Positions 1-64,000 of a DNA stretch of 64,000 nt are shown piece after piece. The stretch is from assembly GCA_022750195.1 (NCBI GenBank), contig JAKIWE010000001.1:990672-1054671 (forward strand). Reading direction: 5' to 3'. The position numbers and the translations under genes are program-made. The DNA is from Thermoplasmata archaeon. Lineage in GTDB: Archaea; Thermoplasmatota; Thermoplasmata; Lutacidiplasmatales; UBA184. Position 1 is the stretch's first letter; each line of letters begins with the position of its first letter. Below the pieces are notes generated by a model. The model saw only the letters and a list, made by a program, of their open reading frames with translations. It did no database searches and was not told the DNA's origin.

Positions 1-1
1 G

Positions 2-472
2 TACGCCCACGCGACCCCTTTCCCGGAAGTGCCGAAGCTCCTCAAGCAGCTCGATCGCGACGGGTGGACGCTCGTCGTCTCGACCGGGGCCGAACGGGAG
101 ACCGCGGACCTTCTCCTCGAGCGCGAGGGGCTCCGGTACTGGTTCGAGGGCGTCCTGGGCTCGGGGCAGGGGACGAAGCGCGAGCATCTCGCCGAGTTCC
201 GCCGTCGGTACCCCGGCGCGCCGCTCTTCCTGGTGGGGGATTCCCGCTTCGACATGGAGGCCGCCCGGTCGGTCGAAGGCGTGATCCCCCTCGGACGAGC
301 CTCCTCGATGCACGGATGGACCCTCACGCCCGACGATCTGGCTCGTTGGGGCGCGGCCTGGGCGGACTACGCGCTCTCGGCGCTACCGACCGTCCTGCCC
401 GAGCTGCTGAAGGGAACACGGACGCGTGGAGCCGACCGCCCCCGGCGGCGTTCCGCCAAGCCGAGGCGGTAG
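2..472 (+). CDS. HAD-superfamily hydrolase, 5' end outside window
   Basis: The reading frame is open from the first full codon, so the start lies upstream and 156 residues are visible. The sequence shows HAD motif II (VVSTGAE), a motif III lysine in GTKREH, and motif IV in VGDSRFDME, which binds the metal. The motif I nucleophile (DxDxT) must lie before the window. HAD enzymes are mostly phosphatases; the substrate cannot be told. The C-terminus is a basic Arg/Pro-rich tail. The TAG stop directly abuts the 3' end of the convergent tRNA-His gene, with no spacer. Confidence 0.8.
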   Translation, partial: YAHATPFPEVPKLLKQLDRDGWTLVVSTGAERETADLLLEREGLRYWFEGVLGSGQGTKREHLAEFRRRYPGAPLFLVGDSRFDMEAARSVEGVIPLGRASSMHGWTLTPDDLARWGAAWADYALSALPTVLPELLKGTRTRGADRPRRRSAKPRR

Positions 473-579
473 GGCCGGGACCGGGACTCTCAGGCGGCGG
501 GGTCGGTCCCCGCGACCGTTTGAACCCGGGTCGAGGGATCCACAGTCCCCCAGGATAACCAGACTACCCCATCCCGGCC
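473..579 (-). tRNA. tRNA-His (GTG) with a T-loop intron
   Basis: Read on the minus strand this folds as a cloverleaf. The 7-bp acceptor stem GCCGGGA/TCCCGGC is perfect, with an extra G-1 (579) facing C73 (473), the identity pair of histidine tRNAs. A D-arm with GG at 560-559 follows. The anticodon stem GGGGA/TCCCT encloses loop CTGTGGA, with anticodon GTG at 543-541. The T stem CCGGG/CCCGG is perfect but its loop is interrupted by 32 nt (487-518). No CCA is encoded. The mature tRNA would be 75 nt. The 3' end abuts the stop codon of the HAD gene. Identified by hand folding. Confidence 0.88.
487..518 (-). other. Archaeal tRNA intron (BHB) at position 59/60
   Basis: Between A59 (519) and T60 (486) lie 32 nt that, with the flanking exons, form the bulge-helix-bulge recognised by archaeal tRNA splicing endonuclease. 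The central 4-bp helix is TTCA (exon T-loop) with TGAG (intron). The two 3-nt bulges are AAC and AGT. The inner helix is GGTCGCGGGG/CCCCGCCGCC with one C-C mismatch and loop ACCGA. Cutting after the second base of each bulge removes the intron and restores the loop TTCAAAT. Most archaeal tRNA introns sit at 37/38; this is a non-canonical site. Confidence 0.85.
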
Positions 580-603
580 GTAGGGCAAGCAGGGAACGTC
601 GGG

Positions 604-616
604 AGGAAATAGTTTC
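604..616 (-). promoter_or_regulatory. Probable BRE/TATA promoter of tRNA-His
   Basis: On the minus strand the sequence GGGAAACTATTTCC lies centred about 30 nt upstream of tRNA nucleotide G-1, the usual spacing for an archaeal TATA box. GGAAA-TAG-TTTCC is also a small inverted repeat. It stands out as AT-rich in a GC-rich background. Confidence 0.55.
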
Positions 617-649
617 CCACATGCGGCGGACTCGGCCGTCCGACGTGCT

Positions 650-675
650 GGCGCCGGTTGCCGCGAACCGGCGCC
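650..675. repeat. Perfect 10-bp inverted repeat (hairpin)
   Basis: GGCGCCGGTT at 650-659 is the exact reverse complement of AACCGGCGCC at 666-675, with a 6-nt loop GCCGCG. It lies in the 120-bp gap between the tRNA promoter and the next open frame. It could be an operator, an RNA hairpin in a leader, or chance in GC-rich DNA. Confidence 0.6.
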
Positions 676-699
676 CCCCTCCGCCCGTGAAGCGCCCGA

Positions 700-1308
700 G
701 TGATCGTACTTTCGCCTACCACATGCGCGTTCCACCTGGGCGCGAGGGCCGTTACTCAGTGCTCGAAGTGTGCGCGGCCGATCGCCGCGGTGTGGCGAGC
801 GCGGGTCGAGGAGATATCGTCCTGCCCAGCGGGTGTCGAGCGTCGATTCGGGTTCCGTTCACCGACCGAGGTGGTCCGGCGCATCCCACCGAGTAGACTC
901 GGTGAACCGACCGAGAATCTCGACGTCGTGCCGCTGCGTGATCCGCTGGTCGGCGCGGTCACGTTCGGACTGATCCGATTCGCCCTAGCGGGACTCCTCT
1001 TGGCGGCCCTGCTCCTTTTCGCCGCCTTGAGGAACGCGCTGACGACGACCGGGGCCGAGGTCGGCCGCGGGCTCACTTGGGGTGAGCTTCGCCCGTGCGT
1101 TCGGGGCATGGTCCCCGCTTGCCTACCCCGGACCATGACCGTCTGGCCAACCCTTATGGCCCGGAGCGCCGCCGCGGTCCTTCGGCTCGAGTTCGGTCCT
1201 CGAACGTTCGAACGCACCCTAGCGCTCGAGGAACCACGGTACTCCCGTAGTGAGCGTGAGTTGATGCTCCGAAGCCTGGGGCGAAGGAACCTTGGAATCA
1301 CGAGGTAG
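700..1308 (+). pseudogene. Eroded zinc-finger membrane protein or fast-evolving ORF
   Basis: This frame encodes 202 residues from GTG. Residues 9-43 look like a degenerate B-box-type zinc finger of the kind placed before a membrane segment in archaeal proteins. The pairs CAFH and CSKC are kept, but the next expected cysteines read as Ala and Trp and the last CPxC reads CPAG. One hydrophobic segment follows at about 86-110. The rest matches nothing I know. Third codon positions are visibly less GC-rich than in neighbouring genes. A decaying gene fits best; a diverged working gene is possible. Neither the 120 bp before it nor the 189 bp after it shows another gene. Confidence 0.4.
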
Positions 1309-1497
1309 GCGTTCCTCGTCCGGCGTCTGGACGAACGGTCCGGAGAGAGAATGGGGGCCACCTCACCTGATCTGCGATCTCCCTCCGCGGCGACGACGTC
1401 ACCCTTCTATCCGTTGAGGAAGGCGATACCTCCGGCCGGAGATTGCACCGGTTCTGACCCCGGTGCTGGCGACGCCCGGGTATCCGAGAGGAGCTGT

Positions 1498-2172
1498 TCA
1501 GTTGGAACCACGGCGAGATGCCATCGTGGCACGATGCGGTCGTCGCAACCTTCTCGAGACGAACGGTCGACCGGGTCCCGGCAGGTAGAGAAGGCCCTCC
1601 GTCGGGTCTCCGAGAGCCTCTGCTTCGCCGCGGGTGTGTTGCCGACCTACGAGGGCACAGCAGGCCGCGTCGAGCTCGTCGTGGGTGAGAGTGCTGGCGG
1701 CGGGGCGGAACCTTAGCCCAACACCGACGAGCCCTCGACGCAACCCTTCGAGGTCCGTGCCCTTTCGCGGAATTCCCCAGACGTCCTGAGCGCCTCCCGG
1801 ATACCCCTCGATCACGGTCCACCCTTCGTTGCGCAAGCGTTCTGCGAGCTCCATGCCGCGAGCCGTCAACATCCGCATCGGTCCGAGGGTCAGCGGGAAG
1901 AACCGAATTCCGCGCTTGAGCAGCTCCCGGTCGCAGACCCGCAGATGCGGACCGGTCCGGTCCTCGAGCGAGCGACGTCCGCGCGGGAGCGAGAGCGGCG
2001 CGTCGATGACGACCACTCCGGCCCGCAGCGGCCGGCAGACGGCCAGGATCACCGTGTCGTCGCCCGCGACCGACATGCGCGCGGTTCCGTCGCCGGTGAG
2101 AACGCAGACCCCCGTCGAGCGCCGAGGACTCCCAGCGAGGTCGAGGCCGACGACCGCCGCGGCGCTACGCAC
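1498..2172 (-). CDS. DUF429 family protein (predicted RNase H-fold nuclease)
   Basis: A 224-residue protein with the features of DUF429: an N-terminal VVGLDLAG strand carrying the first acidic residue, VVVIDAPLSLP in the middle, a segment GIRFFPLTLG, VIEGYPGGAQDVWG, and a C-terminal acidic helix TLTHDELDAACCALVG. DUF429 is predicted to be a nuclease of the RNase H fold; its substrate is unknown. It is divergent from the S9 peptidase gene with 96 bp between them. The last 40 or so residues are basic and may be disordered. Confidence 0.75.
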   Translation of the reverse strand: MRSAAAVVGLDLAGSPRRSTGVCVLTGDGTARMSVAGDDTVILAVCRPLRAGVVVIDAPLSLPRGRRSLEDRTGPHLRVCDRELLKRGIRFFPLTLGPMRMLTARGMELAERLRNEGWTVIEGYPGGAQDVWGIPRKGTDLEGLRRGLVGVGLRFRPAASTLTHDELDAACCALVGRQHTRGEAEALGDPTEGLLYLPGPGRPFVSRRLRRPHRATMASRRGSN

Positions 2173-2268
2173 GCTGCTCCGGACCTCGCGGTGCTCTTGA
2201 CGGTGCGCTCGACCCGCGACCGGACAACCCTATCTTCCGGCGCGGTCGGCGACGGTTCGCTCCGACCC

Positions 2269-4065
2269 ATGCTGGACGATCCCGGCCTCGACGCACGGCT
2301 GCGACGTTGGCTCGATGTTCCGGTCGCGACCCAGCCGTCGTTCGCCGCGGACGGAAACTCCGTGCGGTTCGTCTCCACTGCTTCCGGCGTTCCCTCCGCG
2401 TGGACGGTCGAGCTGCCGCGCGGGCCCTCGCGCCCCCTCGGGCCGCCCGGCGAACGGGTGGGCGGCGTCTTCGCCTCTCCGACGGCGGACCGCGCGATCC
2501 TCTCCGTCGACCGAGGGGGCAACGAACATTGGCAACTCGTGGAGACCGACCTCCGCGGAGGGGCCACTCCCCAGACCCGAGCGCTGACCGAGGCGCCGGC
2601 CACGATCCACCTCGCCGGGGGTTGGGACCGCGACGGTCGCTCGTTCTACTTCTCCTCGAATCTCCGAGACCCACGCTTCTTCGATGTCCACCGGTTGGAC
2701 CTCGAGAGCGGCCGCACGCGGCTCGTCCACGGGGAGGACGCCCTTCTGCAGGTCTATGCGACCGGGCGTGGCGAGCTTCTGGTGGGCCGCCTCCGGACCA
2801 ACCTCGATGTCGACCTGTTGCGCGTCGGTGGGTCGGGCGTCGAGCTCCTGAACCCCCACGAGCAGGAGATGACGGTTCTTTCGGCGACGTTCGGCCATGA
2901 CGCCGTCTACGCCGCCGCGAACCCCGGTCGCGAGTTCACGAGTCTGATCCGGTTCCGACCGGGTCGGACGGGACATGAGTTCCTCGCCGAGTACCCGGGC
3001 GACGTTGAGATCGTACGCGCCTCGCCGGACGGGCGGCGACTCGCGATGTCGGTCAACCGGGAGGGGTGGAGCGAATCGCACCTCTTCGACCTCGCCACCC
3101 TCGAAGATCGCGCGTTCACCTCCGGCCCGCGAGGCGTGATCGACAGCCTCGACTGGGCCCCGGACTCGAGCGCCTTCGCCTACTCGCTCGGTACCCCGGA
3201 CGGGAACGACCTGTACCTACGCTTCGTCGAGACCGGCAAGGAGCGACGGCTGACCCGTCCGCCCGACCCGGTTCCTTCGGTGGTGAACCCCCCGAAGCTC
3301 GGCTCGGTCAAGGTCCCGGACGGCGTACGGGTTCCCTACTGGGTCTACGCTCCGGCGGACGGTCCGATCCGAGGGACGATCTTCGACATCCACGGAGGCC
3401 CCGAGGCGCAGGCTCGGCCGTCGTTCAATCGAGCGACCGCGTTCCTGGTCGGGGAAGGGTACCGGGTGATCGCCCCGAATGTCCGAGGGAGCATGGGGTA
3501 CGGTCGGACTTTCGTCCATCTCGACGACGTGCGTCGCCGGATGGATTCCGTGCGGGACCTTCACGACCTCGTCGCTGCGCTGCGCGCGAACGGAACCCTC
3601 GACCGTGCGCCGGTGGGCGTGAAGGGCGGGAGCTACGGCGGGTTCATGGTGCTCGCGGCGATCGCGACGTATCCGGAGCTGTTCGCCGCGGCCGTCGACA
3701 TCGTCGGGATCGCGAACTTCGTCACCTTTCTCAGCGAGACCGGTCCCTGGCGACGGAGACTGCGGGAGGTCGAGTACGGAAGCCTGGCCGACGATCGGGC
3801 GTTCCTCGAGTCGATCTCACCGATCCATCACGTCGACCAGATTCGAACCCCCCTCCTCGTCATTCATGGGGCGAACGACCCGCGCGTTCCTCTCCACGAG
3901 GCCGAGCAGATCGTCGAGCAGCTCAAGCGACGCGGACGCGAGGTCGACCTCCTCGCCTTTCCGGACGAGGGTCACGGGGTCGTTCGGAAGGAGAACCAGC
4001 GCGTCGCCCTCGCGCAGATCGCTCGATTCTTCGCTCGCCACCTCGGGACGAAGGCTACCGGATAG
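2269..4065 (+). CDS. S9-family serine peptidase (acylaminoacyl-peptidase type)
   Basis: A 598-residue cytoplasmic peptidase. Residues about 1-340 form a WD40/PD40-like beta-propeller that filters substrates. Residues about 345-598 form the alpha/beta-hydrolase domain. The catalytic triad is visible: Ser455 in GGSYGGFM, Asp537 in NDPRVP and His569 in DEGHG. Family members remove N-terminal acylated or short peptide residues from oligopeptides. The frame is open further upstream, but ATG 2269 is chosen because the sequence before it is shadow-like and family similarity begins at DPGLDARLRRWL. A weak TATA-like TATCTT lies about 36 nt upstream. It is convergent with the reductase gene. Confidence 0.9.
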   Translation: MLDDPGLDARLRRWLDVPVATQPSFAADGNSVRFVSTASGVPSAWTVELPRGPSRPLGPPGERVGGVFASPTADRAILSVDRGGNEHWQLVETDLRGGATPQTRALTEAPATIHLAGGWDRDGRSFYFSSNLRDPRFFDVHRLDLESGRTRLVHGEDALLQVYATGRGELLVGRLRTNLDVDLLRVGGSGVELLNPHEQEMTVLSATFGHDAVYAAANPGREFTSLIRFRPGRTGHEFLAEYPGDVEIVRASPDGRRLAMSVNREGWSESHLFDLATLEDRAFTSGPRGVIDSLDWAPDSSAFAYSLGTPDGNDLYLRFVETGKERRLTRPPDPVPSVVNPPKLGSVKVPDGVRVPYWVYAPADGPIRGTIFDIHGGPEAQARPSFNRATAFLVGEGYRVIAPNVRGSMGYGRTFVHLDDVRRRMDSVRDLHDLVAALRANGTLDRAPVGVKGGSYGGFMVLAAIATYPELFAAAVDIVGIANFVTFLSETGPWRRRLREVEYGSLADDRAFLESISPIHHVDQIRTPLLVIHGANDPRVPLHEAEQIVEQLKRRGREVDLLAFPDEGHGVVRKENQRVALAQIARFFARHLGTKATG

Positions 4066-4091
4066 ACGCCGAGCCGCCCAGTCGGACCGCC

Positions 4092-4748
4092 TTACGCCTT
4101 CGCGGCGGGCCGAAGGATCTTGAACGCGATCTCCCACGAGCCGAGGCTCATCGCCGAGAGCACCCAGAGGATGCACATCGGTTCGAGGAGCCGACTGCCC
4201 TCGATCCCGCCGATGTCGACCGTGGGCCAGCCGAAGTCCTTCAGGACCTTGGTCACGGTTGCCTTAGCCTGAGCGTCGTTGCCGCAAATGAACATGTCCG
4301 GGGGACCGCCCGGGAGCTTCGGGTGCACGAACAGCGAGTTGCCGACGGTGTTGAACGCCTTGACGACGTGCGCCCCCGGCAGCGCGCGCTGGACCTGCTC
4401 GCCGGCGCTGTCGTCGTGGCCGACCGAGAGGCTCGGCGGCGCGTTCTCGCGGAACACCAGGGGGTTGGTCACGTCGATCACGACCTTCCCGACGAGGTTC
4501 TTTGGGCCCGCGAGCCGCAGCACCTCCGGGACCGCCGACCCACGCGTCGCAACGACCGCGAGCTCTCCGAACTCGGCCGCGTCGGCTAGGCTGCCTAAGC
4601 TGACGTTCGGCCCGATCTCCTTGGCCCACGACACTAGCGACGCGCTCGAGGGATCGCGGGTGCCAAGCCGGACGTTGTCCCCCCGACCGACAAACCCCTT
4701 GGCCAACGATCTCGCCACATCCCCGGAGCCCAGAATACCGACCTTCAT
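4092..4748 (-). CDS. NADPH-dependent F420 reductase-like protein
   Basis: A 218-residue Rossmann protein. It starts with MKVGILGSGDVA, followed by GTRDPSS, where the arginine suits the NADP 2'-phosphate. VVIDVTNPL and VVKAFNTVG are typical of the F420-dependent NADP reductase (NpdG/Fno) family. True family members pass hydride between F420H2 and NADP+. Distant members are general NADP oxidoreductases, so F420 use is not proven here. The 3' end lies 26 bp from the convergent S9 gene. A TATA-like CATTATCG lies about 38 nt before the ATG. Confidence 0.82.
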   Translation of the reverse strand: MKVGILGSGDVARSLAKGFVGRGDNVRLGTRDPSSASLVSWAKEIGPNVSLGSLADAAEFGELAVVATRGSAVPEVLRLAGPKNLVGKVVIDVTNPLVFRENAPPSLSVGHDDSAGEQVQRALPGAHVVKAFNTVGNSLFVHPKLPGGPPDMFICGNDAQAKATVTKVLKDFGWPTVDIGGIEGSRLLEPMCILWVLSAMSLGSWEIAFKILRPAAKA

Positions 4749-4820
4749 CGTCCCGTCCCCCCGCGCTTCAAGGGGTGTCCCTCGATAATGGGGACGATGG
4801 CCCCGGACTCCTCGCCCGGT

Positions 4821-5375
4821 CTACGCGGTCTTCCGTTCGGCGGCGTGACCTCCGGGCTGCGTAAGGTCGGCCCACATCCACACCATCTCGCTCCAGACGC
4901 CGCCACGTCGGAAACCGTGCGGAAGTGCGCCGAACGATTGGAACCCCACCCGCTCGTAAATCCGCCGCGCTGGGAGGTTGTCCGCACGGACGGTCAACAC
5001 GACGACCTCGAAGAGGCCCCGACAGCGCGCCAGGGCGTCGACGAGGAGCTTCGAGCCCACCCCGGCGCCTCGTCGTCCGCGGGCCACCAGGAGGCCGAGC
5101 GTGCCGATGTCGTGGGTTTCGGCGTGGCGATCCCGCCGCTCGACCGTGCAGCTCCCCACGACCCGCCCGTCCTCCACGGCCACCGAAACGACCGCGTTCC
5201 TTTCGAGGACCGCGGCGTACAGTCGCGCGAACCAAACGGCCTCGTCCGCGAGGGAGGGGGGGCTTGGCATCAGAGATATCCCGAGGGAGGGATTCGTTTC
5301 CACCTCCTGGTACAGGTCAAGGTAGACTTCCGTCAGACCGGCGAAATCCTTCCACTCCAGCGGTCGAATCTCCAT
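4821..5375 (-). CDS. GNAT-family N-acetyltransferase
   Basis: A 184-residue protein with one GNAT domain. The acetyl-CoA-binding motif A is seen in LGLLVARGRRGAGVGSKLL, followed by the C-terminal NLPARRIYERVGFQ motif. The acceptor substrate cannot be told. The frame stays open upstream to 5492, but that part would overlap the end of the upstream peptidase gene, and domain similarity begins at MEIRPLEWKDF, so ATG 5375 is taken. It lies 71 bp downstream of the M3 peptidase gene on the same strand and may share its transcript. Confidence 0.85.
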   Translation of the reverse strand: MEIRPLEWKDFAGLTEVYLDLYQEVETNPSLGISLMPSPPSLADEAVWFARLYAAVLERNAVVSVAVEDGRVVGSCTVERRDRHAETHDIGTLGLLVARGRRGAGVGSKLLVDALARCRGLFEVVVLTVRADNLPARRIYERVGFQSFGALPHGFRRGGVWSEMVWMWADLTQPGGHAAERKTA

Positions 5376-5446
5376 ACTTCGGCGAAGCTCCAACGTGATC
5401 GGCCGCTCGGTCGCCCCCGTAGCGGGACCGGGCCGAGACCAAAGCG

Positions 5447-7468
5447 TCAGCGCTGAGCGCGGGAGGGCGGGGGCGCGGCGCTGTCGAGCCACCGCTCGAA
5501 CGACTCGAGCGAGGAGACTCGACCTAGGTACTCCCGGATCAGTTCCGCCGCAGGTCGAGTGCTCCCCGGGTCAAGGATGGCCTGACGGTATCGACGGCCC
5601 TCCGTCGGGTTCATCAACGCGCCACTGGCTCGGAATCGGGCGAACAGGTCCTTCGCGATCACGAGCGACCAGGCGTAGGTGTAGTAGAGAGCCGAGTAGC
5701 CGAACAGGTGCCCAAAGCGGCACTCGATGTGAGCGCCCTCGACCCAACCGATCAGCTGGTGCTTCTCCCAAAGCTCGCGCGCGAGAGCGGTCGTGTCAAA
5801 GCTGCCCGGTTCCCGACGGTAGTACTCGAGGGAGATAGCGGCGTTCGCGATCAGGCGCAGGACGAGGCTCGCCTGGCTCACCGACTCGGCCTGCCCCCAC
5901 TTTTCGGCGAGCTCGATTGGGATCGGCTCCCCGGTCTCGTAGTGCCGAGCAAAGCGTCGGAGGGTCGCTGGGTCGCGGACCCACTCCTCCAGGAACTGGG
6001 AGGGCGCCTCGACGAAATCCCACTCGATCTCTCCCATGATCGTCGCGGTCCAGGGCCCGCGCCCGGAGAACAACGCGTGGAGCAGGTGGCCGAACTCGTG
6101 GAAGAAGGTCAGCACGTCGGACGGTTCCATCAACGCCGGCTTGCCGGGGGCGGGCTCGGGGAAGTTGCACACCAGCGCTGCTTCGGGGGCCGCCCGGCCG
6201 GCCACGCCGAGCACGACCTCCGCGCACATGGCGTGGGTGAACTTGCCCTCACGCGGGTGCAGGTCGAGGTAGAAGCGGCCGAGACGCTGCTCCCCGTCGA
6301 ACAGGTCGAAGACCTCGACCGACGGGTGCCAGCGCCGCGGCTCGTCGACGCGCACGAATCGTACCCCGAACAGCTCGCCGGTGATCTGCATCACGCCCTC
6401 GCGAACCTGGTCGAACGGGAAGTACGCCCGGAGCTCCCGAGCATCCGCGTGATACCGCTCGGCGCGGATCTTCTCGGTGTAGTACCCGACGTCCCCGCCG
6501 AACATGACGGCGTCCCAGAAGCCAAGCCCGGTCGCGCTCGGCTCGTCCTCCTGCTTGCGGGCGAGCAGCGTCGCGAACTCCCGTTGCGCCGGACCGCGAG
6601 CGACCGCGTCGAGCCGCGCGAGGAACTCCGCGGCGGCGTCGGGGGTCCCGATCATCTTGTCCTCGGTCGCGTACGCGGCGAAGTTCGGGTAGGAGAGGGC
6701 GTGGGCGAGCGCCGAGCGCTGGCGGAGGAGGTCCGCCAGGACGGGGACATTTTCCGGATAGGCCTGGTTGAGGAACTCGACGGTGAGCCGGCGGCGGACG
6801 TCGCCGCGACGAGCGTACTTGAACACCGGGAACGCGTCCGGGTAGCTCGTCGTGATCGCGACCGAACCGTCCGGACGGGGCGGATGGCCGGCGAGGTAGT
6901 CGGAGGGCAGCCCCTCCATCTCTCCTTGGTCGTGGAAGTCGAACGTCCGAATCCGGTCCTGGATGTTCCTCTCGAACTCGAGCCCGAGTCGGACCGTATC
7001 GGCCTGGAGCTTCTGCACCCGAGCGCGATCGGCGTCCGGCAGGGAGGCGCCGTTGCGGCGCATGCGCCGGATCGTCTTCGTGACGGCGAAACGGGTGGCC
7101 GACGGCTCCGACCCGAGTGGAATCGACTCGAGCGCTCGGAACAGTCGGGGGTCCAGATCGATCTCGGTGGCGAGCTCCTCGGCCTCCTGACTGAGCTTCT
7201 CACCCGCGGTTCGCATCTCGGCGGTGGGGTGAACTCGAGCCAACAGTCGGCCCTCGACGATCAGCTGACCCAGGGTCCACGAAACTTCGTCGTAGACGAC
7301 CCACGTGTTCGCGACCGATCGGGGAGCGGCGACGTCCAGGAGATGGCGCCAAAGGGCTCGAACGCGGGCGAGGTCGTGCACCCCTCGTTCGGCTACTTCC
7401 CCCGGTGTGCTCAGGAACATCAGCCGGGGTGCGCTCGTCGGTGTCTCGGTCGCGGCCATCCTCTCCAT
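5447..7468 (-). CDS. M3-family metallopeptidase (thimet oligopeptidase/PepF-like)
   Basis: A 673-residue soluble zinc peptidase. The zinc motif HEFGH is at 457-461, and the third ligand is likely Glu487 in VEAPSQ. The M3 signature FGYSALYYTYAWS follows towards the C-terminus. The length fits M3A enzymes, which cut short peptides inside the cell; with the nearby S9 peptidase this suggests peptide catabolism. There is no signal peptide. A TATA-like GTTATCTGG lies about 40 nt before the ATG. The last residues are an Ala/Pro/Ser-rich tail. Confidence 0.92.
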   Translation of the reverse strand: MERMAATETPTSAPRLMFLSTPGEVAERGVHDLARVRALWRHLLDVAAPRSVANTWVVYDEVSWTLGQLIVEGRLLARVHPTAEMRTAGEKLSQEAEELATEIDLDPRLFRALESIPLGSEPSATRFAVTKTIRRMRRNGASLPDADRARVQKLQADTVRLGLEFERNIQDRIRTFDFHDQGEMEGLPSDYLAGHPPRPDGSVAITTSYPDAFPVFKYARRGDVRRRLTVEFLNQAYPENVPVLADLLRQRSALAHALSYPNFAAYATEDKMIGTPDAAAEFLARLDAVARGPAQREFATLLARKQEDEPSATGLGFWDAVMFGGDVGYYTEKIRAERYHADARELRAYFPFDQVREGVMQITGELFGVRFVRVDEPRRWHPSVEVFDLFDGEQRLGRFYLDLHPREGKFTHAMCAEVVLGVAGRAAPEAALVCNFPEPAPGKPALMEPSDVLTFFHEFGHLLHALFSGRGPWTATIMGEIEWDFVEAPSQFLEEWVRDPATLRRFARHYETGEPIPIELAEKWGQAESVSQASLVLRLIANAAISLEYYRREPGSFDTTALARELWEKHQLIGWVEGAHIECRFGHLFGYSALYYTYAWSLVIAKDLFARFRASGALMNPTEGRRYRQAILDPGSTRPAAELIREYLGRVSSLESFERWLDSAAPPPSRAQR

Positions 7469-7633
7469 GCCCGTCGACCCTTCGAACGACGGCGGACCCG
7501 ACCCAGATAACGCCTGCCCCTCTTCCCAGGAGTCGCTAGGACCCCCGGCGCTTCGCCCCTCGAAAATGCGCCCAGTGAAGGTCTAAGTAGTGCTCGAGGG
7601 TCGGCGGGCTCGGCCAGCGATGGGTCCCTCCCG

Positions 7634-9790
7634 ATGACCTCCTACCAGCAACCCCGGTGCGGCGCACCGGGCCTCGTTTTCGCTTCTCGACGCTCGGTCG
7701 CCCCGCGGACGTGGCTGGGGGTTGCCTTCGTCGTGGCGTTGTTCCTCGCGCCCCTCGGGGTAGAGTTCTCGCCGCACTCGGCGGGCGCACCGACTCTGGG
7801 CATCCCCCGCCACGCTCCGGCCGTCCTCGAACTCGGCCACATCTGGCCGACGACGCGCGGATCTTCGGCGGTTCCCCATCCCTCCGGGGTCACCCCGTAC
7901 GCCTTCCACACGAACGAGCCGTCGCCGGCCGGCCTGACGGACTACGGGGTGGACGCCTCCCAGAACCCGTACTCGTACACGACCCCGATCTTCCAGGGGA
8001 CCGCCTCCATCCGGAGCCTCCAGACGTATCTCTCGGGCGGTGGCTCGTCGACGTACGTGATGACGTTCCAGCTGAACGTCGTCGTCCAGTTCACGAGCGG
8101 GCCGAACGAGCTTGACTACTGGATCCAGGACGTGGCCGACGTTGATACGTCGGCGAACCAGATCGCCTTCCTCGACAATGTCTGGAACCTATCCTCCTCC
8201 AGCGGACAGCTCGGTTCCGGGGACGTCTCCGGCAACGGCTCGGTCAACCAGCTCGGTTCGATGACGTGGTACGCCGCCGGGGCCTCCGCGAGCCTCCCCG
8301 GCAACTTGGCTACCCTGACCTACCCGGCGACCGTCGCGGAGCGGGTCGTTTCGAGCGAGGTCGCGGGCCTGCCGCGCGTCGCCTTCGAGTACAACGACGG
8401 CTTCGGCTGGGTCACGTACGACAACGTGACGTTTCACAGCGCCCGCGGTTTCGTCGACCAGGGTTTCTACGTCACGGGCTGGCGCTACACTCCCCTCGGG
8501 ATCTTCTTCGACGCGGAGTTCGACTTCACCGGGCCCTCCGCGGGCGGAGCGGCGTCCACGGACGTCCGGTCCGACCTGAACGTCTCGCTGGACCGGTGGA
8601 ACGGACACAACTTCGAGGCTGTGCCGAACGCCTACAACTTCGGCAGCAACACGGGCGAGCTCCTCCAGAACTTCGTCTCCTCGCCGACCTCCAGCCCGCT
8701 CGATGGGACGCTCGCCGGGCACGAGGTCAACGGGAGCGGCAGCCTCGCGCTTCTCTACGACACCCGCAACGTCTCCGACTTGAACGCCTCGGTCCCGTCG
8801 GTTCCGTCCGGCACGCTGTACATCAACGGGACACCGCACCCGTACGTCGGAAGCGATGTGAACGTCACCCTCGGGCCCGGTAGCTATTTCGTGCAACTCG
8901 CCGGCGCGGGCGGCATCGTCACCTCGCTCAACGTCACGCTCCGCCCGGGACAGTACGTCGGCATCGTCCTGGCGCGGCCGCAGTACTACGTCGCCTCGTT
9001 CGTGGCCGTCGGGCTCCCGGGGGGGACGGCGTGGTCGGTGACCGCCAACGGCGTCCGTCAGGGCGGAACCTCGTTCACGATCGCGTTCAACGAGACGAAC
9101 GGCACCTATCCGTACACCGTAGGCGCCGTGCCCGGCTACTTCGCCGACGCCTGGTCCGGGACCGTCACGGTGCTCGGGAACGCGGAAAGGATCGTGAACT
9201 TCAGCGCGTTCCTCTTTGCCGTCGATTTTGTCAGTGAGAACCGCCCGTCGAGCCTTCCTTGGATGGTCTCTATCGGAAGTGCGGTCGCGAACGGGTCGGT
9301 CGGGACGCTCGTTCTGGAGGAGCCGAACGGGAGCTACTCGTTCACCGTCCTCACCTCGAACCTGTACATTGTCACCCCCTCCAGCTCGACCGTGGACGTG
9401 GCCGGGGCCCCGGGCGGCTCGTCGATCGCGTTCTCACTGCGGCCGGGGTACCTCCAAGGTACCATCGACCCGATAGCCGCCGAAGTTCAGGTCGACGGAG
9501 CTCCGATCGACGCCTCCGGAGGAGCGTTCAACCTCTCCCTCCTTCCGGGCCCGCACGCCGTCGAAGCGACCGCCGACGGCTACCTCGCGTTCTTCGCGAA
9601 CGAGAGCGTCACAGCGGGCAACGGCACGTTCGTTCCGATCGTCCTCGAAGCGGCGCCGACCGGTTCTACGTCCGGCTCCTCCGGTTCCCTCCCGCCGTGG
9701 GCGCTTCTCGGGATCGGCCTCGCGGTGGCGGCCGCCGTCGTGATCGTGGGGGTCGCCTACGTCATCTCCCGGCGTCCCGGTCGTCGGTAA
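7634..9790 (+). CDS. Thermopsin-family (A5) protease with PEGA-like repeats and C-terminal anchor
   Basis: A 718-residue exported protein. A signal-like segment lies at about 30-55. The region at about 95-330 has thermopsin-family features: NPYSYTTPIFQG, LQTYLSGG, YWIQDVADVD and IAFLDNVWN. Thermopsins are acid proteases of archaeal surfaces. Residues about 395-680 are short beta repeats of the PEGA/carboxypeptidase-regulatory kind with many N-x-S/T sequons. The end is a transmembrane helix (about 690-712) followed by RRPGRR, so the protein should face outwards on a C-terminal anchor. Catalytic residues of A5 enzymes are poorly defined, so activity is inferred from the family. Confidence 0.8.
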   Translation: MTSYQQPRCGAPGLVFASRRSVAPRTWLGVAFVVALFLAPLGVEFSPHSAGAPTLGIPRHAPAVLELGHIWPTTRGSSAVPHPSGVTPYAFHTNEPSPAGLTDYGVDASQNPYSYTTPIFQGTASIRSLQTYLSGGGSSTYVMTFQLNVVVQFTSGPNELDYWIQDVADVDTSANQIAFLDNVWNLSSSSGQLGSGDVSGNGSVNQLGSMTWYAAGASASLPGNLATLTYPATVAERVVSSEVAGLPRVAFEYNDGFGWVTYDNVTFHSARGFVDQGFYVTGWRYTPLGIFFDAEFDFTGPSAGGAASTDVRSDLNVSLDRWNGHNFEAVPNAYNFGSNTGELLQNFVSSPTSSPLDGTLAGHEVNGSGSLALLYDTRNVSDLNASVPSVPSGTLYINGTPHPYVGSDVNVTLGPGSYFVQLAGAGGIVTSLNVTLRPGQYVGIVLARPQYYVASFVAVGLPGGTAWSVTANGVRQGGTSFTIAFNETNGTYPYTVGAVPGYFADAWSGTVTVLGNAERIVNFSAFLFAVDFVSENRPSSLPWMVSIGSAVANGSVGTLVLEEPNGSYSFTVLTSNLYIVTPSSSTVDVAGAPGGSSIAFSLRPGYLQGTIDPIAAEVQVDGAPIDASGGAFNLSLLPGPHAVEATADGYLAFFANESVTAGNGTFVPIVLEAAPTGSTSGSSGSLPPWALLGIGLAVAAAVVIVGVAYVISRRPGRR

Positions 9791-9834
9791 GGCCCCCGCC
9801 GCGCGCCGAGAACACGGTGGGAGCCGTCGCCGGG

Positions 9835-9842
9835 TATACATA
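9835..9842 (+). promoter_or_regulatory. TATA box of the peroxiredoxin gene
   Basis: TATACATA lies 30-37 nt before the ATG at 9872. With archaeal spacing of about 26 nt from TATA to start site, transcription would begin within a few bases of the start codon, so the mRNA is probably leaderless or nearly so. Confidence 0.6.
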
Positions 9843-9871
9843 GGCGGGCCCCGCTGTTCACGCCACCGACC

Positions 9872-10375
9872 ATGACCAAGCTCGGCGACCCGGCGCCGGA
9901 GATCGTCGGTACGACCGCCGACGGTCGACCGTTCCGCCTCTCCGAGTGGCGGGGGAGCCACGTCGTGCTGTACTTCTATCCCAAAGCGTTCACGCGCGGT
10001 TGCGCGTCGGAAACGCGGGGTTTCTCCGCGATCTACCCGGAACTTCGTCAGCGCAACGTGCAGCTGGCCGGGATCAGCGTCGACGCGCCGGAGACGCAAC
10101 GGCGGTTCGCCGACGAGTGCCGGGCCGACTTCCCGATGATCCCGGACCGCGCCAAGGAGATCGCCCGGTCGTACGGGATCCTCGGGTTGATCGGACTCGC
10201 GAAACGAGTGACCTTCGTCATCGGCCCCGACGGACGGGTGATCGACCTGGTCCAATCGATCCTGCCCGACCCGCACCTGCGACGGGTCCGCGACACGCTC
10301 CTGGCGGGGAGGCTCGTCACTGGCCCCGATGGGTCGACCGCCTCGACCGGCGGTGCCTCGCATCCGTCGAGTTAG
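9872..10375 (+). CDS. Peroxiredoxin, BCP/PrxQ type
   Basis: A 167-residue thioredoxin-fold peroxidase. The peroxidatic Cys44 sits in AFTRGCASE; the usual FTPGCT has Arg for Pro. The BCP resolving cysteine five residues later is missing. Cys83 (DECRAD) sits where some PrxQ enzymes carry their resolving cysteine in helix alpha3, so an atypical 2-Cys mechanism is likely. It reduces hydroperoxides with electrons from thioredoxin-like donors. The stop TAG overlaps the TAA of the convergent UPF0200 gene, sharing four bases at 10372-10375. The last 20 residues are a low-complexity tail. Confidence 0.88.
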   Translation: MTKLGDPAPEIVGTTADGRPFRLSEWRGSHVVLYFYPKAFTRGCASETRGFSAIYPELRQRNVQLAGISVDAPETQRRFADECRADFPMIPDRAKEIARSYGILGLIGLAKRVTFVIGPDGRVIDLVQSILPDPHLRRVRDTLLAGRLVTGPDGSTASTGGASHPSS

Positions 10376-11016
10376 GTGCCGCCGGTGCTCTCGCCGCGGT
10401 CAAGCCAGGCCAAGAACGCCTGGACTTTGGCCGCCAACTCCTCGCGACTGCCTTCGTTAACGATGCGGTAGTCCGCCTGGGCCACCGCGTCGCCGGTGCC
10501 CCAGCCGGATTCGACCTGGTCGCGCCAATCGAAGCTCGCTCGGTCGTGCATGTCCCACGGAAGGCCCCGTGCGGCGAGCCTCTCGAACCGTAACTCCGGG
10601 CGAGCGAGGACGGCGAGGACCACGAATCGTGCGGGTACCGTCGCACGAAAGACCCGGGTCTCGTCGGCGGACTTGATCGAATCGACGACCACCGTGGCGT
10701 AGGCGTCGAGCGCGGCGAGCACTTTGGGGGAAGCACGGCGGGCGAGCGCCGCTGGTCCTTCGAGCTCGCGGAGCCGGGTGGCCTCCTCCCGGAGGCTCTG
10801 ATTCGTCACCGGGCGCCCGGCCCGGGCCAGCTCCTCCTCGACGATCGTGCGAAGGTGGATTGTCGTGCCGCGTCGATGCGCGAGGAGGAGCTCCTTCACT
10901 TCGCCCTTGCCGGCCCCTCCCAGACCGGCGAGGCCGATCACGACGGGGCCCTTGGCGGGAGCGTGGCGCCTCGTCCCCGACTCGTCGCTCCTGGTGGGGC
11001 CTGTAGAGTCCGGCAC
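10372..11016 (-). CDS. UPF0200 / dephospho-CoA kinase-like P-loop protein
   Basis: A 214-residue P-loop protein of the archaeal UPF0200 family. The Walker A-like loop is GLGGAGKGE, with Gly where Ser/Thr is usual. Other family features are VVVDSIKS, RFERLAARG, WDMHDRASFDWRD, a stretch matching the family ...WGxGxxIAxADYxIxNxGS pattern, and the helix KVQAFLAWL. Its reaction is not established; it resembles nucleotide and dephospho-CoA kinases. The start is GTG 11016. The first 22 residues are a polar extension before the domain. It overlaps the peroxiredoxin gene tail to tail. Confidence 0.78.
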   Translation of the reverse strand: MPDSTGPTRSDESGTRRHAPAKGPVVIGLAGLGGAGKGEVKELLLAHRRGTTIHLRTIVEEELARAGRPVTNQSLREEATRLRELEGPAALARRASPKVLAALDAYATVVVDSIKSADETRVFRATVPARFVVLAVLARPELRFERLAARGLPWDMHDRASFDWRDQVESGWGTGDAVAQADYRIVNEGSREELAAKVQAFLAWLDRGESTGGT

Positions 11017-11069
11017 TGCTACGCCGCCAGAATTGGAAGTTCATGTAGTTCCCGCCCCTGGCTCCTCCC

Positions 11070-11627
11070 ATGGAGGCGTCGCGACGCTTCTGCCGATTCC
11101 GCACCGGGGGTCGACCTGGCGGCGACCTGGAGCCGCTTCCCGGCGACGGGATGTGCCTCTCCGTGTTCCTCCTGCTCGCTCCGAAATCCGATACCACCAA
11201 GGTCCTCCTCGGGACGGTGCGCCCAGAGGCCCCCGGCTGGGTCTCCGCCGGCGCGATGGACGCTGGAAGGGCGGCGAAGAGCCGCGGACGGTGGATGCTC
11301 CCGTCGAGTCACCTGATGGTGTTCGAGTCCCCCGACGATGCCGCGAACAGGGTCGCTCGCGAACAGCTGGGGCTGGAGGGAATCCCCCTCCACCCACCGA
11401 AGATCGTCTCGGAGACCTACGGCAGAGAGTCGGGCGTAGATCCCCACTGGGACCTGCATTTCATCTACCGGGGGGTGGCGGCGGACGAGCCGCCTCGGTT
11501 CCCCGCCCTGTGGGAGCGGCTCGAGTACCTCGAACCACGGGCGCTGGATCCGACGAAGTTCGCCCGAAGCCATGGTGACATTCTCGAGCTCGCCGGTTCG
11601 GCCCTCGGACACACCCCGGGCGGATAG
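11070..11627 (+). CDS. NUDIX-like hydrolase, degenerate NUDIX box
   Basis: Up to 185 residues. The domain pattern (CLSVFLLL strand, KVLLGTV, SPDDAANRVAREQLGL, PHWDLHFIYRG, WERLEYLEP) follows NUDIX hydrolases. The box helix AANRVAREQLGL keeps RE but lacks the second glutamate pair of REVxEExG, so it may be inactive or may bind metal differently. The start is uncertain: ATG 11070, or ATG 11151, where domain similarity begins (MCLSVFLL). A TATA-like TTCATGTAG lies about 26 nt before 11070. Divergent from UPF0200 and convergent with the IF-2B-like gene. Confidence 0.6.
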   Translation: MEASRRFCRFRTGGRPGGDLEPLPGDGMCLSVFLLLAPKSDTTKVLLGTVRPEAPGWVSAGAMDAGRAAKSRGRWMLPSSHLMVFESPDDAANRVAREQLGLEGIPLHPPKIVSETYGRESGVDPHWDLHFIYRGVAADEPPRFPALWERLEYLEPRALDPTKFARSHGDILELAGSALGHTPGG

Positions 11628-11723
11628 GGGAACTGGCCTCGGGGCCGCCTCGCGGAGCGGCCGGAGCTTCCCGCTCGCGAAGTCGTTCGTCAGGGCTTCG
11701 TGCCGCGAGCGGTCGGAAGCCAC

Positions 11724-12587
11724 CTAGGAGGTGGATCGTCCGCGGCGTCGGCGGTGCGCCTCGTGGGCCACCTCCTCGCGGGTCCACCGTCCTGCGTCGG
11801 TCCAGTACTCACGGATCCGCCGGGCCAACGTCCTATCGAACAGCGGGGGTAACGCGTGCCGAGGTCGGTCGCGATCGGGGACGAGCTTGGAGAGGCCGGT
11901 CGCGACGATGAACGGCACGTGCCAACGGGCGGCCGATTCCGCGAGCGCCTGGGTGCCGATTTTGTGCGAGATCGATCCGTCTCGGAAGAGGCTGTCCGCC
12001 CCGACGAGGACGAGGTCGGCGGGGGCGACCGCCCTGTCCCGGAGTTCGTCCTCGACGCCGACGGCACGGACCCCGGCCGCCCGCAAAGCTCGGCCGAACC
12101 CGGCGCCTTCCCCGCCCGGAAGGCTTCGCAAGACGGAGACGCGGCTCGGCGCCGCCGCACCTTTGAGCGACGTTAGGACCCGGAAGAGCGTAGCACTTCG
12201 GCTCAGGGTAACGACCCTCGCGTGCGGGGGAAACAGGTCGCGCGCCACGCGGGCGATCGCGGGAGGCTCTCGGTCGATCCGTCGGAGGAGCTGGACGCAG
12301 TAGGACCGGACGTCGGCGAGGAGCTCCCCGGGGGGCGCTGTCCGGGCACGGAATCTGAGCTCAGAGCCCGCGACCACGAACAGACCCATGGCGGGCTGGA
12401 TCTCGGCGAGGAGCCGCCCCCACCGATCCACCGTGCTCCGCTGGGCCTCGTGGGACGACCTCGCAAGCATCAGGGTGCCCTCGCGGACCGTCTCTAGCGC
12501 GGCTCGAGCGAGATGGCTCGCACCGTGGCTCCGATCACGACCTAGGCGCGCGAGCACGAGACCCCAGCGGTCGCTCGGCTCGCTCAC
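11724..12587 (-). CDS. IF-2B/MtnA/ribose-1,5-bisphosphate isomerase-like protein
   Basis: A 287-residue member of the family that includes eIF2B regulatory subunits, MtnA and archaeal ribose-1,5-bisphosphate isomerase. The hallmark C-terminal stretch is clear: DLVLVGADSLFRDGSISHKIGT, the last part being the usual NKIGT with His for Asn, followed by VPFIVATGLSKLVP. The N-terminal half is helical. The family shares a sugar-phosphate or nucleotide pocket. Sequence alone does not separate a translation role from a sugar-phosphate role. It is the last gene of the sugar-phosphate operon run, 75 bp after the glucoamylase gene. Confidence 0.75.
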   Translation of the reverse strand: MSEPSDRWGLVLARLGRDRSHGASHLARAALETVREGTLMLARSSHEAQRSTVDRWGRLLAEIQPAMGLFVVAGSELRFRARTAPPGELLADVRSYCVQLLRRIDREPPAIARVARDLFPPHARVVTLSRSATLFRVLTSLKGAAAPSRVSVLRSLPGGEGAGFGRALRAAGVRAVGVEDELRDRAVAPADLVLVGADSLFRDGSISHKIGTQALAESAARWHVPFIVATGLSKLVPDRDRPRHALPPLFDRTLARRIREYWTDAGRWTREEVAHEAHRRRRGRSTS

Positions 12588-12662
12588 GGGGGCTCCGCCG
12601 AAGGCGACGGGGCCAGACGAGCGCTCGGCCCCCCGCGTCGCCTCCCCCTTCGGAGGCGACGG

Positions 12663-15059
12663 CTAAGGCTCCACGCGCACAGCGTAGTCCTTCCCTTCCC
12701 AACTCCCGCGGCGGGGCCAGAAGAAGGTGAACGTGAGGGTGCTCTGCTCTCGTTCGCCCAGCCCCAAGTCAACGAACTCAAGTCCGAGCGCGGTGGAGGT
12801 CGACTCAACGTCGTCCACCGTGCCCCAACCGTCTCGGCTGACGTGGAGACGGAACGGCTCGGTGTTGAGAATTCGCAACCGCCCTCCGGCGTGGGCGATC
12901 GACGGTTGTCGGTTCATCTTCCAGATTTCGATCCGCTCCCGCGCCAGCCGACCGTCGCGGTAGCGCGCCGCGACCTCGGGGATGCAGCCAACGATCTCGC
13001 GGTCGTCGATCGACCGGAGCAATTTCAGGTACTCGGAGTGGGCCCAGAGGAGGGGCATGGCGGCGCCGGTGGGACGCCCCAATTGGAAGTGGCGGCCGGG
13101 GCTAGCCGGAAGGTCCCATACCTGTTCCGGCAAGAGCCCCGTCTCGCAGGCGAACCGTTCGAGGGCTCGGACGTACAGGGTAGGATCGTGCCCCGCCGCG
13201 AGCTCGTACAGCCCGCGTTCTCCCGTGAGCAGGGGCCAGGCCCGCCCCACGCCGAACCCGAGGTAAGGGCCCCCGTCGGCCTGTTCTCCGTAGCCGTCGT
13301 GATTGTACCGGTGCCACACCGGCCCGAACGGGGTCTCCACTTTCAGGAGTCGGTCGACGAGGCGGAGCGAGTCAACGATCACCGGGTCGTCGGGGGCGCG
13401 GATCCCGTACCGGACCAGCTCGAGGAATCCGGGGTCGATGATCTCCTTCGCCGGAAAGACGTTGGGCGACCCCGGAGGGAGGTTCGGGAGCTCGACGGTC
13501 CCCGTCTCCGGGTCCTCGTCCGGACGCGGGTCGTCGAGACGGACGGGACGGATTCGAATGTAGTGCCGGCGGATCGACGGGTCGAGCGTCCCGTGGTTCG
13601 TCACTGTCCAGACGTCGACGTGGCTCTCGAGGAAGTCGGCGTAGTCGAGGAGGAACCGCTCGGTGGCCCGGTCGCCGCGGTCCCTCGCGAAGACGCTCGC
13701 GGCGACGAGCGCCGCGATGTTCGCGGCGAGGGTGGACGGAGAGTAGCCGCTCAGCTCCTCCCACCGCTCCTGCTGCGTCGCGGGACCCCGGTCGATGAGG
13801 AACCGCGCCGCCCGCAGGATCATCGGGTACGGGTCGAAATGTTGGAGCGCTTGGTCGAGGCGGAGGCGGTGGGCGAGGAGGATCGGGAAGGAGACCTCAT
13901 CGAGCTGGACCCCGCGCCAGTACGCGTGCCCGTCCAACCAGAAGTTCTGCGGGAAGCCGCCGTCCCACTGCTGGGCGGCGGCGAGATAGATGAGCGCTCG
14001 GAGCGGCGTCTCGAGGTTCCCGGCGGAGACCAGACCGAGCGCCGTCTTCGCGAGGTCCCGCGTCCATACGAGGTGGTACCCGCCCCGGTCGTCGTCGCCT
14101 TTCGCGTTCCCCCAAGGGATCGAGAGCGAGGCGATGAACGCCCCGGGGAACGTCTTGTCCTCGTGGCCGACCAGGAGCGAGTAGCTCGCGTGGTAGAGGT
14201 TCCCGTGGTCGTGGCTGCGGGCGTCGAGCGGACGGATCCGTTGGCACGCCCGGTCCCACTGCAGGAGGAAACGCCGACGTAAGGCGTCGTAGGGAGTACC
14301 GAGGCTCTGGAGCAGCGTCGCCACGGCGCTCTCGAGGCTCTGCCCGAAGGCGAGCGCGAGCGTGAACTCACTTTCGGGCGGGACGGCGAGCTCCGCGGTG
14401 AGGGCGAGATTGCCGTCGAGCGCCCGGTCGAACTCCCAATCGAGCCGGTAGTTCTCCGCGAGGTCGGTCCATCCGTCGCTCCGTCCGACGTACCCGACCG
14501 AGAGGCGGGGGAGCGGCACGTCCGCGCCCAGCGCCAACCAGGTGCCGTGTCGTTCGGCGACGAGGATGCTCCGGTCGGCGAGCTCGACGACGTACCCGTT
14601 GTTGCCCGCGCCGCCGACGTCCAGGTGCGGGGCGAGCAAGGCGTAGAGGTGGAGCGGCGTCGGGAGACCCGGCCGGGGCCGGAAGGCGGTGCGGAGGAGC
14701 ACCGAGGGAAGGTGGGGATGGGCGATCACCTCCTTGGTGAGCGTATACCGATCCTCGGGATCGGCCGAGGTGACGCGGTACCCGAGGGCATGGTCGCCGA
14801 TCCGCTCGACGCGGCCGTTGAGGTGTCGCTTCTCTTCGTGGAAAAGGGCCTGCCCGTCCGAGACCAGGTACTGGAGATCCCGGATCTGCGGGTGGTCGAT
14901 CAGCGGGAAGTAGACCTCGGTCACGATGCCCCGCTGGAGGGTGAACCAGACCCGGCTGTCCGCCGAGTAGCTCGTCCCGACGCCCTGTTTGTCGCCGGCG
15001 CTCCAGCGCGGAGGGATCCCCGGGGCGCCGAAGGCGTCGTTGGTGCCGCGGAATCTCAT
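12663..15059 (-). CDS. GH15 glucoamylase/glucodextranase
   Basis: A 798-residue glycoside hydrolase. The N-terminal beta-sandwich of the glucodextranase type (GAPGIPPRW, GVGTSYS, SRVWFTL, EVYFPLIDH) covers about 1-270. The (alpha/alpha)6 barrel follows, with the catalytic acid in QLDEVSFP and the catalytic base region in GYGEQADGG...LLTGERG. Such enzymes release glucose from chain ends of starch or glycogen. There is no clear signal peptide, so a cytoplasmic role in using stored glucan is likely. Its ATG overlaps the TGA of pgl (ATGA at 15059-15056), so it is translationally coupled to the pentose phosphate genes. C-terminal residues include a further beta domain. Confidence 0.9.
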   Translation of the reverse strand: MRFRGTNDAFGAPGIPPRWSAGDKQGVGTSYSADSRVWFTLQRGIVTEVYFPLIDHPQIRDLQYLVSDGQALFHEEKRHLNGRVERIGDHALGYRVTSADPEDRYTLTKEVIAHPHLPSVLLRTAFRPRPGLPTPLHLYALLAPHLDVGGAGNNGYVVELADRSILVAERHGTWLALGADVPLPRLSVGYVGRSDGWTDLAENYRLDWEFDRALDGNLALTAELAVPPESEFTLALAFGQSLESAVATLLQSLGTPYDALRRRFLLQWDRACQRIRPLDARSHDHGNLYHASYSLLVGHEDKTFPGAFIASLSIPWGNAKGDDDRGGYHLVWTRDLAKTALGLVSAGNLETPLRALIYLAAAQQWDGGFPQNFWLDGHAYWRGVQLDEVSFPILLAHRLRLDQALQHFDPYPMILRAARFLIDRGPATQQERWEELSGYSPSTLAANIAALVAASVFARDRGDRATERFLLDYADFLESHVDVWTVTNHGTLDPSIRRHYIRIRPVRLDDPRPDEDPETGTVELPNLPPGSPNVFPAKEIIDPGFLELVRYGIRAPDDPVIVDSLRLVDRLLKVETPFGPVWHRYNHDGYGEQADGGPYLGFGVGRAWPLLTGERGLYELAAGHDPTLYVRALERFACETGLLPEQVWDLPASPGRHFQLGRPTGAAMPLLWAHSEYLKLLRSIDDREIVGCIPEVAARYRDGRLARERIEIWKMNRQPSIAHAGGRLRILNTEPFRLHVSRDGWGTVDDVESTSTALGLEFVDLGLGEREQSTLTFTFFWPRRGSWEGKDYAVRVEP

Positions 15060-15835
15060 GCGACGCCGGGCTCCGACGTCGCCGAGCGATCGACGCCGGG
15101 CAGCCCCTCGGCGGCGGCGGTGTCGAGGAAGACGCGTCGTTCCTCGTGGGCCTGGACCCGAGCCGCCGGTAGCGGGGGCTCCGGGCTGGGCAGGAGCACG
15201 CGCCGAACGATCTCGCGTTTCGCAGCCCCGGCCGCGATCAGGTAGACCTCTCGACTCGCGGAAAGGGCGGGCAGCGTCATCGAGAGGCGAGGGACGGTCG
15301 GCTCCCACGCGGGGGTCGGTTCGACGAGCGTCCAGCGGTTCGTGACGTCGAGCGAAGGTCGGCCCGGGAACAGCGAGGCGGTGTGTCCGTCCGGACCGAT
15401 GCCCAGGATCGCGACGTCAAAGAGAGGCGCCGCGGGAGGAAACGAGCCGGCGGAGAGTCCTCGAAGCGTCTCCTCCAATTCGTCGGCGGCGCTGGCCGGC
15501 GCGGCGAGCTCGCCCATCCAGCGGTGCACGTGGTCTCCTGGGATCGGGACGCGGGCGACGAACGTGCGGAACGCCGAGCCGAAGTTGCTCCGGGGATCCT
15601 CCGGGGGGACACACCGCTCGTCCCCCCAGAACAGCTCGGTCTCGGACCACGGGATCTCCCCCACCCCGGGGCCGGCCAGCCATCGGAAGAGGGGCAGAGG
15701 GGACGAGCCGCCCGGAAGGACGACGCGGAACCGGCCGCCCCGCGCGACCGAACGGCGGGCCGCCTCGGCGAGGCTGAGCCCCACGCGCGGTCCCAGCGCC
15801 TCCGCGTCGCGGACCACCTCGATGCGCGTTCTCAC
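15056..15835 (-). CDS. pgl: 6-phosphogluconolactonase
   Basis: A 259-residue protein of the bacterial SOL/DevB-type family. It hydrolyses 6-phosphogluconolactone to 6-phosphogluconate. Motifs: LPGGSSPLPLFRWL for phosphate binding, ELFWGDERCVPPEDPRSN, LGIGPDGHTASLFPG with the catalytic His, and a C-terminal AAGAAKREIV. The start is GTG 15835, which overlaps the TGA of zwf (GTGA), and its own TGA overlaps the next ATG. This coupling between G6P dehydrogenase and the lactonase fits joint function. It follows Zwf in the pathway as well as on the map. Confidence 0.92.
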   Translation of the reverse strand: MRTRIEVVRDAEALGPRVGLSLAEAARRSVARGGRFRVVLPGGSSPLPLFRWLAGPGVGEIPWSETELFWGDERCVPPEDPRSNFGSAFRTFVARVPIPGDHVHRWMGELAAPASAADELEETLRGLSAGSFPPAAPLFDVAILGIGPDGHTASLFPGRPSLDVTNRWTLVEPTPAWEPTVPRLSMTLPALSASREVYLIAAGAAKREIVRRVLLPSPEPPLPAARVQAHEERRVFLDTAAAEGLPGVDRSATSEPGVA

Positions 15836-17322
15836 GGACGCGACCACGGTTCTTCGTTCGGCTGGAGCAGCTGGTCGGCCGCCGACGGACCCCAGCTCCC
15901 GGCCGGATAGCCCTTCGGTGCGGGGGGGTGGGCGAGGAGTTCGGCGAACAGCTGCCACGAAGCTTCGACCTCGTCTGCGCGAACGAACAGCGTGGCGTCG
16001 CCTTCGAGGACGTCCAGCAGCAGCGTCTGGTAGGCATCCGGCAGGTTTCCGAACTGCTCGGCGTACCGGAAGCGCATCCGTTCGGTCCTCGTGGCCATCG
16101 CCTCGCCGGGGGGTTTGACCTCGAAGACGAGGTCGAACCCTTCGTTCGGCTGGAGGGTGATGACGAGCTCGTTCGAGTGAACGTCCTCCGGGTCGAGGTC
16201 CTTGAAGAACGTCACCGGCGGACGGTGGAAGTTGACGACGACCTGGGTGACCCGCTGCGCGAGCCGCTTGCCGGTGCGCAGGTAGAACGGCACCCCTTGC
16301 CATCTCCAGTTCTCGATCCGGAGCTGGAGGGCGACGAACGTCTCCGTGACCGACGACCCTGGGACCCCCTGCTCCTGGTGGTACCCGGGGACCGACGCTC
16401 CGTCGATCGTCCCGGCCTCGTACTGGCCGAACACAGCCTGCTCGGGCCGGACGGGAGCGATCGAGCGAAGGACCTTCACCTTCTCGTTCCGGATCGCCTC
16501 GGCGTCGTAGGCGGCCGGCACCTCCATCGCGACCAGCGACAGGAGCTGGGTGAGGTGGTTCTGCACCATGTCGCGCAGGGCGCCCGCGCGGTCGTAGTAG
16601 CCGGCCCGACCCTCCAGGCCTAGGTCCTCCGCGACGGTGATCTCGACCTTGCTCACCCGGTCCCGGCTCCACAGGCTCTCGAACAGGACGTTCGCGAACC
16701 GGAGCACGAGGAGGTTCTGGACCGTCTCTTTGCCCAGGTAATGGTCGATCCGATAGATCGACGGCTCGTCGAAGTACTGATGGACCAGTTGGTTGAGCGA
16801 CTTGGCGGAGTCGAGGTCGCGTCCGAACGGCTTTTCGATGACGATCCGGGTCCAGCCGGGGCCGTGGCCAAGGCCCGCTTCCCCTAGGCCCTGGATCGTC
16901 GGCGCGAATGCCTCGAACGGGAGCGCGAGGTAGAGCACCCGGTTGCCGTCGAGCTGATGCTCCTTCTCCAGGGCCGCGATCCGCTCGGCGAGGGCGCGGT
17001 AGTCGTCCGCGGCCCCGTCGCGGACCGGCTGGTAGAACAGCGTCGCGTCGCACCACGGGTCGATCGCATCCGGATGGAAGGGGCTGAACTGTTTCAGGCC
17101 CAGCGCGGCCCAGGACCGGTAGCTGGCGTCCTGGTAGTCGGTCGACCGGGCCGCGCCGAGGATCACGCTACCGGCAGGGAGGTGACCGTCGACGGAGAGT
17201 CCGTACAGGGCGGGCAGAAGCTTCCGGCGCATCAGGTCGCCGGTCGCGCCGAAGACGACCAGGAGCGGACGCGTCTCGAGCTTCCGTCCGACGGCCACGC
17301 TAGCCCTCGTGCTCGACGGCAT
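15832..17322 (-). CDS. zwf: Glucose-6-phosphate dehydrogenase, Zwf family
   Basis: A 496-residue enzyme oxidising glucose-6-phosphate to the lactone with reduction of NAD(P). The Rossmann motif FGATGDLMRRKL lies near the N-terminus, and the signature YRIDHYLGKE carries the catalytic His and substrate Lys. The length is full for the bacterial family. The start is ATG 17322, overlapping gnd by 23 nt, or GTG 17298, one base after the gnd stop; the second fits the tight packing better. This is the bacterial Zwf family and not the short-chain Azf type known from haloarchaea, which makes transfer from bacteria likely (inference). Confidence 0.94.
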   Translation of the reverse strand: MPSSTRASVAVGRKLETRPLLVVFGATGDLMRRKLLPALYGLSVDGHLPAGSVILGAARSTDYQDASYRSWAALGLKQFSPFHPDAIDPWCDATLFYQPVRDGAADDYRALAERIAALEKEHQLDGNRVLYLALPFEAFAPTIQGLGEAGLGHGPGWTRIVIEKPFGRDLDSAKSLNQLVHQYFDEPSIYRIDHYLGKETVQNLLVLRFANVLFESLWSRDRVSKVEITVAEDLGLEGRAGYYDRAGALRDMVQNHLTQLLSLVAMEVPAAYDAEAIRNEKVKVLRSIAPVRPEQAVFGQYEAGTIDGASVPGYHQEQGVPGSSVTETFVALQLRIENWRWQGVPFYLRTGKRLAQRVTQVVVNFHRPPVTFFKDLDPEDVHSNELVITLQPNEGFDLVFEVKPPGEAMATRTERMRFRYAEQFGNLPDAYQTLLLDVLEGDATLFVRADEVEASWQLFAELLAHPPAPKGYPAGSWGPSAADQLLQPNEEPWSRP

Positions 17323-18208
17323 GGCCGCCGAACTTCGCCCGCATCACCGCGAGGAGCTTGTCGCCGAACGATTCGGCCTCACGGGAGCGGATCCGCTCGA
17401 CCAGCGACAGGGTGATCACCGGCGCCGGCACGTCCAGGTCGAACGCTTCGGTCGAGGTCCAGCGCCCCTCGCCGGAATCGACGACGAACGGCTTGATGCC
17501 GGTCAGCTCGGGATTCTCGTGCAGCGCCGAGGCGGTGAGGTCGAGCAACCAGGACCGGACGACGCTCCCGAACCGCCAGATCTCCGCGACCTGCGCGAGG
17601 TCGAGCTCCATGGCGTCCTTGTGCTTGAGGATCGAGAACCCTTCGGCGTAGGCTTGCATCATGCCGTATTCGATCCCGTTGTGGACCATCTTCACGAAGT
17701 GGCCGGCCCCGGTCGGCCCGACCCGGCCCCAGCCCTTGTCCGGCGCAGGCGCGAGCGTCGTGAGGAGCGGCGTGATCCGCGCGACCGCGTCCACCGGTCC
17801 ACCGGCCATCAGGCTGTAGCCCTCGGCCAGGCCCCAGATCCCGCCGCTGGTCCCGACGTCGACGTACGGGATCCCCTTCGCGGCGAGGGTGGCGCTGCGC
17901 CGCAGCGTGTCCTTGTAGTAGGAATTGCCACCGTCGACGATCAGGTCTCCCGCGGCGAGCTGCGGGAGGAGCTCGTTGAGGGTCGCGTCGACCGGGTCGC
18001 CGGCCGGGATCATCAGCCAGAGGACGCGCGGGCTCGGCAGCTTCTGGAGCATCTCCTCGAGGGAGTAGGCGCCGACGACGCCCCGCGCCACCGCGGCATC
18101 GACGACTTCACGATGGCGAGCGGTGCCGACGACCGTGTGGCCCCCGCGCACCAAGCGTTCGGCCATGTTCGCTCCCATCCGTCCGAGCCCTACCAGACCC
18201 ACTTGCAC
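17300..18208 (-). CDS. gnd: 6-phosphogluconate dehydrogenase, decarboxylating, short form
   Basis: A 302-residue enzyme of the short 6PGDH class. It oxidatively decarboxylates 6-phosphogluconate to ribulose-5-phosphate and CO2. Motifs: MQVGLVGLGRMGANMAERL for nucleotide binding, IVDGGNSYY, DVGTSGGIWGL and GAGHFVKMVHNGIEYGMMQ with the catalytic Lys and the HNGIEY signature. Short forms are often NAD-linked, but the cofactor cannot be decided here. The gene starts 22 nt after the pgi stop and ends next to zwf, so all three are probably one operon. Confidence 0.93.
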   Translation of the reverse strand: MQVGLVGLGRMGANMAERLVRGGHTVVGTARHREVVDAAVARGVVGAYSLEEMLQKLPSPRVLWLMIPAGDPVDATLNELLPQLAAGDLIVDGGNSYYKDTLRRSATLAAKGIPYVDVGTSGGIWGLAEGYSLMAGGPVDAVARITPLLTTLAPAPDKGWGRVGPTGAGHFVKMVHNGIEYGMMQAYAEGFSILKHKDAMELDLAQVAEIWRFGSVVRSWLLDLTASALHENPELTGIKPFVVDSGEGRWTSTEAFDLDVPAPVITLSLVERIRSREAESFGDKLLAVMRAKFGGHAVEHEG

Positions 18209-18230
18209 GTTGATCCCTCCCGTTGGAACG

Positions 18231-19907
18231 TTACGATGCCGGCCGGTCCGCGACCCACCGTGCGATCGAGGCGACGAACTCGAGAGCGGAGCCGGTCGTC
18301 GCGAGCGTGATCACGGTGCGCCCCCTCTGCTCGAGCGCCGTGGCGTCGCCTCGACTCTGCGCGTGGATGAGCGCGCCGAACGTGAACTCGCTCCCCGGCA
18401 CCGCGAGGTCCGGCTTCGCCGCGTCGATGATCTGGAGGAATCGGCCGGTGGGCGGACCGCCCTTGTGGAGCTGTCCGGTCGAATGGAGGAACCGCGGCCC
18501 GTAGCCCGCGGTGGTCGGGACCTTCAGGCGGTCGCCGATGGCTCGCCGCAAGCCCTCGAGCGCCTCGTCCATCGCCTCCGAGGGTGCGAGATACGCCTGC
18601 AGAGCGACGTACTCCGACGGGAGTCGCGTGTCGAGGAGCTTCGTGAGGTCGGGCGAGGCGGAGGGGGAGGCGACGCCGGGGGCGGACGCCCCCGAGGGAG
18701 GTGCAGCGAGCACCTGACGGGCCAGCACTTTCGCATACTCTACGTCGGGCTGATCGAACGGGTGGATCCCGAGCACGGCCCCCGCGCTCGCGATGGCGAA
18801 CTCCCACCGGAAGAACTCCGCGCCGAGGTCGAACCGATCGTCCCATCGTAGGCGGACGGTCGGAATCCCGCGAGCCTCGAGCGCAGCGAGCTCCGGGTCC
18901 CGCGCGTGATCCTCGCCGAGCGCGAGGTCGACCACCACTCGGTCCTCGCCGTAGAACGCCGGGGTTCGGCGTGCTTCGGAGACGACCGGCACGAGCCCGT
19001 GACCCTCCTTGCCCGTGCTCTCCGCGATGAGCTGTTCCACCCAGATCGGGAAGGCGTCCAGCTCTGGCGAGGTCCACAAGGTCACCTTGTCGCGACCGCT
19101 GCGGCCCAGCTCGCCCAGGACCGCTCCGAGCTGCAGGCCCGGGTGCCGGTCCGCCGGGGTGGCAGGGCCGCAGGCGGTCGCCATCCGGCGCGCGGAGGCG
19201 AGGAGCCGATCGAGGTCGAGCCCGAGAAGCGCCGCCGGCACCATGCCGAAGACGGAGAGCGCCGAGTACCGCCCCCCGAGGTCCGGGGCGGCGGCGAACG
19301 TCGTCCGGAAGCCGCGGCTCCGTGCCAGCGCTTCGAGCGGCGTACCGGGGTCCGTGATCGCCACGAACCGCCGGCCGGGGGCCGACGTCGAACCGGCGAC
19401 CCGGTCCCAGAAGTAGCGGAACAGGGTGAGAGTCTCGGTCGTCGTACCCGACTTGCTCGAGACCAGGAAAACGGTCGTCGTCGGATCGATGGACGCCTCC
19501 ACGGCCCGCACCGCATCGGGGTGCGTACTGTCGAGCACCGCCAGGGACGGAAAGCCGGGCGCCGGTCCGAACATCCGTCCGAGGACCTCGGGTGCCAGGC
19601 TCGAGCCGCCCATGCCGAGCAGCACCACGTGGGCGGTACCGGCGTCCCGGATCTCGGCGGCGAACTCCCGCAGTTCGTCGATCCGGGGTGTGAGGGCCGT
19701 CGGCAAGGAAAGCCAGCCGAGTCGATCGACGATCTCCGGTCGGATCGAGTCGAACCAGACCGTCGGGTCCTTCTTCCAGACCCGAGCCCCCACCGATTGG
19801 GTCTGCCAGGACGAGAGACGGTCGGCGACCGATCGTTGCTCGGCGTCGGACGGGAGGGCCACCCGAGCGAGGAAGGAATCCGACGTGATGGACGTGGAGG
19901 GCGGCAC
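18231..19907 (-). CDS. pgi: Glucose-6-phosphate isomerase, like the Pgi half of Tal-Pgi fusions
   Basis: A 558-residue isomerase exchanging glucose-6-phosphate and fructose-6-phosphate. It shows VVLLGMGGSSLAPEVL, TTVFLVSSKSGTTTETL (the SKSGTT sugar-phosphate loop), GRYSALSVFGMVPAAL, WVEQLIAESTGKEG and IHPFDQPDVEYAK. Layout and wording match the C-terminal Pgi part of bacterial transaldolase-Pgi fusion proteins, but no transaldolase domain is present. It starts at GTG 19907 and is the first gene of the operon. A low-complexity Ala/Pro/Ser insert lies at about 400-420. The fusion relationship is my reading of the sequence, not a tested alignment. Confidence 0.88.
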   Translation of the reverse strand: MPPSTSITSDSFLARVALPSDAEQRSVADRLSSWQTQSVGARVWKKDPTVWFDSIRPEIVDRLGWLSLPTALTPRIDELREFAAEIRDAGTAHVVLLGMGGSSLAPEVLGRMFGPAPGFPSLAVLDSTHPDAVRAVEASIDPTTTVFLVSSKSGTTTETLTLFRYFWDRVAGSTSAPGRRFVAITDPGTPLEALARSRGFRTTFAAAPDLGGRYSALSVFGMVPAALLGLDLDRLLASARRMATACGPATPADRHPGLQLGAVLGELGRSGRDKVTLWTSPELDAFPIWVEQLIAESTGKEGHGLVPVVSEARRTPAFYGEDRVVVDLALGEDHARDPELAALEARGIPTVRLRWDDRFDLGAEFFRWEFAIASAGAVLGIHPFDQPDVEYAKVLARQVLAAPPSGASAPGVASPSASPDLTKLLDTRLPSEYVALQAYLAPSEAMDEALEGLRRAIGDRLKVPTTAGYGPRFLHSTGQLHKGGPPTGRFLQIIDAAKPDLAVPGSEFTFGALIHAQSRGDATALEQRGRTVITLATTGSALEFVASIARWVADRPAS

Positions 19908-19934
19908 GTTGGTAAGCGGGAGAACCGGGCACTC

Positions 19935-19941
19935 GTTATGT
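19935..19941 (-). promoter_or_regulatory. Probable TATA element of the pgi-gnd-zwf-pgl operon
   Basis: On the minus strand GCAAACTGACATAACG precedes the pgi GTG, with CATAACG centred about 31 nt upstream. The spacing suggests a leaderless or very short-leader mRNA. It is a weak match to the TATA consensus but the only AT-rich element in this divergent region. Confidence 0.4.
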
Positions 19942-20021
19942 CAGTTTGCGTACGCCCGGAGGTCGCCACCGAGGACGGCTCGCCCCCGGAACGGCGCCGG
20001 GGGTTTCAGGGCGCCAGTGTT

Positions 20022-22586
20022 ATGCCGAGTGGACCTCCTCGCCGCCCTTCTACGAGGGCGCCTGTGGGTCCGGCCTTGAAATCGTGGGCGGTCCGTTCGC
20101 TCATCCTGGGGGCGCTGCTCCTCCTTCTCGTACCCCCGATAGGGGGCACCGAATCCCGCGTCGCCCTTCCACCGCCGCATCCTCAGGCGGCGGCTGCCGC
20201 GTCGGGCTCGAGCTCGGCGGCCGCGGCCGGCCCGATTGGCGCGGAGGGGCAGCTCGCCAACCTCCGTTCGACCCCGGCGATCACCGGGGCGTACGACTGG
20301 GACCCCCAACCGCTCAACCTGTTCCCTCCGTTCCCGGTCGACGAGGTCGGCGGGCTCGGCGCCGCCATGGCATCGAGCGACCCGCTCGGAACGGTGGTGA
20401 TGTTCGGTGGCGAGGGGTCGCACGGGCTCACGAACCTCACCATCACGGACAATCAAACGACCGCGCTCTGGAACCTCCGACCAGCGACCCGGGCCCCGAG
20501 CCCTCGGGCCAACCTCTCGTTCGCTACCCTCCCGGATGGGAAGTTCGCAGTCGCCTTCGGCGGCGTCGTCAATCTGACCACGGGGCAGAGCGACAACGGT
20601 ACGTTCCTCTACGACTTCCGTAATCGAACGTGGATCAACGAAACCGGTCCCGTCGCTCCGCCTCCTCGGGAGGGGGCGGCGTTCGCGATCGACGCCTCCC
20701 GGAACGTCGCGATCCTCCAGGGGGGACGCGACCCCGATTATCTGGTCAAGGGCTCGGGTGCGTACGTGTTCTGGAACGACACGTGGGCGCTCAACCTCAC
20801 GACGTTCCGATGGACCCAGCAGGCCCCGGTGACGGCACCCCCACCGATGTTCGGGAGTTCGATGGTCTGGGTCCCGCAGACGGCCAACTTCCTCCTGTTC
20901 GGCGGCTGTGCGACCTTCTGTTCGAACGAACTTTACCAGTACATCCCCGGCGGGAATTGGACTTTGGCCCCGCAGTCCGGCGACGTCCCCTCCCCGCGCG
21001 CGGGCGCTTCCGAGGTCTGGTCACCGAACTGGAACATCACGATGATGAACGGGGGGTTCATCTGGGGGAACGATACCTACGCGCCGCTCGGCGACACGTT
21101 CATCTTCACGCCCTCGACCCATAGCTGGGACACGGTCGCAAGCGCTGGGGGCCCTTCCCCCCGGTTCGGTTCACCGGCCGCATTCCTGAATGCGAACAAC
21201 TGCCCCGGGATGTTCGTCGTGGGCGGGAGCACGGCGTACTCACCGCCCCCGGCCGACGGCTGGTTCCTCGACGAGAACCCGGACGTCCAGCTCGGATGCA
21301 ACAACTGGGGCGGGGATGAGGTCGGAGGGTCGACGGGTGGCGGAGGCGTGGGCAACTGCCCGGTCGGTGCGAACACGAGCACCCTCTCCGTCCAGGTACT
21401 CGACCGAGCGACCCACCTCGGTCTGGTCGGAGCGGTCGTGAACATCACGGGCTACTGCAGTCTCCAGCTCACCACGCTCGCTGGCGGGTTCGCGAACTTC
21501 ACGGACCTACCAAACGAGACCGTCCGAGTGACGACCTCCTTCCCGGCATACCACCTCAACGTCACCTACGCCCTCCTGCCGGTGCCCACAGGCCGTCTTG
21601 TCGTGGAGATGGACCGGTACCCGTCCCTGACGGTCCACACCGTCGGGACGTATGCGATCCAGGGGGAGGTCGCCTTGCCCGGGGTCCCGGTGTTCTACGA
21701 TTCGGTGCTAGGCCCCGACCTCCTGGGGAGCTCGGACGCCAACGGCTACCTGCGGATCGCCGTCCTGCTCGCGACGGAGGGACCGACCCACTTTTTCGCG
21801 AACGTGGCGGGGTACGCGAACGCCTCCGTCCCTGCGTTCGTTCCGTTCACCGGACCCGTCAACGTGACGCTCGACCTGCTGTCGTACGGGGGGTTCGACG
21901 TCCACGTGCTCCGCGACCCGGGAGGTCCGTCGATCCCGCGCGCGGTCGGCACGATCACGCCGGTCGGATTCGGCGCCTACGGAAGTCCGTTCGACTTCGC
22001 CACGGACGCCCAAGGCTGGTTCAACGTGAGCCTGCCGCTATCGAACTACTCGGTCAACGCGTCGGCGCGGGGCTACCTCCCCAACGGCACCGGGGTCGCG
22101 ATCTTCCACGGGTGGGTCAACGACACCGTGGTCGTGCTCCCTCTTCCGCTGCTGTACGGCGCCAACGTGAGCGTGCGCTTGATCGACGCCCGGTCCCACC
22201 TGCCCATTGCCGGTGGTACGGTGACGATCGACCGACGACCTCCGGCGTCGACCGGGCCGCTCGGCTGGGCGAATTTCTCCGACCTGCTACCCCCGGGACG
22301 CGCCGTCGTGCTCGGAGCTGCGCCCGGTTATTTCAACAACTCCACCGCGGTCGACCTCGAGTACCGGGCCATTCTCGCCGGAGTCCGACTCGACCTTATC
22401 CCGGTCAGTGGCTGCCCCTCCAACTGCCCACCGCCGGCCAATCTCACCGGCAGCAGCCCGTTCCGCCTCCTTCCGTCCGGAGGGATCACGCTCGAGCTGT
22501 TCCTGCTCGCCCCGCTGCTCCTCGCGCTCGCGGGGGCCGCGTACGCCTGGACCTTGCGTCGGACGCCGTTGCCGCGGTCGGGGTAG
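20022..22586 (+). CDS. Kelch-type beta-propeller surface protein with C-terminal anchor
   Basis: An 854-residue exported protein. A signal/anchor helix lies at about 26-45. Residues about 85-430 contain Kelch-like blades (VVMFGGEGSH, FAVAFGGVV, NFLLFGGCA, MFVVGGS). Residues about 455-810 contain carboxypeptidase-regulatory-like beta-sandwich repeats with NVTL-type sequons. A final transmembrane helix lies at about 820-842 with a basic tail. The function is unknown; such proteins bind glycans or partners at the cell surface. The open frame runs far upstream across pgi, but ATG 20022 is chosen because that part lies antisense to pgi and hydrophobic signal features begin here. Divergent from pgi. 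Confidence 0.82.
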   Translation: MPSGPPRRPSTRAPVGPALKSWAVRSLILGALLLLLVPPIGGTESRVALPPPHPQAAAAASGSSSAAAAGPIGAEGQLANLRSTPAITGAYDWDPQPLNLFPPFPVDEVGGLGAAMASSDPLGTVVMFGGEGSHGLTNLTITDNQTTALWNLRPATRAPSPRANLSFATLPDGKFAVAFGGVVNLTTGQSDNGTFLYDFRNRTWINETGPVAPPPREGAAFAIDASRNVAILQGGRDPDYLVKGSGAYVFWNDTWALNLTTFRWTQQAPVTAPPPMFGSSMVWVPQTANFLLFGGCATFCSNELYQYIPGGNWTLAPQSGDVPSPRAGASEVWSPNWNITMMNGGFIWGNDTYAPLGDTFIFTPSTHSWDTVASAGGPSPRFGSPAAFLNANNCPGMFVVGGSTAYSPPPADGWFLDENPDVQLGCNNWGGDEVGGSTGGGGVGNCPVGANTSTLSVQVLDRATHLGLVGAVVNITGYCSLQLTTLAGGFANFTDLPNETVRVTTSFPAYHLNVTYALLPVPTGRLVVEMDRYPSLTVHTVGTYAIQGEVALPGVPVFYDSVLGPDLLGSSDANGYLRIAVLLATEGPTHFFANVAGYANASVPAFVPFTGPVNVTLDLLSYGGFDVHVLRDPGGPSIPRAVGTITPVGFGAYGSPFDFATDAQGWFNVSLPLSNYSVNASARGYLPNGTGVAIFHGWVNDTVVVLPLPLLYGANVSVRLIDARSHLPIAGGTVTIDRRPPASTGPLGWANFSDLLPPGRAVVLGAAPGYFNNSTAVDLEYRAILAGVRLDLIPVSGCPSNCPPPANLTGSSPFRLLPSGGITLELFLLAPLLLALAGAAYAWTLRRTPLPRSG

Positions 22587-22640
22587 GGCCGGACCCCGAC
22601 CGAACTCGACTCCCGAGGAGAAAGAAGGCATGCGAGGTTT

Positions 22641-23177
22641 ATGAACCGTCCCGGTGTGGGCGGCACCTTGCCCGAGTCGGAGCCTCGCGCCCGCCCCACC
22701 TCGGGGCGTCTGACGCGCGCGCTCCAGCGGCTGTTCCATCCACGGCTCGTGATCCTAGAGACGATGCGACCGGTCGAAGTCCCGGTCCTTACGGAGACGA
22801 AGCGGCGATGGCTCGCGGGGGACCGGAACGGAGCGATCCTCTACGCCTACGAGGCGGTCCTCGACGACCTCCAGAGAGCCTACGGCGTCCGCTACCCGCC
22901 GGACTGGACGCACGACGACATTCTCGCCCACGGCGTGACGCCCGAGATGGAACCGTTGGTGCCGTTCCTCAAAGGGCTCCACGACCTCTATCTCCCCATC
23001 CGATACGGCGGGGCCGTCCCTGAGAGCGGACCCTCGCCCGACCGGTTGGTCCAGAGCGTCTACGCGCAGCGGGCGATGTGGGGGCTGTACGTCGAGGGCG
23101 TTCGTCGGGACGACGTCCGGGCCCTCCCCCGCTCCGACGCCGGGCGAGCGGCGGAGGCCAGCGAGGTGAGCGCATGA
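22641..23177 (+). CDS. DUF4129-like protein of the MoxR/DUF58 operon
   Basis: A 178-residue soluble protein, probably related to the DUF4129 domains found next to MoxR and DUF58 genes. It shows a helical region (GAILYAYEAVLDDLQRAYG), DWTHDDILAHGV and DLYLPIRYGGAVPE; LYxxxRYGG is typical of DUF4129. DUF4129 proteins are often membrane-bound, but here the membrane part appears split into the next gene. The TGA overlaps the next ATG (ATGA). The role is unknown, likely envelope-related by context. Confidence 0.6.
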   Translation: MNRPGVGGTLPESEPRARPTSGRLTRALQRLFHPRLVILETMRPVEVPVLTETKRRWLAGDRNGAILYAYEAVLDDLQRAYGVRYPPDWTHDDILAHGVTPEMEPLVPFLKGLHDLYLPIRYGGAVPESGPSPDRLVQSVYAQRAMWGLYVEGVRRDDVRALPRSDAGRAAEASEVSA

Positions 23178-23698
23178 GCCCCGACATGCTCGGCGCCATC
23201 GAGCGCTTGTTGCGGGAGCCGACGGTCGGCCTGCCTCTCGCGCTTCTGGTCCTCACTCTGGTCGCCTGGCTCGCGTGGCCGAGGACCGCCGGCCGGGCGC
23301 CGGCCCGACGGGCGGGCGGCTGGACACCGCCGCAGACCGACCTGGTCTCGCGGACCTATTTCGCGCTCGCCGACGGGGAGTACTCGAGGATGCTCGAGGT
23401 CGTCGACGACCGGTTCAACGAGGCGGTCGCCCGAGGTCGGGGTCGTCCCCTCGACGAGCTGCCCCGGACCGCGCGGGGCGCGCGGAGCGCGGGGGTCCCG
23501 GACGCGCCGATCCTTCGCCGCGTCCACCGCGACCTCGTGGGCCTGCGGGCGACCGCGGTCGCGCGGGAGAGCCGGTTCTACCTCCGATGGGCGTTCTGGC
23601 GGAGCGAGGCGGAGGAGCGCGACCGGTTCCTCTCGGCGATCGACCATCAGATCGACCGGGCCGACTCCCTGATCCGTACGTTGGAGCAGAACGCATGA
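23174..23698 (+). CDS. Membrane-anchored small protein of the MoxR/DUF58 operon
   Basis: A 174-residue protein with one N-terminal transmembrane helix (about 18-35) and a charged, mostly helical remainder. I do not recognise a named family. ATG 23174 overlaps the preceding TGA, and its own TGA (23696-23698) overlaps the ATG of the MoxR gene, so the three are translationally coupled. It sits where DUF4129/DUF4350-type partners are usually found in such operons. Confidence 0.65.
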   Translation: MSPDMLGAIERLLREPTVGLPLALLVLTLVAWLAWPRTAGRAPARRAGGWTPPQTDLVSRTYFALADGEYSRMLEVVDDRFNEAVARGRGRPLDELPRTARGARSAGVPDAPILRRVHRDLVGLRATAVARESRFYLRWAFWRSEAEERDRFLSAIDHQIDRADSLIRTLEQNA

Positions 23699-24747
23699 CG
23701 ATGCCATCGAAAAGCGGTGCCGAGGCCCCGAGCCAACCGTCTCCGGTTCCCACCGCGGGCTCGCGCCCGCCCGAGGCGGCCGGCGAGCTCACCCCCGAAG
23801 GGATGCTGGCCTCGCTGCAGGCGTCGGTCGGCGAGACGATCGTCGGCGGCGAACGCGTGGTCCGTCTCCTCGCCGTAGCCCTGGTCGCCGAGGGCCACGT
23901 CTTGCTCGAAGGGGTGCCGGGGCTCGCGAAGACGCTCATGGTCCACCAGTTCGCGAAGACGCTGACCCTGAGCTTCAAGCGGATCCAGTTCACGCCGGAC
24001 ATGCTCCCGTCCGACATCGTCGGCAACGTCGTGCTGAACCCCGCGGCCCAGCGTTACGAGTTCCGGCGCGGGCCGGTCTTCGCGAACGTGATCCTCGCCG
24101 ACGAGATCAACCGCGCTCCCCCGAAGGTCCAGTCCGCTCTCCTCGAGGCGATGCAGGAACGCCAGGTGACGGTCGACGGCGTGACCTACCCGCTCCCCCG
24201 CCCGTTCATCGTCATCGCGACGCAGAATCCGGTGGAGCAGGAGGGGACCTACCCCCTGCCCGAGGCCGAGCTCGACCGGCTGCTGTTCCGGATCCTCCTC
24301 GGCTACCCGAGCGAGGCCGACGAGTTCGAGATCATGCGGCGCCACGGCTCGCGGATCGACGAACCCGCGACGCCCGCTCCGCTGACGGCCGACATGTTGA
24401 CCCGCTACCGGGACCGGTCGCTCGGCCTCGAGGTGCGCGACGAGGTCCTACGGTACATCGGCAGTGTGGTGCGCGGTACTCGGTCCGACGCGAGGATCCT
24501 GATCGGTGCGTCGCCGCGCGCCAGCGTCCAGTTCGTGCGGGCGGCGAAAGCCTCGGCGCTGCTCGACGGCCGGACGTTCGTCGCGCCCGAGGACGTGAAA
24601 TCGCTCGCGTTCGAGGTGCTCAACCACCGGCTCCTGCTGCACCCGGAGACGATCACCCAGCAGTACGTTTCGGGTCGTTCCGGCCTCGAGCCGGTGCTCC
24701 GGGAGATCGTCGGCGACGCGCTCGGCAAGGCCGTGGTCCCCCGGTAG
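23695..24747 (+). CDS. MoxR-family AAA ATPase
   Basis: A 350-residue AAA+ ATPase. The first 40 residues are polar and low in complexity. Walker A is EGVPGLAKT, Walker B is ILADEINRAPPK, then QSALLEAMQERQV and sensor 1 in IATQNP. The C-terminal lid domain includes GASPRASVQ. MoxR ATPases act as chaperones that mature or activate partner proteins, usually with DUF58 (and often VWA) partners; the DUF58 partner is the next gene. ATG 23695 overlaps the preceding TGA. Confidence 0.93.
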   Translation: MTMPSKSGAEAPSQPSPVPTAGSRPPEAAGELTPEGMLASLQASVGETIVGGERVVRLLAVALVAEGHVLLEGVPGLAKTLMVHQFAKTLTLSFKRIQFTPDMLPSDIVGNVVLNPAAQRYEFRRGPVFANVILADEINRAPPKVQSALLEAMQERQVTVDGVTYPLPRPFIVIATQNPVEQEGTYPLPEAELDRLLFRILLGYPSEADEFEIMRRHGSRIDEPATPAPLTADMLTRYRDRSLGLEVRDEVLRYIGSVVRGTRSDARILIGASPRASVQFVRAAKASALLDGRTFVAPEDVKSLAFEVLNHRLLLHPETITQQYVSGRSGLEPVLREIVGDALGKAVVPR

Positions 24748-24789
24748 CGCCCGGTTCTCCACGCTCGCGGCCATGCAGGGAGTTCGCCG

Positions 24790-26106
24790 GTGATCACCCG
24801 CCGCGGATGGGAGGCGGTCGCGGGGAGCCTCGGCGCCCTGCTCCTCGGGCTCCTCACGCTCAATCCGGTGATCGAACTGGTGGCGGTCGCCGCCTTCGGG
24901 TTCGTCGCGAGCGAGATGCTCGTCGCGGGGCTCCGGCTACGCAGGCTCACGCCCGACCGGTTCGTCGTAGAGAGAGCGCCGGGCTCTCGGCGACTCCCCC
25001 AGGACGCCCACGTCGAGGTCGTGGTCGAGGTTCGCTACCCCGACGGCCCCGGTCTCCAGGCGGAGATCTACGACATCCTCCCGTCCTCCTTCGACCTGCT
25101 GCAAGGCACCCCCTCGGTCAGCACCTGGCTCGCTCCCGGCGCCAAGGTCCGGCTCGTGTACAAGGTCTGCCCGAGAGTGAGGGGCGCCTTCGTCCTCGGC
25201 CCGACGGTCGTCGTGGCGGAGGACGCCTTGGGTCTCGTGCGGCGCGTCCTCCTCCTCGACCGGGGCCGCCCGCTGATGATCGTCCCGTCGTCGGTGATGG
25301 GCCGCTTGGGGAAGCTCGGGGTGGCGTTGTTCACCCGCATGCAGGCCGGCCTTTCGATCCGGCGCCGGGGCTTTGGCACCGAGTTCCGGGCGTTGCGGGG
25401 CTACCAGCCTTCCGACGATATCCGGCACGTCGCCTGGAAGCGGTCGACGATCGACAACCTCGTCGTCCGCGAGTTCGAGCAGGAGAGCCGGCAGGACTTC
25501 CTGCTCGTGCTCGACCTCTCCGCCCCGATGGAAGCCGGCCTCTGGGGTCGGAGCGCCCTCGACACGAGCGTGGAGGCTGCGGGGCTGCTCGCAAGCCTCA
25601 TCGCCCGTGGGGGCGAGGACCAGGTCGGCCTCCTCACGTACGCCGGCCGCGTCCACCAGTTCATCCGTCCCGGCCGGGGCAGTCGACACTTCCGGCGGAT
25701 CGCCGACAATCTGGCGCTCGCCGAGCTTCGACCGGGCCGCTGCGAGCTCCCTACGCTGTTCCTCGACACCACACGCCGGCTTCGGCTCGGCACGCACCTG
25801 TTCGTGTTCAGCGCAGCGAACGGCTCGCTCGAGCAGCTGCCCTCGGCCCACGCCAACCTCCGGGCCCACGGCCATCGGCCGTACCTGTTCCTGCCGGACC
25901 TCGCCGGATTCTATCCCGGCGCCCCGGACCAGGGCGTGACCCGGGCGTACGAGTGGGCCCAGGAGGACGAGCTGCGCCGGTTCCACCGAAAGTTGAACGC
26001 CGCGCGAACCCAAGGGATCCCGACGTTCACATTCGACCGGCGCGGCGCCAGCGACCGGGTGATCTTCGCCTACACGCAGATCCGCGGCTGGGGGAGCGCC
26101 CGGTGA
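24790..26106 (+). CDS. DUF58 domain protein (VWA-like), MoxR partner
   Basis: A 438-residue protein with two N-terminal transmembrane segments (about 12-55), a beta-rich middle, and the DUF58 core RGFGTEFRALRGYQPSDDIRHVAWKRS followed (in shorter stretches) by REFEQES and a VWA-like metal site LVLDLSAPM. It probably works with the MoxR ATPase at the cell envelope. The start is GTG 24790, preceded by CAGGGAG as a Shine-Dalgarno-like signal. The stop TGA overlaps the next GTG. Confidence 0.88.
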   Translation: MITRRGWEAVAGSLGALLLGLLTLNPVIELVAVAAFGFVASEMLVAGLRLRRLTPDRFVVERAPGSRRLPQDAHVEVVVEVRYPDGPGLQAEIYDILPSSFDLLQGTPSVSTWLAPGAKVRLVYKVCPRVRGAFVLGPTVVVAEDALGLVRRVLLLDRGRPLMIVPSSVMGRLGKLGVALFTRMQAGLSIRRRGFGTEFRALRGYQPSDDIRHVAWKRSTIDNLVVREFEQESRQDFLLVLDLSAPMEAGLWGRSALDTSVEAAGLLASLIARGGEDQVGLLTYAGRVHQFIRPGRGSRHFRRIADNLALAELRPGRCELPTLFLDTTRRLRLGTHLFVFSAANGSLEQLPSAHANLRAHGHRPYLFLPDLAGFYPGAPDQGVTRAYEWAQEDELRRFHRKLNAARTQGIPTFTFDRRGASDRVIFAYTQIRGWGSAR

Positions 26107-27089
26107 TCGGCCGCGCGCTCCGCCTCGCTCTGCTCGCTCCCGCGTTCGTGTATCCGATGGTCCTCTTGCTCGCAGGGATCCGGCCCCTCTCCGTGGCCAC
26201 CCTCGCCCTTTCGGTCGTGATCGCGCTTCCGATCGTCGCGGTGGTCCGGGGGAACCTGCTCGCGCCCCTGGTGGGTCTCTCGGGTCTCATGATCGGCTTC
26301 GTCGGGCTGATCACCCTGCTGACGCCCGGAACGCCGTCAGGCCTCGGCGCGGACCTGGTCGTCGCCCTCCTCCTCGGGGGATTCCCTTGGCTGTTGGCCG
26401 TAGCCGTCGTCCTAGGAGACCACCCGGCCGCCGGCCTTCTCGGGTTGAGCGTGGGACTCCTTGGGGCCGTGTCCGTTTTGGCCGCGCTACCGAACGCGTG
26501 GACCGCGAGCGACTCCTCCTCCGTGTTCGTCGCGCGGTGGTACGCCACCGGCGACCAGCAGTTCGGACACCTCGGCGAGGCGCTCGTCGGGCGCGGGTTG
26601 CAGACGGCGACCACCTTCCCGTACGAGACCGCGGTCACCCCGTTGCTCGTGGGCCTCGCGATCGTGGCGGTGGCCGGTCTCCTCCTCCCGTGGTTGCAGC
26701 CGTCGCCGGTCGGATTCCGCTCTCTGGGCTCGGCGCCCCGTCGGGACCTTGCAGCCCCCCGGAGGATCGTTCCGTGGCCGTCGAGTCGGATCCTCCCGCC
26801 CCCCGCCTCCGCCCCGGTCGTCGGCCCGGGAGCCGGGCTGGTTCCCGTGAGCGGCGCGCTGATCGCGACGGGCGGCTTCGCCGCCGTGGCCCTGCTGAGT
26901 CCTGCGAACGCGTTCCTCGCGATCGCCGCAGGTGCGACGGCGGTCGTCATCGTACTGCTCGCGCTCACCTTCAGCGGGCCGGCACGGCGCCCCCCAGCCC
27001 CGACCTCCGCGCCGGCGCGGGGTCCGGCGGCTACGACGAGCGTGGGCGGACGAGGCGTCGAGCTCGCTCGACCACCTTCTCCACCGTGA
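26103..27089 (+). CDS. Multi-spanning membrane protein of the MoxR operon
   Basis: A 328-residue protein with about seven or eight hydrophobic segments: four or five in residues 8-140, one near 185-205 and two near 245-295. The C-terminal tail is Pro/Ala-rich. No family recognised. The start is GTG 26103, overlapping the DUF58 stop (GTGA). Its last 59 bases overlap the 3' end of the convergent transketolase gene. The role is presumably tied to the MoxR/DUF58 pair. Confidence 0.7.
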
Positions 27090-29061
27090 ACCCGAGCTCG
27101 GCGAGCACGACCTCCCCGGGCGCGGAGGCACCGAATCGGTCGAGGCCGAGCACGTCGCCGGAGCTCCCCACGTACTTCCACCAGCCGGCCGTCGCGCCGG
27201 CCTCGATGGCGAGCGCGGGCAGACCGGGAGGGAGCACCTGGTGCCGATACGCGGCGGGCTGTTCGTCGAAGACCGTCGTCGACGGCATCGACACGACTCG
27301 GGTTGCGATGGAGAGTTCGGAGAGCGCCGTCGCGGCGCGGACGGCGAGCGAAAGCTCCGAGCCGGTCGCCACGAGGATCACCTCCGCGGGGGACCGCGGG
27401 GACTCGACGAGCACGTAGCCTCCCCGTTGGACGCCTTCCACGACCCGCTCCGCCGGGACGTCGAGCGTCGGGAGCTTCTGGCGGGTCAACACGAGGGCGA
27501 CAGGTCCGGCCCGTCCCAACGCGAGGCGGTAGGCGCCCACCGTCTCGTTCGCGTCTCCCGGGCGGATGACGGTCATCCCGGGCATCACGCGGAGGCTCCA
27601 GAGATGCTCGACGGGCTGGTGCGTCGGGCCATCCTCGCCGAGCCCGACCGAGTCGTGGGTGAAGATGTGGAGCGCGCGGGCGTGCATCAGAGCCCCGATC
27701 CGGAGCCCCGGGCGAGAGTAATCGGCGAAGCAGAAGAAGGTCGCACTGAACGGGAGCAGGCCCCCGTGCATCGCGAGGCCGTTGACGATGGAGGTCATGG
27801 CGTGCTCCCGGACACCGAAGTGGAGGTTCCGCCCCGTTCCGCCGTCGACGCCGAAATCCCCGAGGCCGTTCAGGTACGTCTTCGTGGAGGGATTGAGGTC
27901 CGCGGAGCCTCCGACCAGCGCCGGGATCCGAGACGCGAGGAGGTTGAGGAGCTTGCTCGACGCGTCCCGCGTGGCCACGGCGCCGTCCTTCGCCGCGAAG
28001 CTGGGAAGTCCTGCGTCCCATCCCGGGGGGAGCGTCCCTCGGACGGCCGCGTCGAAGGCGTCCGCGAGCTTCGGGTCCGCCGCCCGGAGGGCCTCCCTTC
28101 GGCCGCTCCACTCCCGAACCCAAGCTTCGCCCCGCGGGACGGCGAGCGCCAACCGTGCGCCGGCGGCCTCGGGAACGAGGAACGTCGGCGTCAGGGGCCA
28201 GCCGAGCTTCTTCTTTGTCGCCTCGGTCCCGGCGGGGCCGAGCGGCTCTCCGTGGGCTTCGCGCGTGTCCTGGACGGGGCTACCGTAGCCGAGGTGCGTC
28301 CGCACGCTGATGAGCGACGGCCGCTCGGCTTGCGCGAGCGCAGCGCGGAGCGCGGCGTCGATCGCGTCGAGGTCGTTGCCGTCCTCCACGCGCTGGACGA
28401 ACCAGCCGTACGCGCGGAACCGCTCGAGCACGTCCTCGGTGAACGCAAGGTTCGTGCCCCCCTCCAGCGAAACGTGGTTGTCGTCGTACAGGTAGACGAG
28501 CTTGCCCAGCCCGACGCGGCCGGCCAGCGAGGCTGCCTCCGACGCGATCCCCTCCATGAGGTCGCCGTCGGAGACGATCGCGTAGGTGCGGTGGTCCACG
28601 ATCTCGGCGCCGGGCCGGTTGAACCGGGTCGCCAGGAGACGCTCGGCGATCGCGAGGCCCACGCCCATCGCGAATCCCTGCCCGAGAGGCCCCGTCGTGA
28701 CCTCGACGCCGGGAGTGTGGCCGACCTCCGGGTGGCCGGGCGTCTTGCTCCCCCACTGCCGGAACCGTTGCAGCTCCGACATCGGAAGGTCGTAGCCGGT
28801 CGTGTGGAGGAGCGCGTACAGGAGCGCCGAGCCGTGGCCCGCCGAGAGGACGAACCGGTCCCGGTCCGGCCAGTCCGGACGTTGGGGGTGGTGTCGGAGG
28901 AACCGGGTCCAGAGGACGTAGGCCATCGGCGCCGCCCCGAGGGGGAGCCCAGGGTGGCCGGATTTCGCCTTCTCGACCATGTCGACCGAGAGGAACCGTA
29001 GCGTGTCGATGCAGAGGAGATCGAGCTCCGGCGACGTACTCGGTGCGGCCTCCTCGACCAT
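27031..29061 (-). CDS. tkt: Transketolase, single-chain
   Basis: A 676-residue thiamine-diphosphate enzyme moving two-carbon units between sugar phosphates. It is full length, with the N-terminal ThDP site ([34 protein letters not shown]), a central pyrimidine-binding domain ([29 protein letters not shown]) and a C-terminal transketolase domain. Many archaea use a split two-subunit transketolase; this is the undivided bacterial style. It starts 2 nt after the ROK kinase stop, so it is co-transcribed with glucokinase and GH15. The C-terminus overlaps the convergent membrane protein gene. Confidence 0.94.
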
Positions 29062-29063
29062 GA

Positions 29064-30074
29064 TCAGGCTCTCCCCCGCACGCGGTGCTGCGCGCCGGCG
29101 GCCCCGTGCCGGTGTCGCGCGCTTAAAGAGGCGCCCACGACCACCGACTCGTTCCCGAGCCGGGCGGGTACGACGCGAACGACCTTAGCGGCGGGCGGCT
29201 GGGCCCATCGACGGACCGCCCGGTCGCTCACGCCGACCCAGTGGGGCGCATGGTCGATGAGACCCCCGCCGAGCACGATGCGCTGCGGGTTGAACGCGTT
29301 GGTGAATCCGACGAGGCCGTCGGCGAGGAACCGGGCGGAACTTCGATCGATCTCGGACGCGAGCGGGTCCTTCTTACGGCGGGCCTCGTCCACGGTCGCG
29401 GCGGAGATCCGCGCCGCCTTCCCGGCCAGTCGGACCAGCGTCCTACCGGCTAGCGGGTCGGCGGCGACCGCCTCCTGCGCCCGTCGGGCGACCGCCCAAC
29501 CTCCGACGTACGCCTCGAGGCATCCGCGGTTCGGGCAGTGACACTTCCGCCCCCCGGCCACGAGCATCGTGTGGCCCAGTTCGCCGGCGGCGTTGCTCGC
29601 GCCCTCGAGAAGTCGATCGCCGCTCACCACGCCTCCGCCGACGCCGGTGCCGACGAAGATCCCAACTACGTTCGACCAACCCCGGCCGGCCCCGTGGGCC
29701 CACTCGGCGAGCGTAGCCGCCCGCACGTCGTTCACGACCGATACCTCCAACGAGAGTCGCCGGGAGAGTCGTTCGCCCAGGGGGAACTCCTTCCACCGGA
29801 GGTTCGGCGCGTAGTGAACCCGGCCGGTGCGTGCGTCGACCTGGCCGGCCACACCGATCCCCGCCGCGACGGGGGTAGCGTTGCTCGTCGACAGGGTCGT
29901 CCCGGTGCAGGCCTCGATATCCTCCAAGACGGCGTCCGGACCCAACCGGGCCCGCACGAGGCGGCGCGCAGCGCCCGAGAGGCGACCGCGAGCGTCCACG
30001 ATCGCCGTCGCGACCTTCGTCCCGCCCAGGTCGATGCCGAGGATCGGGGGGCCGCCGGCGCTCGGCCGCGTCAC
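29064..30074 (-). CDS. ROK-family sugar kinase, probable glucokinase
   Basis: A 336-residue ROK protein. The ATP-binding start is [26 protein letters not shown] and [12 protein letters not shown] follow. The catalytic region and zinc motif are ELGHTML and [13 protein letters not shown]. The neighbours are glucose-releasing GH15 and transketolase, so glucose phosphorylation to glucose-6-phosphate is the likely role. There is no HTH domain, which argues against a repressor. GTG 30074 overlaps the GH15 TGA. The last 25 residues are basic and variable. Confidence 0.85.
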
Positions 30075-31936
30075 TCGTCGGTCGACTCCCCGCCGCTCAG
30101 CGCGCGATGGTACTTGTGCACCACATCGACGAAGGTCGAGTGCGACCAGGTCAGGGGCACGGCGCTCTTCGGCTCCCCGGTGACGGCGTCGATCTGCTCG
30201 GGCAGGAGGAGGCTCGGGGTCGCGTGCGCGACGACCCACTCGATCAGCTCGCGACAACGCTCGACCTCGCCCAGGTTCAGCCGCGCCTCGGCGAGCCAGA
30301 GCGTGCAGAGGATCCACGGATTCTCGCGTCCGTAGTAGGCGTCGTCCTCGAAGCGGGCGAGCCCGCCGACCTTCGAGTTCCACAAGCGCTGCTCGATGCC
30401 GTCCACCACGTGACGGGCCCGCGGGTCGTCCCACGCGAGCAGTCCGAGCTTGAGGGCGAGCAGGATCGACGAGTCGAGGCGAGCGTCGTCCGGCTTGATC
30501 GACCGGCGGAACCGCTGATGTTCCTCGTCCCAGAGGTGCTTGAGCGCCGCGGTGTGGACGGCGACGCTCGCCTCACGCCACCGAGTAGGGTCCTTGCCGA
30601 GCTCGAGCGCGATGCGCGCCGCGCGCTCGAGCGCGTGTCCCACGACCGCGACGCTGTACGTATCGACCGCCTTCCTCTCCTCCCACAGGTCGAAGCTCTC
30701 CTTCGGGAGGCCGGTCGAGGGGTCCCGGAACTCGGTCAGGAAATTCGCCGCCTGTTTGACCATCGGCCAGAAGGCGAGCAGCGCATCGAGGTTGGTGCGC
30801 CGCTTGAAGTGGTGCCAGACCGCGGCGATGACGGTTCCTGTCTGGTCGATCTGGAGGAAGGGGGGCGGGTGCCAGGTACTCCCGATGCTCCCGTCCGGGA
30901 AGTGGCGGTGGACGAACGACCCGTCCGGCCGCTGGCAGAGGCTGGCAAACTCGAGGAACCGCTCGGCGTGGTCGTAGAGGCCGGCCTCGTCCATCGCCTT
31001 GCTGATGTAGCCGCCGTCGCGCCACCAGCAGTAGTTGTACGTGTCGCCCCCGACGGCGAGCGAGCGGGTGTCCGGCGACGCGACGATCGACCCGTTCAGC
31101 CCGCAGGAGTGGCGCAGCGTGAGGACGCTGGACTTGTAGAGCTGCCGGCCCCGCTCGCTCAGCCCTTGGGACAGGCGTGGGGGATGGCGGGCGACCCAGG
31201 TGCGCCAGAACGCCTGAGCTTCCCGCTCGAAGCGCGTCGGGTCGCCGTCCCAGACGTAGTGGTGGAGCTTGTGGATCGCCTCGGGCGAATCGCCCATGCC
31301 GACGAAGATCCGTACGGTGCTGTCGGAGCCCGGCTTGACGCTGACGTCGAACTGCATGACGCTGTCCGCCGCCCCGTGGCTGATGTCGCGGCCGTCGAGG
31401 ACACCGTCCTCCGCGTCGACGTAGGTCCCCTTGAGCCCCTTGAGCGTGTGCTCCCCGCACACCGCCCGCGTGAAGGTGGGGATCCCGTAGAATTCGAAGT
31501 AGAACGAGCGCTTGTAGTGGACGACGCTCTGGAAATCCGGGTCGCAGTACGCCGTCTCCTGATAGAGCGACTCGGCGATGTTCAACGACTGGTAGGAGAA
31601 GAGCCGGAGCTCGCGGGGCCGGTCCGAGCGGAACCGCACCAGCCGAATGATGAGGTCGTGGTTCGGGTGGACGAAATCCTCGACCGTGATCGACAGTCCG
31701 TCGTGGCTCCAGACGGACCGCGGGGGGTGGCCGGGGTCGGGAAACTCGGGCGACAGATGGAAGGCGCCCTGGTCCCGGAGCCACTGGAACTTCCGCTCGC
31801 CGACCTCGTAGAGGCCCAGTCGGGTCTCCCGGAGGTGTTGGAACTGTCCCGGGTAGGGATAGAACAAACCCGCCCATTCCCCGCTCTCGTCGATCGTGAC
31901 GAGAATGCGACCGTTCCCGGTGAGTTGGGTGATCAT
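30071..31936 (-). CDS. GH15 family glucoamylase/trehalase-like hydrolase
   Basis: A 621-residue enzyme, shorter than the other GH15 gene in the window. It begins MITQLTGNGRILV as GH15 proteins of the glucoamylase/trehalase branch do. The beta domain (about 1-250) is followed by an (alpha/alpha)6 barrel with YCWWRDGGYISKAM, the acid in SFDLWEERKAVDTYS and the second Glu in DAVTGEPKSAVPLTWSHS. It releases glucose from alpha-glucans or trehalose; the substrate cannot be fixed from sequence. An in-frame start at 32053 exists, but the domain starts at ATG 31936. There is no signal peptide. First gene of the GH15-kinase-transketolase operon. Confidence 0.88.
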   Translation of the reverse strand: MITQLTGNGRILVTIDESGEWAGLFYPYPGQFQHLRETRLGLYEVGERKFQWLRDQGAFHLSPEFPDPGHPPRSVWSHDGLSITVEDFVHPNHDLIIRLVRFRSDRPRELRLFSYQSLNIAESLYQETAYCDPDFQSVVHYKRSFYFEFYGIPTFTRAVCGEHTLKGLKGTYVDAEDGVLDGRDISHGAADSVMQFDVSVKPGSDSTVRIFVGMGDSPEAIHKLHHYVWDGDPTRFEREAQAFWRTWVARHPPRLSQGLSERGRQLYKSSVLTLRHSCGLNGSIVASPDTRSLAVGGDTYNYCWWRDGGYISKAMDEAGLYDHAERFLEFASLCQRPDGSFVHRHFPDGSIGSTWHPPPFLQIDQTGTVIAAVWHHFKRRTNLDALLAFWPMVKQAANFLTEFRDPSTGLPKESFDLWEERKAVDTYSVAVVGHALERAARIALELGKDPTRWREASVAVHTAALKHLWDEEHQRFRRSIKPDDARLDSSILLALKLGLLAWDDPRARHVVDGIEQRLWNSKVGGLARFEDDAYYGRENPWILCTLWLAEARLNLGEVERCRELIEWVVAHATPSLLLPEQIDAVTGEPKSAVPLTWSHSTFVDVVHKYHRALSGGESTDE

Positions 31937-32258
31937 TCCTCCCGGCCCGAACAGATTCCCTCCCGGAGACGGATAACTCTTCGCCCGTGGCGGGCCGAAC
32001 GGGCGGGACCGCCCAAGGCTGAGGACGGTTGGCTCCACCGTGCGGCGGGCCATCCCCCCGCTAGCCAGAGTTTGCCCTGGTTCGCGGACAGCGCCGCCGG
32101 GCGCTCCCCCGCCGGGTGCGAAACCATCAAGGAGGGGACCGCCGTCGGAGCGCCCCCGATTGGTGAGTGGGTGCGGTGATCGTGGCGAGTCCGGCCGGCC
32201 CCGACACGCTCCCTTTGCGTAGGCGCTCCGTGACGCGCGTGACGGAACTGAGGGGGAG
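31937..32258. promoter_or_regulatory. Divergent intergenic region between GH15 and glucan synthase genes
   Basis: These 322 bp separate two divergent sugar operons and hold no gene I can support. For the minus strand, GCGAAGAGTTATCC (about 31971-31984) is a plausible BRE/TATA 35-40 nt before the GH15 ATG. For the plus strand, the purine run GAGGGGGAG ends directly at the ATG of the GT4 gene; it is too close to be a normal ribosome site. No clear TATA box is visible on the plus side. Confidence 0.35.
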
Positions 32259-33653
32259 ATGACGGCCCGTCACCCCGCCACGTCGACGCCCCCGGAGCCC
32301 CACCCTCGACGGACGAAACGTCGGCCTCGCCCGAAGGTCCTTCCCGCGAAGGGCGCTTCCGTGCTTCCGACGCACCCTCCTCGGCGCTCGAGGGTCAAGT
32401 CGGTCTCACGGGCCGAGCTGGAAACCCTGGGACGAACGCTCGAGTGGACCCGGCCGGCTTCGGCGGCGCCGCCCGCGCCGGTCCACGTGGCGAGCCGGCG
32501 ACTGCACATCCTGATGGTCGGATGGGAGTTCCCGCCACACATTTCGGGCGGGCTCGGCGTTCACTGTTACGAGCTCTGCCGCGAACTCACCCGTCTCGGC
32601 CACCGCGTGACGTTCGTCACGCCCTTCTCCGGGCCGTTCACGGAGGTCCCGGGGGTGACGTTCCGGTACCCTGGCTCGGCGAAGCGCGAAGGGACCCCGC
32701 CTCCCGGGGCCTACAGTTTCGTGCTGGGACCGGAAGGGGAGGTCTCCGACTCGCTCGCCGACTACAACGACTGGGTCGCCGGCCTGAAGATCGGCCCGGA
32801 CGTCGATCTGGTCCATGTCCACGACTGGTTCGGCACCGTCGGGGCCGCCGCGGTCGCCCGCCGCCACCAGCGGCCGCTTGTGATGACGGTCCACTCCACG
32901 GAGTACGACCGGAGCCTGGGATTCCCGAACCACGCAATCCTCCGCCGGGAGCAGGTGGGCGTCAAGGCCGCGGACCGCGTGATCTCGGTCAGCGGACACC
33001 TCAAGCAACAGCTCGTCGAGCGCTTTGGCGTACCGTCGGGGAAGATCCGCGTCGTCTACAATGCCGTACGCCCTACCGATCGGCTGAAGCGGCTGACTCG
33101 GCCGGACCCGATCGTCCTCTACCTCGGTCGCCTCGCCGCGATGAAAGGCGTCGACACGTTCCTGCGCGCCGCGGCCCGCGTCCTCCCGTTCGTGCCGGAC
33201 GCCACGTTCGTGGTGGCCGGGGACGGTCCGGAGTACCCCCGCCTGCTCACGCTCGCGGCGCACCTCGGGATCGCGGACCGGGTGATGTTCCTCGGCTGGG
33301 TCACCGAAGAGGAGCGGACGATCCTCCTCGGGCGGGCGTCGGTCTACGTGCTACCGAGCGTGGTCGAACCGTTCGGCATCTCGGCGTTGGAGGCGATGGT
33401 CGCCGGCGTCCCGACGATCGTCTCGAAGACGAGCGGGGTCGCTGAGATCACCGAGAGCGTCTTCGCCGTCGACTTCTGGGACATCGATGAGTTCGCGAGC
33501 CGGATCGCCGAGCTGCTGAAGTATCCCAGCCTACGCACCGTGATGAGCGACGCCGTGCGCCTGGCCGCCCTCAACGCTACGTGGGCGGAGCGCGCCCGTC
33601 AGACCGTGGGCGTCTACCTCGAACTGTTGCCGGCGCCGGCGGCCGGGCCGTGA
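32259..33653 (+). CDS. GT4-family glycosyltransferase, glycogen/starch synthase-like
   Basis: A 464-residue protein. Residues 1-80 are a Pro/Arg-rich low-complexity extension of doubtful translation. The GT-B fold begins at LHILMVGWEFPPHISGGLG, whose G-G-L-G loop binds the nucleotide sugar. DLVHVHDWFG and MTVHSTEYDRS follow. The C-terminal half has VLYLGRLAAMKGVDTFL, VVAGDGPEYP and VEPFGISALEAM with the catalytic EX7E motif. It closely resembles archaeal GT4 glycogen synthases. GH57 follows with GTGA overlap, which supports glucan metabolism. The product could be another alpha-glucan or a glycoconjugate. Confidence 0.85.
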   Translation: MTARHPATSTPPEPHPRRTKRRPRPKVLPAKGASVLPTHPPRRSRVKSVSRAELETLGRTLEWTRPASAAPPAPVHVASRRLHILMVGWEFPPHISGGLGVHCYELCRELTRLGHRVTFVTPFSGPFTEVPGVTFRYPGSAKREGTPPPGAYSFVLGPEGEVSDSLADYNDWVAGLKIGPDVDLVHVHDWFGTVGAAAVARRHQRPLVMTVHSTEYDRSLGFPNHAILRREQVGVKAADRVISVSGHLKQQLVERFGVPSGKIRVVYNAVRPTDRLKRLTRPDPIVLYLGRLAAMKGVDTFLRAAARVLPFVPDATFVVAGDGPEYPRLLTLAAHLGIADRVMFLGWVTEEERTILLGRASVYVLPSVVEPFGISALEAMVAGVPTIVSKTSGVAEITESVFAVDFWDIDEFASRIAELLKYPSLRTVMSDAVRLAALNATWAERARQTVGVYLELLPAPAAGP

Positions 33654-34843
33654 AGCTCGTTCTCTACCTCCACATGCACCAGCCGTGGCGGCTCGCCCGG
33701 TTCCGCTACGTCGACCTCGGCACCGGCCGACCGTACATCGACCGGGAGCGCAACCTTGCGATCTTCCGACGGATCTCGGAGCGGTGCTACCGGCCGGCGC
33801 TCACCCGACTGCTCGAGGCGCTCGAGCGGTTCCCCGAGTTCCGATTCAGCCTCTCCGTCACCGGCACCTTCATCGAACAGGCGCGCGCCGCCGCCCCGGA
33901 TGTCCTCGAGCTCCTCCGTCGCGCCGCCGCGACGGGCCGGGTCAGCTTCCTCGCCGAGACCTACTACCACTCGCTCTCCTTCCTCCTGCCGCCCCCCGAG
34001 CTCTCCGAGGAGATCGACCTCCACGTGAGCACCCTCCACGACCTGTTCGGCGTGACGCCGACGATGCTCCGGATGACGGAGCTCGCGTACTCCGACGAGC
34101 TCGGCTACTTCGCCGAGCGCCACGGATTCAAGGGGATGCTCGCGGAAGGCTGGGAGTCCGCCCTCGGGGACCGTTCTCCGAACCAGGTGTACGCCGGGGC
34201 CCGGGCACCGAACCTGAAGCTCCTGCTGCGCAACTACCGGCTGAGCGACGACGTCGGCTTCCGCTTCTCGGCCCGCGGCTGGTCCGAGTACCCCCTGACC
34301 GCGGAGAAGTATGCGGGGTGGCTCGCGGCGACGCCCGGCCGGGTCCTCGGCCTGTTCATGGATTTTGAGACGTTCGGGGAACACCACGACGTCTCGACCG
34401 GCATCCTCGACTTCCTTCAGGCGCTCCCGCGGTTCGTCGACCGGGAGCGCACCTTGAGCTGGAGCACGGTCGAGGAGGCCGTCGCCGAGCCGGCGCAGGG
34501 CCCGCTCGGGGTCCCGACGACGATGACCTGGGCCGACCAGAATCGCGACCTAGGCGCCTGGCTCGGCAACGACCTGCAGCGCTCCGCGTTCGAGGCGGCG
34601 AAGAAGATGGGAACGCTCGCTCGACGGAGCGGGGACGCCGAGCTGCTCGGCATCTGGCGTCAGCTGATGACTTCCGACCACTTTTACTACATGTACCTCG
34701 GCGCCCACGGCGCCGACATGGGCGTCCATCAGTACTTCAGCTCCTACGGGAGCCCGTACGACGCCTACGCGAATTACATGAACGCCCTCACCGACCTCCG
34801 GCGGCGGGCGCTCGAAGCTTCCGGGGTGAAACCCCTGGCGTAG
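33650..34843 (+). CDS. GH57-family alpha-amylase
   Basis: A 397-residue glycoside hydrolase with the GH57 motifs: HMHQPW at the N-terminus, a nucleophile Glu144 in MTELAYSDE, and the acid/base Asp238 in MDFETFGEHH. Single-domain GH57 amylases cut alpha-1,4-glucans; branching activity is less likely because the C-terminal helical extension of GH57 branching enzymes is absent. GTG 33650 overlaps the GT4 stop, so both are coupled. There is no signal peptide, so it acts on internal glucan. Confidence 0.88.
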   Translation: MKLVLYLHMHQPWRLARFRYVDLGTGRPYIDRERNLAIFRRISERCYRPALTRLLEALERFPEFRFSLSVTGTFIEQARAAAPDVLELLRRAAATGRVSFLAETYYHSLSFLLPPPELSEEIDLHVSTLHDLFGVTPTMLRMTELAYSDELGYFAERHGFKGMLAEGWESALGDRSPNQVYAGARAPNLKLLLRNYRLSDDVGFRFSARGWSEYPLTAEKYAGWLAATPGRVLGLFMDFETFGEHHDVSTGILDFLQALPRFVDRERTLSWSTVEEAVAEPAQGPLGVPTTMTWADQNRDLGAWLGNDLQRSAFEAAKKMGTLARRSGDAELLGIWRQLMTSDHFYYMYLGAHGADMGVHQYFSSYGSPYDAYANYMNALTDLRRRALEASGVKPLA

Positions 34844-34850
34844 GTCGCGC

Positions 34851-34863
34851 GAAACCTATTTCT
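34851..34863 (+). promoter_or_regulatory. BRE/TATA promoter of the PQQ-propeller gene
   Basis: GAAACCTATTTCT lies about 27-39 nt before the GTG at 34890. It matches the element before tRNA-His (GAAACTATTTCC) in all but one or two positions, which suggests a shared BRE-TATA consensus of the type GAAACYTATTT. Confidence 0.55.
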
Positions 34864-34889
34864 CGCGAACGAGGCGAGTACCTGTTACC

Positions 34890-36416
34890 GTGAGCTCCCA
34901 GCCGACGGCCTCGATCCGCGCCGCCCTGACGCGTCACGCGGCCGATTATTCCACGGTCGAAGTGCGCCGGGGGCCCCCGAACCGGCTCTACGTCCTGCTC
35001 GCAGTGGGCCTGGTCGCGATGACCGCCTTCGTCTACCTCTCGGACCGGACCCCGCCCCCCGCTCCGGCGGTTTTTCCGACGAAATGGACCGCGACCGTCG
35101 GCGGCTCGCTCTCCGACGAGGTCGTCGCCGGGGGGACGGTCGTGGCCAGCGTGCTGACCGGGACCCCTCCGCCGCCGAGCGGGTTCCAGTCGAACACCTC
35201 CTTCGCCCTACAGGGCTACGATCTCCGGACGGGCCAGGCGACGTGGTCGAGCCCGACCTTGGGCGTGCTCGAGCGCTCCGGTGCACCCGACCTACGCCTC
35301 GCGGCGCCCTCGGCCGGGACCGTGGCGCTCGCGGCCGTGGCCGATGGCCTGTCGGGGTACGCGGGACTGCTCTCGGCCGGCCCGGGGGAAACAATGCTCT
35401 ACGTTCTCCGCTTCAACGCCTCGAGCGGTCAGCTGCTCGCGGAATCCAGTAGTAGTCTACCGGTCGATGCGGCCGGCGCCCAACTCCTCTCCGACCCGCC
35501 GAGGCTCTTCGTCAGCTGGGCGATCGACCCGTGGCCCGCCCCGGCCAGCCTGTTCGTGCGAGCGTTCGACCTGACGACCTTGGGATCACCGCCGGCCCTG
35601 GCGACCGGACCGCTCGCGCCCTCCCCTCCACCCCCGAGCTCCGGTCATGAGCTCTGGGACTTCTCCACGAGCTTCACCCCCAGCCTCGATGGGCTCGAGG
35701 GGGGGGACCTGCTCGTGACCGCCGCCCCGGGGTACGTGATCGCCGAGCAAGGGTACGCGAACCAGACCACGTGGGTGGTCTCGGACGCCAACGGTCACCT
35801 CCTGTGGCAACGAGACCTCACCAGCAGCCTCACGCCCCTGGCCTCGACCGCCGATAGTACGACCCTCTACACGTTGGGCTCGGCCGGGGCCGGCGTCGAG
35901 GCGGACCGATGGAGCCTCGCGAACGGGAGCGAGGCCCCGCCGATCCCGATCACCGTTCCCGCCGACCAGAATTCGACGTTGTGGCGGGTCGCGGACCTCC
36001 TGGTCGTCGGTTCGTACGTCGATCCAGGGTACTATGCGCTCAACCTCCAAGGCGGCCTTGTTTGGCACCTGCCGGTCTCGCTCACCTTCAACGGTTCGGT
36101 CTGTCGGTGCGCGCCCGGCAGCACCGAGAGCCGCCTGATCGGCCCGATCCCGCTGACAGGCCCCTACGCTCTCGTCGGCGGGGTGCTGTACCATTTCGCG
36201 GCCGCGAACTTCCTCGAGACGTTCCGTGTGGTGAATCTGAGCACCGGGACCGTCGCCTGGTCCGCGGAGTACCCTATCGATCTGCAGAGCACGGGCCTGA
36301 CCGCCTACCCCCGGATCTTCTACCCGGTCGTCGCTCAAGGACCGTTCGTCGTCGTGGCCGCGACCGACTCGGAGTTCGTTCTCGCCGATTTTTCGGCGTT
36401 TGTCGGAGGCCCGTAG
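34890..36416 (+). CDS. Membrane-anchored PQQ-like beta-propeller protein
   Basis: A 508-residue protein with a short cytoplasmic N-terminus, one transmembrane helix at about 31-50, and an outward domain made of PQQ/quinoprotein-like repeats (YDLRTGQATWSS, FDLTTLGSPPAL, SDANGHLLWQRDL, LNLQGGLVWHLP, VNLSTGTVAWSAEY). Several NxS/T sequons occur. No PQQ-binding residues can be assigned; such propellers often act in assembly or binding. The start is GTG 34890, placed by the promoter spacing. The function is unknown. Confidence 0.75.
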   Translation: MSSQPTASIRAALTRHAADYSTVEVRRGPPNRLYVLLAVGLVAMTAFVYLSDRTPPPAPAVFPTKWTATVGGSLSDEVVAGGTVVASVLTGTPPPPSGFQSNTSFALQGYDLRTGQATWSSPTLGVLERSGAPDLRLAAPSAGTVALAAVADGLSGYAGLLSAGPGETMLYVLRFNASSGQLLAESSSSLPVDAAGAQLLSDPPRLFVSWAIDPWPAPASLFVRAFDLTTLGSPPALATGPLAPSPPPPSSGHELWDFSTSFTPSLDGLEGGDLLVTAAPGYVIAEQGYANQTTWVVSDANGHLLWQRDLTSSLTPLASTADSTTLYTLGSAGAGVEADRWSLANGSEAPPIPITVPADQNSTLWRVADLLVVGSYVDPGYYALNLQGGLVWHLPVSLTFNGSVCRCAPGSTESRLIGPIPLTGPYALVGGVLYHFAAANFLETFRVVNLSTGTVAWSAEYPIDLQSTGLTAYPRIFYPVVAQGPFVVVAATDSEFVLADFSAFVGGP

Positions 36417-36431
36417 GCCGCAGCCGGGGGG

Positions 36432-37043
36432 CTACGACGCCCAACCGGTCGGCCAGGCGTCCGCGGTCAGGAACACCGCGTGGCTGACGCGGGGGTCGGA
36501 GCCGACCCTCAGCTGATCGAGCGCGTGGAACATGAGCTCGTAGGCGGCCTCCTCGTCCTCGCCGGCGTCGAGCCGCTGGCCGTTGTCGCTCGAAAAGATG
36601 CGGATCGCGCCCGCGCTCAGGGCGAGCACGAGGTCCCCGGTGCCGTCGCGGCGGGACCAGACGAGGCGGTGCTCCCCGACGCGTTGGCTGGCCCCGACCC
36701 AGCGTAACGAGCCGAACCAGCGTCCGGCCAGTCGGTCGACGGCGACCGTCGGGTCGAACCCGGGGGGGAGCTTCAGTTCCGCGAGCAACCGGTCGGAGGC
36801 CCAAGGGTCGACGCCGGCCGGGCTCCCGGCCGTCAGCAGCCGGTAGCCGTCCGAGGTCCGATCGACCACACCCTCGCGCTCGAGCCGACGCAGCGCACGG
36901 GAGAGCGACTCCGGATGGGCTCCGAGCGAACGCCGAAGCCCCCCGAAGGAGATCCGGCCACGGAGGCGCTCGAGCGTGTCGACGATGCGACTATCGAGCG
37001 TTCGGCCGTTGCCGGCTTCGCGCGCACCGAGGGCGCCCGCCAT
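36432..37043 (-). CDS. Winged-helix transcriptional regulator-like protein
   Basis: A 203-residue protein. Residues about 10-75 form a winged helix (SRIVDTLERLRGRISFGGLRR, LSRALRRLEREGVVDRTSDG, where the second helix looks like the recognition helix). Residues about 85-200 are a beta/alpha domain that I do not recognise, with FGSLRWVGAS and RRDGTGDLVLALSAG. It may sense a ligand. ATG 37043 is chosen because the longer frame would run through a structured hairpin. Convergent with the propeller gene. Confidence 0.7.
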   Translation of the reverse strand: MAGALGAREAGNGRTLDSRIVDTLERLRGRISFGGLRRSLGAHPESLSRALRRLEREGVVDRTSDGYRLLTAGSPAGVDPWASDRLLAELKLPPGFDPTVAVDRLAGRWFGSLRWVGASQRVGEHRLVWSRRDGTGDLVLALSAGAIRIFSSDNGQRLDAGEDEEAAYELMFHALDQLRVGSDPRVSHAVFLTADAWPTGWAS

Positions 37044-37054
37044 CGGCTCGCTCA

Positions 37055-37086
37055 AAAGGCGCGAGGCTTTCAGCCTTTGCCGCGCC
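37055..37086. repeat. Nested or alternative hairpins upstream of the winged-helix gene
   Basis: On the minus strand, 12-43 nt before the regulator ATG, GGCGCG/CGCGCC encloses AGGCT-GAA-AGCCT with a 4-nt bulge, followed by TTTT. A competing pairing AAAGGC/GCCTTT uses part of the same bases. The two forms exclude each other. It could be an operator or an mRNA leader structure; if the gene starts upstream of 37043 it would be coding. Confidence 0.45.
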
Positions 37087-37185
37087 AAGTACGCGACCCG
37101 ATCGTGTGACTGGCCGGCTCGGGTTCCGGTCAATATCCCCCCCCGCCGGCTGACCGCTTTCGCCAACACGGCAAGGTGAACAACG

Positions 37186-37437
37186 ATGGGCGAAGACTGT
37201 GACAGCGGACACGACGGCGACAACTACGGACCCTGGGTCTGGACGGCCTACCGGGCCTACAACGAGCTCCTTCGGGACAAGATCAAGAAGAAGTTCGAGG
37301 CCGAGGAAGGTCCCTGGATGGACAAGCTCGCGGACCTGCTTGTCAAGGTGGTAGCGGCGCGCTGGGAAGGCGGACGCGCCGGATCGAAGCAGACGACCGA
37401 ACTGTACGAGCAGCTCGACAAGCTGCTGTCCGAGTGA
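37186..37437 (+). CDS. Small acidic/helical hypothetical protein
   Basis: An 83-residue protein, charged and mostly helical (LLRDKIKKKFEAEEG, KLADLLVKVVAARWEGG, TTELYEQLDKLL), with a Gly/Asp-rich N-terminus. It has no membrane segment. I do not recognise it. Codon use is like the neighbours, and an AT-rich element CAATATC lies about 50 nt upstream, which supports a real gene. Confidence 0.6.
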   Translation: MGEDCDSGHDGDNYGPWVWTAYRAYNELLRDKIKKKFEAEEGPWMDKLADLLVKVVAARWEGGRAGSKQTTELYEQLDKLLSE

Positions 37438-37604
37438 GGTGAGGATGGCTCCGATCCCGGGTGGACCGGCTCCCCTCCCGCCGTTGGGCCCACCGGTTCC
37501 GATCCCCATCGGTCCGTAGGCCCCCGGCGTCGCGAACTCCTTCCGCTCGTTCCCCGAGGCCGGGCCCTCGGGGAGCGGGAAACCGTCTTACCGAACGTCT
37601 CCCC

Positions 37605-38150
37605 ATGGGAGCGATGGGCTCCCGCTTGTCGACAAAGCGCACGCGTCCCGGCCGTTCGAAGCGGCCCGGTGTGCCGACGCGCGCCTTTACCCTTCGTCGC
37701 GCGACGCGCCGCGATCTACCCGTCCTCATCGAGCACCGGCTGGGGATGTGGCGCGAGATCGGCGGCCACAGTGAGACGGCCCTCGCCCGGCACGCGCCGG
37801 CGTACCGGCGTTGGCTCGACGAGGAGTGGCGGGGCGGGCGGTTCGTCGCCTTCCTCGTCGAAGGCCCGAAGGGAGCCGCCGCGGCGAGCGGGGCGCTCTG
37901 GTTCGTCGCGGACCACCCTCGCCCCGGCCAGTCCGCGCGAACCGGCTACATTCTCTCGATCTACACCGATCCGGCGTTCCGCCACCAGGGCCTTGCTTCA
38001 CGGATCGTCCGCGCCTGTGTGCGGGAGTGCCGACGCCGAAAGGTTACACGGGTCACGCTGCACGCCTCGAAGTTCGGACGATCGGTGTACCGCCGGCTGG
38101 GCTTCGAGCGCTCCTGGGAGATGCGGCGTCGGCTCGCGCCGCCGCGCTGA
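37605..38150 (+). CDS. GNAT-family N-acetyltransferase
   Basis: A 181-residue protein with a basic N-terminal extension (about 25 residues) and one GNAT domain: FTLRRATRRDLPVLIEH, GALWFVADHP, YTDPAFRHQGLASRIVR as acetyl-CoA motif A, and FGRSVYRRLGFERSWEM. The acceptor is unknown. The start is ATG 37605; the next ATG at 37614 is possible. It is convergent with the PNGase A-like gene, 27 bp between stops. Confidence 0.85.
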   Translation: MGAMGSRLSTKRTRPGRSKRPGVPTRAFTLRRATRRDLPVLIEHRLGMWREIGGHSETALARHAPAYRRWLDEEWRGGRFVAFLVEGPKGAAAASGALWFVADHPRPGQSARTGYILSIYTDPAFRHQGLASRIVRACVRECRRRKVTRVTLHASKFGRSVYRRLGFERSWEMRRRLAPPR

Positions 38151-38177
38151 TTCCGGGGTCGGCGCCGGCGCTCCGGC

Positions 38178-40943
38178 CTACTCTTCCCAATCGGGGGGAG
38201 CCGAGGTCGCCTCGGGTGTCGGCCGAGGCTTCCGGGGCGGCGGCCGACGCCGGCGCCCTTGCTGACGCAGGACGAGCAGCGCGACCAGAGCGATCGCCTC
38301 GACCGCGAGGGCGGCGACGAGGCCGAGGAGTTGCCAGGTCGGGAGGGACGTACCGGCAGAACCGGCGGAGGACGAGCCGACGGCCGCTACCGTCAGGTTC
38401 GTGGAGGCCGAGGCCGTCGACTGCCCCAGGGCGTCGACGACGCTCGCGGTGAACACATAGACGCCGGGAGCCGAGGGGGTGAAGACTACGACCGCCCCCG
38501 TCCCGGCAGGCCGCGAGGCGCCCCCGTTGACAGAGACCGACCAGTTGACGGTGTACGGCGCGGTGCCGCCGGAAAGGTTGGCGCTTACCTCGACCCCGGA
38601 ACCTACGGTGGTGGAGCTCGTACTGGTCTGGACCGTCACCGTCGGCAGAGCGTTCACCGTGAGATTGAAGGCGTAGCTCCAACTCCCGCCGGTCGCGTCC
38701 GAAACCGTCAGCGTGAACCCGAGCAGACCGGTGGCGTTCGCCGGAATCGTGAGCGCCGTCGCGCAGGAACCGGCGCGGCCCGGAGTTCCGCCCGTCAGCG
38801 TCCAAGCACACCGGTACGGTGCGACCCCGCCGCCGATCGTGGGGGTCACGGTGAAGCTCATCCCGAGGTCGGCGACCGGAGGGTCGCTCGCGATCGTCGC
38901 CGTCGGGTCGGCGAGGACGATCACCGAGCTCTGAGCGACCGCCGGCGCGTCGCCCGCGCCGTCGCTCGCCTCGAGCGTTGCGGTCAACGTCCCGGTCGCC
39001 GTCGGGCGGCAGCTCAGGACGAGCGGCGAAGCGGTCACGGAACATCCGGTCGGGATCCCGGGGAGCCAGGCGACCGAGACGCCTCCACGACCGCCCACGG
39101 TCAGCCCGGAGAACGTGAACCTCTCGCCGAGGTCCGCTACGGAGACCGACGGGGCGAGCGTCGCCGCGAGCGGCGTATCCCAACGGTCGACGGTCACCGT
39201 CTCGACGTTGTTCGGCCCGGGGGGCTGGTACGACGACCCCACGAGCAGATGGTCGATGAGCTCCGTCAGCGAGCCGTTGACGAGGCGGTAGACGAACTCC
39301 TCGGTCGTCTGGGATTGGATGAAATTGATGCTGAGGATCTGCGCGGCGTTCGCGTTGATCCGCTCCTCCCGTCCCGCGTACACCCCCGAGGCCCCCAGCC
39401 GCTCGTCGACGCTGTAACCGGTACCCGCCGCCGTGAGTCCGGTTTCGTTCCACTCCTGGACGACGTTGAGGGTGTAGGAGGTGAAATTCCCGTAGATCGG
39501 ATAGCCGCCGCCCGTGTTAGACGTCTCGACGAACGAACCTCCGAGGTCGACGCCGAAAGCGAAGTCGTAGGTCGACCACGACGAGCGGCTGGTCGTGGGC
39601 GTCGAGACGTTCGTGTAGAACGTCATCGTCGAGAGGCCGGTGAGATTCTCCCAGCCTGATCCGGTGATGGTGGCGTCGTTGACGAACCGTTCCACGACCG
39701 AGGAGGAGATGTTGGTGGTCACACCCCCGCTGCTGAAGGTCGAGGCGAAGGAGTAGCTCACGGTCCCGAGGTTGTCGTACGAAGAGCCCGTCGGCATCGT
39801 CGTGTGATCGACCAGGGGAAGGACGGTGTCGGCGGTGGTCACGGCAGGGGGTGCGGTAGCGGAGGTGGTCACGAACAGGCTCCCCATCACGATCCACGGG
39901 CTCGCGGCGTCGCGGCCCACGACCGTCACCGAGATCGCGTGGGTCCCCTCGAGCTGACCGAGCGCTCCGGTCAGGTCGACGTGATACGGCCGGTCGTCGA
40001 GCGTGAAGTCCGCCGGGATCGGGCGCCAGAGGAACAGGTCGAGGCCGCCGGTGTTGAGGTACGGGAACGGCAGGACGGTCGCGACCGGGCTCCCGTCGGC
40101 GCTCACCTGAACGGCACGGAACGCGGCTTCGGTAGGCTCGCTCGCGTACCAGAACTCGTCGGCGCTGAAGCCGTAGGCGTAGAGCTCGAGCGTGGCGTTC
40201 GTCGCGTTCGAGGGGACCGTGACGTTGGTGGTCAAGGTCGGGACGCCGGACTTGACGTACGCCGGAGTCCACAGCGGGATCACCTCGGTGGCGTAGCTCG
40301 GCGGAGCCGCCCCGCTGGGGACCGGGTAGAGAGCGACGGTGACCGTGGAGGTGAACGAACCGCCGGGGAGCAGCGCCGCCGACAGGAGGAACGTCACGTT
40401 CACCTCCCCCTGGAACAGGGAAGCGTATTCGGTGAGGTCCTTCAGCACGATCCAGCGGCCGAACTCAGGGGTGGTTCCGAAGAGGATCGGCACGCCGTCC
40501 ACGTAGGCTCGGTACGACGAATCGTACACGGATCCGTAGACGGTCCCGGTGTAGTTCAGCTCGATGAGGGCGAACGGCCCGGCGGGTGCTGCGAAGTTCA
40601 GGTACGAACAACAGTTGGTCGTGTTCGAGGCGACGGTCTCGACGACGGGCGTTGTGTCGGGCAAGGTGGGGGGAGGGTTCGCGAAGATCGCCGAGGTCGG
40701 GGGCGAGCCGGCCCACGGGATCGAGACATTGGCCGTACGCAACGTCGCATCCACGGGCCTCGGCAGGGCCGGCTCCAGGACGGCAGGGCCAGGTCCGGAA
40801 TGGGGCTGGCTTCGCGCCGCCAGTCCAAGGGGCAGAGGCGGATGGGACGCTGGGGGAGCCGCCGCCGGAGCGGAGGCGGCGGGAACCGAGGAGAGCACCA
40901 CCACGAGGGCTGCCAACAGCGCGCCCCCGAGCAGCGTGCGCAT
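38178..40943 (-). CDS. Secreted PNGase A-like protein with Ig-like repeats and C-terminal anchor
   Basis: A 921-residue exported protein with a signal peptide (about 1-28). Residues about 105-390 match the peptide-N-glycosidase A family: NYTGTVYGSVYDSSYRAYVD, GVPILFGTTPE, VLKDLTEYASLF, then ATLELYAYGFSADEFWY, VLPFPYLNTGGLDLFLWRPI and PYHVDLTGALG. PNGase A removes N-glycans from glycopeptides. Residues about 600-875 are Ig/PKD-like repeats, and a transmembrane helix lies at about 878-900. Catalytic residues of this family are not assigned by me, so activity is inferred. A TATA-like GTAAGTAACG lies about 28 nt before the ATG. Confidence 0.8.
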   Translation of the reverse strand: MRTLLGGALLAALVVVLSSVPAASAPAAAPPASHPPLPLGLAARSQPHSGPGPAVLEPALPRPVDATLRTANVSIPWAGSPPTSAIFANPPPTLPDTTPVVETVASNTTNCCSYLNFAAPAGPFALIELNYTGTVYGSVYDSSYRAYVDGVPILFGTTPEFGRWIVLKDLTEYASLFQGEVNVTFLLSAALLPGGSFTSTVTVALYPVPSGAAPPSYATEVIPLWTPAYVKSGVPTLTTNVTVPSNATNATLELYAYGFSADEFWYASEPTEAAFRAVQVSADGSPVATVLPFPYLNTGGLDLFLWRPIPADFTLDDRPYHVDLTGALGQLEGTHAISVTVVGRDAASPWIVMGSLFVTTSATAPPAVTTADTVLPLVDHTTMPTGSSYDNLGTVSYSFASTFSSGGVTTNISSSVVERFVNDATITGSGWENLTGLSTMTFYTNVSTPTTSRSSWSTYDFAFGVDLGGSFVETSNTGGGYPIYGNFTSYTLNVVQEWNETGLTAAGTGYSVDERLGASGVYAGREERINANAAQILSINFIQSQTTEEFVYRLVNGSLTELIDHLLVGSSYQPPGPNNVETVTVDRWDTPLAATLAPSVSVADLGERFTFSGLTVGGRGGVSVAWLPGIPTGCSVTASPLVLSCRPTATGTLTATLEASDGAGDAPAVAQSSVIVLADPTATIASDPPVADLGMSFTVTPTIGGGVAPYRCAWTLTGGTPGRAGSCATALTIPANATGLLGFTLTVSDATGGSWSYAFNLTVNALPTVTVQTSTSSTTVGSGVEVSANLSGGTAPYTVNWSVSVNGGASRPAGTGAVVVFTPSAPGVYVFTASVVDALGQSTASASTNLTVAAVGSSSAGSAGTSLPTWQLLGLVAALAVEAIALVALLVLRQQGRRRRPPPRKPRPTPEATSAPPDWEE

Positions 40944-40998
40944 CCGGGGGAGGAGGCCGGCAGCGTTACTTACGTCTTCGCCGGCGCCAACTTCCCCG

Positions 40999-41787
40999 TC
41001 ACTCGTGGGATCGGTCGGGGGGTTGTTTCAGATGATCGTCGAGGTGGCTCGGGCGCACGAAGACGATCGGCACGATCGCGTACACCCCCAACCCGACCCA
41101 CCCCAAGACCGACCCGACCGCGAAGAGGCCAGGAACTACGGCGTCGAGCACAACCCCCGCAAGGGCGGCGGCCATGCCGAGGCTCACGATGCGGTTTCCG
41201 AGCGAGGAGCGGGAGCCAACGAGCTCCGTGGTGTGCTGGTCGACCCCGGGGAACAGCAGATGGCCACGCACGGCATGCCGCCAACTGACGGCCAGTAGGA
41301 TCCCCGTGCCGGCGAGGTTCGCTCCGTAGATCAGGGCGGCGAGAGGGTCCCGAGGATACCGAGCGACGAGGGTGGTCGAGAACGGGATGAGGACGATGGT
41401 CATCAGAAACACGAGGTTGATCCACAGCAGGCTCCGGTCGGAGACCTGGATGTAGTGGAACTGGGAGTGCTGACCTACCCAGTAGAAGCCGGCGATGACG
41501 AAGCTCAACGCGTAGACCGCGAACGCCGACCACAGCGACGCCAGCCGACCGATGAGGTCGTTCTCCGAGCTGGCGCTCGCGCCCGCCTGGGGGACGACCA
41601 GGTTGAGGACCATCAGGGTCATGGCGACGCCGAAGATCCCGTCGCTCAGCGACTGGATGCGGCCGGTCGTGAGCCCCCCGGCGCTGGCGTCGCGGTCCAT
41701 GGAGGTCTGCACGCGGTTCGCCCCCATCGTGAGGGCGTCCGCGCCGTCGTACGGGTCGAACTCCTCCGGGACCGGCGGGCGGCTCAT
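40999..41787 (-). CDS. TMEM175/DUF1211-type potassium channel family protein
   Basis: A 262-residue membrane protein with about six transmembrane segments. The family signature in helix 1 reads RIQSLSDGIFGVAMTLMVLNL, cited here in part: SLSDGIFGVAMTL, with Leu for the usual Phe in FSDG. Prokaryotic TMEM175 proteins form tetrameric potassium-permeable channels. A polar N-terminus of about 45 residues comes first. ATG 41787 overlaps the cupin TGA (ATGA). Confidence 0.85.
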   Translation of the reverse strand: MSRPPVPEEFDPYDGADALTMGANRVQTSMDRDASAGGLTTGRIQSLSDGIFGVAMTLMVLNLVVPQAGASASSENDLIGRLASLWSAFAVYALSFVIAGFYWVGQHSQFHYIQVSDRSLLWINLVFLMTIVLIPFSTTLVARYPRDPLAALIYGANLAGTGILLAVSWRHAVRGHLLFPGVDQHTTELVGSRSSLGNRIVSLGMAAALAGVVLDAVVPGLFAVGSVLGWVGLGVYAIVPIVFVRPSHLDDHLKQPPDRSHE

Positions 41788-42116
41788 GCGGACGGCAACG
41801 TCACTCGGCGCTCATCGAAGAAGTGGACCGAACTCGTCCCCGGCCGGAATCGGAAGCTGTGCGGGAGTTGGGCGGGGATCACGTGGGTCGCCCCGGCCTC
41901 GTGCAACTCCCTCGTTCCGCCGAGCGTCATCTCGATCGCCCCTTCCGCGACGAACCCCCACTCGAGCCCGTGCGTGTGGGTGGGAACCTCGACGGCCGGC
42001 CCTCGGGGATCGACCTCGATGAACAGCACCTGGCTCCGACCGTTGTCGTGCACGTAGACTCGGGCCCCGAACAGATCGCTCTGGGGCAACGCTCGGACGG
42101 TCGCCGGGAACGGCAC
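41784..42116 (-). CDS. Small cupin-domain protein
   Basis: A 110-residue single cupin barrel. The metal-binding residues are visible as HTHGLEWGFV (two His and a Glu) and a later His in AQLPHSF. The function is unknown; small cupins can be enzymes or binding proteins. It is coupled to the channel gene by an ATGA overlap, so it may act with it. Confidence 0.82.
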   Translation of the reverse strand: MPFPATVRALPQSDLFGARVYVHDNGRSQVLFIEVDPRGPAVEVPTHTHGLEWGFVAEGAIEMTLGGTRELHEAGATHVIPAQLPHSFRFRPGTSSVHFFDERRVTLPSA

Positions 42117-42186
42117 GCGGAAGTGGGGAAGCGCGGAGCGTGATAACGGCTAGGACGGCCGCCGCGTCGCGGGGAGAAGCTGGCCG

Positions 42187-42627
42187 CTACGCCCCGTCGG
42201 GAAGCGTGAGCGTGAATCGGTTACCCGGTCCGTCGTAGAGGAGGACGGCCGACGCGAGGACGTCCCGACCCAGGAGCGCGCCCAGCCGGTCGCCGGGGAT
42301 GGGAGCCTCCAGCGCGGTGACCTCCAGCCCGAGCGAGTGGTCCAACCAAAAGCGGACCCGGTATTCGGCCGCCTCCATGTCGGTGGAGGAGGGCGTGTCG
42401 ATCTCCACCACGCCGACCGGCGTGAGACCCAGCCGGGCCGGCAGCCCGGTGCGGATGAGGCTGCGCCCGGCACCGATGTCGATCAACGCGCGAACCTGCT
42501 GCGCCTCGGGGACCGAGCGGCCGGTGCGACGGAGCGCGGCCTCGGCGTCGGCTCCGACCCCCACGAGCAGGGGAAGGACCGCGCCGTCGTGGCGCAGGTC
42601 GCGGACCGACGCCGTGAACGACGGCAT
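42187..42627 (-). CDS. Retropepsin-like aspartic protease-fold protein
   Basis: A 146-residue protein with a single retropepsin-like domain: LIDIGAGRSLI (DIGA for DTGA/DSGA), VVEIDTPS, and the C-terminal LLGRDVLASAVLLYDG typical of the fold. Retropepsins work as dimers. The Asp is kept, so activity is possible. ATG 42627 follows the DUF5678 stop after one base, so the two genes are coupled. Confidence 0.78.
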   Translation of the reverse strand: MPSFTASVRDLRHDGAVLPLLVGVGADAEAALRRTGRSVPEAQQVRALIDIGAGRSLIRTGLPARLGLTPVGVVEIDTPSSTDMEAAEYRVRFWLDHSLGLEVTALEAPIPGDRLGALLGRDVLASAVLLYDGPGNRFTLTLPDGA

Positions 42628-42628
42628 C

Positions 42629-42877
42629 TCAGGAGCTCCGCCCCAGCTCGTCGAGGCGGAGACGGTCGACGCCGGGTCGGAGACAACGCACCAAGAACGC
42701 CACCGGGCCGAACGCTTCGTAGCCTGCCCGGATCGCCTCGGCTTCGGTGGCGTACACCCCCGCCACGCGCGAGCCGCAAATGAGCACGAACTGGCCGGCG
42801 TGCGTCACGAGGAGACGGTCGGATTCCCGCTCGAAGCAGGCGAGCTCCTCGCGCAGCACCCGGTGCGTGGCGGTCAT
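42629..42877 (-). CDS. DUF5678-like small protein
   Basis: An 82-residue protein. The core LVTHAGQFVLICGSRVAGVY, then TEAEAIRAGYEAFGPVAFLVRCL, resembles DUF5678, a small domain of unknown function often seen next to retropepsin-like genes. ATG 42877 is chosen because the domain begins there; the frame is open to 42973. One base separates it from the protease gene. A partner or substrate of the protease is a guess. Confidence 0.6.
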   Translation of the reverse strand: MTATHRVLREELACFERESDRLLVTHAGQFVLICGSRVAGVYATEAEAIRAGYEAFGPVAFLVRCLRPGVDRLRLDELGRSS

Positions 42878-42997
42878 GGAGGCCCCGGCGACCCGCGACG
42901 GGGCGCGGGGACGCTCGCCGCCACCGAGCCGGCCGTCCCCCGCCGGGGAAACCCTCTCATAGTACCCCGCCAACTATCTCGGGGAGGAGCGAGCCGG

Positions 42998-43645
42998 GTG
43001 GAGTTCGAAACGGTTGCCGGTCTCGTGCCCTCGATCCTGGTGACGCTCCAGGCGAACGAATCGGTGTACTGCGAGCACGGCATCATGCTGTTCAAAGACC
43101 CGTCGGTCAGCGTCGGTCGCAAGACGATCAAGTCGGGCGGACTGCTCAAAACGATGGAGCGGACCACCGTCGGGGGCATCCCGTACTTCCTGACGGAGTT
43201 CACCGGCCCCGGGGTCGTCGGCTTCTCCCGGGACGGCGTGGGCGAGGTCCGCGTCGTCGAGCTGGCCCCGAACGAGGTCCTGGACGTCGCCGAAGGCTCG
43301 CTCATCTGCGCCGAGAACCACATTCCCTACGACATGCATTACGTCAAGGGGACGCACCGTCCCGGACGGATGGTCGGGTTCTGGATGGACCGTCTCACCG
43401 GACCCGGCAAGGTCGCGCTGCACGCCTACGGCAACGTGATCAGCATGGGACTCGCTCCGAACGAGACGATCACGGCCGACATGGGCGCGCTGCTGTTCAA
43501 GAGCGGCACCGTCAACGCTGCGACGCACAACCTGCCGTTCGGCGGCGGCTTCCTGGGCAAGCTCGAAGCGTACGAGGTCCTCCTGCTGACCGGCCCGGGG
43601 AAGGTCGCGTTGCAGAGCATCGACCCGAAGCAACCGCACTACTAG
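42998..43645 (+). CDS. AIM24-family protein, first of three
   Basis: A 215-residue AIM24/TIGR00266-type protein: VTLQANESVYCEHGIMLFKD, a GGLLKTMERTTVGG turn, FTGPGVVGFSRDGVGEVRVV and repeated GPG turns (LTGPGKVAL twice). The fold is a pair of beta-prism-like halves. In yeast AIM24 acts in mitochondrial inner membrane organisation; prokaryotic roles are unknown. The start is GTG 42998 with GGAGG at 42983-42987 as ribosome site. It heads a four-gene cluster, divergent from the DUF5678/retropepsin pair. Confidence 0.85.
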   Translation: MEFETVAGLVPSILVTLQANESVYCEHGIMLFKDPSVSVGRKTIKSGGLLKTMERTTVGGIPYFLTEFTGPGVVGFSRDGVGEVRVVELAPNEVLDVAEGSLICAENHIPYDMHYVKGTHRPGRMVGFWMDRLTGPGKVALHAYGNVISMGLAPNETITADMGALLFKSGTVNAATHNLPFGGGFLGKLEAYEVLLLTGPGKVALQSIDPKQPHY

Positions 43646-43657
43646 GAGGGCAGGAGG

Positions 43658-43846
43658 ATGCCGATTCCGGAGGAGTTCGTCAAGAAGCGGACCGAGGTCA
43701 CGATCAGTCGCGCCTCGCTGCAGGAGCTCAACTGCAAGGGCTGCGGCGCGAAGATCAAGCCGGCCAACATCCAGGGTGGCTATGCGAAATGCGAGTACTG
43801 CGGCGGCGCCTACGCGCTCGCCGTCGACGGCCAGTCGGTGGGGTAG
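43658..43846 (+). CDS. Small zinc-ribbon protein
   Basis: A 62-residue protein with one zinc ribbon, CKGCGAKI and CEYCGGAY, after a charged helix. ATG 43658 directly follows CAGGAGG, while a better spaced AGGAGGG (43644-43650) overlaps the stop of the preceding gene. It lies between two AIM24 genes, so it may be part of the same complex or regulate it. Confidence 0.82.
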   Translation: MPIPEEFVKKRTEVTISRASLQELNCKGCGAKIKPANIQGGYAKCEYCGGAYALAVDGQSVG

Positions 43847-43855
43847 GAATCGACG

Positions 43856-44518
43856 ATGAAGGCGGACACTGTGGGCGGGATCACGCCCGCCGTCCTCGTG
43901 CAGCTCCAGCCCGGCGAGAAGATCCTGGCCGCGCACGAGATCATGCTCTACAAGGAGGGGACGGTCAAGCTCGCCCGCCGGACCCTGAAGTCCCTCGGCG
44001 TGAGCACGACCCACATGCTCGGGCTCCGGGCGATGGGCGACAACGAGGAGAGCTACTTCCTCGCTGAATTCGAGGGGCCGGGGAGCGTGACGTTCTCGAG
44101 GGACAAGGCCGGAGAGGTCCGCATCCTCCAGCTCCAACCGGGCCAGACGATCCGCCTTCGCCAGGGCCACATCATCTGCTTCGACCCGTCGGTCAGGTAC
44201 AATCCGATCGTCCTCCTCCAGTATCCGTCGCCGACGCCCAACGAGAACGGGCAGCGACCGACCGTCTACGTCTTCGCCGACGAGCTGACCGGACCCGGGA
44301 CGATCGTCTTCCAGTCGATCGGGAACATCCTGAGCTTCACCCTCGGTCCGCAGGAGTCGCTCCGCACCTCGGTCAACGCGCTGCTGGCGGTCGGAGGGAC
44401 GAACCGGTTCGCGCTGAACTGGCTCGCCCCCGGTCAGATGGCGGGGAACGTCAGCACCTCGGTGCCGGTCGTCGACGTCACCGGGCCGGGCGTGGTGATG
44501 GTGCACAGCGGATGGTGA
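43856..44518 (+). CDS. AIM24-family protein, second of three
   Basis: A 220-residue paralogue of the preceding AIM24 gene: VLVQLQPGEKILAAHEIMLY, FEGPGSVTFSRDKAGEVRIL, and later LTGPGTIVF with GNILSF. The FSR...GEVR pattern is shared by all three copies. It starts 9 nt after the zinc-ribbon stop. No membrane segment or signal peptide is visible, so it is cytoplasmic or peripheral. Confidence 0.85.
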   Translation: MKADTVGGITPAVLVQLQPGEKILAAHEIMLYKEGTVKLARRTLKSLGVSTTHMLGLRAMGDNEESYFLAEFEGPGSVTFSRDKAGEVRILQLQPGQTIRLRQGHIICFDPSVRYNPIVLLQYPSPTPNENGQRPTVYVFADELTGPGTIVFQSIGNILSFTLGPQESLRTSVNALLAVGGTNRFALNWLAPGQMAGNVSTSVPVVDVTGPGVVMVHSGW

Positions 44519-44525
44519 GCGGACG

Positions 44526-45179
44526 ATGAAGATCGACATCAAGGGCGAGATGATCCCGGCGGCCCTCGTCGAGCTCGCGGCCGGCGAGGAGGTCTACTGC
44601 GAGGGGGGCCTGTTGCTCTACAGCGACCCGAGCGTCGGCTTCCAGATCCGCTGGATGACGCAGGGCGGCGTCGGCGGCGCGATCAAGCGGACGCTCCTCG
44701 GTGGAGTACCGTTCCACATGCACGTCTTCACCGGCCCCGGCTACGCCGCGTTCAGCCGCTCCCGGCCGGGGGAGGTCCGACAGATCGAGCTGGCCGCGGG
44801 CCAGACGATCGACGTCGCCGAGCACTCCTTGCTCCTCGCGACGAACACCGTCCAGTACAACTCCTACTACATCGCTGGCACCGGCCGCATCGGCCGGCTC
44901 ATCGGCTTCTGGATGGAGCGGCTCAGCGGGCCAGGGACCATCGTCTACCAGGGCCACGGCAACATCCTGAGCTTCAACCTCAAACAAGGGGAGGCGATGG
45001 ACATCGACCACGGGGCGCTCCTCCTGAAGGACCCGTCGGTGACCGTCCGGGCCTACAACCAGACCCTCGGCGGCGGCCTCATGGGCCACGCCATGAGCTT
45101 CGAGGCGCTCCACGTCGAGGGGCCGGGTCAACTGATGATCCAGACACTCGACCCGACGCGTGCGGGCCCGGCGGCCTGA
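44526..45179 (+). CDS. AIM24-family protein, third of three
   Basis: A 217-residue paralogue closest in layout to the first copy: ALVELAAGEEVYCEGGLLLY, FTGPGYAAFSRSRPGEVRQI, IGFWMERLSGPGTIVYQG and GNILSFNL. It starts 7 nt after the second copy stops. The three may form a hetero-oligomer. It is convergent with the next gene; the 90 bp between them show nothing. Confidence 0.85.
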   Translation: MKIDIKGEMIPAALVELAAGEEVYCEGGLLLYSDPSVGFQIRWMTQGGVGGAIKRTLLGGVPFHMHVFTGPGYAAFSRSRPGEVRQIELAAGQTIDVAEHSLLLATNTVQYNSYYIAGTGRIGRLIGFWMERLSGPGTIVYQGHGNILSFNLKQGEAMDIDHGALLLKDPSVTVRAYNQTLGGGLMGHAMSFEALHVEGPGQLMIQTLDPTRAGPAA

Positions 45180-45269
45180 GTCGTAAGTTCCCGAATCGCG
45201 CGGGCGGTCCCCGCTCCGGTAGCTGATCCATCGATGGGCCGAGGGCCCGTGGAGCCTAGTGCGGCGTCG

Positions 45270-46028
45270 CTAGTACGTGAAGGTGAAGGAAATCGCCAAC
45301 TGCTGCACGGCGCGGACCACCCCGCCGTCGTCGAGATATACGTAGAGCACGGCCGTGAGCGTTAGGGTCGAGAGCACCGCAGGGTGGACGAGGATCATCC
45401 GGATTCCCGGTCCGTAGGTCGTGCCCGCAACCAGCGTGGCGACGGAGGTCGACGTGGTGACGACCACCCCGTTCCGAACCAGGAGGTGGGTCCCAGTCAC
45501 GATCGGATTGCCGCCGCCCACCGCCTGCAGATAGAGCTGAAGGTTGCCGGTGAGACCGAGGGAGCCGCTCGTCTTGATCAGGTCCAGGCGAGCGTCGAGG
45601 ACATGGCCGGCCGGGATGGGGAGCCCGTTTCCAAAGTGGAGCGCTGGAAGGAAGGCGAGGCGCGTTCGGCTCCCGCATCCGGCGGGCTCCGTCACGGCGA
45701 CCGAGCCGCGCCCCGACCCGGCGGGGACGGGCACCGTTCCCACCGCCGTCGAGGCGCAGCCGAGCAGGCCCGCATGGGTGGTCAGCCCGGTCAGCGACGT
45801 CCACGGGGCCAACGAAACGCTGCTCGCTTGTCCGTGGAACTGGACGAGGATCGTCCCCGTCGCGCTCGGGAGCGCCCACCCCCCGGCAAGCAGGGCGACG
45901 AGGAGGAGAGTTCCCCAGCCCGTCGCTGGCAGCTTGGCTCGTCGCCGACGCGCTCGCGGTGGACCGATTCCGGGCGGTTCGTTCGCCCCGCTCAACGACC
46001 GCACCACGCGGCCGGTGAATCGAACCAA
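45270..46028 (-). CDS. Exported beta-rich protein, pilin/sheath-like neighbour
   Basis: A 252-residue protein with a basic N-terminus (about 1-35), one hydrophobic segment (about 38-55) and a beta-rich exterior. The family is unknown. Its end (VLYVYLDDGGVVRAV) resembles the ends of the two divergent proteins at 46090 and 46941 (VLYVSYYIATSGVVSAT), so all three may belong to one envelope family. It starts at TTG 46028; an AT-rich GATTCTATCGAT lies about 20-25 nt upstream and could serve both directions. Confidence 0.62.
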   Translation of the reverse strand: MVRFTGRVVRSLSGANEPPGIGPPRARRRRAKLPATGWGTLLLVALLAGGWALPSATGTILVQFHGQASSVSLAPWTSLTGLTTHAGLLGCASTAVGTVPVPAGSGRGSVAVTEPAGCGSRTRLAFLPALHFGNGLPIPAGHVLDARLDLIKTSGSLGLTGNLQLYLQAVGGGNPIVTGTHLLVRNGVVVTTSTSVATLVAGTTYGPGIRMILVHPAVLSTLTLTAVLYVYLDDGGVVRAVQQLAISFTFTY

Positions 46029-46089
46029 GCCTTCAAGAACCCATCGATAGAATCGCTACCGCGCCCACGCACTAACCCTGCGTGAGAGG

Positions 46090-46830
46090 ATGAGAAACCG
46101 CATGGCAGAGGAACTCCGGGTACGACCGATCAGTGGCAAGGCGAAATCTCGCGTTCGATGGCTCTCGGTCTTGACCGGCCTGGCCGTCGTGCTCGTGGCC
46201 GGCGTCGTCGTCGCCGACGTCGTGCTGAACTTCACCACGAGCACGGGGGTCGGAGCGAACACGAGCGCCCCGTTCGAGTTCCAGAACGGCGCGAACTACG
46301 GCACCGCCCATGGCTTCGGCTTCGTGACGAGCACCTACCCCGGCGGCAGCTCCCCGGGGGTCAGCGTGACGACCACGATCAACGGCATCGCGACCGTCCC
46401 GGTCTCGATGTTCGACGTGAACGAACTGATCACGGCGGTTGCCACGACCAGCACCGCCCACATCGGCAACGTCTTCGTCCCGTCCCCCTCCGCGATCGTG
46501 GTGGCGGGCGTCGTCTGCGCGTACGCCTTCGTTTCGACGGCCGCCCCCTCCCCGGGCGCGATCGCGGTCGCCGGCGCCCCCGCGGGGTGCGCCGCCACGA
46601 TGCCCTCGCTCGGGACGCTCTCGTCCGGGTGCACCGGCGGAACGGCGAACGTCGCCGCCGTCAACCTCGTCGCGGGCACGGTCACGGGCTCCATCGCCGC
46701 ATCGTGCACGGTCCCCAACGCGACGGCCGCGACGACGATCGTGCTCTACGTGAGCTACTACATCGCGACCAGCGGTGTGGTCTCGGCGACCACGCTCAAT
46801 TCGTTCGCGATCCCAGTGACCCTGCCGTAG
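46090..46830 (+). CDS. Exported envelope protein, tandem paralogue 1
   Basis: A 246-residue protein with a basic cytoplasmic start, one hydrophobic helix at about 25-45 ending VVVADVVLNF, and an Ala/Thr/Val-rich beta domain with FQNGANYGTAHGFGFVTST and cysteines in pairs. The next gene shares ADVVLxF, F-NG-NY--AH and TxTYP at equal places, so they are tandem paralogues. It is anchored by the N-terminal helix or cleaved after it. A surface filament or sheath role is a guess. GAGAGG before ATG 46090/46102 may be the ribosome site. Confidence 0.7.
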   Translation: MRNRMAEELRVRPISGKAKSRVRWLSVLTGLAVVLVAGVVVADVVLNFTTSTGVGANTSAPFEFQNGANYGTAHGFGFVTSTYPGGSSPGVSVTTTINGIATVPVSMFDVNELITAVATTSTAHIGNVFVPSPSAIVVAGVVCAYAFVSTAAPSPGAIAVAGAPAGCAATMPSLGTLSSGCTGGTANVAAVNLVAGTVTGSIAASCTVPNATAATTIVLYVSYYIATSGVVSATTLNSFAIPVTLP

Positions 46831-46940
46831 GGGAACGGGCGTCGCGGGCCAACCATTTCTCCCTTCCTTCTTCGAGCCCTCCCGCTCGCCGGTCGAAGCA
46901 TGAATTCTTAGACGGGCGTGGGGTAGGCACGTCGGGCTCG

Positions 46941-47624
46941 ATGGCCGGGAGCAGCACCCTGCGAGGCGTACCGCCCCGACGGGGCCGCTGGCTCGCGCTC
47001 GCCGTCAGCCTCCTCGCCGTGGGGGTGGTCGGCGCGGCGGTGGCCGACGTTGTCCTGATGTTCCAGACCGGGGAGAAGGCGGGGTCGGTCGGTTCGCTGT
47101 TCGTCTTCGCCAACGGAGGGAACTACGCGGCGGCGCACGCCCAAGGGCTGGCCACCAACACCTACCCGAACGTGCAGAGCGTCTCGGTCTCCGCCAAGGT
47201 CTCCGGGGCGGCCGGGGCGTACGGGACCTACCTTCTCGACACGCTGGAACTGGTCGGCAACATCACGTCGGCCACGACCTGGCATGTCCATCTCGACGTG
47301 ACGACCGCGCTCGTCGGGACGGGGCTCAACGCGGCCTACGTGAGCTACTGCTCGCAGCTCCCGACGGGCGTCCCCGACACGGGAGTCCCGATCTCGAGCG
47401 GGACCGACGGGAACGGGAACCCGTGGGCGATCTTCGCGCCGACCTGCGCCGGCACCCAGTCGACGCTCTCGCTGCTCGCCGTCGGGACCGGGGCGACCGT
47501 GACCGTGACGAGCCTCACCTCCGGCACGACGGTCCTCTACGTCTCCTTCCTGCTCGCGGTCACCAACACCGGGGCGACGACGACGACGGCCGGGGCTCTG
47601 ACGGTGGTCGCCAGCTCGCCGTGA
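46941..47624 (+). CDS. Exported envelope protein, tandem paralogue 2
   Basis: A 227-residue paralogue of the preceding protein: basic start, hydrophobic helix at about 18-38 ending AAVADVVLMF, then FVFANGGNYAAAHAQGLATNTYP and a beta-rich domain ending in TTVLYVSFLLAVT. The start is ATG 46941; the frame is open upstream but overlaps the first paralogue. An AT-rich GAATTCTTA lies about 35 nt before the start. The 110 bp before it hold a pyrimidine-rich stretch (46857-46876) that may end transcription of paralogue 1. Confidence 0.7.
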   Translation: MAGSSTLRGVPPRRGRWLALAVSLLAVGVVGAAVADVVLMFQTGEKAGSVGSLFVFANGGNYAAAHAQGLATNTYPNVQSVSVSAKVSGAAGAYGTYLLDTLELVGNITSATTWHVHLDVTTALVGTGLNAAYVSYCSQLPTGVPDTGVPISSGTDGNGNPWAIFAPTCAGTQSTLSLLAVGTGATVTVTSLTSGTTVLYVSFLLAVTNTGATTTTAGALTVVASSP

Positions 47625-47661
47625 ACGGTCCGCGACGTCGTTCCGCCTTCGAATCGGCGAG

Positions 47662-47668
47662 TATAAGG
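47662..47668 (+). promoter_or_regulatory. TATA box of the gene at 47711
   Basis: GTATAAGG centred about 47 nt before the ATG at 47711. With normal archaeal spacing the mRNA would carry a leader of about 20 nt. Confidence 0.45.
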
Positions 47669-47710
47669 GACGGCGCACCGTAGTTTCAGGGACGCCCGGT
47701 CGGAGCACAC

Positions 47711-48295
47711 ATGGTCGAACGCGCGCGCGACCTACGGGACCGGCTCTACCTGGTCCTCCTGCTGCTCATCGGCGCGGCCGCGATCGCCTCGGGCCTGTAC
47801 TACGTTCTCGCTCAGGGGGACGTCTCCGCCCCGATCGTGTTCGACACAGCGTTCGGCGTGGCCCTCCTGCTCGTCGCGTGGCTCTTCCTGATCCCGGACA
47901 GTGTCCCGACGGGCGGAGACAGCTCCCGGGAAAGGTTGACCCAGGTCGAGCCGCTTGCGCCGGAGCCGGCGCCGGTCGTCCGCGCGCCACGGCCGGAGTC
48001 CACCCGCCGGCCCACGCCACCTCCCAGGTGGACCGAAGCGTCGAGCGTCCCTACTCCGCCGTCCACGCCCGAGCCGGTCGTCGCCGTGCGAACGACGGAA
48101 CCGGAACCGACCCCTGCCCCCCGCGCTCGACCGCCTCCGCGCGAGGAGCCGCCTCCCCCGACGGTCCCCGCCTCCGAGGTCATCAAGGAGCTCGATGAGA
48201 TCTACGAGGACCTCCAGCCAGCCGAGCCCGAGAGGGAGTCTCCGCCGCCGCTCGACTCTCGTCGACGACGGCTCGGCGGCCCCGCGGTCGGATAG
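47711..48295 (+). CDS. Two-helix membrane protein with proline-rich cytoplasmic tail
   Basis: A 194-residue protein with two transmembrane helices (about 12-34 and 43-62). The following 105 residues are rich in Pro, Glu and Arg, probably disordered, and end in a short acidic helix EVIKELDEIYEDL. It matches no family I know. The acidic helix might bind a partner. It follows the two exported paralogues on the same strand. Confidence 0.6.
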   Translation: MVERARDLRDRLYLVLLLLIGAAAIASGLYYVLAQGDVSAPIVFDTAFGVALLLVAWLFLIPDSVPTGGDSSRERLTQVEPLAPEPAPVVRAPRPESTRRPTPPPRWTEASSVPTPPSTPEPVVAVRTTEPEPTPAPRARPPPREEPPPPTVPASEVIKELDEIYEDLQPAEPERESPPPLDSRRRRLGGPAVG

Positions 48296-48320
48296 ACGCC
48301 GAGCCGGGACCGCTCCGCGC

Positions 48321-49019
48321 TCAGCCGATGGGCCGGGCGTACAGCAGCAGTTGGACGAGCCGGGCGCTGGCCACGAGGATCAGAAGGAACAACGGGAGCG
48401 TGGCCGCTCCTACCGCCCTCAACCCAACGGCCGGTCGGCCGAGCCGGGCACGATACTCGAGCCCGACGCCCAGCAGGAGCGCCGCGAGCGCCACCGGGGT
48501 GAGCACAATCGCCGGCCCACGCACCCACGCCGGGCCGGCGAGGCCGAGGAGGATGCCCAGCACCGCACCGAACGCGGCCACCCGGTTGAACATCTCTCGA
48601 GACACCGCGCGGTCCTGCAGAAGGTACGCGGCGAGGACGACCGAACCGCCGAAGTTCGCCGCCGCAAGGAACCCGAGGAGGACTGCGCCTAGGTCCGGGG
48701 GGGAGAACTCGAACGGGATCACGTACTCGAAGCTGACCGTCGGAAAGAAGAGGAACAGCAACGCGAAGGTGCACGTCGCGACGAAGAGGACCGCCGGAAG
48801 TTGCGGGACCTGGTTCACGGCGCAGGGCTCGTGGCAGGTGCCGGAACGGTGGAGCGCCTCGACGAACCGGCACCGCAGGCACCGCTCGCGTCGATGGGGC
48901 ACCCCGCTCACCGCAGCGACCCGGTAGAGGCCGATGGCGAGCAGCCCGCTGATCCCGAGGCAGGTCAGGAACGGGAGAGCGACGAACGCGAGGTTCTCCC
49001 AGTCGACGACCAGGACCAC
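48321..49019 (-). CDS. Multi-spanning membrane protein with a cysteine-rich loop
   Basis: A 232-residue protein with about six hydrophobic segments. Between the first and second lies a loop with four cysteines (RRERCLRCRFVEALHRSGTC, then HEPC), which could bind a metal or form disulfides. Family unknown. The start is GTG 49019, taken because a strong TATA element lies 28 nt upstream; the frame remains open to 49097, but the extra residues would lie across the promoter. Divergent from the flavoprotein gene. Confidence 0.6.
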   Translation of the reverse strand: MVLVVDWENLAFVALPFLTCLGISGLLAIGLYRVAAVSGVPHRRERCLRCRFVEALHRSGTCHEPCAVNQVPQLPAVLFVATCTFALLFLFFPTVSFEYVIPFEFSPPDLGAVLLGFLAAANFGGSVVLAAYLLQDRAVSREMFNRVAAFGAVLGILLGLAGPAWVRGPAIVLTPVALAALLLGVGLEYRARLGRPAVGLRAVGAATLPLFLLILVASARLVQLLLYARPIG

Positions 49020-49041
49020 GTCTCGAGATGGTCGGAGGGGG

Positions 49042-49050
49042 CCGATATAC
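49042..49050 (-). promoter_or_regulatory. TATA box of the membrane-protein gene
   Basis: On the minus strand GTATATCGG is centred about 28 nt before GTG 49019, the distance that places the transcription start at the start codon. This decides the start of the gene and indicates a leaderless mRNA. Confidence 0.6.
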
Positions 49051-49166
49051 CGTTCGGCCCGGGGGTCGGTCGCGCGCGCGGAGTTCGGGACCTCCAAGGA
49101 CTCCGCCCCGCGCGTCGCGTTCCGGCAATCGCTATCCCGAAGAGACCCCGTGGGCGTGACACGTCC

Positions 49167-50588
49167 ATGAAAGAGTACGACGTCATTGCCATCGGCACCG
49201 GGTCAGCCGTTTCGGTCGTGGACGGACTGCAGCGGGAAGACCCCCACCTGAGAGCGGCGATCGTCGACAAGGACGAGCCGGGGGGCATCTGTCTGACGCG
49301 CGGCTGCATCCCCTCGAAGCTCCTGCTCTACCCGGCCGAGGTCGTTCGAACCGTCGAGCGAGCCTCCGAGTTCGGCATCACGGCTCCCCTGAAATCGGTG
49401 GACTTCGGTCGTGTGATGGACCGGATGCGTCGGCTCATCGGGAAGGACATCGAAGTGATCCGGCAGGGACTTTCCCATTCCACGAACATCGACTACTACC
49501 CGGCCTCCGCAGAGTTCGTGGCCCCCTACACGTTGAAAGTGGGGGAGGAAACGCTCCACGCCCCGAAGATCGTGCTCGGCCTCGGCTCCGAAGTCCTCGT
49601 GCCCAGGGTCCCCGGTCTCGAGGAGGCCGGCTACCTCACGAGCGACACGGTCCTGCGGCTTGAGAAGCGACCCGCCAGCCTCGTGGTCATTGGCGGAGGG
49701 TACATCGCGGCGGAGTACGGCCACTTCTTCGCGTCGATGGGCTGCGAGGTGACGATCCTCGGTCGCAATGCCCGGTTCCTACCGGACGAGGACCCGGAAG
49801 TGGCCCAGGTGGCGCAGCAGGGCCTGAGCCGGCACCTCACGATCCGGACCAGCCACGAGGTCGTCGAGGTGCGGGCCGGGCGGCGCGGGCGGAAGGACGT
49901 GGTCGCCCTCGACCGTATCAGCCAGCAGCGGACCACGTTCTCCGTCGACGAGATCCTGGTGGCGTGCGGTCGCGGTCCGACCTCGGGTCGGCTCCACGCG
50001 GAGAAGGCCGGGATCGCCCTCGACCCCGCCGGGTGGGTGGTCGTCAACGACTACCTCGAAACGAGCCAGCCCGGGATCTACGCGCTCGGTGACGCGACCG
50101 GCCGCTTCCCGTTCAAGCACAAGGCGAACTACGACGCGAAGATCGTCTTCCGGAATCTCGCGCACGGCCAGAAGGAGAAGGCCGACTACCACGCCGTGCC
50201 GCATGCCGTCTTCACCGATCCGGAGGTCGCCGGCGTCGGTCTCACCGAGCCCGAAGCGCGCAGTGCCCTGCCTCCGGAGCGGCTCCTCATCGGGCGGTAC
50301 CGGTTCGCCGACACCGCGAAGGGGGAGGCGATGGCGCTCCAGGGAACCCCGTACTTCGTCAAGGCGCTGGTCGACCGGGAGGGCTACCGCCTCGTCGGGG
50401 CCCACATCGTCGGACCCCAGGCGTCGGTGCTGGTACAGGAAGCGGTCAACCTGATGTACACCGAGACCCAGAGCGCCCGTCCGATCGTCGAAGGGATGCA
50501 CATCCACCCGGCCCTGAGCGAGGTCGTCGAGCGTGCGTTCCTGGCGCTAGCGCCGGCCTCGGGTCATTCCCACGGAACCACCTCGTAA
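49167..50588 (+). CDS. Dihydrolipoyl dehydrogenase-like FAD/NAD(P) oxidoreductase
   Basis: A 473-residue flavoprotein disulfide reductase. The redox cysteines are in GGICLTRGCIPSK; the second Rossmann motif is VVIGGGYIAAEYGHFF; FAD binding is at YALGDATGRFPF; and the C-terminal dimer domain carries the His-Glu pair in HIHPALSEVVE, as in dihydrolipoyl dehydrogenase. No lipoyl or 2-oxoacid dehydrogenase genes are near, so it may serve another thiol. The unusual Thr-Arg in the CLTRGC loop sets it apart from classical E3 (CLNVGC). A TATA-like CGCTATCCC lies about 36 nt before the ATG. Confidence 0.85.
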   Translation: MKEYDVIAIGTGSAVSVVDGLQREDPHLRAAIVDKDEPGGICLTRGCIPSKLLLYPAEVVRTVERASEFGITAPLKSVDFGRVMDRMRRLIGKDIEVIRQGLSHSTNIDYYPASAEFVAPYTLKVGEETLHAPKIVLGLGSEVLVPRVPGLEEAGYLTSDTVLRLEKRPASLVVIGGGYIAAEYGHFFASMGCEVTILGRNARFLPDEDPEVAQVAQQGLSRHLTIRTSHEVVEVRAGRRGRKDVVALDRISQQRTTFSVDEILVACGRGPTSGRLHAEKAGIALDPAGWVVVNDYLETSQPGIYALGDATGRFPFKHKANYDAKIVFRNLAHGQKEKADYHAVPHAVFTDPEVAGVGLTEPEARSALPPERLLIGRYRFADTAKGEAMALQGTPYFVKALVDREGYRLVGAHIVGPQASVLVQEAVNLMYTETQSARPIVEGMHIHPALSEVVERAFLALAPASGHSHGTTS

Positions 50589-50663
50589 TGCGCATCCGAA
50601 CGGGTGGGACCGTTCCGTGGAACCAACGAGGGGTTCATACCCCCGATTCTGGTCGCGCGTCGG

Positions 50664-51638
50664 ATGAGCGGAACGAGCGCCGCCCCTAGCGCCCCGGCAG
50701 CGGCCCCACCCGCCGCCCCTCCGAAGCCGAAACGGACCGGCATGATCCTGGCGATCGTCGTGGTCGTGCTCGTGGTCCTCGCGGCTCTGGGCGTCTACTA
50801 CTATACTCGGCCCAAGTCCTCCTCCGCGCCCCCCCTCCAGGAGGGCGGCTTCACGGCCGGGGGAGTCGTCACGTTCACCTACAACGGCACGAACACGTGG
50901 GTCTGCACGCCCGGACTTCTCACCTTCTTCTCCCAGGCGACCGCCGCGGCAGCGGTGACGCCCTGTGAGGCTGGGGCGGCGAGTCAGAACGCCGTCCCCG
51001 ACCAGCTTCCCGAGTGGGTCCTGGTTCCCGCGTTCGCGGGATTGTCGATCTTCGGCGTCACCGCCCTCGGCGCGTCGACCGACGGCTTCCCGACCTTCAA
51101 CTCGGGTACCGTGCTGACACAGTGCGGGGCGGGTGGCACGACCTCAGCGTGCGTCGACCACCCGAAGCTGATCTATTCACCGCTTTTCACCGCGGTGGAG
51201 CAGCACATCAATCTCACCGCCGGATACGGCGGCTACCCCGAGGGGGTCCTTCCGACGCCGTCCCACGACCATCTGCTCAACACGACCGACAATGTCCCGA
51301 ACGTCCCGTGGGGGACGATCGTCGTCCTCGTCTTCGACCCCAACATCTTCCCGGACCGTGCAACGGGAGCTTGCACCGCCACGGTCGCCTCGAATCTCTC
51401 CGCCCCCACGGCGCACTGCCTCACGAGCTTCGCGGCGCTGGCCGCCGCCCTTTCGACGTACTCGACCTCGGTCACGTCCGCCAACGCGAAGAACCCGATC
51501 TGGCAGACCACCCAGAGCGGCGGCCTCCAGGTGTACGTCCCCGGGGACGTCACCATCGCCCAGCTCAACAACCTGGACTCCAACCTCTACATTCCGTTCG
51601 CGGTGACGCCCGGAGCTCCATCGAGTTTCCCGACCTAG
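50664..51638 (+). CDS. Membrane-anchored secreted protein of unknown family
   Basis: A 324-residue protein. An Ala/Pro-rich N-terminus of about 25 residues precedes a transmembrane helix at about 27-49, then an exported globular domain. It holds three cysteine pairs and conserved-looking stretches (EWVLVPAFAGLSIFGVTALG, GYGGYPEGVLPTPSHDH, PWGTIVVLVFDPNIFPD). Not recognised. The start is ATG 50664; TTCATACC about 30 nt upstream may be its TATA. The histidine-rich PSHDH suggests a metal site (inference). Confidence 0.65.
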   Translation: MSGTSAAPSAPAAAPPAAPPKPKRTGMILAIVVVVLVVLAALGVYYYTRPKSSSAPPLQEGGFTAGGVVTFTYNGTNTWVCTPGLLTFFSQATAAAAVTPCEAGAASQNAVPDQLPEWVLVPAFAGLSIFGVTALGASTDGFPTFNSGTVLTQCGAGGTTSACVDHPKLIYSPLFTAVEQHINLTAGYGGYPEGVLPTPSHDHLLNTTDNVPNVPWGTIVVLVFDPNIFPDRATGACTATVASNLSAPTAHCLTSFAALAAALSTYSTSVTSANAKNPIWQTTQSGGLQVYVPGDVTIAQLNNLDSNLYIPFAVTPGAPSSFPT

Positions 51639-51715
51639 CGGGCGTGCCCACCGAGTCCCCCGACGGGGCCGAGCTTCGGCCTCGGTCGAACTCGTCGGTC
51701 CCCGGCCGCTCGTGG

Positions 51716-52690
51716 TCAGGCGTTGCCGGAAGGGTCGGGAGGCGCTCGGACCCAGACCACGCCCTCCGTGGCCGGGTCCGGCTTGAAGCCGAGCTTCTCG
51801 TACAGCCGGAACGCCCGCTCGTTCTCTCGGCTCACGACCAACCGTAGCGGCCCTTCCGAGCCGTCCTCGCTGAGGGCGCGGACCGAGGCCGCGATCACCG
51901 CGGCCGCGTAGCCGCGTCGCCGGTGGCGTGGATCGACCATGACCTCGCTGAGGAGCAGCCCGTGGTGGTCTTGCACGAGGGTCGCGGCGGCGAGCTCGGG
52001 ACCGTCGTCGATCGCGAACGACGCGTCCGGGCGCCAGGTTCCGATCTCCCCGTGGAGGAGGTCCTGGGCCCCGAGGCGCGCGTCCGCGACCGGGTCGGAG
52101 AGCTGTTCGAAGAGCGCTCGTTCCGCCGGGCTGCGTGCGTACGCGCGGAGCATCAGCCCCGAGATCCTCTCTTCGTCGGCGAGCGACAACGACCGAGGCT
52201 TACGGTCCACCGGCGCCGACGGGAGGCGAGAGACGTCGTGAAGGTCGAACGTGCAATCGACCCGCGAACGCGGACGGAATCCGACCGGCCCCAGTTCGGC
52301 GACCCATCCGGCGGCGGGGAGTCCCTGGGGAGGGGCGAGCGAGACACGGGCGACCTGCTCGAGCTTGGGACCGGCGGGAGCCAACGACGCGAGGATCCCA
52401 CGGAGCGTGGCCCCGTCGAACGCCGGGTGCGGCAAACTCACGTGCGCCCGGAAGCCGCGGGTCACATCCTTCAACGCGGCCCAGGTGACCACGCCGGCCG
52501 GGCGGTCGTGCCGATCGACGATCGCTCGACCGGTCGTCGGCTGCCCTGTCAGCGCCTCGCGGAGCTCGCTCAGGATCGACTCGGCCCACTCTTTCAGCGC
52601 GGGAGGAACGCCTCCCGCGACGAGGGCGAGGACCGGTTCTACGAGAGTAGGGTCTTCCGCCGGGTCGACGAGGGTGAAGGCTCCCGGCAT
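51716..52690 (-). CDS. Two-part GNAT acetyltransferase
   Basis: A 324-residue protein. The N-terminal half (about 1-165) looks like a divergent GNAT-like lobe, the C-terminal half (about 170-320) an intact GNAT: LLLSEVMVDPRHRRRGYAAAV for acetyl-CoA, then SRENERAFRLYEKLGFKPD. The acceptor is unknown. It starts 16 bp after the YdjM-like gene ends and is the last gene of the run headed by aglB. Confidence 0.8.
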   Translation of the reverse strand: MPGAFTLVDPAEDPTLVEPVLALVAGGVPPALKEWAESILSELREALTGQPTTGRAIVDRHDRPAGVVTWAALKDVTRGFRAHVSLPHPAFDGATLRGILASLAPAGPKLEQVARVSLAPPQGLPAAGWVAELGPVGFRPRSRVDCTFDLHDVSRLPSAPVDRKPRSLSLADEERISGLMLRAYARSPAERALFEQLSDPVADARLGAQDLLHGEIGTWRPDASFAIDDGPELAAATLVQDHHGLLLSEVMVDPRHRRRGYAAAVIAASVRALSEDGSEGPLRLVVSRENERAFRLYEKLGFKPDPATEGVVWVRAPPDPSGNA

Positions 52691-52706
52691 CGAGGGGACC
52701 GGACGG

Positions 52707-53696
52707 CTACGTCAGCTCGCGTCGCCAGAGCGGCGTGTGCCAGGCCCGGTGGACCTCCGGAGCGCCGGTCGGCGGGAAGCTCACGCGGACGGCGGCCGCG
52801 CGCCCGAACGCGGTGTACTCGAGGGAGTACCACGTCGCGGTCCAACCTCGGGCCGGGTCGGCGACCGCCTCGCCAAAGTGGTAGGTCTCCTCGAAGAAGC
52901 CGCTCGCCTTGCGGGCGATCGGGTACGACCGTTCGAGCGCCTCGGTCGCGTTCGTCGGCCGCGGCACCGGCCTCGTCTCGTCGAGCGGAACATCGACCTG
53001 CATCGGGCCGACCGTCAGACCGCGGCCGACCGTGTACTTCGCGAAGGTCGTCTGGAAACGGCCGTTCTCCTTCCGTTCGGCGAGGAGGATCCACGTGAGC
53101 GGGTTCGAGGTCGGCACGGGTACGGTGAACCGCCCGTCGCGGCGGATCCACCGTCCGATGTACAGCCGCGCGCCGAGCCGGACGGCGAAGTAGAGGCCGA
53201 AGAACGCCATCAGCCCATAGACGGTCGCTAGGTAGACCGGGAAGGCGACGTGGTTCCGTTCGACCCCGAGCAGCAGCCAGAAGGAGAACACCGAGACCAC
53301 GAGCGTGACGAGGTTGATCGCCCGGTCGGCGTCGAGCTCGAGCTTCCGCTCCGAGAACGGGAGGAACGGTGGGACGGAGAAGTGCGTGAAGCCGTCCTGC
53401 AACATGTGGGCGAGGCCCGCGGCCTCCATCACGACGAAGAAGATCAGAGGGTTGCCCGGGGCGAGCCGGGGGGCGATGAGCAGCCCGCCGACCGCCGCCA
53501 CGACGGTCACCCCGAGGATAGAATGCGTGATGCCGTGGTGCCGCAGGATCGGAAAGCGGCGGGCGAGCGGCCAGAAGATCACGTCGCCGTCCGGCAGCCC
53601 CCCGGCCAGGGCGCCCGCGGCGAGGTACGACGGCTGGAAGCCGACGAGGCCGAAGGTGACGAGGTACGCCACAAGGACGTGGGTGAAAAGGTCCAT
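52707..53696 (-). CDS. YdjM/DUF457-type membrane-bound metal-dependent hydrolase
   Basis: A 329-residue protein. The N-terminal half has four or five transmembrane segments with the putative metal ligands of the family: His6 (DLFTHVL), GGLPDGDV, HHGITHS and QDGFTHF. The remaining 140 residues are a soluble beta-rich extension not typical of YdjM, cytoplasmic or external. The family is linked to membrane lipid or wall hydrolysis, without proven substrate. It lies 24 bp downstream of aEF-1beta. Confidence 0.78.
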   Translation of the reverse strand: MDLFTHVLVAYLVTFGLVGFQPSYLAAGALAGGLPDGDVIFWPLARRFPILRHHGITHSILGVTVVAAVGGLLIAPRLAPGNPLIFFVVMEAAGLAHMLQDGFTHFSVPPFLPFSERKLELDADRAINLVTLVVSVFSFWLLLGVERNHVAFPVYLATVYGLMAFFGLYFAVRLGARLYIGRWIRRDGRFTVPVPTSNPLTWILLAERKENGRFQTTFAKYTVGRGLTVGPMQVDVPLDETRPVPRPTNATEALERSYPIARKASGFFEETYHFGEAVADPARGWTATWYSLEYTAFGRAAAVRVSFPPTGAPEVHRAWHTPLWRRELT

Positions 53697-53720
53697 CGAC
53701 TTGGGCGGTGGGGGCGGGGC

Positions 53721-53987
53721 CTAGATCAGGCCCTCCTCCATCACCTCGACCGACTCGACGTGCGGGACCTTCGCGAGCGCGTGCTCGGTCGCATCGAGCA
53801 CCCCCTCCATGTCGGGCATGACGACGCTCAAGAGGAGCGCCTTGAGCCCGTAGGCGATGTCCTTGACCTGCATCCCCCGCAGCGTCACGCCCGTCGGGAT
53901 CGCCCCTTTGGCGGCGGTGGCGAGCGCCTGCATGTCGGTCTCGACGCCTTGGGGCATCAGACGAAAGAGCACGGCGACCTGTCCCAT
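53721..53987 (-). CDS. ef1b: Elongation factor 1-beta (aEF-1beta)
   Basis: An 88-residue nucleotide exchange factor for aEF-1alpha. The family pattern is clear: GQVAVLFRLMPQGVETDM, a conserved loop, VKDIAYGLKALLLSVVMPD and a C-terminal VESVEVMEEGLI. The size is normal for archaea. It lies 18 bp downstream of the zinc-finger gene, the common archaeal arrangement. Confidence 0.93.
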   Translation of the reverse strand: MGQVAVLFRLMPQGVETDMQALATAAKGAIPTGVTLRGMQVKDIAYGLKALLLSVVMPDMEGVLDATEHALAKVPHVESVEVMEEGLI

Positions 53988-54005
53988 CGGCAGCGCCCTA
54001 CCGGC

Positions 54006-54176
54006 CTACGGGCCTTCGAAGCCGCACTTCGGGCAGAGGTAGGCGACGCTCTGGTCGCGGCACCGGCGGCATCGGCCGATCTGCGTCCCTGCGCAGTCCG
54101 GGCAGATGAAATGGGTCGCGCCGTGGCCCGCGAGCGCTAGGCCGCAGGACGAACAGCTGGTCTCCGTGAACGCCAT
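54006..54176 (-). CDS. HVO_2753-type small zinc-finger protein
   Basis: A 56-residue protein missed by simple length filters. Four zinc knuckles are visible: CSSC, CPDC, CRRC and CPKC, ending CGFEGP. Archaeal genomes usually carry such a four-knuckle protein just before aEF-1beta. Its role is unknown, with a likely tie to translation or RNA. ATG 54176 (MAFTETSC) is the only reasonable start; the stop lies 18 bp before the aEF-1beta start. Confidence 0.9.
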   Translation of the reverse strand: MAFTETSCSSCGLALAGHGATHFICPDCAGTQIGRCRRCRDQSVAYLCPKCGFEGP

Positions 54177-54206
54177 GGGGGTGCGCCGGCTCGGCCGGAA
54201 TCGGCG

Positions 54207-55034
54207 CTACGCGCGCGTTCGGCCTCGGCGGCGCGCGCCCACCCGGGAGGTCCATATAACGATGGCCCCGAGGAAAGCGGCGACGCCGGCGAGATAGTAG
54301 ACCGTGTAGCTCGGCGCGGGCCCGGTGACATAGAAGTTCTGGCTGATCGCCTCCGCCCCGCCGGCGAAGTTCACGAGCCCGTGCTCGTTCCCCAGCGCGA
54401 CCGCGAGGGTGTGCCAACCGGAGGCGAGCGGCGGCGCGACGAAGGCGAAGTTGATCGGGTAGGTCGCGCCGGCGGCGAGCGCCGGGACCGCGATCGACCC
54501 GACCGGGGCGCCGTCCAGGGTGACCGTGAGGTCGAACGGAGCGACGCCGGCGGAGCCGGAGACCACGAGGACCCCGGAGAGCCGCATCGGCTGGACGATC
54601 GAGAGCGCGAGCGTGAAGTTCGTCGAGGCGTTCTTCGCCCCACTGGCCGAAGTGACCAGCACGGAAAGCGTCGCCGACTCCGTGACGTTCGGCGCCGTGA
54701 ACGCCAGCGTGACCGTGCCGTTCACCAGGACGCCGGAGGGGGGAGCGAACACCGAACCGGTGGTGTTGGCGGCGATGAAGTAGGCATGGAAGCTGAACGT
54801 CCCGCTCTGCGAACCGTTCGGGCTGATCGCCGGGCCCCCGGTCGCGTTCACGACGTACTTCGCTTTCAGTCCCTGGCCGACGCTCGTCGGGCCGCTGATC
54901 CCGCCGGTGACCGCGGTGCCTGGGGTGTCGGCGTGGGCCCGGGAGGCGGAGAGGCCGGCGAGCACCGGAACGGCGAGCAGGGCGACGACGAGGAGCAGGC
55001 CGGTCCAGGCTCGCCGCGATCGAACGTCGTGCAC
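54207..55034 (-). CDS. Exported protein with C-terminal membrane anchor
   Basis: A 275-residue protein. The signal segment lies at about 9-34, followed by beta-sandwich regions with several sequons (NGT, NVT, NFT) and a C-terminal transmembrane helix at about 243-263 with the basic tail GARRRGRTRA. Not recognised. Start GTG 55034, with AGGAGGG five bases upstream. The same bases overlap the TAG of aglB, so translation of this gene is coupled to aglB. Confidence 0.75.
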   Translation of the reverse strand: MHDVRSRRAWTGLLLVVALLAVPVLAGLSASRAHADTPGTAVTGGISGPTSVGQGLKAKYVVNATGGPAISPNGSQSGTFSFHAYFIAANTTGSVFAPPSGVLVNGTVTLAFTAPNVTESATLSVLVTSASGAKNASTNFTLALSIVQPMRLSGVLVVSGSAGVAPFDLTVTLDGAPVGSIAVPALAAGATYPINFAFVAPPLASGWHTLAVALGNEHGLVNFAGGAEAISQNFYVTGPAPSYTVYYLAGVAAFLGAIVIWTSRVGARRRGRTRA

Positions 55035-55044
55035 CGATTCCCTC

Positions 55045-58000
55045 CTAGCTGCGTTTCCAACGCCGCGTCTTGAACCACCGGTACGACCCGACCGCGACCA
55101 GGAAGGCGATCGCCGGGACGAAACAGAGGAGCGGCACCAGCCAGTCGGGGTACGCCGGTGGAGAGCCGAGCGACGGGCCGGTGACGATGAGCGAGGTCGA
55201 ATTGAGCGCCACGGTGAGGGAAGGGACCGTCAGGGTGACGAGGCCGGAGACCGGCGCGCTGGAGTTCAGGGCCCTCGCAATGACCGTGACCGAGCCCGGC
55301 GGCAGCGCGTGGCCGCTCGGCGCGGTCAGGTGCACGGAGAACGAACTGTTCGTCGCCGTCGGGATCGCCGGGTTGGTCAACAGCGGCGCGTTCGACGCGA
55401 ACAGCCGCGCCACCCACCCGAGCCCGGCCAGGCGGGCCGCGTCGCCCACGCTGAGCGCGAGGGTGATCGGGACGTTGCCTTTGTTCGCGATGAAGAACGG
55501 CACCACGGCCGAGGTCGGCGCGATGGACGGCGGCGTGGACGGTGGGGCGCCCATGAGGAACGCGATCCGCGACGCCACGGTGATCGACGGGGCGGGGTTC
55601 GCGACCCCGGCGAGGGCCCCGTTCGGGAGCAGCGCTTCGAGCGCGGCGGTCGGGTGCGCGACGTCCGTGTTCGGCGGCACGACGACGGTGACCCCGACCC
55701 CCGCCGTCGCGTTCAGGCCCACGACGCCGAGGGTGACGCTGCTCGGCGAGAAGGTGAAGTTCCAGAAGTTCGGACTGCCGAGGAAGTGCAGGGTCACGGG
55801 AATGTTGCCGGTGTTGCGGAGCGTCGCCCTGAAGCTCGCTACGCCCCCGTTGCCGAGAGAGATCGAGCTCGGCGCGCCGAGCGTGAAGGCGACGCTACGG
55901 TGCCAGAGGACCGAGAGGGGGAGCGTCGTCGCCGCGTTGCCGCTCAACAGGGGGACCGTCGCGCTCGCGTTCGCGGTCGTGGCGACTCCGTACGGAGCGA
56001 CGGTCGCGGCGGCGGCGACCTTCCAGACTCCGACCGGAAGTTCGACCGAGAAGGGCGTGGCGAACGGTTCTCCGAGGAAGGTGAGCGACGTCCCCCCGGG
56101 GCCGACGAACGTCAGGTTCGCGGAAGTAGGCGAGGTCCCTGCCGGGGGCAGGATCGTGACCGTGTCGGTCCACGTCGCCGCGAGCCGGACGAGCAGCGGA
56201 GCTCCGGGGGTCGCCGGGACGGTGACCGACGAGATGTTCGCCAGCGCGAGGCCTCCGCCGGTCGTCGTCGCGTAGAGCGAGTAGACCCCCGGCGTGAGCG
56301 TCGCGGAGAACGTTCCGTTCGGTGCGGGGACGGTGGTGACGGGGCCGCCGGGGCCCGGCCCCTGGAACCGGACGACGCTCGGGACCTGCGCCGGGAATCC
56401 GCCGACGGCGACCGTGCCGTTGAACGTCGTGAGCTCGACGCTTCCGAGAAGATCGACGGTGCAGAACGACGCCGTCGGCCCCACGCGGCAGAGCGAGCCG
56501 GTCGCCGCGTGCAGGTTGTAGTACGCCCCGCCGGTGCCGTTCGGGACGAACTGGACGGTCTGGATCGTGGGGACGAAGCTCGTGTTGATCGGAAGGATGA
56601 GCAGCGCGCGGCCCCCGTCGGCGGACGCCGCCACCGCGAGCCCCCCAGGCCCGGTCAAGGTGAACGGGACCGAGCTGTTGAGGGAGTTGCCCCCGGGCAG
56701 CGTGAGGTTGACCTCCAGGATCGCCCCTCGGCCTGTCGCGACGAGCGGGTGGGCCAGCACGCCGGTCGCGTTGAAGCTCAAGGTGGTGAGCGTTGCGAAG
56801 GTCTGGTTCGCCGCGGTCGCCGTGGCGTAGGCGGTGTAGGACCCCGGCGCGATGAAGAACTTGCCGGCAAAGCCCGCACCGTTGACGGTGGTGTTGAACG
56901 TGGCGGAGGTGAGACGGAGCGTGAGCGAGCTGTTGGGGACGCCGGTCGGGAGGACGAGGCTCCCGTGGCTCGTCACCTGACGGACGACGTAGAGCGTGAT
57001 GTTGGTCTGCTGCGAGCCGACCGGGATGGTGACGTTCGTCGTGACGCTCGGCAGGTAGAGCCCTCCCCCTGTCGGCGCGGGGGCGTAGGCGCTGAGCCGG
57101 TAGAGCCCCGGGGCGACGGAGAGGTTGTAGGAGGCACCGCCGCTCGCGGAGACGGAGTGCCCGGTCGCGGAGAGCGCGGTCAGGTTCAGATGCAGGTGGG
57201 CCCCGCTCGGAAGGCCCGCCACGGCCACGTTGACGGGGACGTTGAGGAGCGTGAGCGGGATCGTCGTCACCGACCCGACGTTGCCCGCGGTGAGCGAGCA
57301 GAGGTGGAACGGCGCGTAGCCGAAGCTGGTCGCGTTGATGCAGTAGGTCGCGCCGGCGGCCACCGAGCCGGGAACGACGACCGTGACGTTCCCGGTGGAG
57401 TTGCTCAGGACCGTGATCGTGGCCCCCACCGGCTCGAGCGCGACCGTGACGACCGCGCTGGCGGCCGGGGCGAGGGCGCCGACCCCGGAGAACGTCGGGG
57501 ATCCGACGGCCAAGTGGATCGCCGCGGCCGGCACGAGCGTCAGGGGGAGCTCGGTCGGATAGAGGAGCACCACGCTTTGGAGCGCGGCGGAGAATCCCGC
57601 CGAGCCACCGATCGCACCCTGCAGCGCGGCCAGGGAGTAGTGGCCGGCGGGGAGCGGCAGCGACCACCGACCGCTCGTGTTCGAGAACGTCGAGACCTGG
57701 TCGCCGTGGCCGTCGTACACCGTGATCACGGCGGCGCTGGTCAACGAGGTGATCGGCCCGGTCGGCAAGGTGACGGTGCCTCCGAGCGGAACGGCCGGGC
57801 CTACGGCGAGCGGGGCGAGCGTGACGAGCGAACCGGCGGCGCCGACGTACGCGCTCGAGAGGCCGGCGTACCAGGTCGAGCCGAGAAGCCCGTACCCGTA
57901 GAGCGAATAGTTGCCCGCCGGAAGGACCGCGCGGATGAAGCCGCCCGAGTCCGACAGGAACACCGTGGAGTTCGTCGTCGCGAGCGATTGGGTGGTCCGT

Positions 58001-61000
58001 GACGTCGGTCCGGTCGCGCCGGTGCCACCGGCCCCACCGGTGCCGCCGGGACCGCCGCCGCCACCGGGGGACGGCGGGGTCGTGAACACCTCCGGCGGAG
58101 GCAAGATCGGAGTGAAGCGGACCGGGAAGTTCGCTACCGGATTACCGTTCGCGAGTACGGTGAGGATCAGGGTCTGTTCCGGAACCAGCGTCAGGTTGAG
58201 CTTCGTGCGCGCGGTGCCGGCCCCGAGGGCGACCGCGACCGCCGGGGCGCCGAGCCCCTGGGCCGGCGCGGTGGCGGAAACGGAGTAGTTGCCTGAGGCG
58301 AGGTTCTTGATCGAGAAGTTGCCGGTGGTGCCCGTGAGGGTGTTCGCGACCACGCCCGCGGAGGTCCGGAGGGTGACGATCGCCGCCGGAACGCCGAAGC
58401 CGTCGGCCAGACGTACGGTACCGGCGATGCTGGACGGGGAAAGGCCCACCTTGGTGTTGTTGGCGGTGTCGGAGGGGACGATCTCCTGCGGCTGGGTGTA
58501 GTTGTGCCCCGCGTAGACGATGCTCAAGTTGTAGTTCCCCGGGGGAACGTTCGGGAAGCGGAAGGCGCCGCTCGCATCGGTGGTGTGGGTCTGGGTCGGG
58601 TAGCCGTGCGCCCAAAGGATCGCGGTGGCGCCGCTCACGAGCGCGTCCAGCCCCGGCTGGTAGGTGGTGTTGTTCGCCGTGTTCCAGTAGACGAACCCTT
58701 GGACCGGGCCTCCGCGGAGCACGATCGGGCGGACCATCGGCGGGCTGTCGGGAGCGAAGCCGGCGGCGTCGCTGACGGCGAAGTGGAGGCTCGCCAGGTG
58801 GTCGGTGCCCGCCTGACTGAGCCCGTCGAGCGAGCCGGCCGTGACGTTGACCGTGTCGTTCCCGGGCGGGAGGAGCAGGGTGTAGGCGCCGTTGGAGCCC
58901 GTGACCACGGTCATGTGGGGAACGTGGAACGAGTCGTACACGGTGAGGCGGGCGTTCGGCACCGGCGTGCCGTCGGAGAGGGTCACCTCGCCGGTCATCG
59001 GCTGGCCGGCGTAGTACGCTAGGATCGACTCGCCGCCGGAGAAGTAGTGGTTCGGGTCCGTGAACGCGGTGCCGTTGGTCGCCTTCGCCAGCCGCACGGC
59101 GTCCGGAACGTTCGCCGGGAACGGGCAGTTCGGGTTGCTGATCGTGCTCGGGGTCGGGCAGTAGTAGGCGGTCTTGTACACGACCTCGAAGTGCTGGAGC
59201 ATCCAGCCGGGTTCGATCGGGTACTGGGCGGCCGCCCCCTCGAGCCCCGGGATCCCGGTCCCGACGCCGATCTGGGTCCCGTTGTACCCGATGAAGATCT
59301 TGTAGATCATCGAGTTGTAGAACGGCGGGAGCCGGTTGATGTTGTAACTGACGGCCGCGACGCCCGGCGGCACGCTGCCGAGCGCGTAGGTGTTGCCGTT
59401 GCTCCCGACGACGCTCACCGTGTAGTAGCTGGTCGGGGCCCCGCCGGCCCCGATGACCCGGTCCGTCAGGTCGGCCGGCGCGTAGAAGATTCCCGTGTTC
59501 GACCCGGAGAAGGGGAACAGTCGGCTGTCGACCATCGCGTACCGGATCGACCAGTGCGTGTACGCCTGCACGTCATCGTACACCTGCGCGGCGCCGCCGG
59601 CCGGTAGGGTCGTCGCGAGGAACCAGGCCATCGTGTCGTACAGCGCGTTCTGCCCGTCGATATGCGACGGGTCCACGGCGAGGTACCGTTCCGGATGCGC
59701 CAGCACGAGCCGGACATCCTGCGAGGTGTTCGTCATGAGCGAGTGGAGGGTCGCGAGGTCGACGCCGTCGCGCGCGAGGATGGCGTTCAGCGCGGGGGGG
59801 AGGTACGGCTGGCCGCTCTCGGTCGCCTCGGCCGTGAGCAGCGTGGTGGCGAGGATCGCGATCGCCTGCGACTCGTTCTGGGAGAGCAGGAAATTTCCGG
59901 CGGGCACGATGCCGTTCTGGAAATTGTCGGCGACCGTGGGGTGTTTCCCTTCGGCGACGGCCTGGAACCCGTAGTCCCACCAGCTCACGAACGCCGGACG
60001 TTGCGGCTGCGGCAGATTCGTATCTTGCAGCGCTAGCCAGTCGTAGCCGTTCTCGTCGTACTGCGTGGGTGTGTCCAACTGCGTCCCGGCCGCGCCGAGG
60101 TAGAAGCTCGAGGCGTTCGAGGGCGAGGTCCGCAGCGGCGGCGGAAGGGTGCTGAAGATCTGCTGGTTGTACTGGCTCTTCAGGTTGTACGGGATCCCCG
60201 CGTCGATCGCATACCAGATGTTCGGGAGGAGGATCCCCACCAGGACGACCATGATGAGCAGGTGCCGCGCCTTGAAGGCACGGCGGAACGCTCCGAGCTG
60301 GCTGCGACGGTCGCTGAGGGAGACGACCGTGCGTCGCAGCTGGGGGTAGTCGGCGACCTCCAGGGCACGGACGATCGCCTCGGCGGCCAGGAGGGCGAAC
60401 GCCGCGCTCCCGAGGAAGAAGAACTTCGCGGCCGAGACGGGCAGGTAGATGCTGATGACGGCGAAGACGCCGAAGAGCATCAACACCCGTGGGAACCGGC
60501 CGCGCACGAGGCGGACCAGGATGAGGATGAAGCCGACAAAGGCGAGGAAGAAGGTGATCACGCCGTAGCCGAGGATCAGCGCGTCGATCGAGGGCGCCTG
60601 CGCCTCGGCGACGGTCGAGTACACGAGGGTCTTGACGAAGTAGCCCTGGCCCGTGACGATGTTGACGAAGAAGGCGTGGTTGACGACGTCCAGCAGGCCC
60701 ATGCCGGCCCCGGCGATCAGCACGAGGATCGGGATCGAGAACACGTAAGGAACGTCGCGGAGAAGGAGGAACGGTAGAAGGATCGCCAGCGCCCCGAAAA
60801 AGACGAGCAGCGGGAGGTCGAACCAGCCCGCGAACAGCCCCTGGGGAAGGTAGTACGGCACGGCCATCGGGAATCCCACGAGGCCGACGATCCACGTGAC
60901 CACGTAGAGACCGAACGAATCTACGCGGCGGATCCGCTCGACGATCATCGCGAAGACGATGAAGACCACGATCGCCGCGATCGCGAACGAGTACCCCTGC

Positions 61001-61713
61001 CAAGCGAGGGCCAAGGCGCCCAGGCAGACGCCGGTGAAGACGGCCCATTTGACCGCGGTACGCTCGACCCGGAGGAACTGTCGGAGCCCGGCCAGGATCT
61101 CTCTCGGGTGGCGATAGCTCTCCACCCAGCGACGCGTCCCCGCGGCCCGGACCGTGCGGAGGAAACCGTAGGCCGTCAGCAGAATGAAGAACGTGTAGAA
61201 CGAGAGGTAGTTCGCGTAGCCGAACACCGACGAGTCGATGTTGGCGACCATCAGCGGGTAGAGCAGCGCCGCGACCAGACCCATGCGCCGGGAGCTGACC
61301 TCCCGGCCGATCAGGTAGATCGGGATCACGCCGAGCGCCGACCAGAGCGGGCCTTGCAGATCGAGGAAGAACGCCCCCGCCTTGACGGCGTTCCCGCCGA
61401 AGAACGGGGCGAAGAGGATGCCGAGGACGGCATTCATCCAGTCGAACAGCGGCTCCCGCGGGTTGACCGCCCCGGTCGGGTACCGGAGCAGCGGGTCCCG
61501 GATCAGGTTCGTGTGGTTGTTGACGATCCACTCCATGACGCGACTGTGGTAGAACGAGTCGGAGCCGCCGCCGTACAGGTAGAGCGGCCCGAACTGGCTG
61601 AGCAGCCCTAGGTTGAAGATCGTCCGGATGAAGAACGAGAGCGAGAACGCCGTCGCGAGGAGGACGATCGTCCAGCCGTGACGATGCCAGAACCCGCCGC
61701 CGGTCGCAGCCAT
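55045..61713 (-). CDS. aglB: Oligosaccharyltransferase AglB/STT3 with very long extracellular repeat tail
   Basis: A 2,222-residue protein. The N-terminal part has about 12-13 transmembrane segments and is the catalytic subunit that moves lipid-linked glycan to Asn of N-x-S/T sequons. The first acidic motif is GSDSFYH (Asp52, His56), another acidic region is EPLFDW, and the WWDxG motif is WWDYG at 578-582. From about 905 to 2185 a run of carboxypeptidase-regulatory-like and other beta-sandwich repeats follows, with many sequons, and the end is a transmembrane helix (about 2188-2208) with a basic tail. Typical archaeal AglB proteins are about 600-1,000 residues. No frameshift was seen in the long frame. 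Confidence 0.93.
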   Translation of the reverse strand: MAATGGGFWHRHGWTIVLLATAFSLSFFIRTIFNLGLLSQFGPLYLYGGGSDSFYHSRVMEWIVNNHTNLIRDPLLRYPTGAVNPREPLFDWMNAVLGILFAPFFGGNAVKAGAFFLDLQGPLWSALGVIPIYLIGREVSSRRMGLVAALLYPLMVANIDSSVFGYANYLSFYTFFILLTAYGFLRTVRAAGTRRWVESYRHPREILAGLRQFLRVERTAVKWAVFTGVCLGALALAWQGYSFAIAAIVVFIVFAMIVERIRRVDSFGLYVVTWIVGLVGFPMAVPYYLPQGLFAGWFDLPLLVFFGALAILLPFLLLRDVPYVFSIPILVLIAGAGMGLLDVVNHAFFVNIVTGQGYFVKTLVYSTVAEAQAPSIDALILGYGVITFFLAFVGFILILVRLVRGRFPRVLMLFGVFAVISIYLPVSAAKFFFLGSAAFALLAAEAIVRALEVADYPQLRRTVVSLSDRRSQLGAFRRAFKARHLLIMVVLVGILLPNIWYAIDAGIPYNLKSQYNQQIFSTLPPPLRTSPSNASSFYLGAAGTQLDTPTQYDENGYDWLALQDTNLPQPQRPAFVSWWDYGFQAVAEGKHPTVADNFQNGIVPAGNFLLSQNESQAIAILATTLLTAEATESGQPYLPPALNAILARDGVDLATLHSLMTNTSQDVRLVLAHPERYLAVDPSHIDGQNALYDTMAWFLATTLPAGGAAQVYDDVQAYTHWSIRYAMVDSRLFPFSGSNTGIFYAPADLTDRVIGAGGAPTSYYTVSVVGSNGNTYALGSVPPGVAAVSYNINRLPPFYNSMIYKIFIGYNGTQIGVGTGIPGLEGAAAQYPIEPGWMLQHFEVVYKTAYYCPTPSTISNPNCPFPANVPDAVRLAKATNGTAFTDPNHYFSGGESILAYYAGQPMTGEVTLSDGTPVPNARLTVYDSFHVPHMTVVTGSNGAYTLLLPPGNDTVNVTAGSLDGLSQAGTDHLASLHFAVSDAAGFAPDSPPMVRPIVLRGGPVQGFVYWNTANNTTYQPGLDALVSGATAILWAHGYPTQTHTTDASGAFRFPNVPPGNYNLSIVYAGHNYTQPQEIVPSDTANNTKVGLSPSSIAGTVRLADGFGVPAAIVTLRTSAGVVANTLTGTTGNFSIKNLASGNYSVSATAPAQGLGAPAVAVALGAGTARTKLNLTLVPEQTLILTVLANGNPVANFPVRFTPILPPPEVFTTPPSPGGGGGPGGTGGAGGTGATGPTSRTTQSLATTNSTVFLSDSGGFIRAVLPAGNYSLYGYGLLGSTWYAGLSSAYVGAAGSLVTLAPLAVGPAVPLGGTVTLPTGPITSLTSAAVITVYDGHGDQVSTFSNTSGRWSLPLPAGHYSLAALQGAIGGSAGFSAALQSVVLLYPTELPLTLVPAAAIHLAVGSPTFSGVGALAPAASAVVTVALEPVGATITVLSNSTGNVTVVVPGSVAAGATYCINATSFGYAPFHLCSLTAGNVGSVTTIPLTLLNVPVNVAVAGLPSGAHLHLNLTALSATGHSVSASGGASYNLSVAPGLYRLSAYAPAPTGGGLYLPSVTTNVTIPVGSQQTNITLYVVRQVTSHGSLVLPTGVPNSSLTLRLTSATFNTTVNGAGFAGKFFIAPGSYTAYATATAANQTFATLTTLSFNATGVLAHPLVATGRGAILEVNLTLPGGNSLNSSVPFTLTGPGGLAVAASADGGRALLILPINTSFVPTIQTVQFVPNGTGGAYYNLHAATGSLCRVGPTASFCTVDLLGSVELTTFNGTVAVGGFPAQVPSVVRFQGPGPGGPVTTVPAPNGTFSATLTPGVYSLYATTTGGGLALANISSVTVPATPGAPLLVRLAATWTDTVTILPPAGTSPTSANLTFVGPGGTSLTFLGEPFATPFSVELPVGVWKVAAAATVAPYGVATTANASATVPLLSGNAATTLPLSVLWHRSVAFTLGAPSSISLGNGGVASFRATLRNTGNIPVTLHFLGSPNFWNFTFSPSSVTLGVVGLNATAGVGVTVVVPPNTDVAHPTAALEALLPNGALAGVANPAPSITVASRIAFLMGAPPSTPPSIAPTSAVVPFFIANKGNVPITLALSVGDAARLAGLGWVARLFASNAPLLTNPAIPTATNSSFSVHLTAPSGHALPPGSVTVIARALNSSAPVSGLVTLTVPSLTVALNSTSLIVTGPSLGSPPAYPDWLVPLLCFVPAIAFLVAVGSYRWFKTRRWKRS

Positions 61714-61765
61714 GCTTGCAAACCCGGCCGAGGACGACCGGCGGGCCGCGCGAGACTAGGCCATG

Positions 61766-61774
61766 TATTTATAG
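61766..61774 (-). promoter_or_regulatory. TATA box of aglB
   Basis: On the minus strand CTATAAATA lies 53-61 nt before the aglB ATG, the best TATA box in the window. The start site would fall near 61740, giving a leader of about 27 nt with no clear Shine-Dalgarno. It lies 34 bp downstream (minus strand) of the end of the DUF35 gene, so aglB has its own promoter. Confidence 0.65.
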
Positions 61775-61807
61775 CCGGCTATCGGCAGAATCTCACCGGA
61801 CTCCGGA

Positions 61808-62374
61808 CTACGGTTCCGTGCGGAACCGGTAGAAGATCCGGCCGTCGTCGATCTCGAAAGGCTCGAGCCGGACGGCGTCGCCGATCCGACAGGCCTCCCA
61901 CGACTTCCCCACGATCCGGCCGAAGAGGCGGAGCGGTACCCCGTCGAGGTCGACCAACCCCACGACGAACGGCACGTCCGCCTCCATGCCGAGGGGGGCG
62001 CCGGCCAGGAGGGCGCTGAACGCGTAGATCTTACCGCGGGTCGGCAGGTCGACCCACTCGAGCGACTCGGTGTGGCACTTCGGGCACGCGACCCGCGGCG
62101 GCCAGTGGAGCTGTCGGTCGTTCCGACACCGCGTCGTTTGGAACTTTCCCTTCCGGAGCGCGTCGTAGAAGGCCGAGAGTCGGGTCTGGTCGGGTGTCTC
62201 GAGCGGGAAAAAGTCGAGCAAGAACGGAGGCTTGGGCCCGGGAGGGACCTTCGGGCGGGGCGCTTCCACGGTCGCAGAGGCTTCCGGCTGGGGATCGGGC
62301 GCCGACGGTCCGACGGAGGCGGCGGGCGGGAGGAGCTCGGTCGCGGGTCGTCGACGACTTCGGGCGGATGCCAA
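61808..62374 (-). CDS. DUF35 OB-fold acyl-CoA-associated protein with altered zinc ribbon
   Basis: A 188-residue protein. After a Pro/Ala-rich extension of about 50 residues comes the DUF35 pattern: FYDALRKGKFQTTRC, PPRVACPKC, LEWVDLPTRGKIYAFSALL, then the OB-fold. The first zinc knuckle reads CRND where CxxC is expected, so one ligand is changed to Asp. These proteins partner SCP2-type thiolases; the thiolase gene is just upstream (stop to start 3 bp). TTG 62374 is the start. Such pairs support acetoacetyl-CoA and HMG-CoA formation in archaea. Confidence 0.83.
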   Translation of the reverse strand: MASARSRRRPATELLPPAASVGPSAPDPQPEASATVEAPRPKVPPGPKPPFLLDFFPLETPDQTRLSAFYDALRKGKFQTTRCRNDRQLHWPPRVACPKCHTESLEWVDLPTRGKIYAFSALLAGAPLGMEADVPFVVGLVDLDGVPLRLFGRIVGKSWEACRIGDAVRLEPFEIDDGRIFYRFRTEP

Positions 62375-62377
62375 GGG

Positions 62378-63559
62378 CTAGCCCCCCCTCTGGTACACCA
62401 TGACCGAGTGGACGTTCGCGCTTCCGCTCAGATTGTGAACGAGCGCCCAGGCGGGGTCTGGAACCTGTCGGGCCGGGGCGACCTCCTGAGCGAACTGCTG
62501 GTACACCTCGACGGCTTGAGCGACGCCGGTCGCCCCGAGCGGGTGGCCGCAGCCGAGGAGACCTCCGCGAGGGTTGACGACGACCTGCCCGCCCAAGTCG
62601 GAGCGACCTTCCTCGGCGAACCTGCCGCCCTCGCCCTTCGCGCAGAAGCCGAGCGCCTCGTACTCGACGATCTCCGAGATGGAAAAGCAGTCGTGGATCT
62701 CGGCGAAATCGAGGTCGGCGGGCTTGATGCCCGCTCGCCGCATCGCCTCTCGGCCCGCCAAGCGGAGACCCCCCCAGTCGGTGAGCGACCCTGCGTTCGC
62801 CAGATTGTGGAAGTCGGAGTACTGTCCCGTGCCGCGGACCCACGCCGGAGTGTCGGTGTACTTCCGGGTCTTCTCTTCCGCGACGAGGACCACCGCCGCC
62901 GCTCCGTCGGTCATCGACGAACAGTCGCCGAGCCGCAACGGAGGAGCGATCATCGGCAGACGGGCGAGTTTTGCCCGGTCGAAGCTCTTCTCGTGGAACT
63001 GGGCGGTCGGGTTCGCGTTCGCGAACCGGTGGTTCTTCTCCGAGACGGCGGCCATCTGCGCCTCGGTGGTGCCGTACTCCAGCATGTGGCGCTGGGCGAC
63101 CATCGCGAAGAACGGCGGGGCCGTCGCCCCGTGGACGCCGTCCCAGGCCCGGTCGAGCACACAGGCCATCGCTGTGTTCGCTTCGGCCATGGACGGGAGG
63201 TTCATCTTCTCCACCCCGACGGCGACCGCCACGTCGCTGAGACCGGCGGCGATCGCGGCGTAGGCGCTGCGGATCGCGGACTGACCGGAGGCGCAGGCCA
63301 GCTCGGTGCGCTGGATGATCCGCGTCGGGCGGATCCCGAGAAGCTCGGCCGCCATCGGCGCGACGTGCGATTGGAAGGCGAAGCGCTCGGGCTCGGCGGC
63401 CCCCACGAACAACGAGTCGACCTCGCCGGCGTCCAGGTTCGGCACGGCCCGGAACAGCGACGCGCCGGCCTCCTGGCACAGCTCCGACCAGGTCGCGGGC
63501 CGCATCCCGAACTTGGTCGTTGCCCCGCCGACGATCGCGACGTTGCGCAGGGAGGTCAT
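62378..63559 (-). CDS. SCP2-type thiolase (acetyl-CoA acetyltransferase)
   Basis: A 393-residue thiolase-fold protein. The nucleophile region is RTELACASGQSAIRSA, then VAVAVGVEKMN, and C-terminal motifs FAEIHDCFSISEIVEYEALG and NPRGGLLGCGHPLGATG, where Cys/His of GHP complete the site. In archaea this class condenses acetyl-CoA to acetoacetyl-CoA for mevalonate synthesis with a DUF35 partner, which follows here. No HMG-CoA synthase gene is in the window. ATG 63559 overlaps the TGA of the upstream dehydrogenase. Confidence 0.9.
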   Translation of the reverse strand: MTSLRNVAIVGGATTKFGMRPATWSELCQEAGASLFRAVPNLDAGEVDSLFVGAAEPERFAFQSHVAPMAAELLGIRPTRIIQRTELACASGQSAIRSAYAAIAAGLSDVAVAVGVEKMNLPSMAEANTAMACVLDRAWDGVHGATAPPFFAMVAQRHMLEYGTTEAQMAAVSEKNHRFANANPTAQFHEKSFDRAKLARLPMIAPPLRLGDCSSMTDGAAAVVLVAEEKTRKYTDTPAWVRGTGQYSDFHNLANAGSLTDWGGLRLAGREAMRRAGIKPADLDFAEIHDCFSISEIVEYEALGFCAKGEGGRFAEEGRSDLGGQVVVNPRGGLLGCGHPLGATGVAQAVEVYQQFAQEVAPARQVPDPAWALVHNLSGSANVHSVMVYQRGG

Positions 63560-64000
63560 GCGGGCCTCGAACGGACGGCGTCGGCCACCGCGTCGCCCAC
63601 CGCGCTCGTCGTCGCGGTCCCTCCCTGGTCGTACGATCGAGCGCTCCCGCGCGCCAAGACTTCGGCGATCGCGCCGTCCAGACGGTCGGCCTGCGCTCCG
63701 AGCTTCGGATCGCTCCGCCGCTCCGCGAGCCAGCGGAGCATCATCGCGGTCGCGCTGAGCGCCGCGATCGGATTCACCTGATTCTTTCCGGCGTACTTCG
63801 GGGAGCTGCCGTGGACCGGTTCGAACATCGCGTGCTCGTGGCCGATGTTGCCTCCGGCCGCGAACCCCATCCCGCCCTGAAGGACCGAGGCGAGGTCGGT
63901 GATGATGTCCCCCATCATGTTCGTGGAGACGACGACGTTGAAGTGTTCGGGGTTACGCACGAGCCACTGGGTGAAGGCGTCGACGTACGCGTAGTCGCGC
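63556..64000 (-). CDS. Isopropylmalate/isocitrate dehydrogenase family, start outside window
   Basis: The last 147 residues of a beta-decarboxylating dehydrogenase. VVVSTNMMGDIITDLASVLQGGMG carries the metal Asp residues in the DIxxD pattern, and HEHAMFEPVHGSSPKYAGKN is the nucleotide-binding turn. The EPVHGS turn fits NAD-linked isopropylmalate, homoisocitrate or tartrate dehydrogenases as well as some isocitrate enzymes. The substrate residues lie upstream and cannot be seen. The TGA overlaps the thiolase ATG. Confidence 0.85.
   Translation of the reverse strand, partial: RDYAYVDAFTQWLVRNPEHFNVVVSTNMMGDIITDLASVLQGGMGFAAGGNIGHEHAMFEPVHGSSPKYAGKNQVNPIAALSATAMMLRWLAERRSDPKLGAQADRLDGAIAEVLARGSARSYDQGGTATTSAVGDAVADAVRSRPA

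Follow-up and report, generated by a model that had tools for sequence, protein, structure and literature searches.

A bacterial-type oxidative pentose phosphate operon in a Lutacidiplasmatales-type soil archaeon

A 64,000-nt stretch of Thermoplasmata DNA (here called the window) carries pgi, gnd, zwf and pgl in one run, which raises the questions of whether an archaeon here has a complete oxidative pentose phosphate branch, where it acquired it, and what reducing power it would gain. The original prediction, made from the window's sequence, held that most archaea lack this branch. Table 1 of a 2015 survey covers 83 archaeal genera and lists glucose-6-phosphate dehydrogenase (G6PDH) for 0% of them and 6-phosphogluconate dehydrogenase (6PGDH) for 27% (PMC4518329); reports of both enzymes are cited for Halobacteria, Pacearchaeota, Thaumarchaeota and Asgard archaea (PMC8506132), and complete pentose phosphate pathways for two Nanohaloarchaea and two Woesearchaeota (PMC5864196). 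Classical G6PDH has been reported for other archaeal phyla and the pathway itself is not new. The paper describing the acidic-soil archaeal family uses the word "pentose" 0 times in its main text (PMC9287336).

Operon structure and gene identities

The predicted minus-strand run pgi-gnd-zwf-pgl (19907-15056) was confirmed in coordinates, strand and junctions: pgi and gnd are spaced by 22 nt, 1 nt separates the gnd TAG from the zwf GTG, and zwf and pgl overlap at GTGA (Table 1). The predicted extent was right for these four genes and one gene short, as the pgl stop overlaps the start of a GH15 gene at ATGA and the minus-strand run thus goes on into GH15. The genes are presumably co-transcribed, and the IF-2B-family gene that follows may be a further member.

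Table 1. Genes of the operon and of the nearby sugar-metabolism cluster in the window
Gene	Position	Strand	Product and remarks
pgi	18231..19907	-	phosphoglucose isomerase; PGI half of Tal:Pgi (PRK09533) family, transaldolase domain absent
gnd	17300..18208	-	short 6-phosphogluconate dehydrogenase, 302 aa; cofactor loop T29-A30-R31-H32
zwf	15832..17298	-	canonical glucose-6-phosphate dehydrogenase; GTG start 17298, alternative in-frame ATG 17322
pgl	15056..15835	-	6-phosphogluconolactonase, Glucosamine_iso/SOL kind
GH15	12663..15059	-	glucoamylase-type, glucodextranase N domain; order matches SubAcS15-120
IF-2B	11724..12587	-	IF-2B-family protein; starts 75 nt past GH15; order matches L002
tkt	27031..29061	-	bacterial-type transketolase; TIGR00232 815.9 over 682.25; 7 kb upstream of operon
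ROK	29064..30041	-	ROK-family sugar kinase, likely glucokinase; TIGR00744 199.9, below cut-off 260.35; start codon not fixed
second GH15	30071..32053	-	upstream of ROK and tkt; trehalase, amylase or glucoamylase

Curated profile models bear out the identities predicted for Zwf, SOL-type Pgl and short Gnd. Zwf scores 562.8 bits against TIGR00871 (cut-off 400.6) and contains RIDHYLGKE, read from its sequence, which we take to be the active-site motif of the G6PD family; Pfam gives it G6PD_N and G6PD_C (PF00479 and PF02781) only, with no short-chain dehydrogenase fold of the haloarchaeal type. The G6PD_C family has a single match in the whole genome. Pgl scores 181.2 bits against TIGR01198 (cut-off 124.45), and Gnd scores 437.2 against NF007161 (cut-off 271) and 368.4 against TIGR00872 (cut-off 297.2), a model named NAD+-dependent. 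With Zwf, Pgl and the decarboxylating Gnd all above cut-off, the oxidative branch appears complete, as predicted. Pgi reaches 616.8 bits against the bifunctional Tal:Pgi model NF007080, below its cut-off of 712, and a Pfam search found no transaldolase (TAL_FSA) domain in it.

The downstream enzymes Tkt, Tal, Rpe and RpiA were all found in the genome. Neither Edd (TIGR01196) nor Eda (TIGR01182) had a match in this 95.65%-complete genome, so that no classical Entner-Doudoroff exit is seen, and we rejected an Entner-Doudoroff role. The original prediction set the oxidative branch against the archaeal RuMP route; the branch is present, but a homologue of the RuMP enzyme HPS, above cut-off, is kept in the same genome. 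HPS homologues exceed the cut-off in 44 of 61 genomes searched (50 at any level). By a hand count across genomes of which many are incomplete, and with one Zwf match (G020) a 36-residue piece, HPS is matched in 15 of the 21 genus members that have a Zwf match and in 11 of the 16 that have none; there is therefore no mutual exclusion, and displacement of HPS by the oxidative branch was rejected.

The archaeal host

The original prediction asked that the flanking contig be checked, and it proved archaeal by its gene content. The contig is 1,221,932 bp of a 2.45-Mb Thermoplasmatota genome. Among the proteins encoded in the window are one with an STT3 domain and one with an EF-1 exchange domain, the latter archaeal in size. 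The thiolase of the window is closely matched, at 73-83% identity, in 31 of the 36 other members of the genus. Window positions 8768-24224, or 15 kb, are colinear with a second assembly, SubAcS15-120 (Lutacidiplasmatales). A chimera is unlikely because of this colinearity and the size of the contig.

Distribution and gene order in relatives

Of the 389 Thermoplasmatota genomes sampled, 17 have a canonical Zwf: 14 in the window's family and three in one distant genus, where one match is a short fragment. Outside the window's genus it was found in none of the three same-order and none of the 21 same-class genomes searched. Nine of 14 control genomes had a Zwf match, all of them bacteria, although four controls were archaea. 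From 455 loci we kept 80 named ones, of which 74 are bacterial by title and six Thermoplasmata. These counts, with the operon order found in Acidobacteriota, uphold the description of the genes as bacterial-type.

Gene order was compared in 33 family loci, 10 of which are too short or cut for the full order. The order tkt-Tal-pgi-HAD-gnd-zwf-pgl occurs in 12 of them, tkt adjoins the operon in 22, and a ROK-family kinase gene heads it in three. Two Acidobacteriota (L005 and L019) have Tal-pgi-HAD-gnd-zwf-pgl, and Tal and Pgi were confirmed as a single protein in the two loci checked, L129 and L005. Because the tal:pgi-HAD-gnd-zwf-pgl order is common to the Acidobacteriota and the 12 family loci, the acquisition that had been predicted appears to have been transfer as a unit.

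The clusters of L005 (Blastocatellia) and L019 (Acidobacteria) resemble that of the window in enzyme families, order, close packing and short Gnd. The window version differs in having no Tal domain and no HAD gene (nor the rpiB of L005), in ending with GH15, in its non-acidic Gnd cofactor loop and in its archaeal host; its tkt, moreover, lies apart. The Thermoplasmatota genus g128 (L138 and L139) encodes the same four functions in another order, pgi-gnd-pgl-zwf, with a weak tkt-like match. This order, a Zwf about 40% identical to that of the window and a long outgroup branch suggest that the g128 cluster is probably a separate acquisition.

Gene trees compared with EF-2

A single pattern scan, with the Zwf of the window as query, supplied the bacterial rows, roots were not inferred, and the trees were built without haloarchaeal, Asgard or Thaumarchaeota homologues. 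Repeated loci of one genome place were used once (the longest), and places covering <60% of the query were not used. We left out L099-L101 (Zwf), L074 (Gnd), L177 (EF-2), L138, L139, L062, L099 and L101 (Pgl), and L138 and L139 (Tkt).

The phylogenetic check suggested with the original prediction was made in part. The family archaea fall on one side of a branch in the trees of Zwf (SH-aLRT 93, not starred; 97/85 with 22 of the 74 bacterial loci), Pgi (96/88) and Pgl (quick tree, 99), and likewise in the Tkt tree (97/98), which has six bacterial rows only and a long branch (0.67) for the window Tkt. In the best Gnd tree, on the other hand, the archaea are not a single clade, although a single clade is not rejected (p 0.49); the bacterial L065 groups with them (94/91).

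Within the family, the window and L002, its nearest relative, fall outside 28 other Zwf (97, starred; 100/99, starred, in the tree with 22 bacterial loci) and outside 29 other Gnd (98/91, starred). The EF-2 tree, by contrast, places the window genome inside its genus plus its near relative. Simple vertical inheritance within the genus plus g25 is rejected for Zwf (p 1.7e-5) and Pgi (p 0.0044) and is borderline for Gnd (p 0.056). For these tests genomes were grouped by their group codes and by the EF-2 tree, the gene trees having been seen beforehand; L058, whose genome carried no group code, was put with the genus by a 207-residue EF-2 piece of 92% identity, and the EF-2 tree assigned L037 and L046 to the other genera. 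The conflict of Zwf and Pgi phylogenies with EF-2 points to exchange of the operon or to more than one acquisition, and indicates that the window copy was not simply inherited vertically within the genus.

The Gnd cofactor loop

In the window Gnd, Ala30 takes the place of the acidic residue that NAD+-dependent short Gnd would have at the end of strand beta-2. Among 31 archaeal Gnd, all 30 that are readable have Ala or Ser at this site, and 29 of the 30 keep the adjacent Arg; L002 has Leu after the Ala. Asp occupies the site in 25 of 32 bacterial copies and in the three solved short Gnd chains with alignments shown, one of which is deposited as NAD(+)-dependent. The Thermotoga 6PGDH, a long-chain enzyme, has N32 aligned here to the site of Ala30. 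Its N32D change is reported to raise the Km for NADP+ 460-fold (PMC5090862). Since the archaeal copies have Ala or Ser where most bacterial ones have Asp, NADP+ use is predicted for archaeal Gnd, and the different source of reducing power in the original prediction is, as NADPH, a fair expectation from the cofactor loop. The non-acidic state may predate the transfer, because it also occurs in seven of the 32 bacterial Gnd, including that of L065, grouped with the archaea in the Gnd tree.

Discussion

The locus is very probably a functional oxidative pentose phosphate operon that a Lutacidiplasmatales-type soil archaeon obtained from bacteria and carries on its main chromosome. GH15 would release glucose from alpha-glucans and the ROK kinase would phosphorylate it; Pgi would interconvert fructose-6-phosphate and glucose-6-phosphate; Zwf, Pgl and Gnd would direct flux from glucose-6-phosphate to ribulose-5-phosphate and CO2, with both dehydrogenases predicted to reduce NADP+; and the pentoses would be recycled by RpiA, Rpe, Tkt and Tal. 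The family may have received a bacterial cluster of the tal:pgi-HAD-gnd-zwf-pgl type, which would then have been joined to tkt and later rearranged, lost and exchanged. The version in the window and in SubAcS15-120 is divergent: it has neither Tal domain nor HAD gene, and GH15 stands at its end.

Other origins must be weighed against this. Bacterial DNA binned with an archaeon might be suspected from the listed genome contamination of 5.57%, but the half-genome contig with its archaeal window genes, the thiolase matches within the genus, the colinear second assembly, related operons in many genomes of the family, and an operon GC (70.1%) close to that of the window (69.3%) led us to reject a chimera and leave contamination extremely unlikely. 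It is very unlikely, too, that the pathway is ancestral to archaea and was lost in other lineages: G6PDH and 6PGDH are said to be present in other archaea (PMC8506132), but Zwf is sparse in the phylum and was not found in the same-order and same-class genomes searched outside the genus, matching controls were all bacteria, and the nearest loci are mostly bacterial.

More serious is the idea that the window version, with that of SubAcS15-120, came from bacteria separately from the operon of other family members. The outlying position of window and L002 in Zwf and Gnd against the nesting of the genome in EF-2, as well as the dissimilar operon structure, would fit this, and joining the pair with bacteria is not rejected (L003-L005 in Zwf, p 0.168; L004-L005 in Pgi, p 0.25). 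We nevertheless think it rather doubtful, as the best Zwf, Pgi and Pgl trees hold the family archaea on one side and the nearest bacterial Zwf among the loci collected is only 62-63% identical to that of the window. The operon might also be catabolic, yielding NADH for respiration rather than NADPH, as the adjoining GH15 genes, the name of TIGR00872 and the Asp of the solved short chains would suggest; the lack of an acidic residue in every readable archaeal Gnd and the nearly invariant Arg beside it make this unlikely.

Returning to a transferred, NADPH-supplying operon, we tentatively suggest that it may be a mobile, repeatedly exchanged cassette in one family, with three divergent versions in one genus, and that an NADP+-type Gnd became fixed around the domain crossing, adding NADPH while the HPS gene was kept. 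Part of an acidic-soil archaeal family carries the pathway, 12 loci having tkt and the Tal domain in one gene run; this offers natural tests of whether a central pathway, once transferred, has to change its cofactor to serve the new host, and of how frequently closely related archaeal species swap such operons.

F420-dependent G6PDH belongs to a family different from canonical Zwf. Among known systems, Haloferax volcanii likewise has an archaeal oxidative pentose phosphate branch with 6PGDH, but the haloarchaeal G6PDH is an unrelated short-chain dehydrogenase (PMC8506132), whereas that of the window is of the canonical family. Maturana et al. (2021) are cited for G6PDH and 6PGDH in Pacearchaeota, Thaumarchaeota and Asgard archaea; these enzymes, compared by description only, would also serve archaeal glucose-6-phosphate oxidation, and Thermoplasmatota are missing from that list as given in PMC8506132. 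The F420-dependent G6PDH copies of Gagatemarchaeaceae (PMC10640624), likewise compared by description only, are glucose-6-phosphate-oxidising and come, too, from acidic soils.

The operon and its archaeal host

The original prediction placed the oxidative pentose phosphate branch in a single minus-strand run, pgi-gnd-zwf-pgl, and we found all four genes as described, with a gap of 22 nt between pgi and gnd, a gap of 1 nt between gnd and zwf, and a GTGA overlap between zwf and pgl. The window's Pgi is without the transaldolase part and scores below the fusion family's cut-off. The run extends past pgl, which is overlapped (ATGA) by a GH15 gene whose product carries a glucodextranase N domain; an IF-2B-family gene lies 75 nt beyond the GH15 gene. 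We infer a single transcript from pgi through the IF-2B-family gene.

Coordinates of the operon genes and other features in the window
Feature	Position	Strand	Remark
pgi	19907-18231	minus	PGI half of bacterial fusion family
gnd	18208-17300	minus	above curated cut-off
zwf	17298 (GTG) or 17322 (ATG) to 15832	minus	above curated cut-off
pgl	15835-15056	minus	above curated cut-off
tkt (transketolase)	27031-29061	minus	TIGR00232, 815.9 over 682.25
Facing glucan-related genes	30071-34843	both
Adjoining gene pair	43856-45179		AIM24 domain in first gene
2222-aa frame	55045-61713		STT3 domain in N part
Thiolase	62378-63559

The host of the operon is an archaeon. The window sits on a contig of 1,221,932 bp (C11); the whole genome comprises 52 contigs totalling 2,448,124 bp. 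The window encodes an STT3-domain protein and a small protein with an EF-1 exchange domain, and its thiolase has some match in 61 of 61 genomes searched (paralogues counted); in 31 of the 36 other genus members the match is close, at 73-83% identity. The closest Zwf, 80% identical, is that of SubAcS15-120, one Lutacidiplasmatales assembly of PMC9287336, whose 15.4-kb locus is colinear with window positions 8768-24224 in four nucleotide blocks of 68-76% identity.

Distribution and gene order

The G6PD_C family was matched in 17 of 389 genomes sampled from the phylum: 14 in the window's family (6 in its genus) and three in one distant-family genus, one of these three being a 54-residue piece only (31 bits). 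With the window's Zwf as query, 21 of 61 genomes matched, all within the 37 of the genus (own genome included) and none among the 24 others. We kept 80 named loci of 455, 74 of them bacterial by title and six from Thermoplasmata. Two loci of a second Thermoplasmatota genus (L138 and L139, genomes G266 and G311) have the order pgi-gnd-pgl-zwf; their Zwf shares about 40% identity with that of the window, and the cluster was probably acquired independently. G164, a third member of the genus, shows just a 54-residue piece of Zwf.

Gene order was read by tblastn in 33 loci of the family, ten of them too short or cut. Twelve of the 33 have tkt-Tal-pgi-HAD-gnd-zwf-pgl; in L129, Tal and Pgi are a single protein (NF007080, 1175.8 over 712). 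Seven have tkt-pgi-gnd-zwf-pgl, led by ROK in three (L058, L124 and L146), two (L037 and L044) keep the HAD gene without Tal, and SubAcS15-120 has the window's own order, pgi-gnd-zwf-pgl-GH15-IF2B. The Acidobacteriota loci L005 and L019 have Tal-pgi-HAD-gnd-zwf-pgl, L005 again with Tal and Pgi as a single protein (NF007080, 1273.1) and with rpiB ahead of it; pgi, gnd, zwf and pgl stand in the same order as in the window, which lacks the Tal domain and the HAD gene. The gene order that family loci have in common with bacteria argues for transfer of an operon, and weighs more than sequence similarity alone. One family locus, L133 (genome G157), has an operon without pgi, GH15-tkt-gnd-zwf-pgl.

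Phylogeny of the operon

The proposed phylogenies placed the family archaea on one side for Zwf and Pgl, but in the best Gnd tree the archaea are not one clade. A quick Zwf tree of 106 rows separates all 30 family archaea from the rest at a branch with a support of 93 that is not starred; leaving out the window and SubAcS15-120, the other 28 make up a starred set (97). When 22 of the 74 bacterial loci were used in a more careful tree, the 30 were separated at 97/85, with a bootstrap that had not converged. Pgi (96/88), the quick Pgl tree (99) and Tkt (97/98, with only six bacterial rows) agree. For Gnd the archaea need two changes, and a single archaeal clade is not rejected (p 0.49).

An EF-2 tree of 29 rows pairs the window's genome with SubAcS15-120 (100/100) and nests this pair within a set of the genus plus its near relative g25 (100/98); the genome's EF-2 shares 83-88% identity with its counterparts in 15 other genus members. 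In the Zwf and Gnd trees the pair lies outside all other family copies, and other genus members fall in two further sets, one mixed with other genera. Grouping the genus with g25 is rejected for Zwf (p 1.7e-5) and Pgi (p 0.0044) and borderline for Gnd (p 0.056). The operon was therefore either exchanged within the family or acquired repeatedly; trees that give the window pair a bacterial sister are not rejected (p 0.168 for Zwf and 0.25 for Pgi).

Predicted cofactor

The different source of reducing power proposed in the original prediction would be NADPH, predicted for both dehydrogenases from an Ala-Arg loop in Gnd and an Arg loop in Zwf. The second strand of the nucleotide fold in the window's Gnd ends in T29-A30-R31-H32; at this site 28 of the 30 readable archaeal rows (31 in all) have Ala, two Ser and none Asp, followed by Arg in 29 of the 30, and bacterial rows have Asp in 25 of 32 and another residue in seven. 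L138 and L139 have Asn-Arg. In Thermotoga 6PGDH, whose N32 our own alignment places at this site, N32D raised the Km for NADP+ 460-fold, and kcat/Km with NAD+ relative to that with NADP+ rose from 0.0015 to 1 (PMC5090862). The Zwf loop, aligned by us to E. coli Arg50, which binds the 2'-phosphate (PMC4807051), reads Arg-Arg, Arg-His or Arg-Lys in 28 of 33 archaeal rows, two being unreadable; the window has Arg-Ser, a pair also frequent in bacterial rows (23). The acidic or non-acidic state of the Gnd site changed at least six times on the tree, and since the bacterial row L065, also Ala-Arg, joins the archaea (94/91), the switch may predate the transfer.

Pathway context and prior reports

The genome encodes the remaining enzymes of the pathway: besides the transketolase in the window, it has transaldolase, ribulose-5-phosphate epimerase and RpiA, the RpiA and transaldolase genes less than 8 kb apart on one strand of another contig (C32, 1970-9525). 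Edd and Eda had no match in the genome. HPS, a RuMP enzyme, has a homologue above cut-off in the window's genome and in 44 of the 61 genomes searched (a match at any level in 50), so the HPS gene seems to have been supplemented, not replaced, by the oxidative branch.

In 2015, 0% of archaeal genera were listed with G6PDH and 27% with 6PGDH (PMC4518329); later reports of both enzymes came from Halobacteria, Pacearchaeota, Thaumarchaeota and Asgard archaea (PMC8506132, citing Maturana et al. 2021). Two Nanohaloarchaea and two Woesearchaeota are reported to have complete pentose phosphate pathways (PMC5864196), and soil Thaumarchaeota an F420-dependent G6PDH (PMC10640624). The order's founding paper treats glycolysis and a bacterial-like pfk, with "pentose" absent from its main text (PMC9287336); the word occurs 0 times in PMC12220078, and passages of PMC10354927 and PMC12892359 name the non-oxidative route alone. 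We found no report of the operon among the matches listed in open-licence literature on the pathway in Thermoplasmata or archaea; with both enzymes already reported elsewhere in archaea, it is thus a variant of a known pathway.

Upstream of the operon, tkt has a ROK kinase gene and another GH15 gene as neighbours, with a glycosyltransferase and a GH57 gene farther out; the surroundings are a glucan-handling neighbourhood. Here minus-strand GH15, ROK kinase and tkt face the plus-strand glycosyltransferase (GT4/GT5-like) and GH57 gene, and may form a cluster for storing and mobilising glucan. Elsewhere in the window, two adjoining genes with similar-looking starts may be a tandem duplication, and the STT3-domain frame, with a carboxypeptidase-regulatory-like and SdrD-B-like tail, is of unusual size for an oligosaccharyltransferase.
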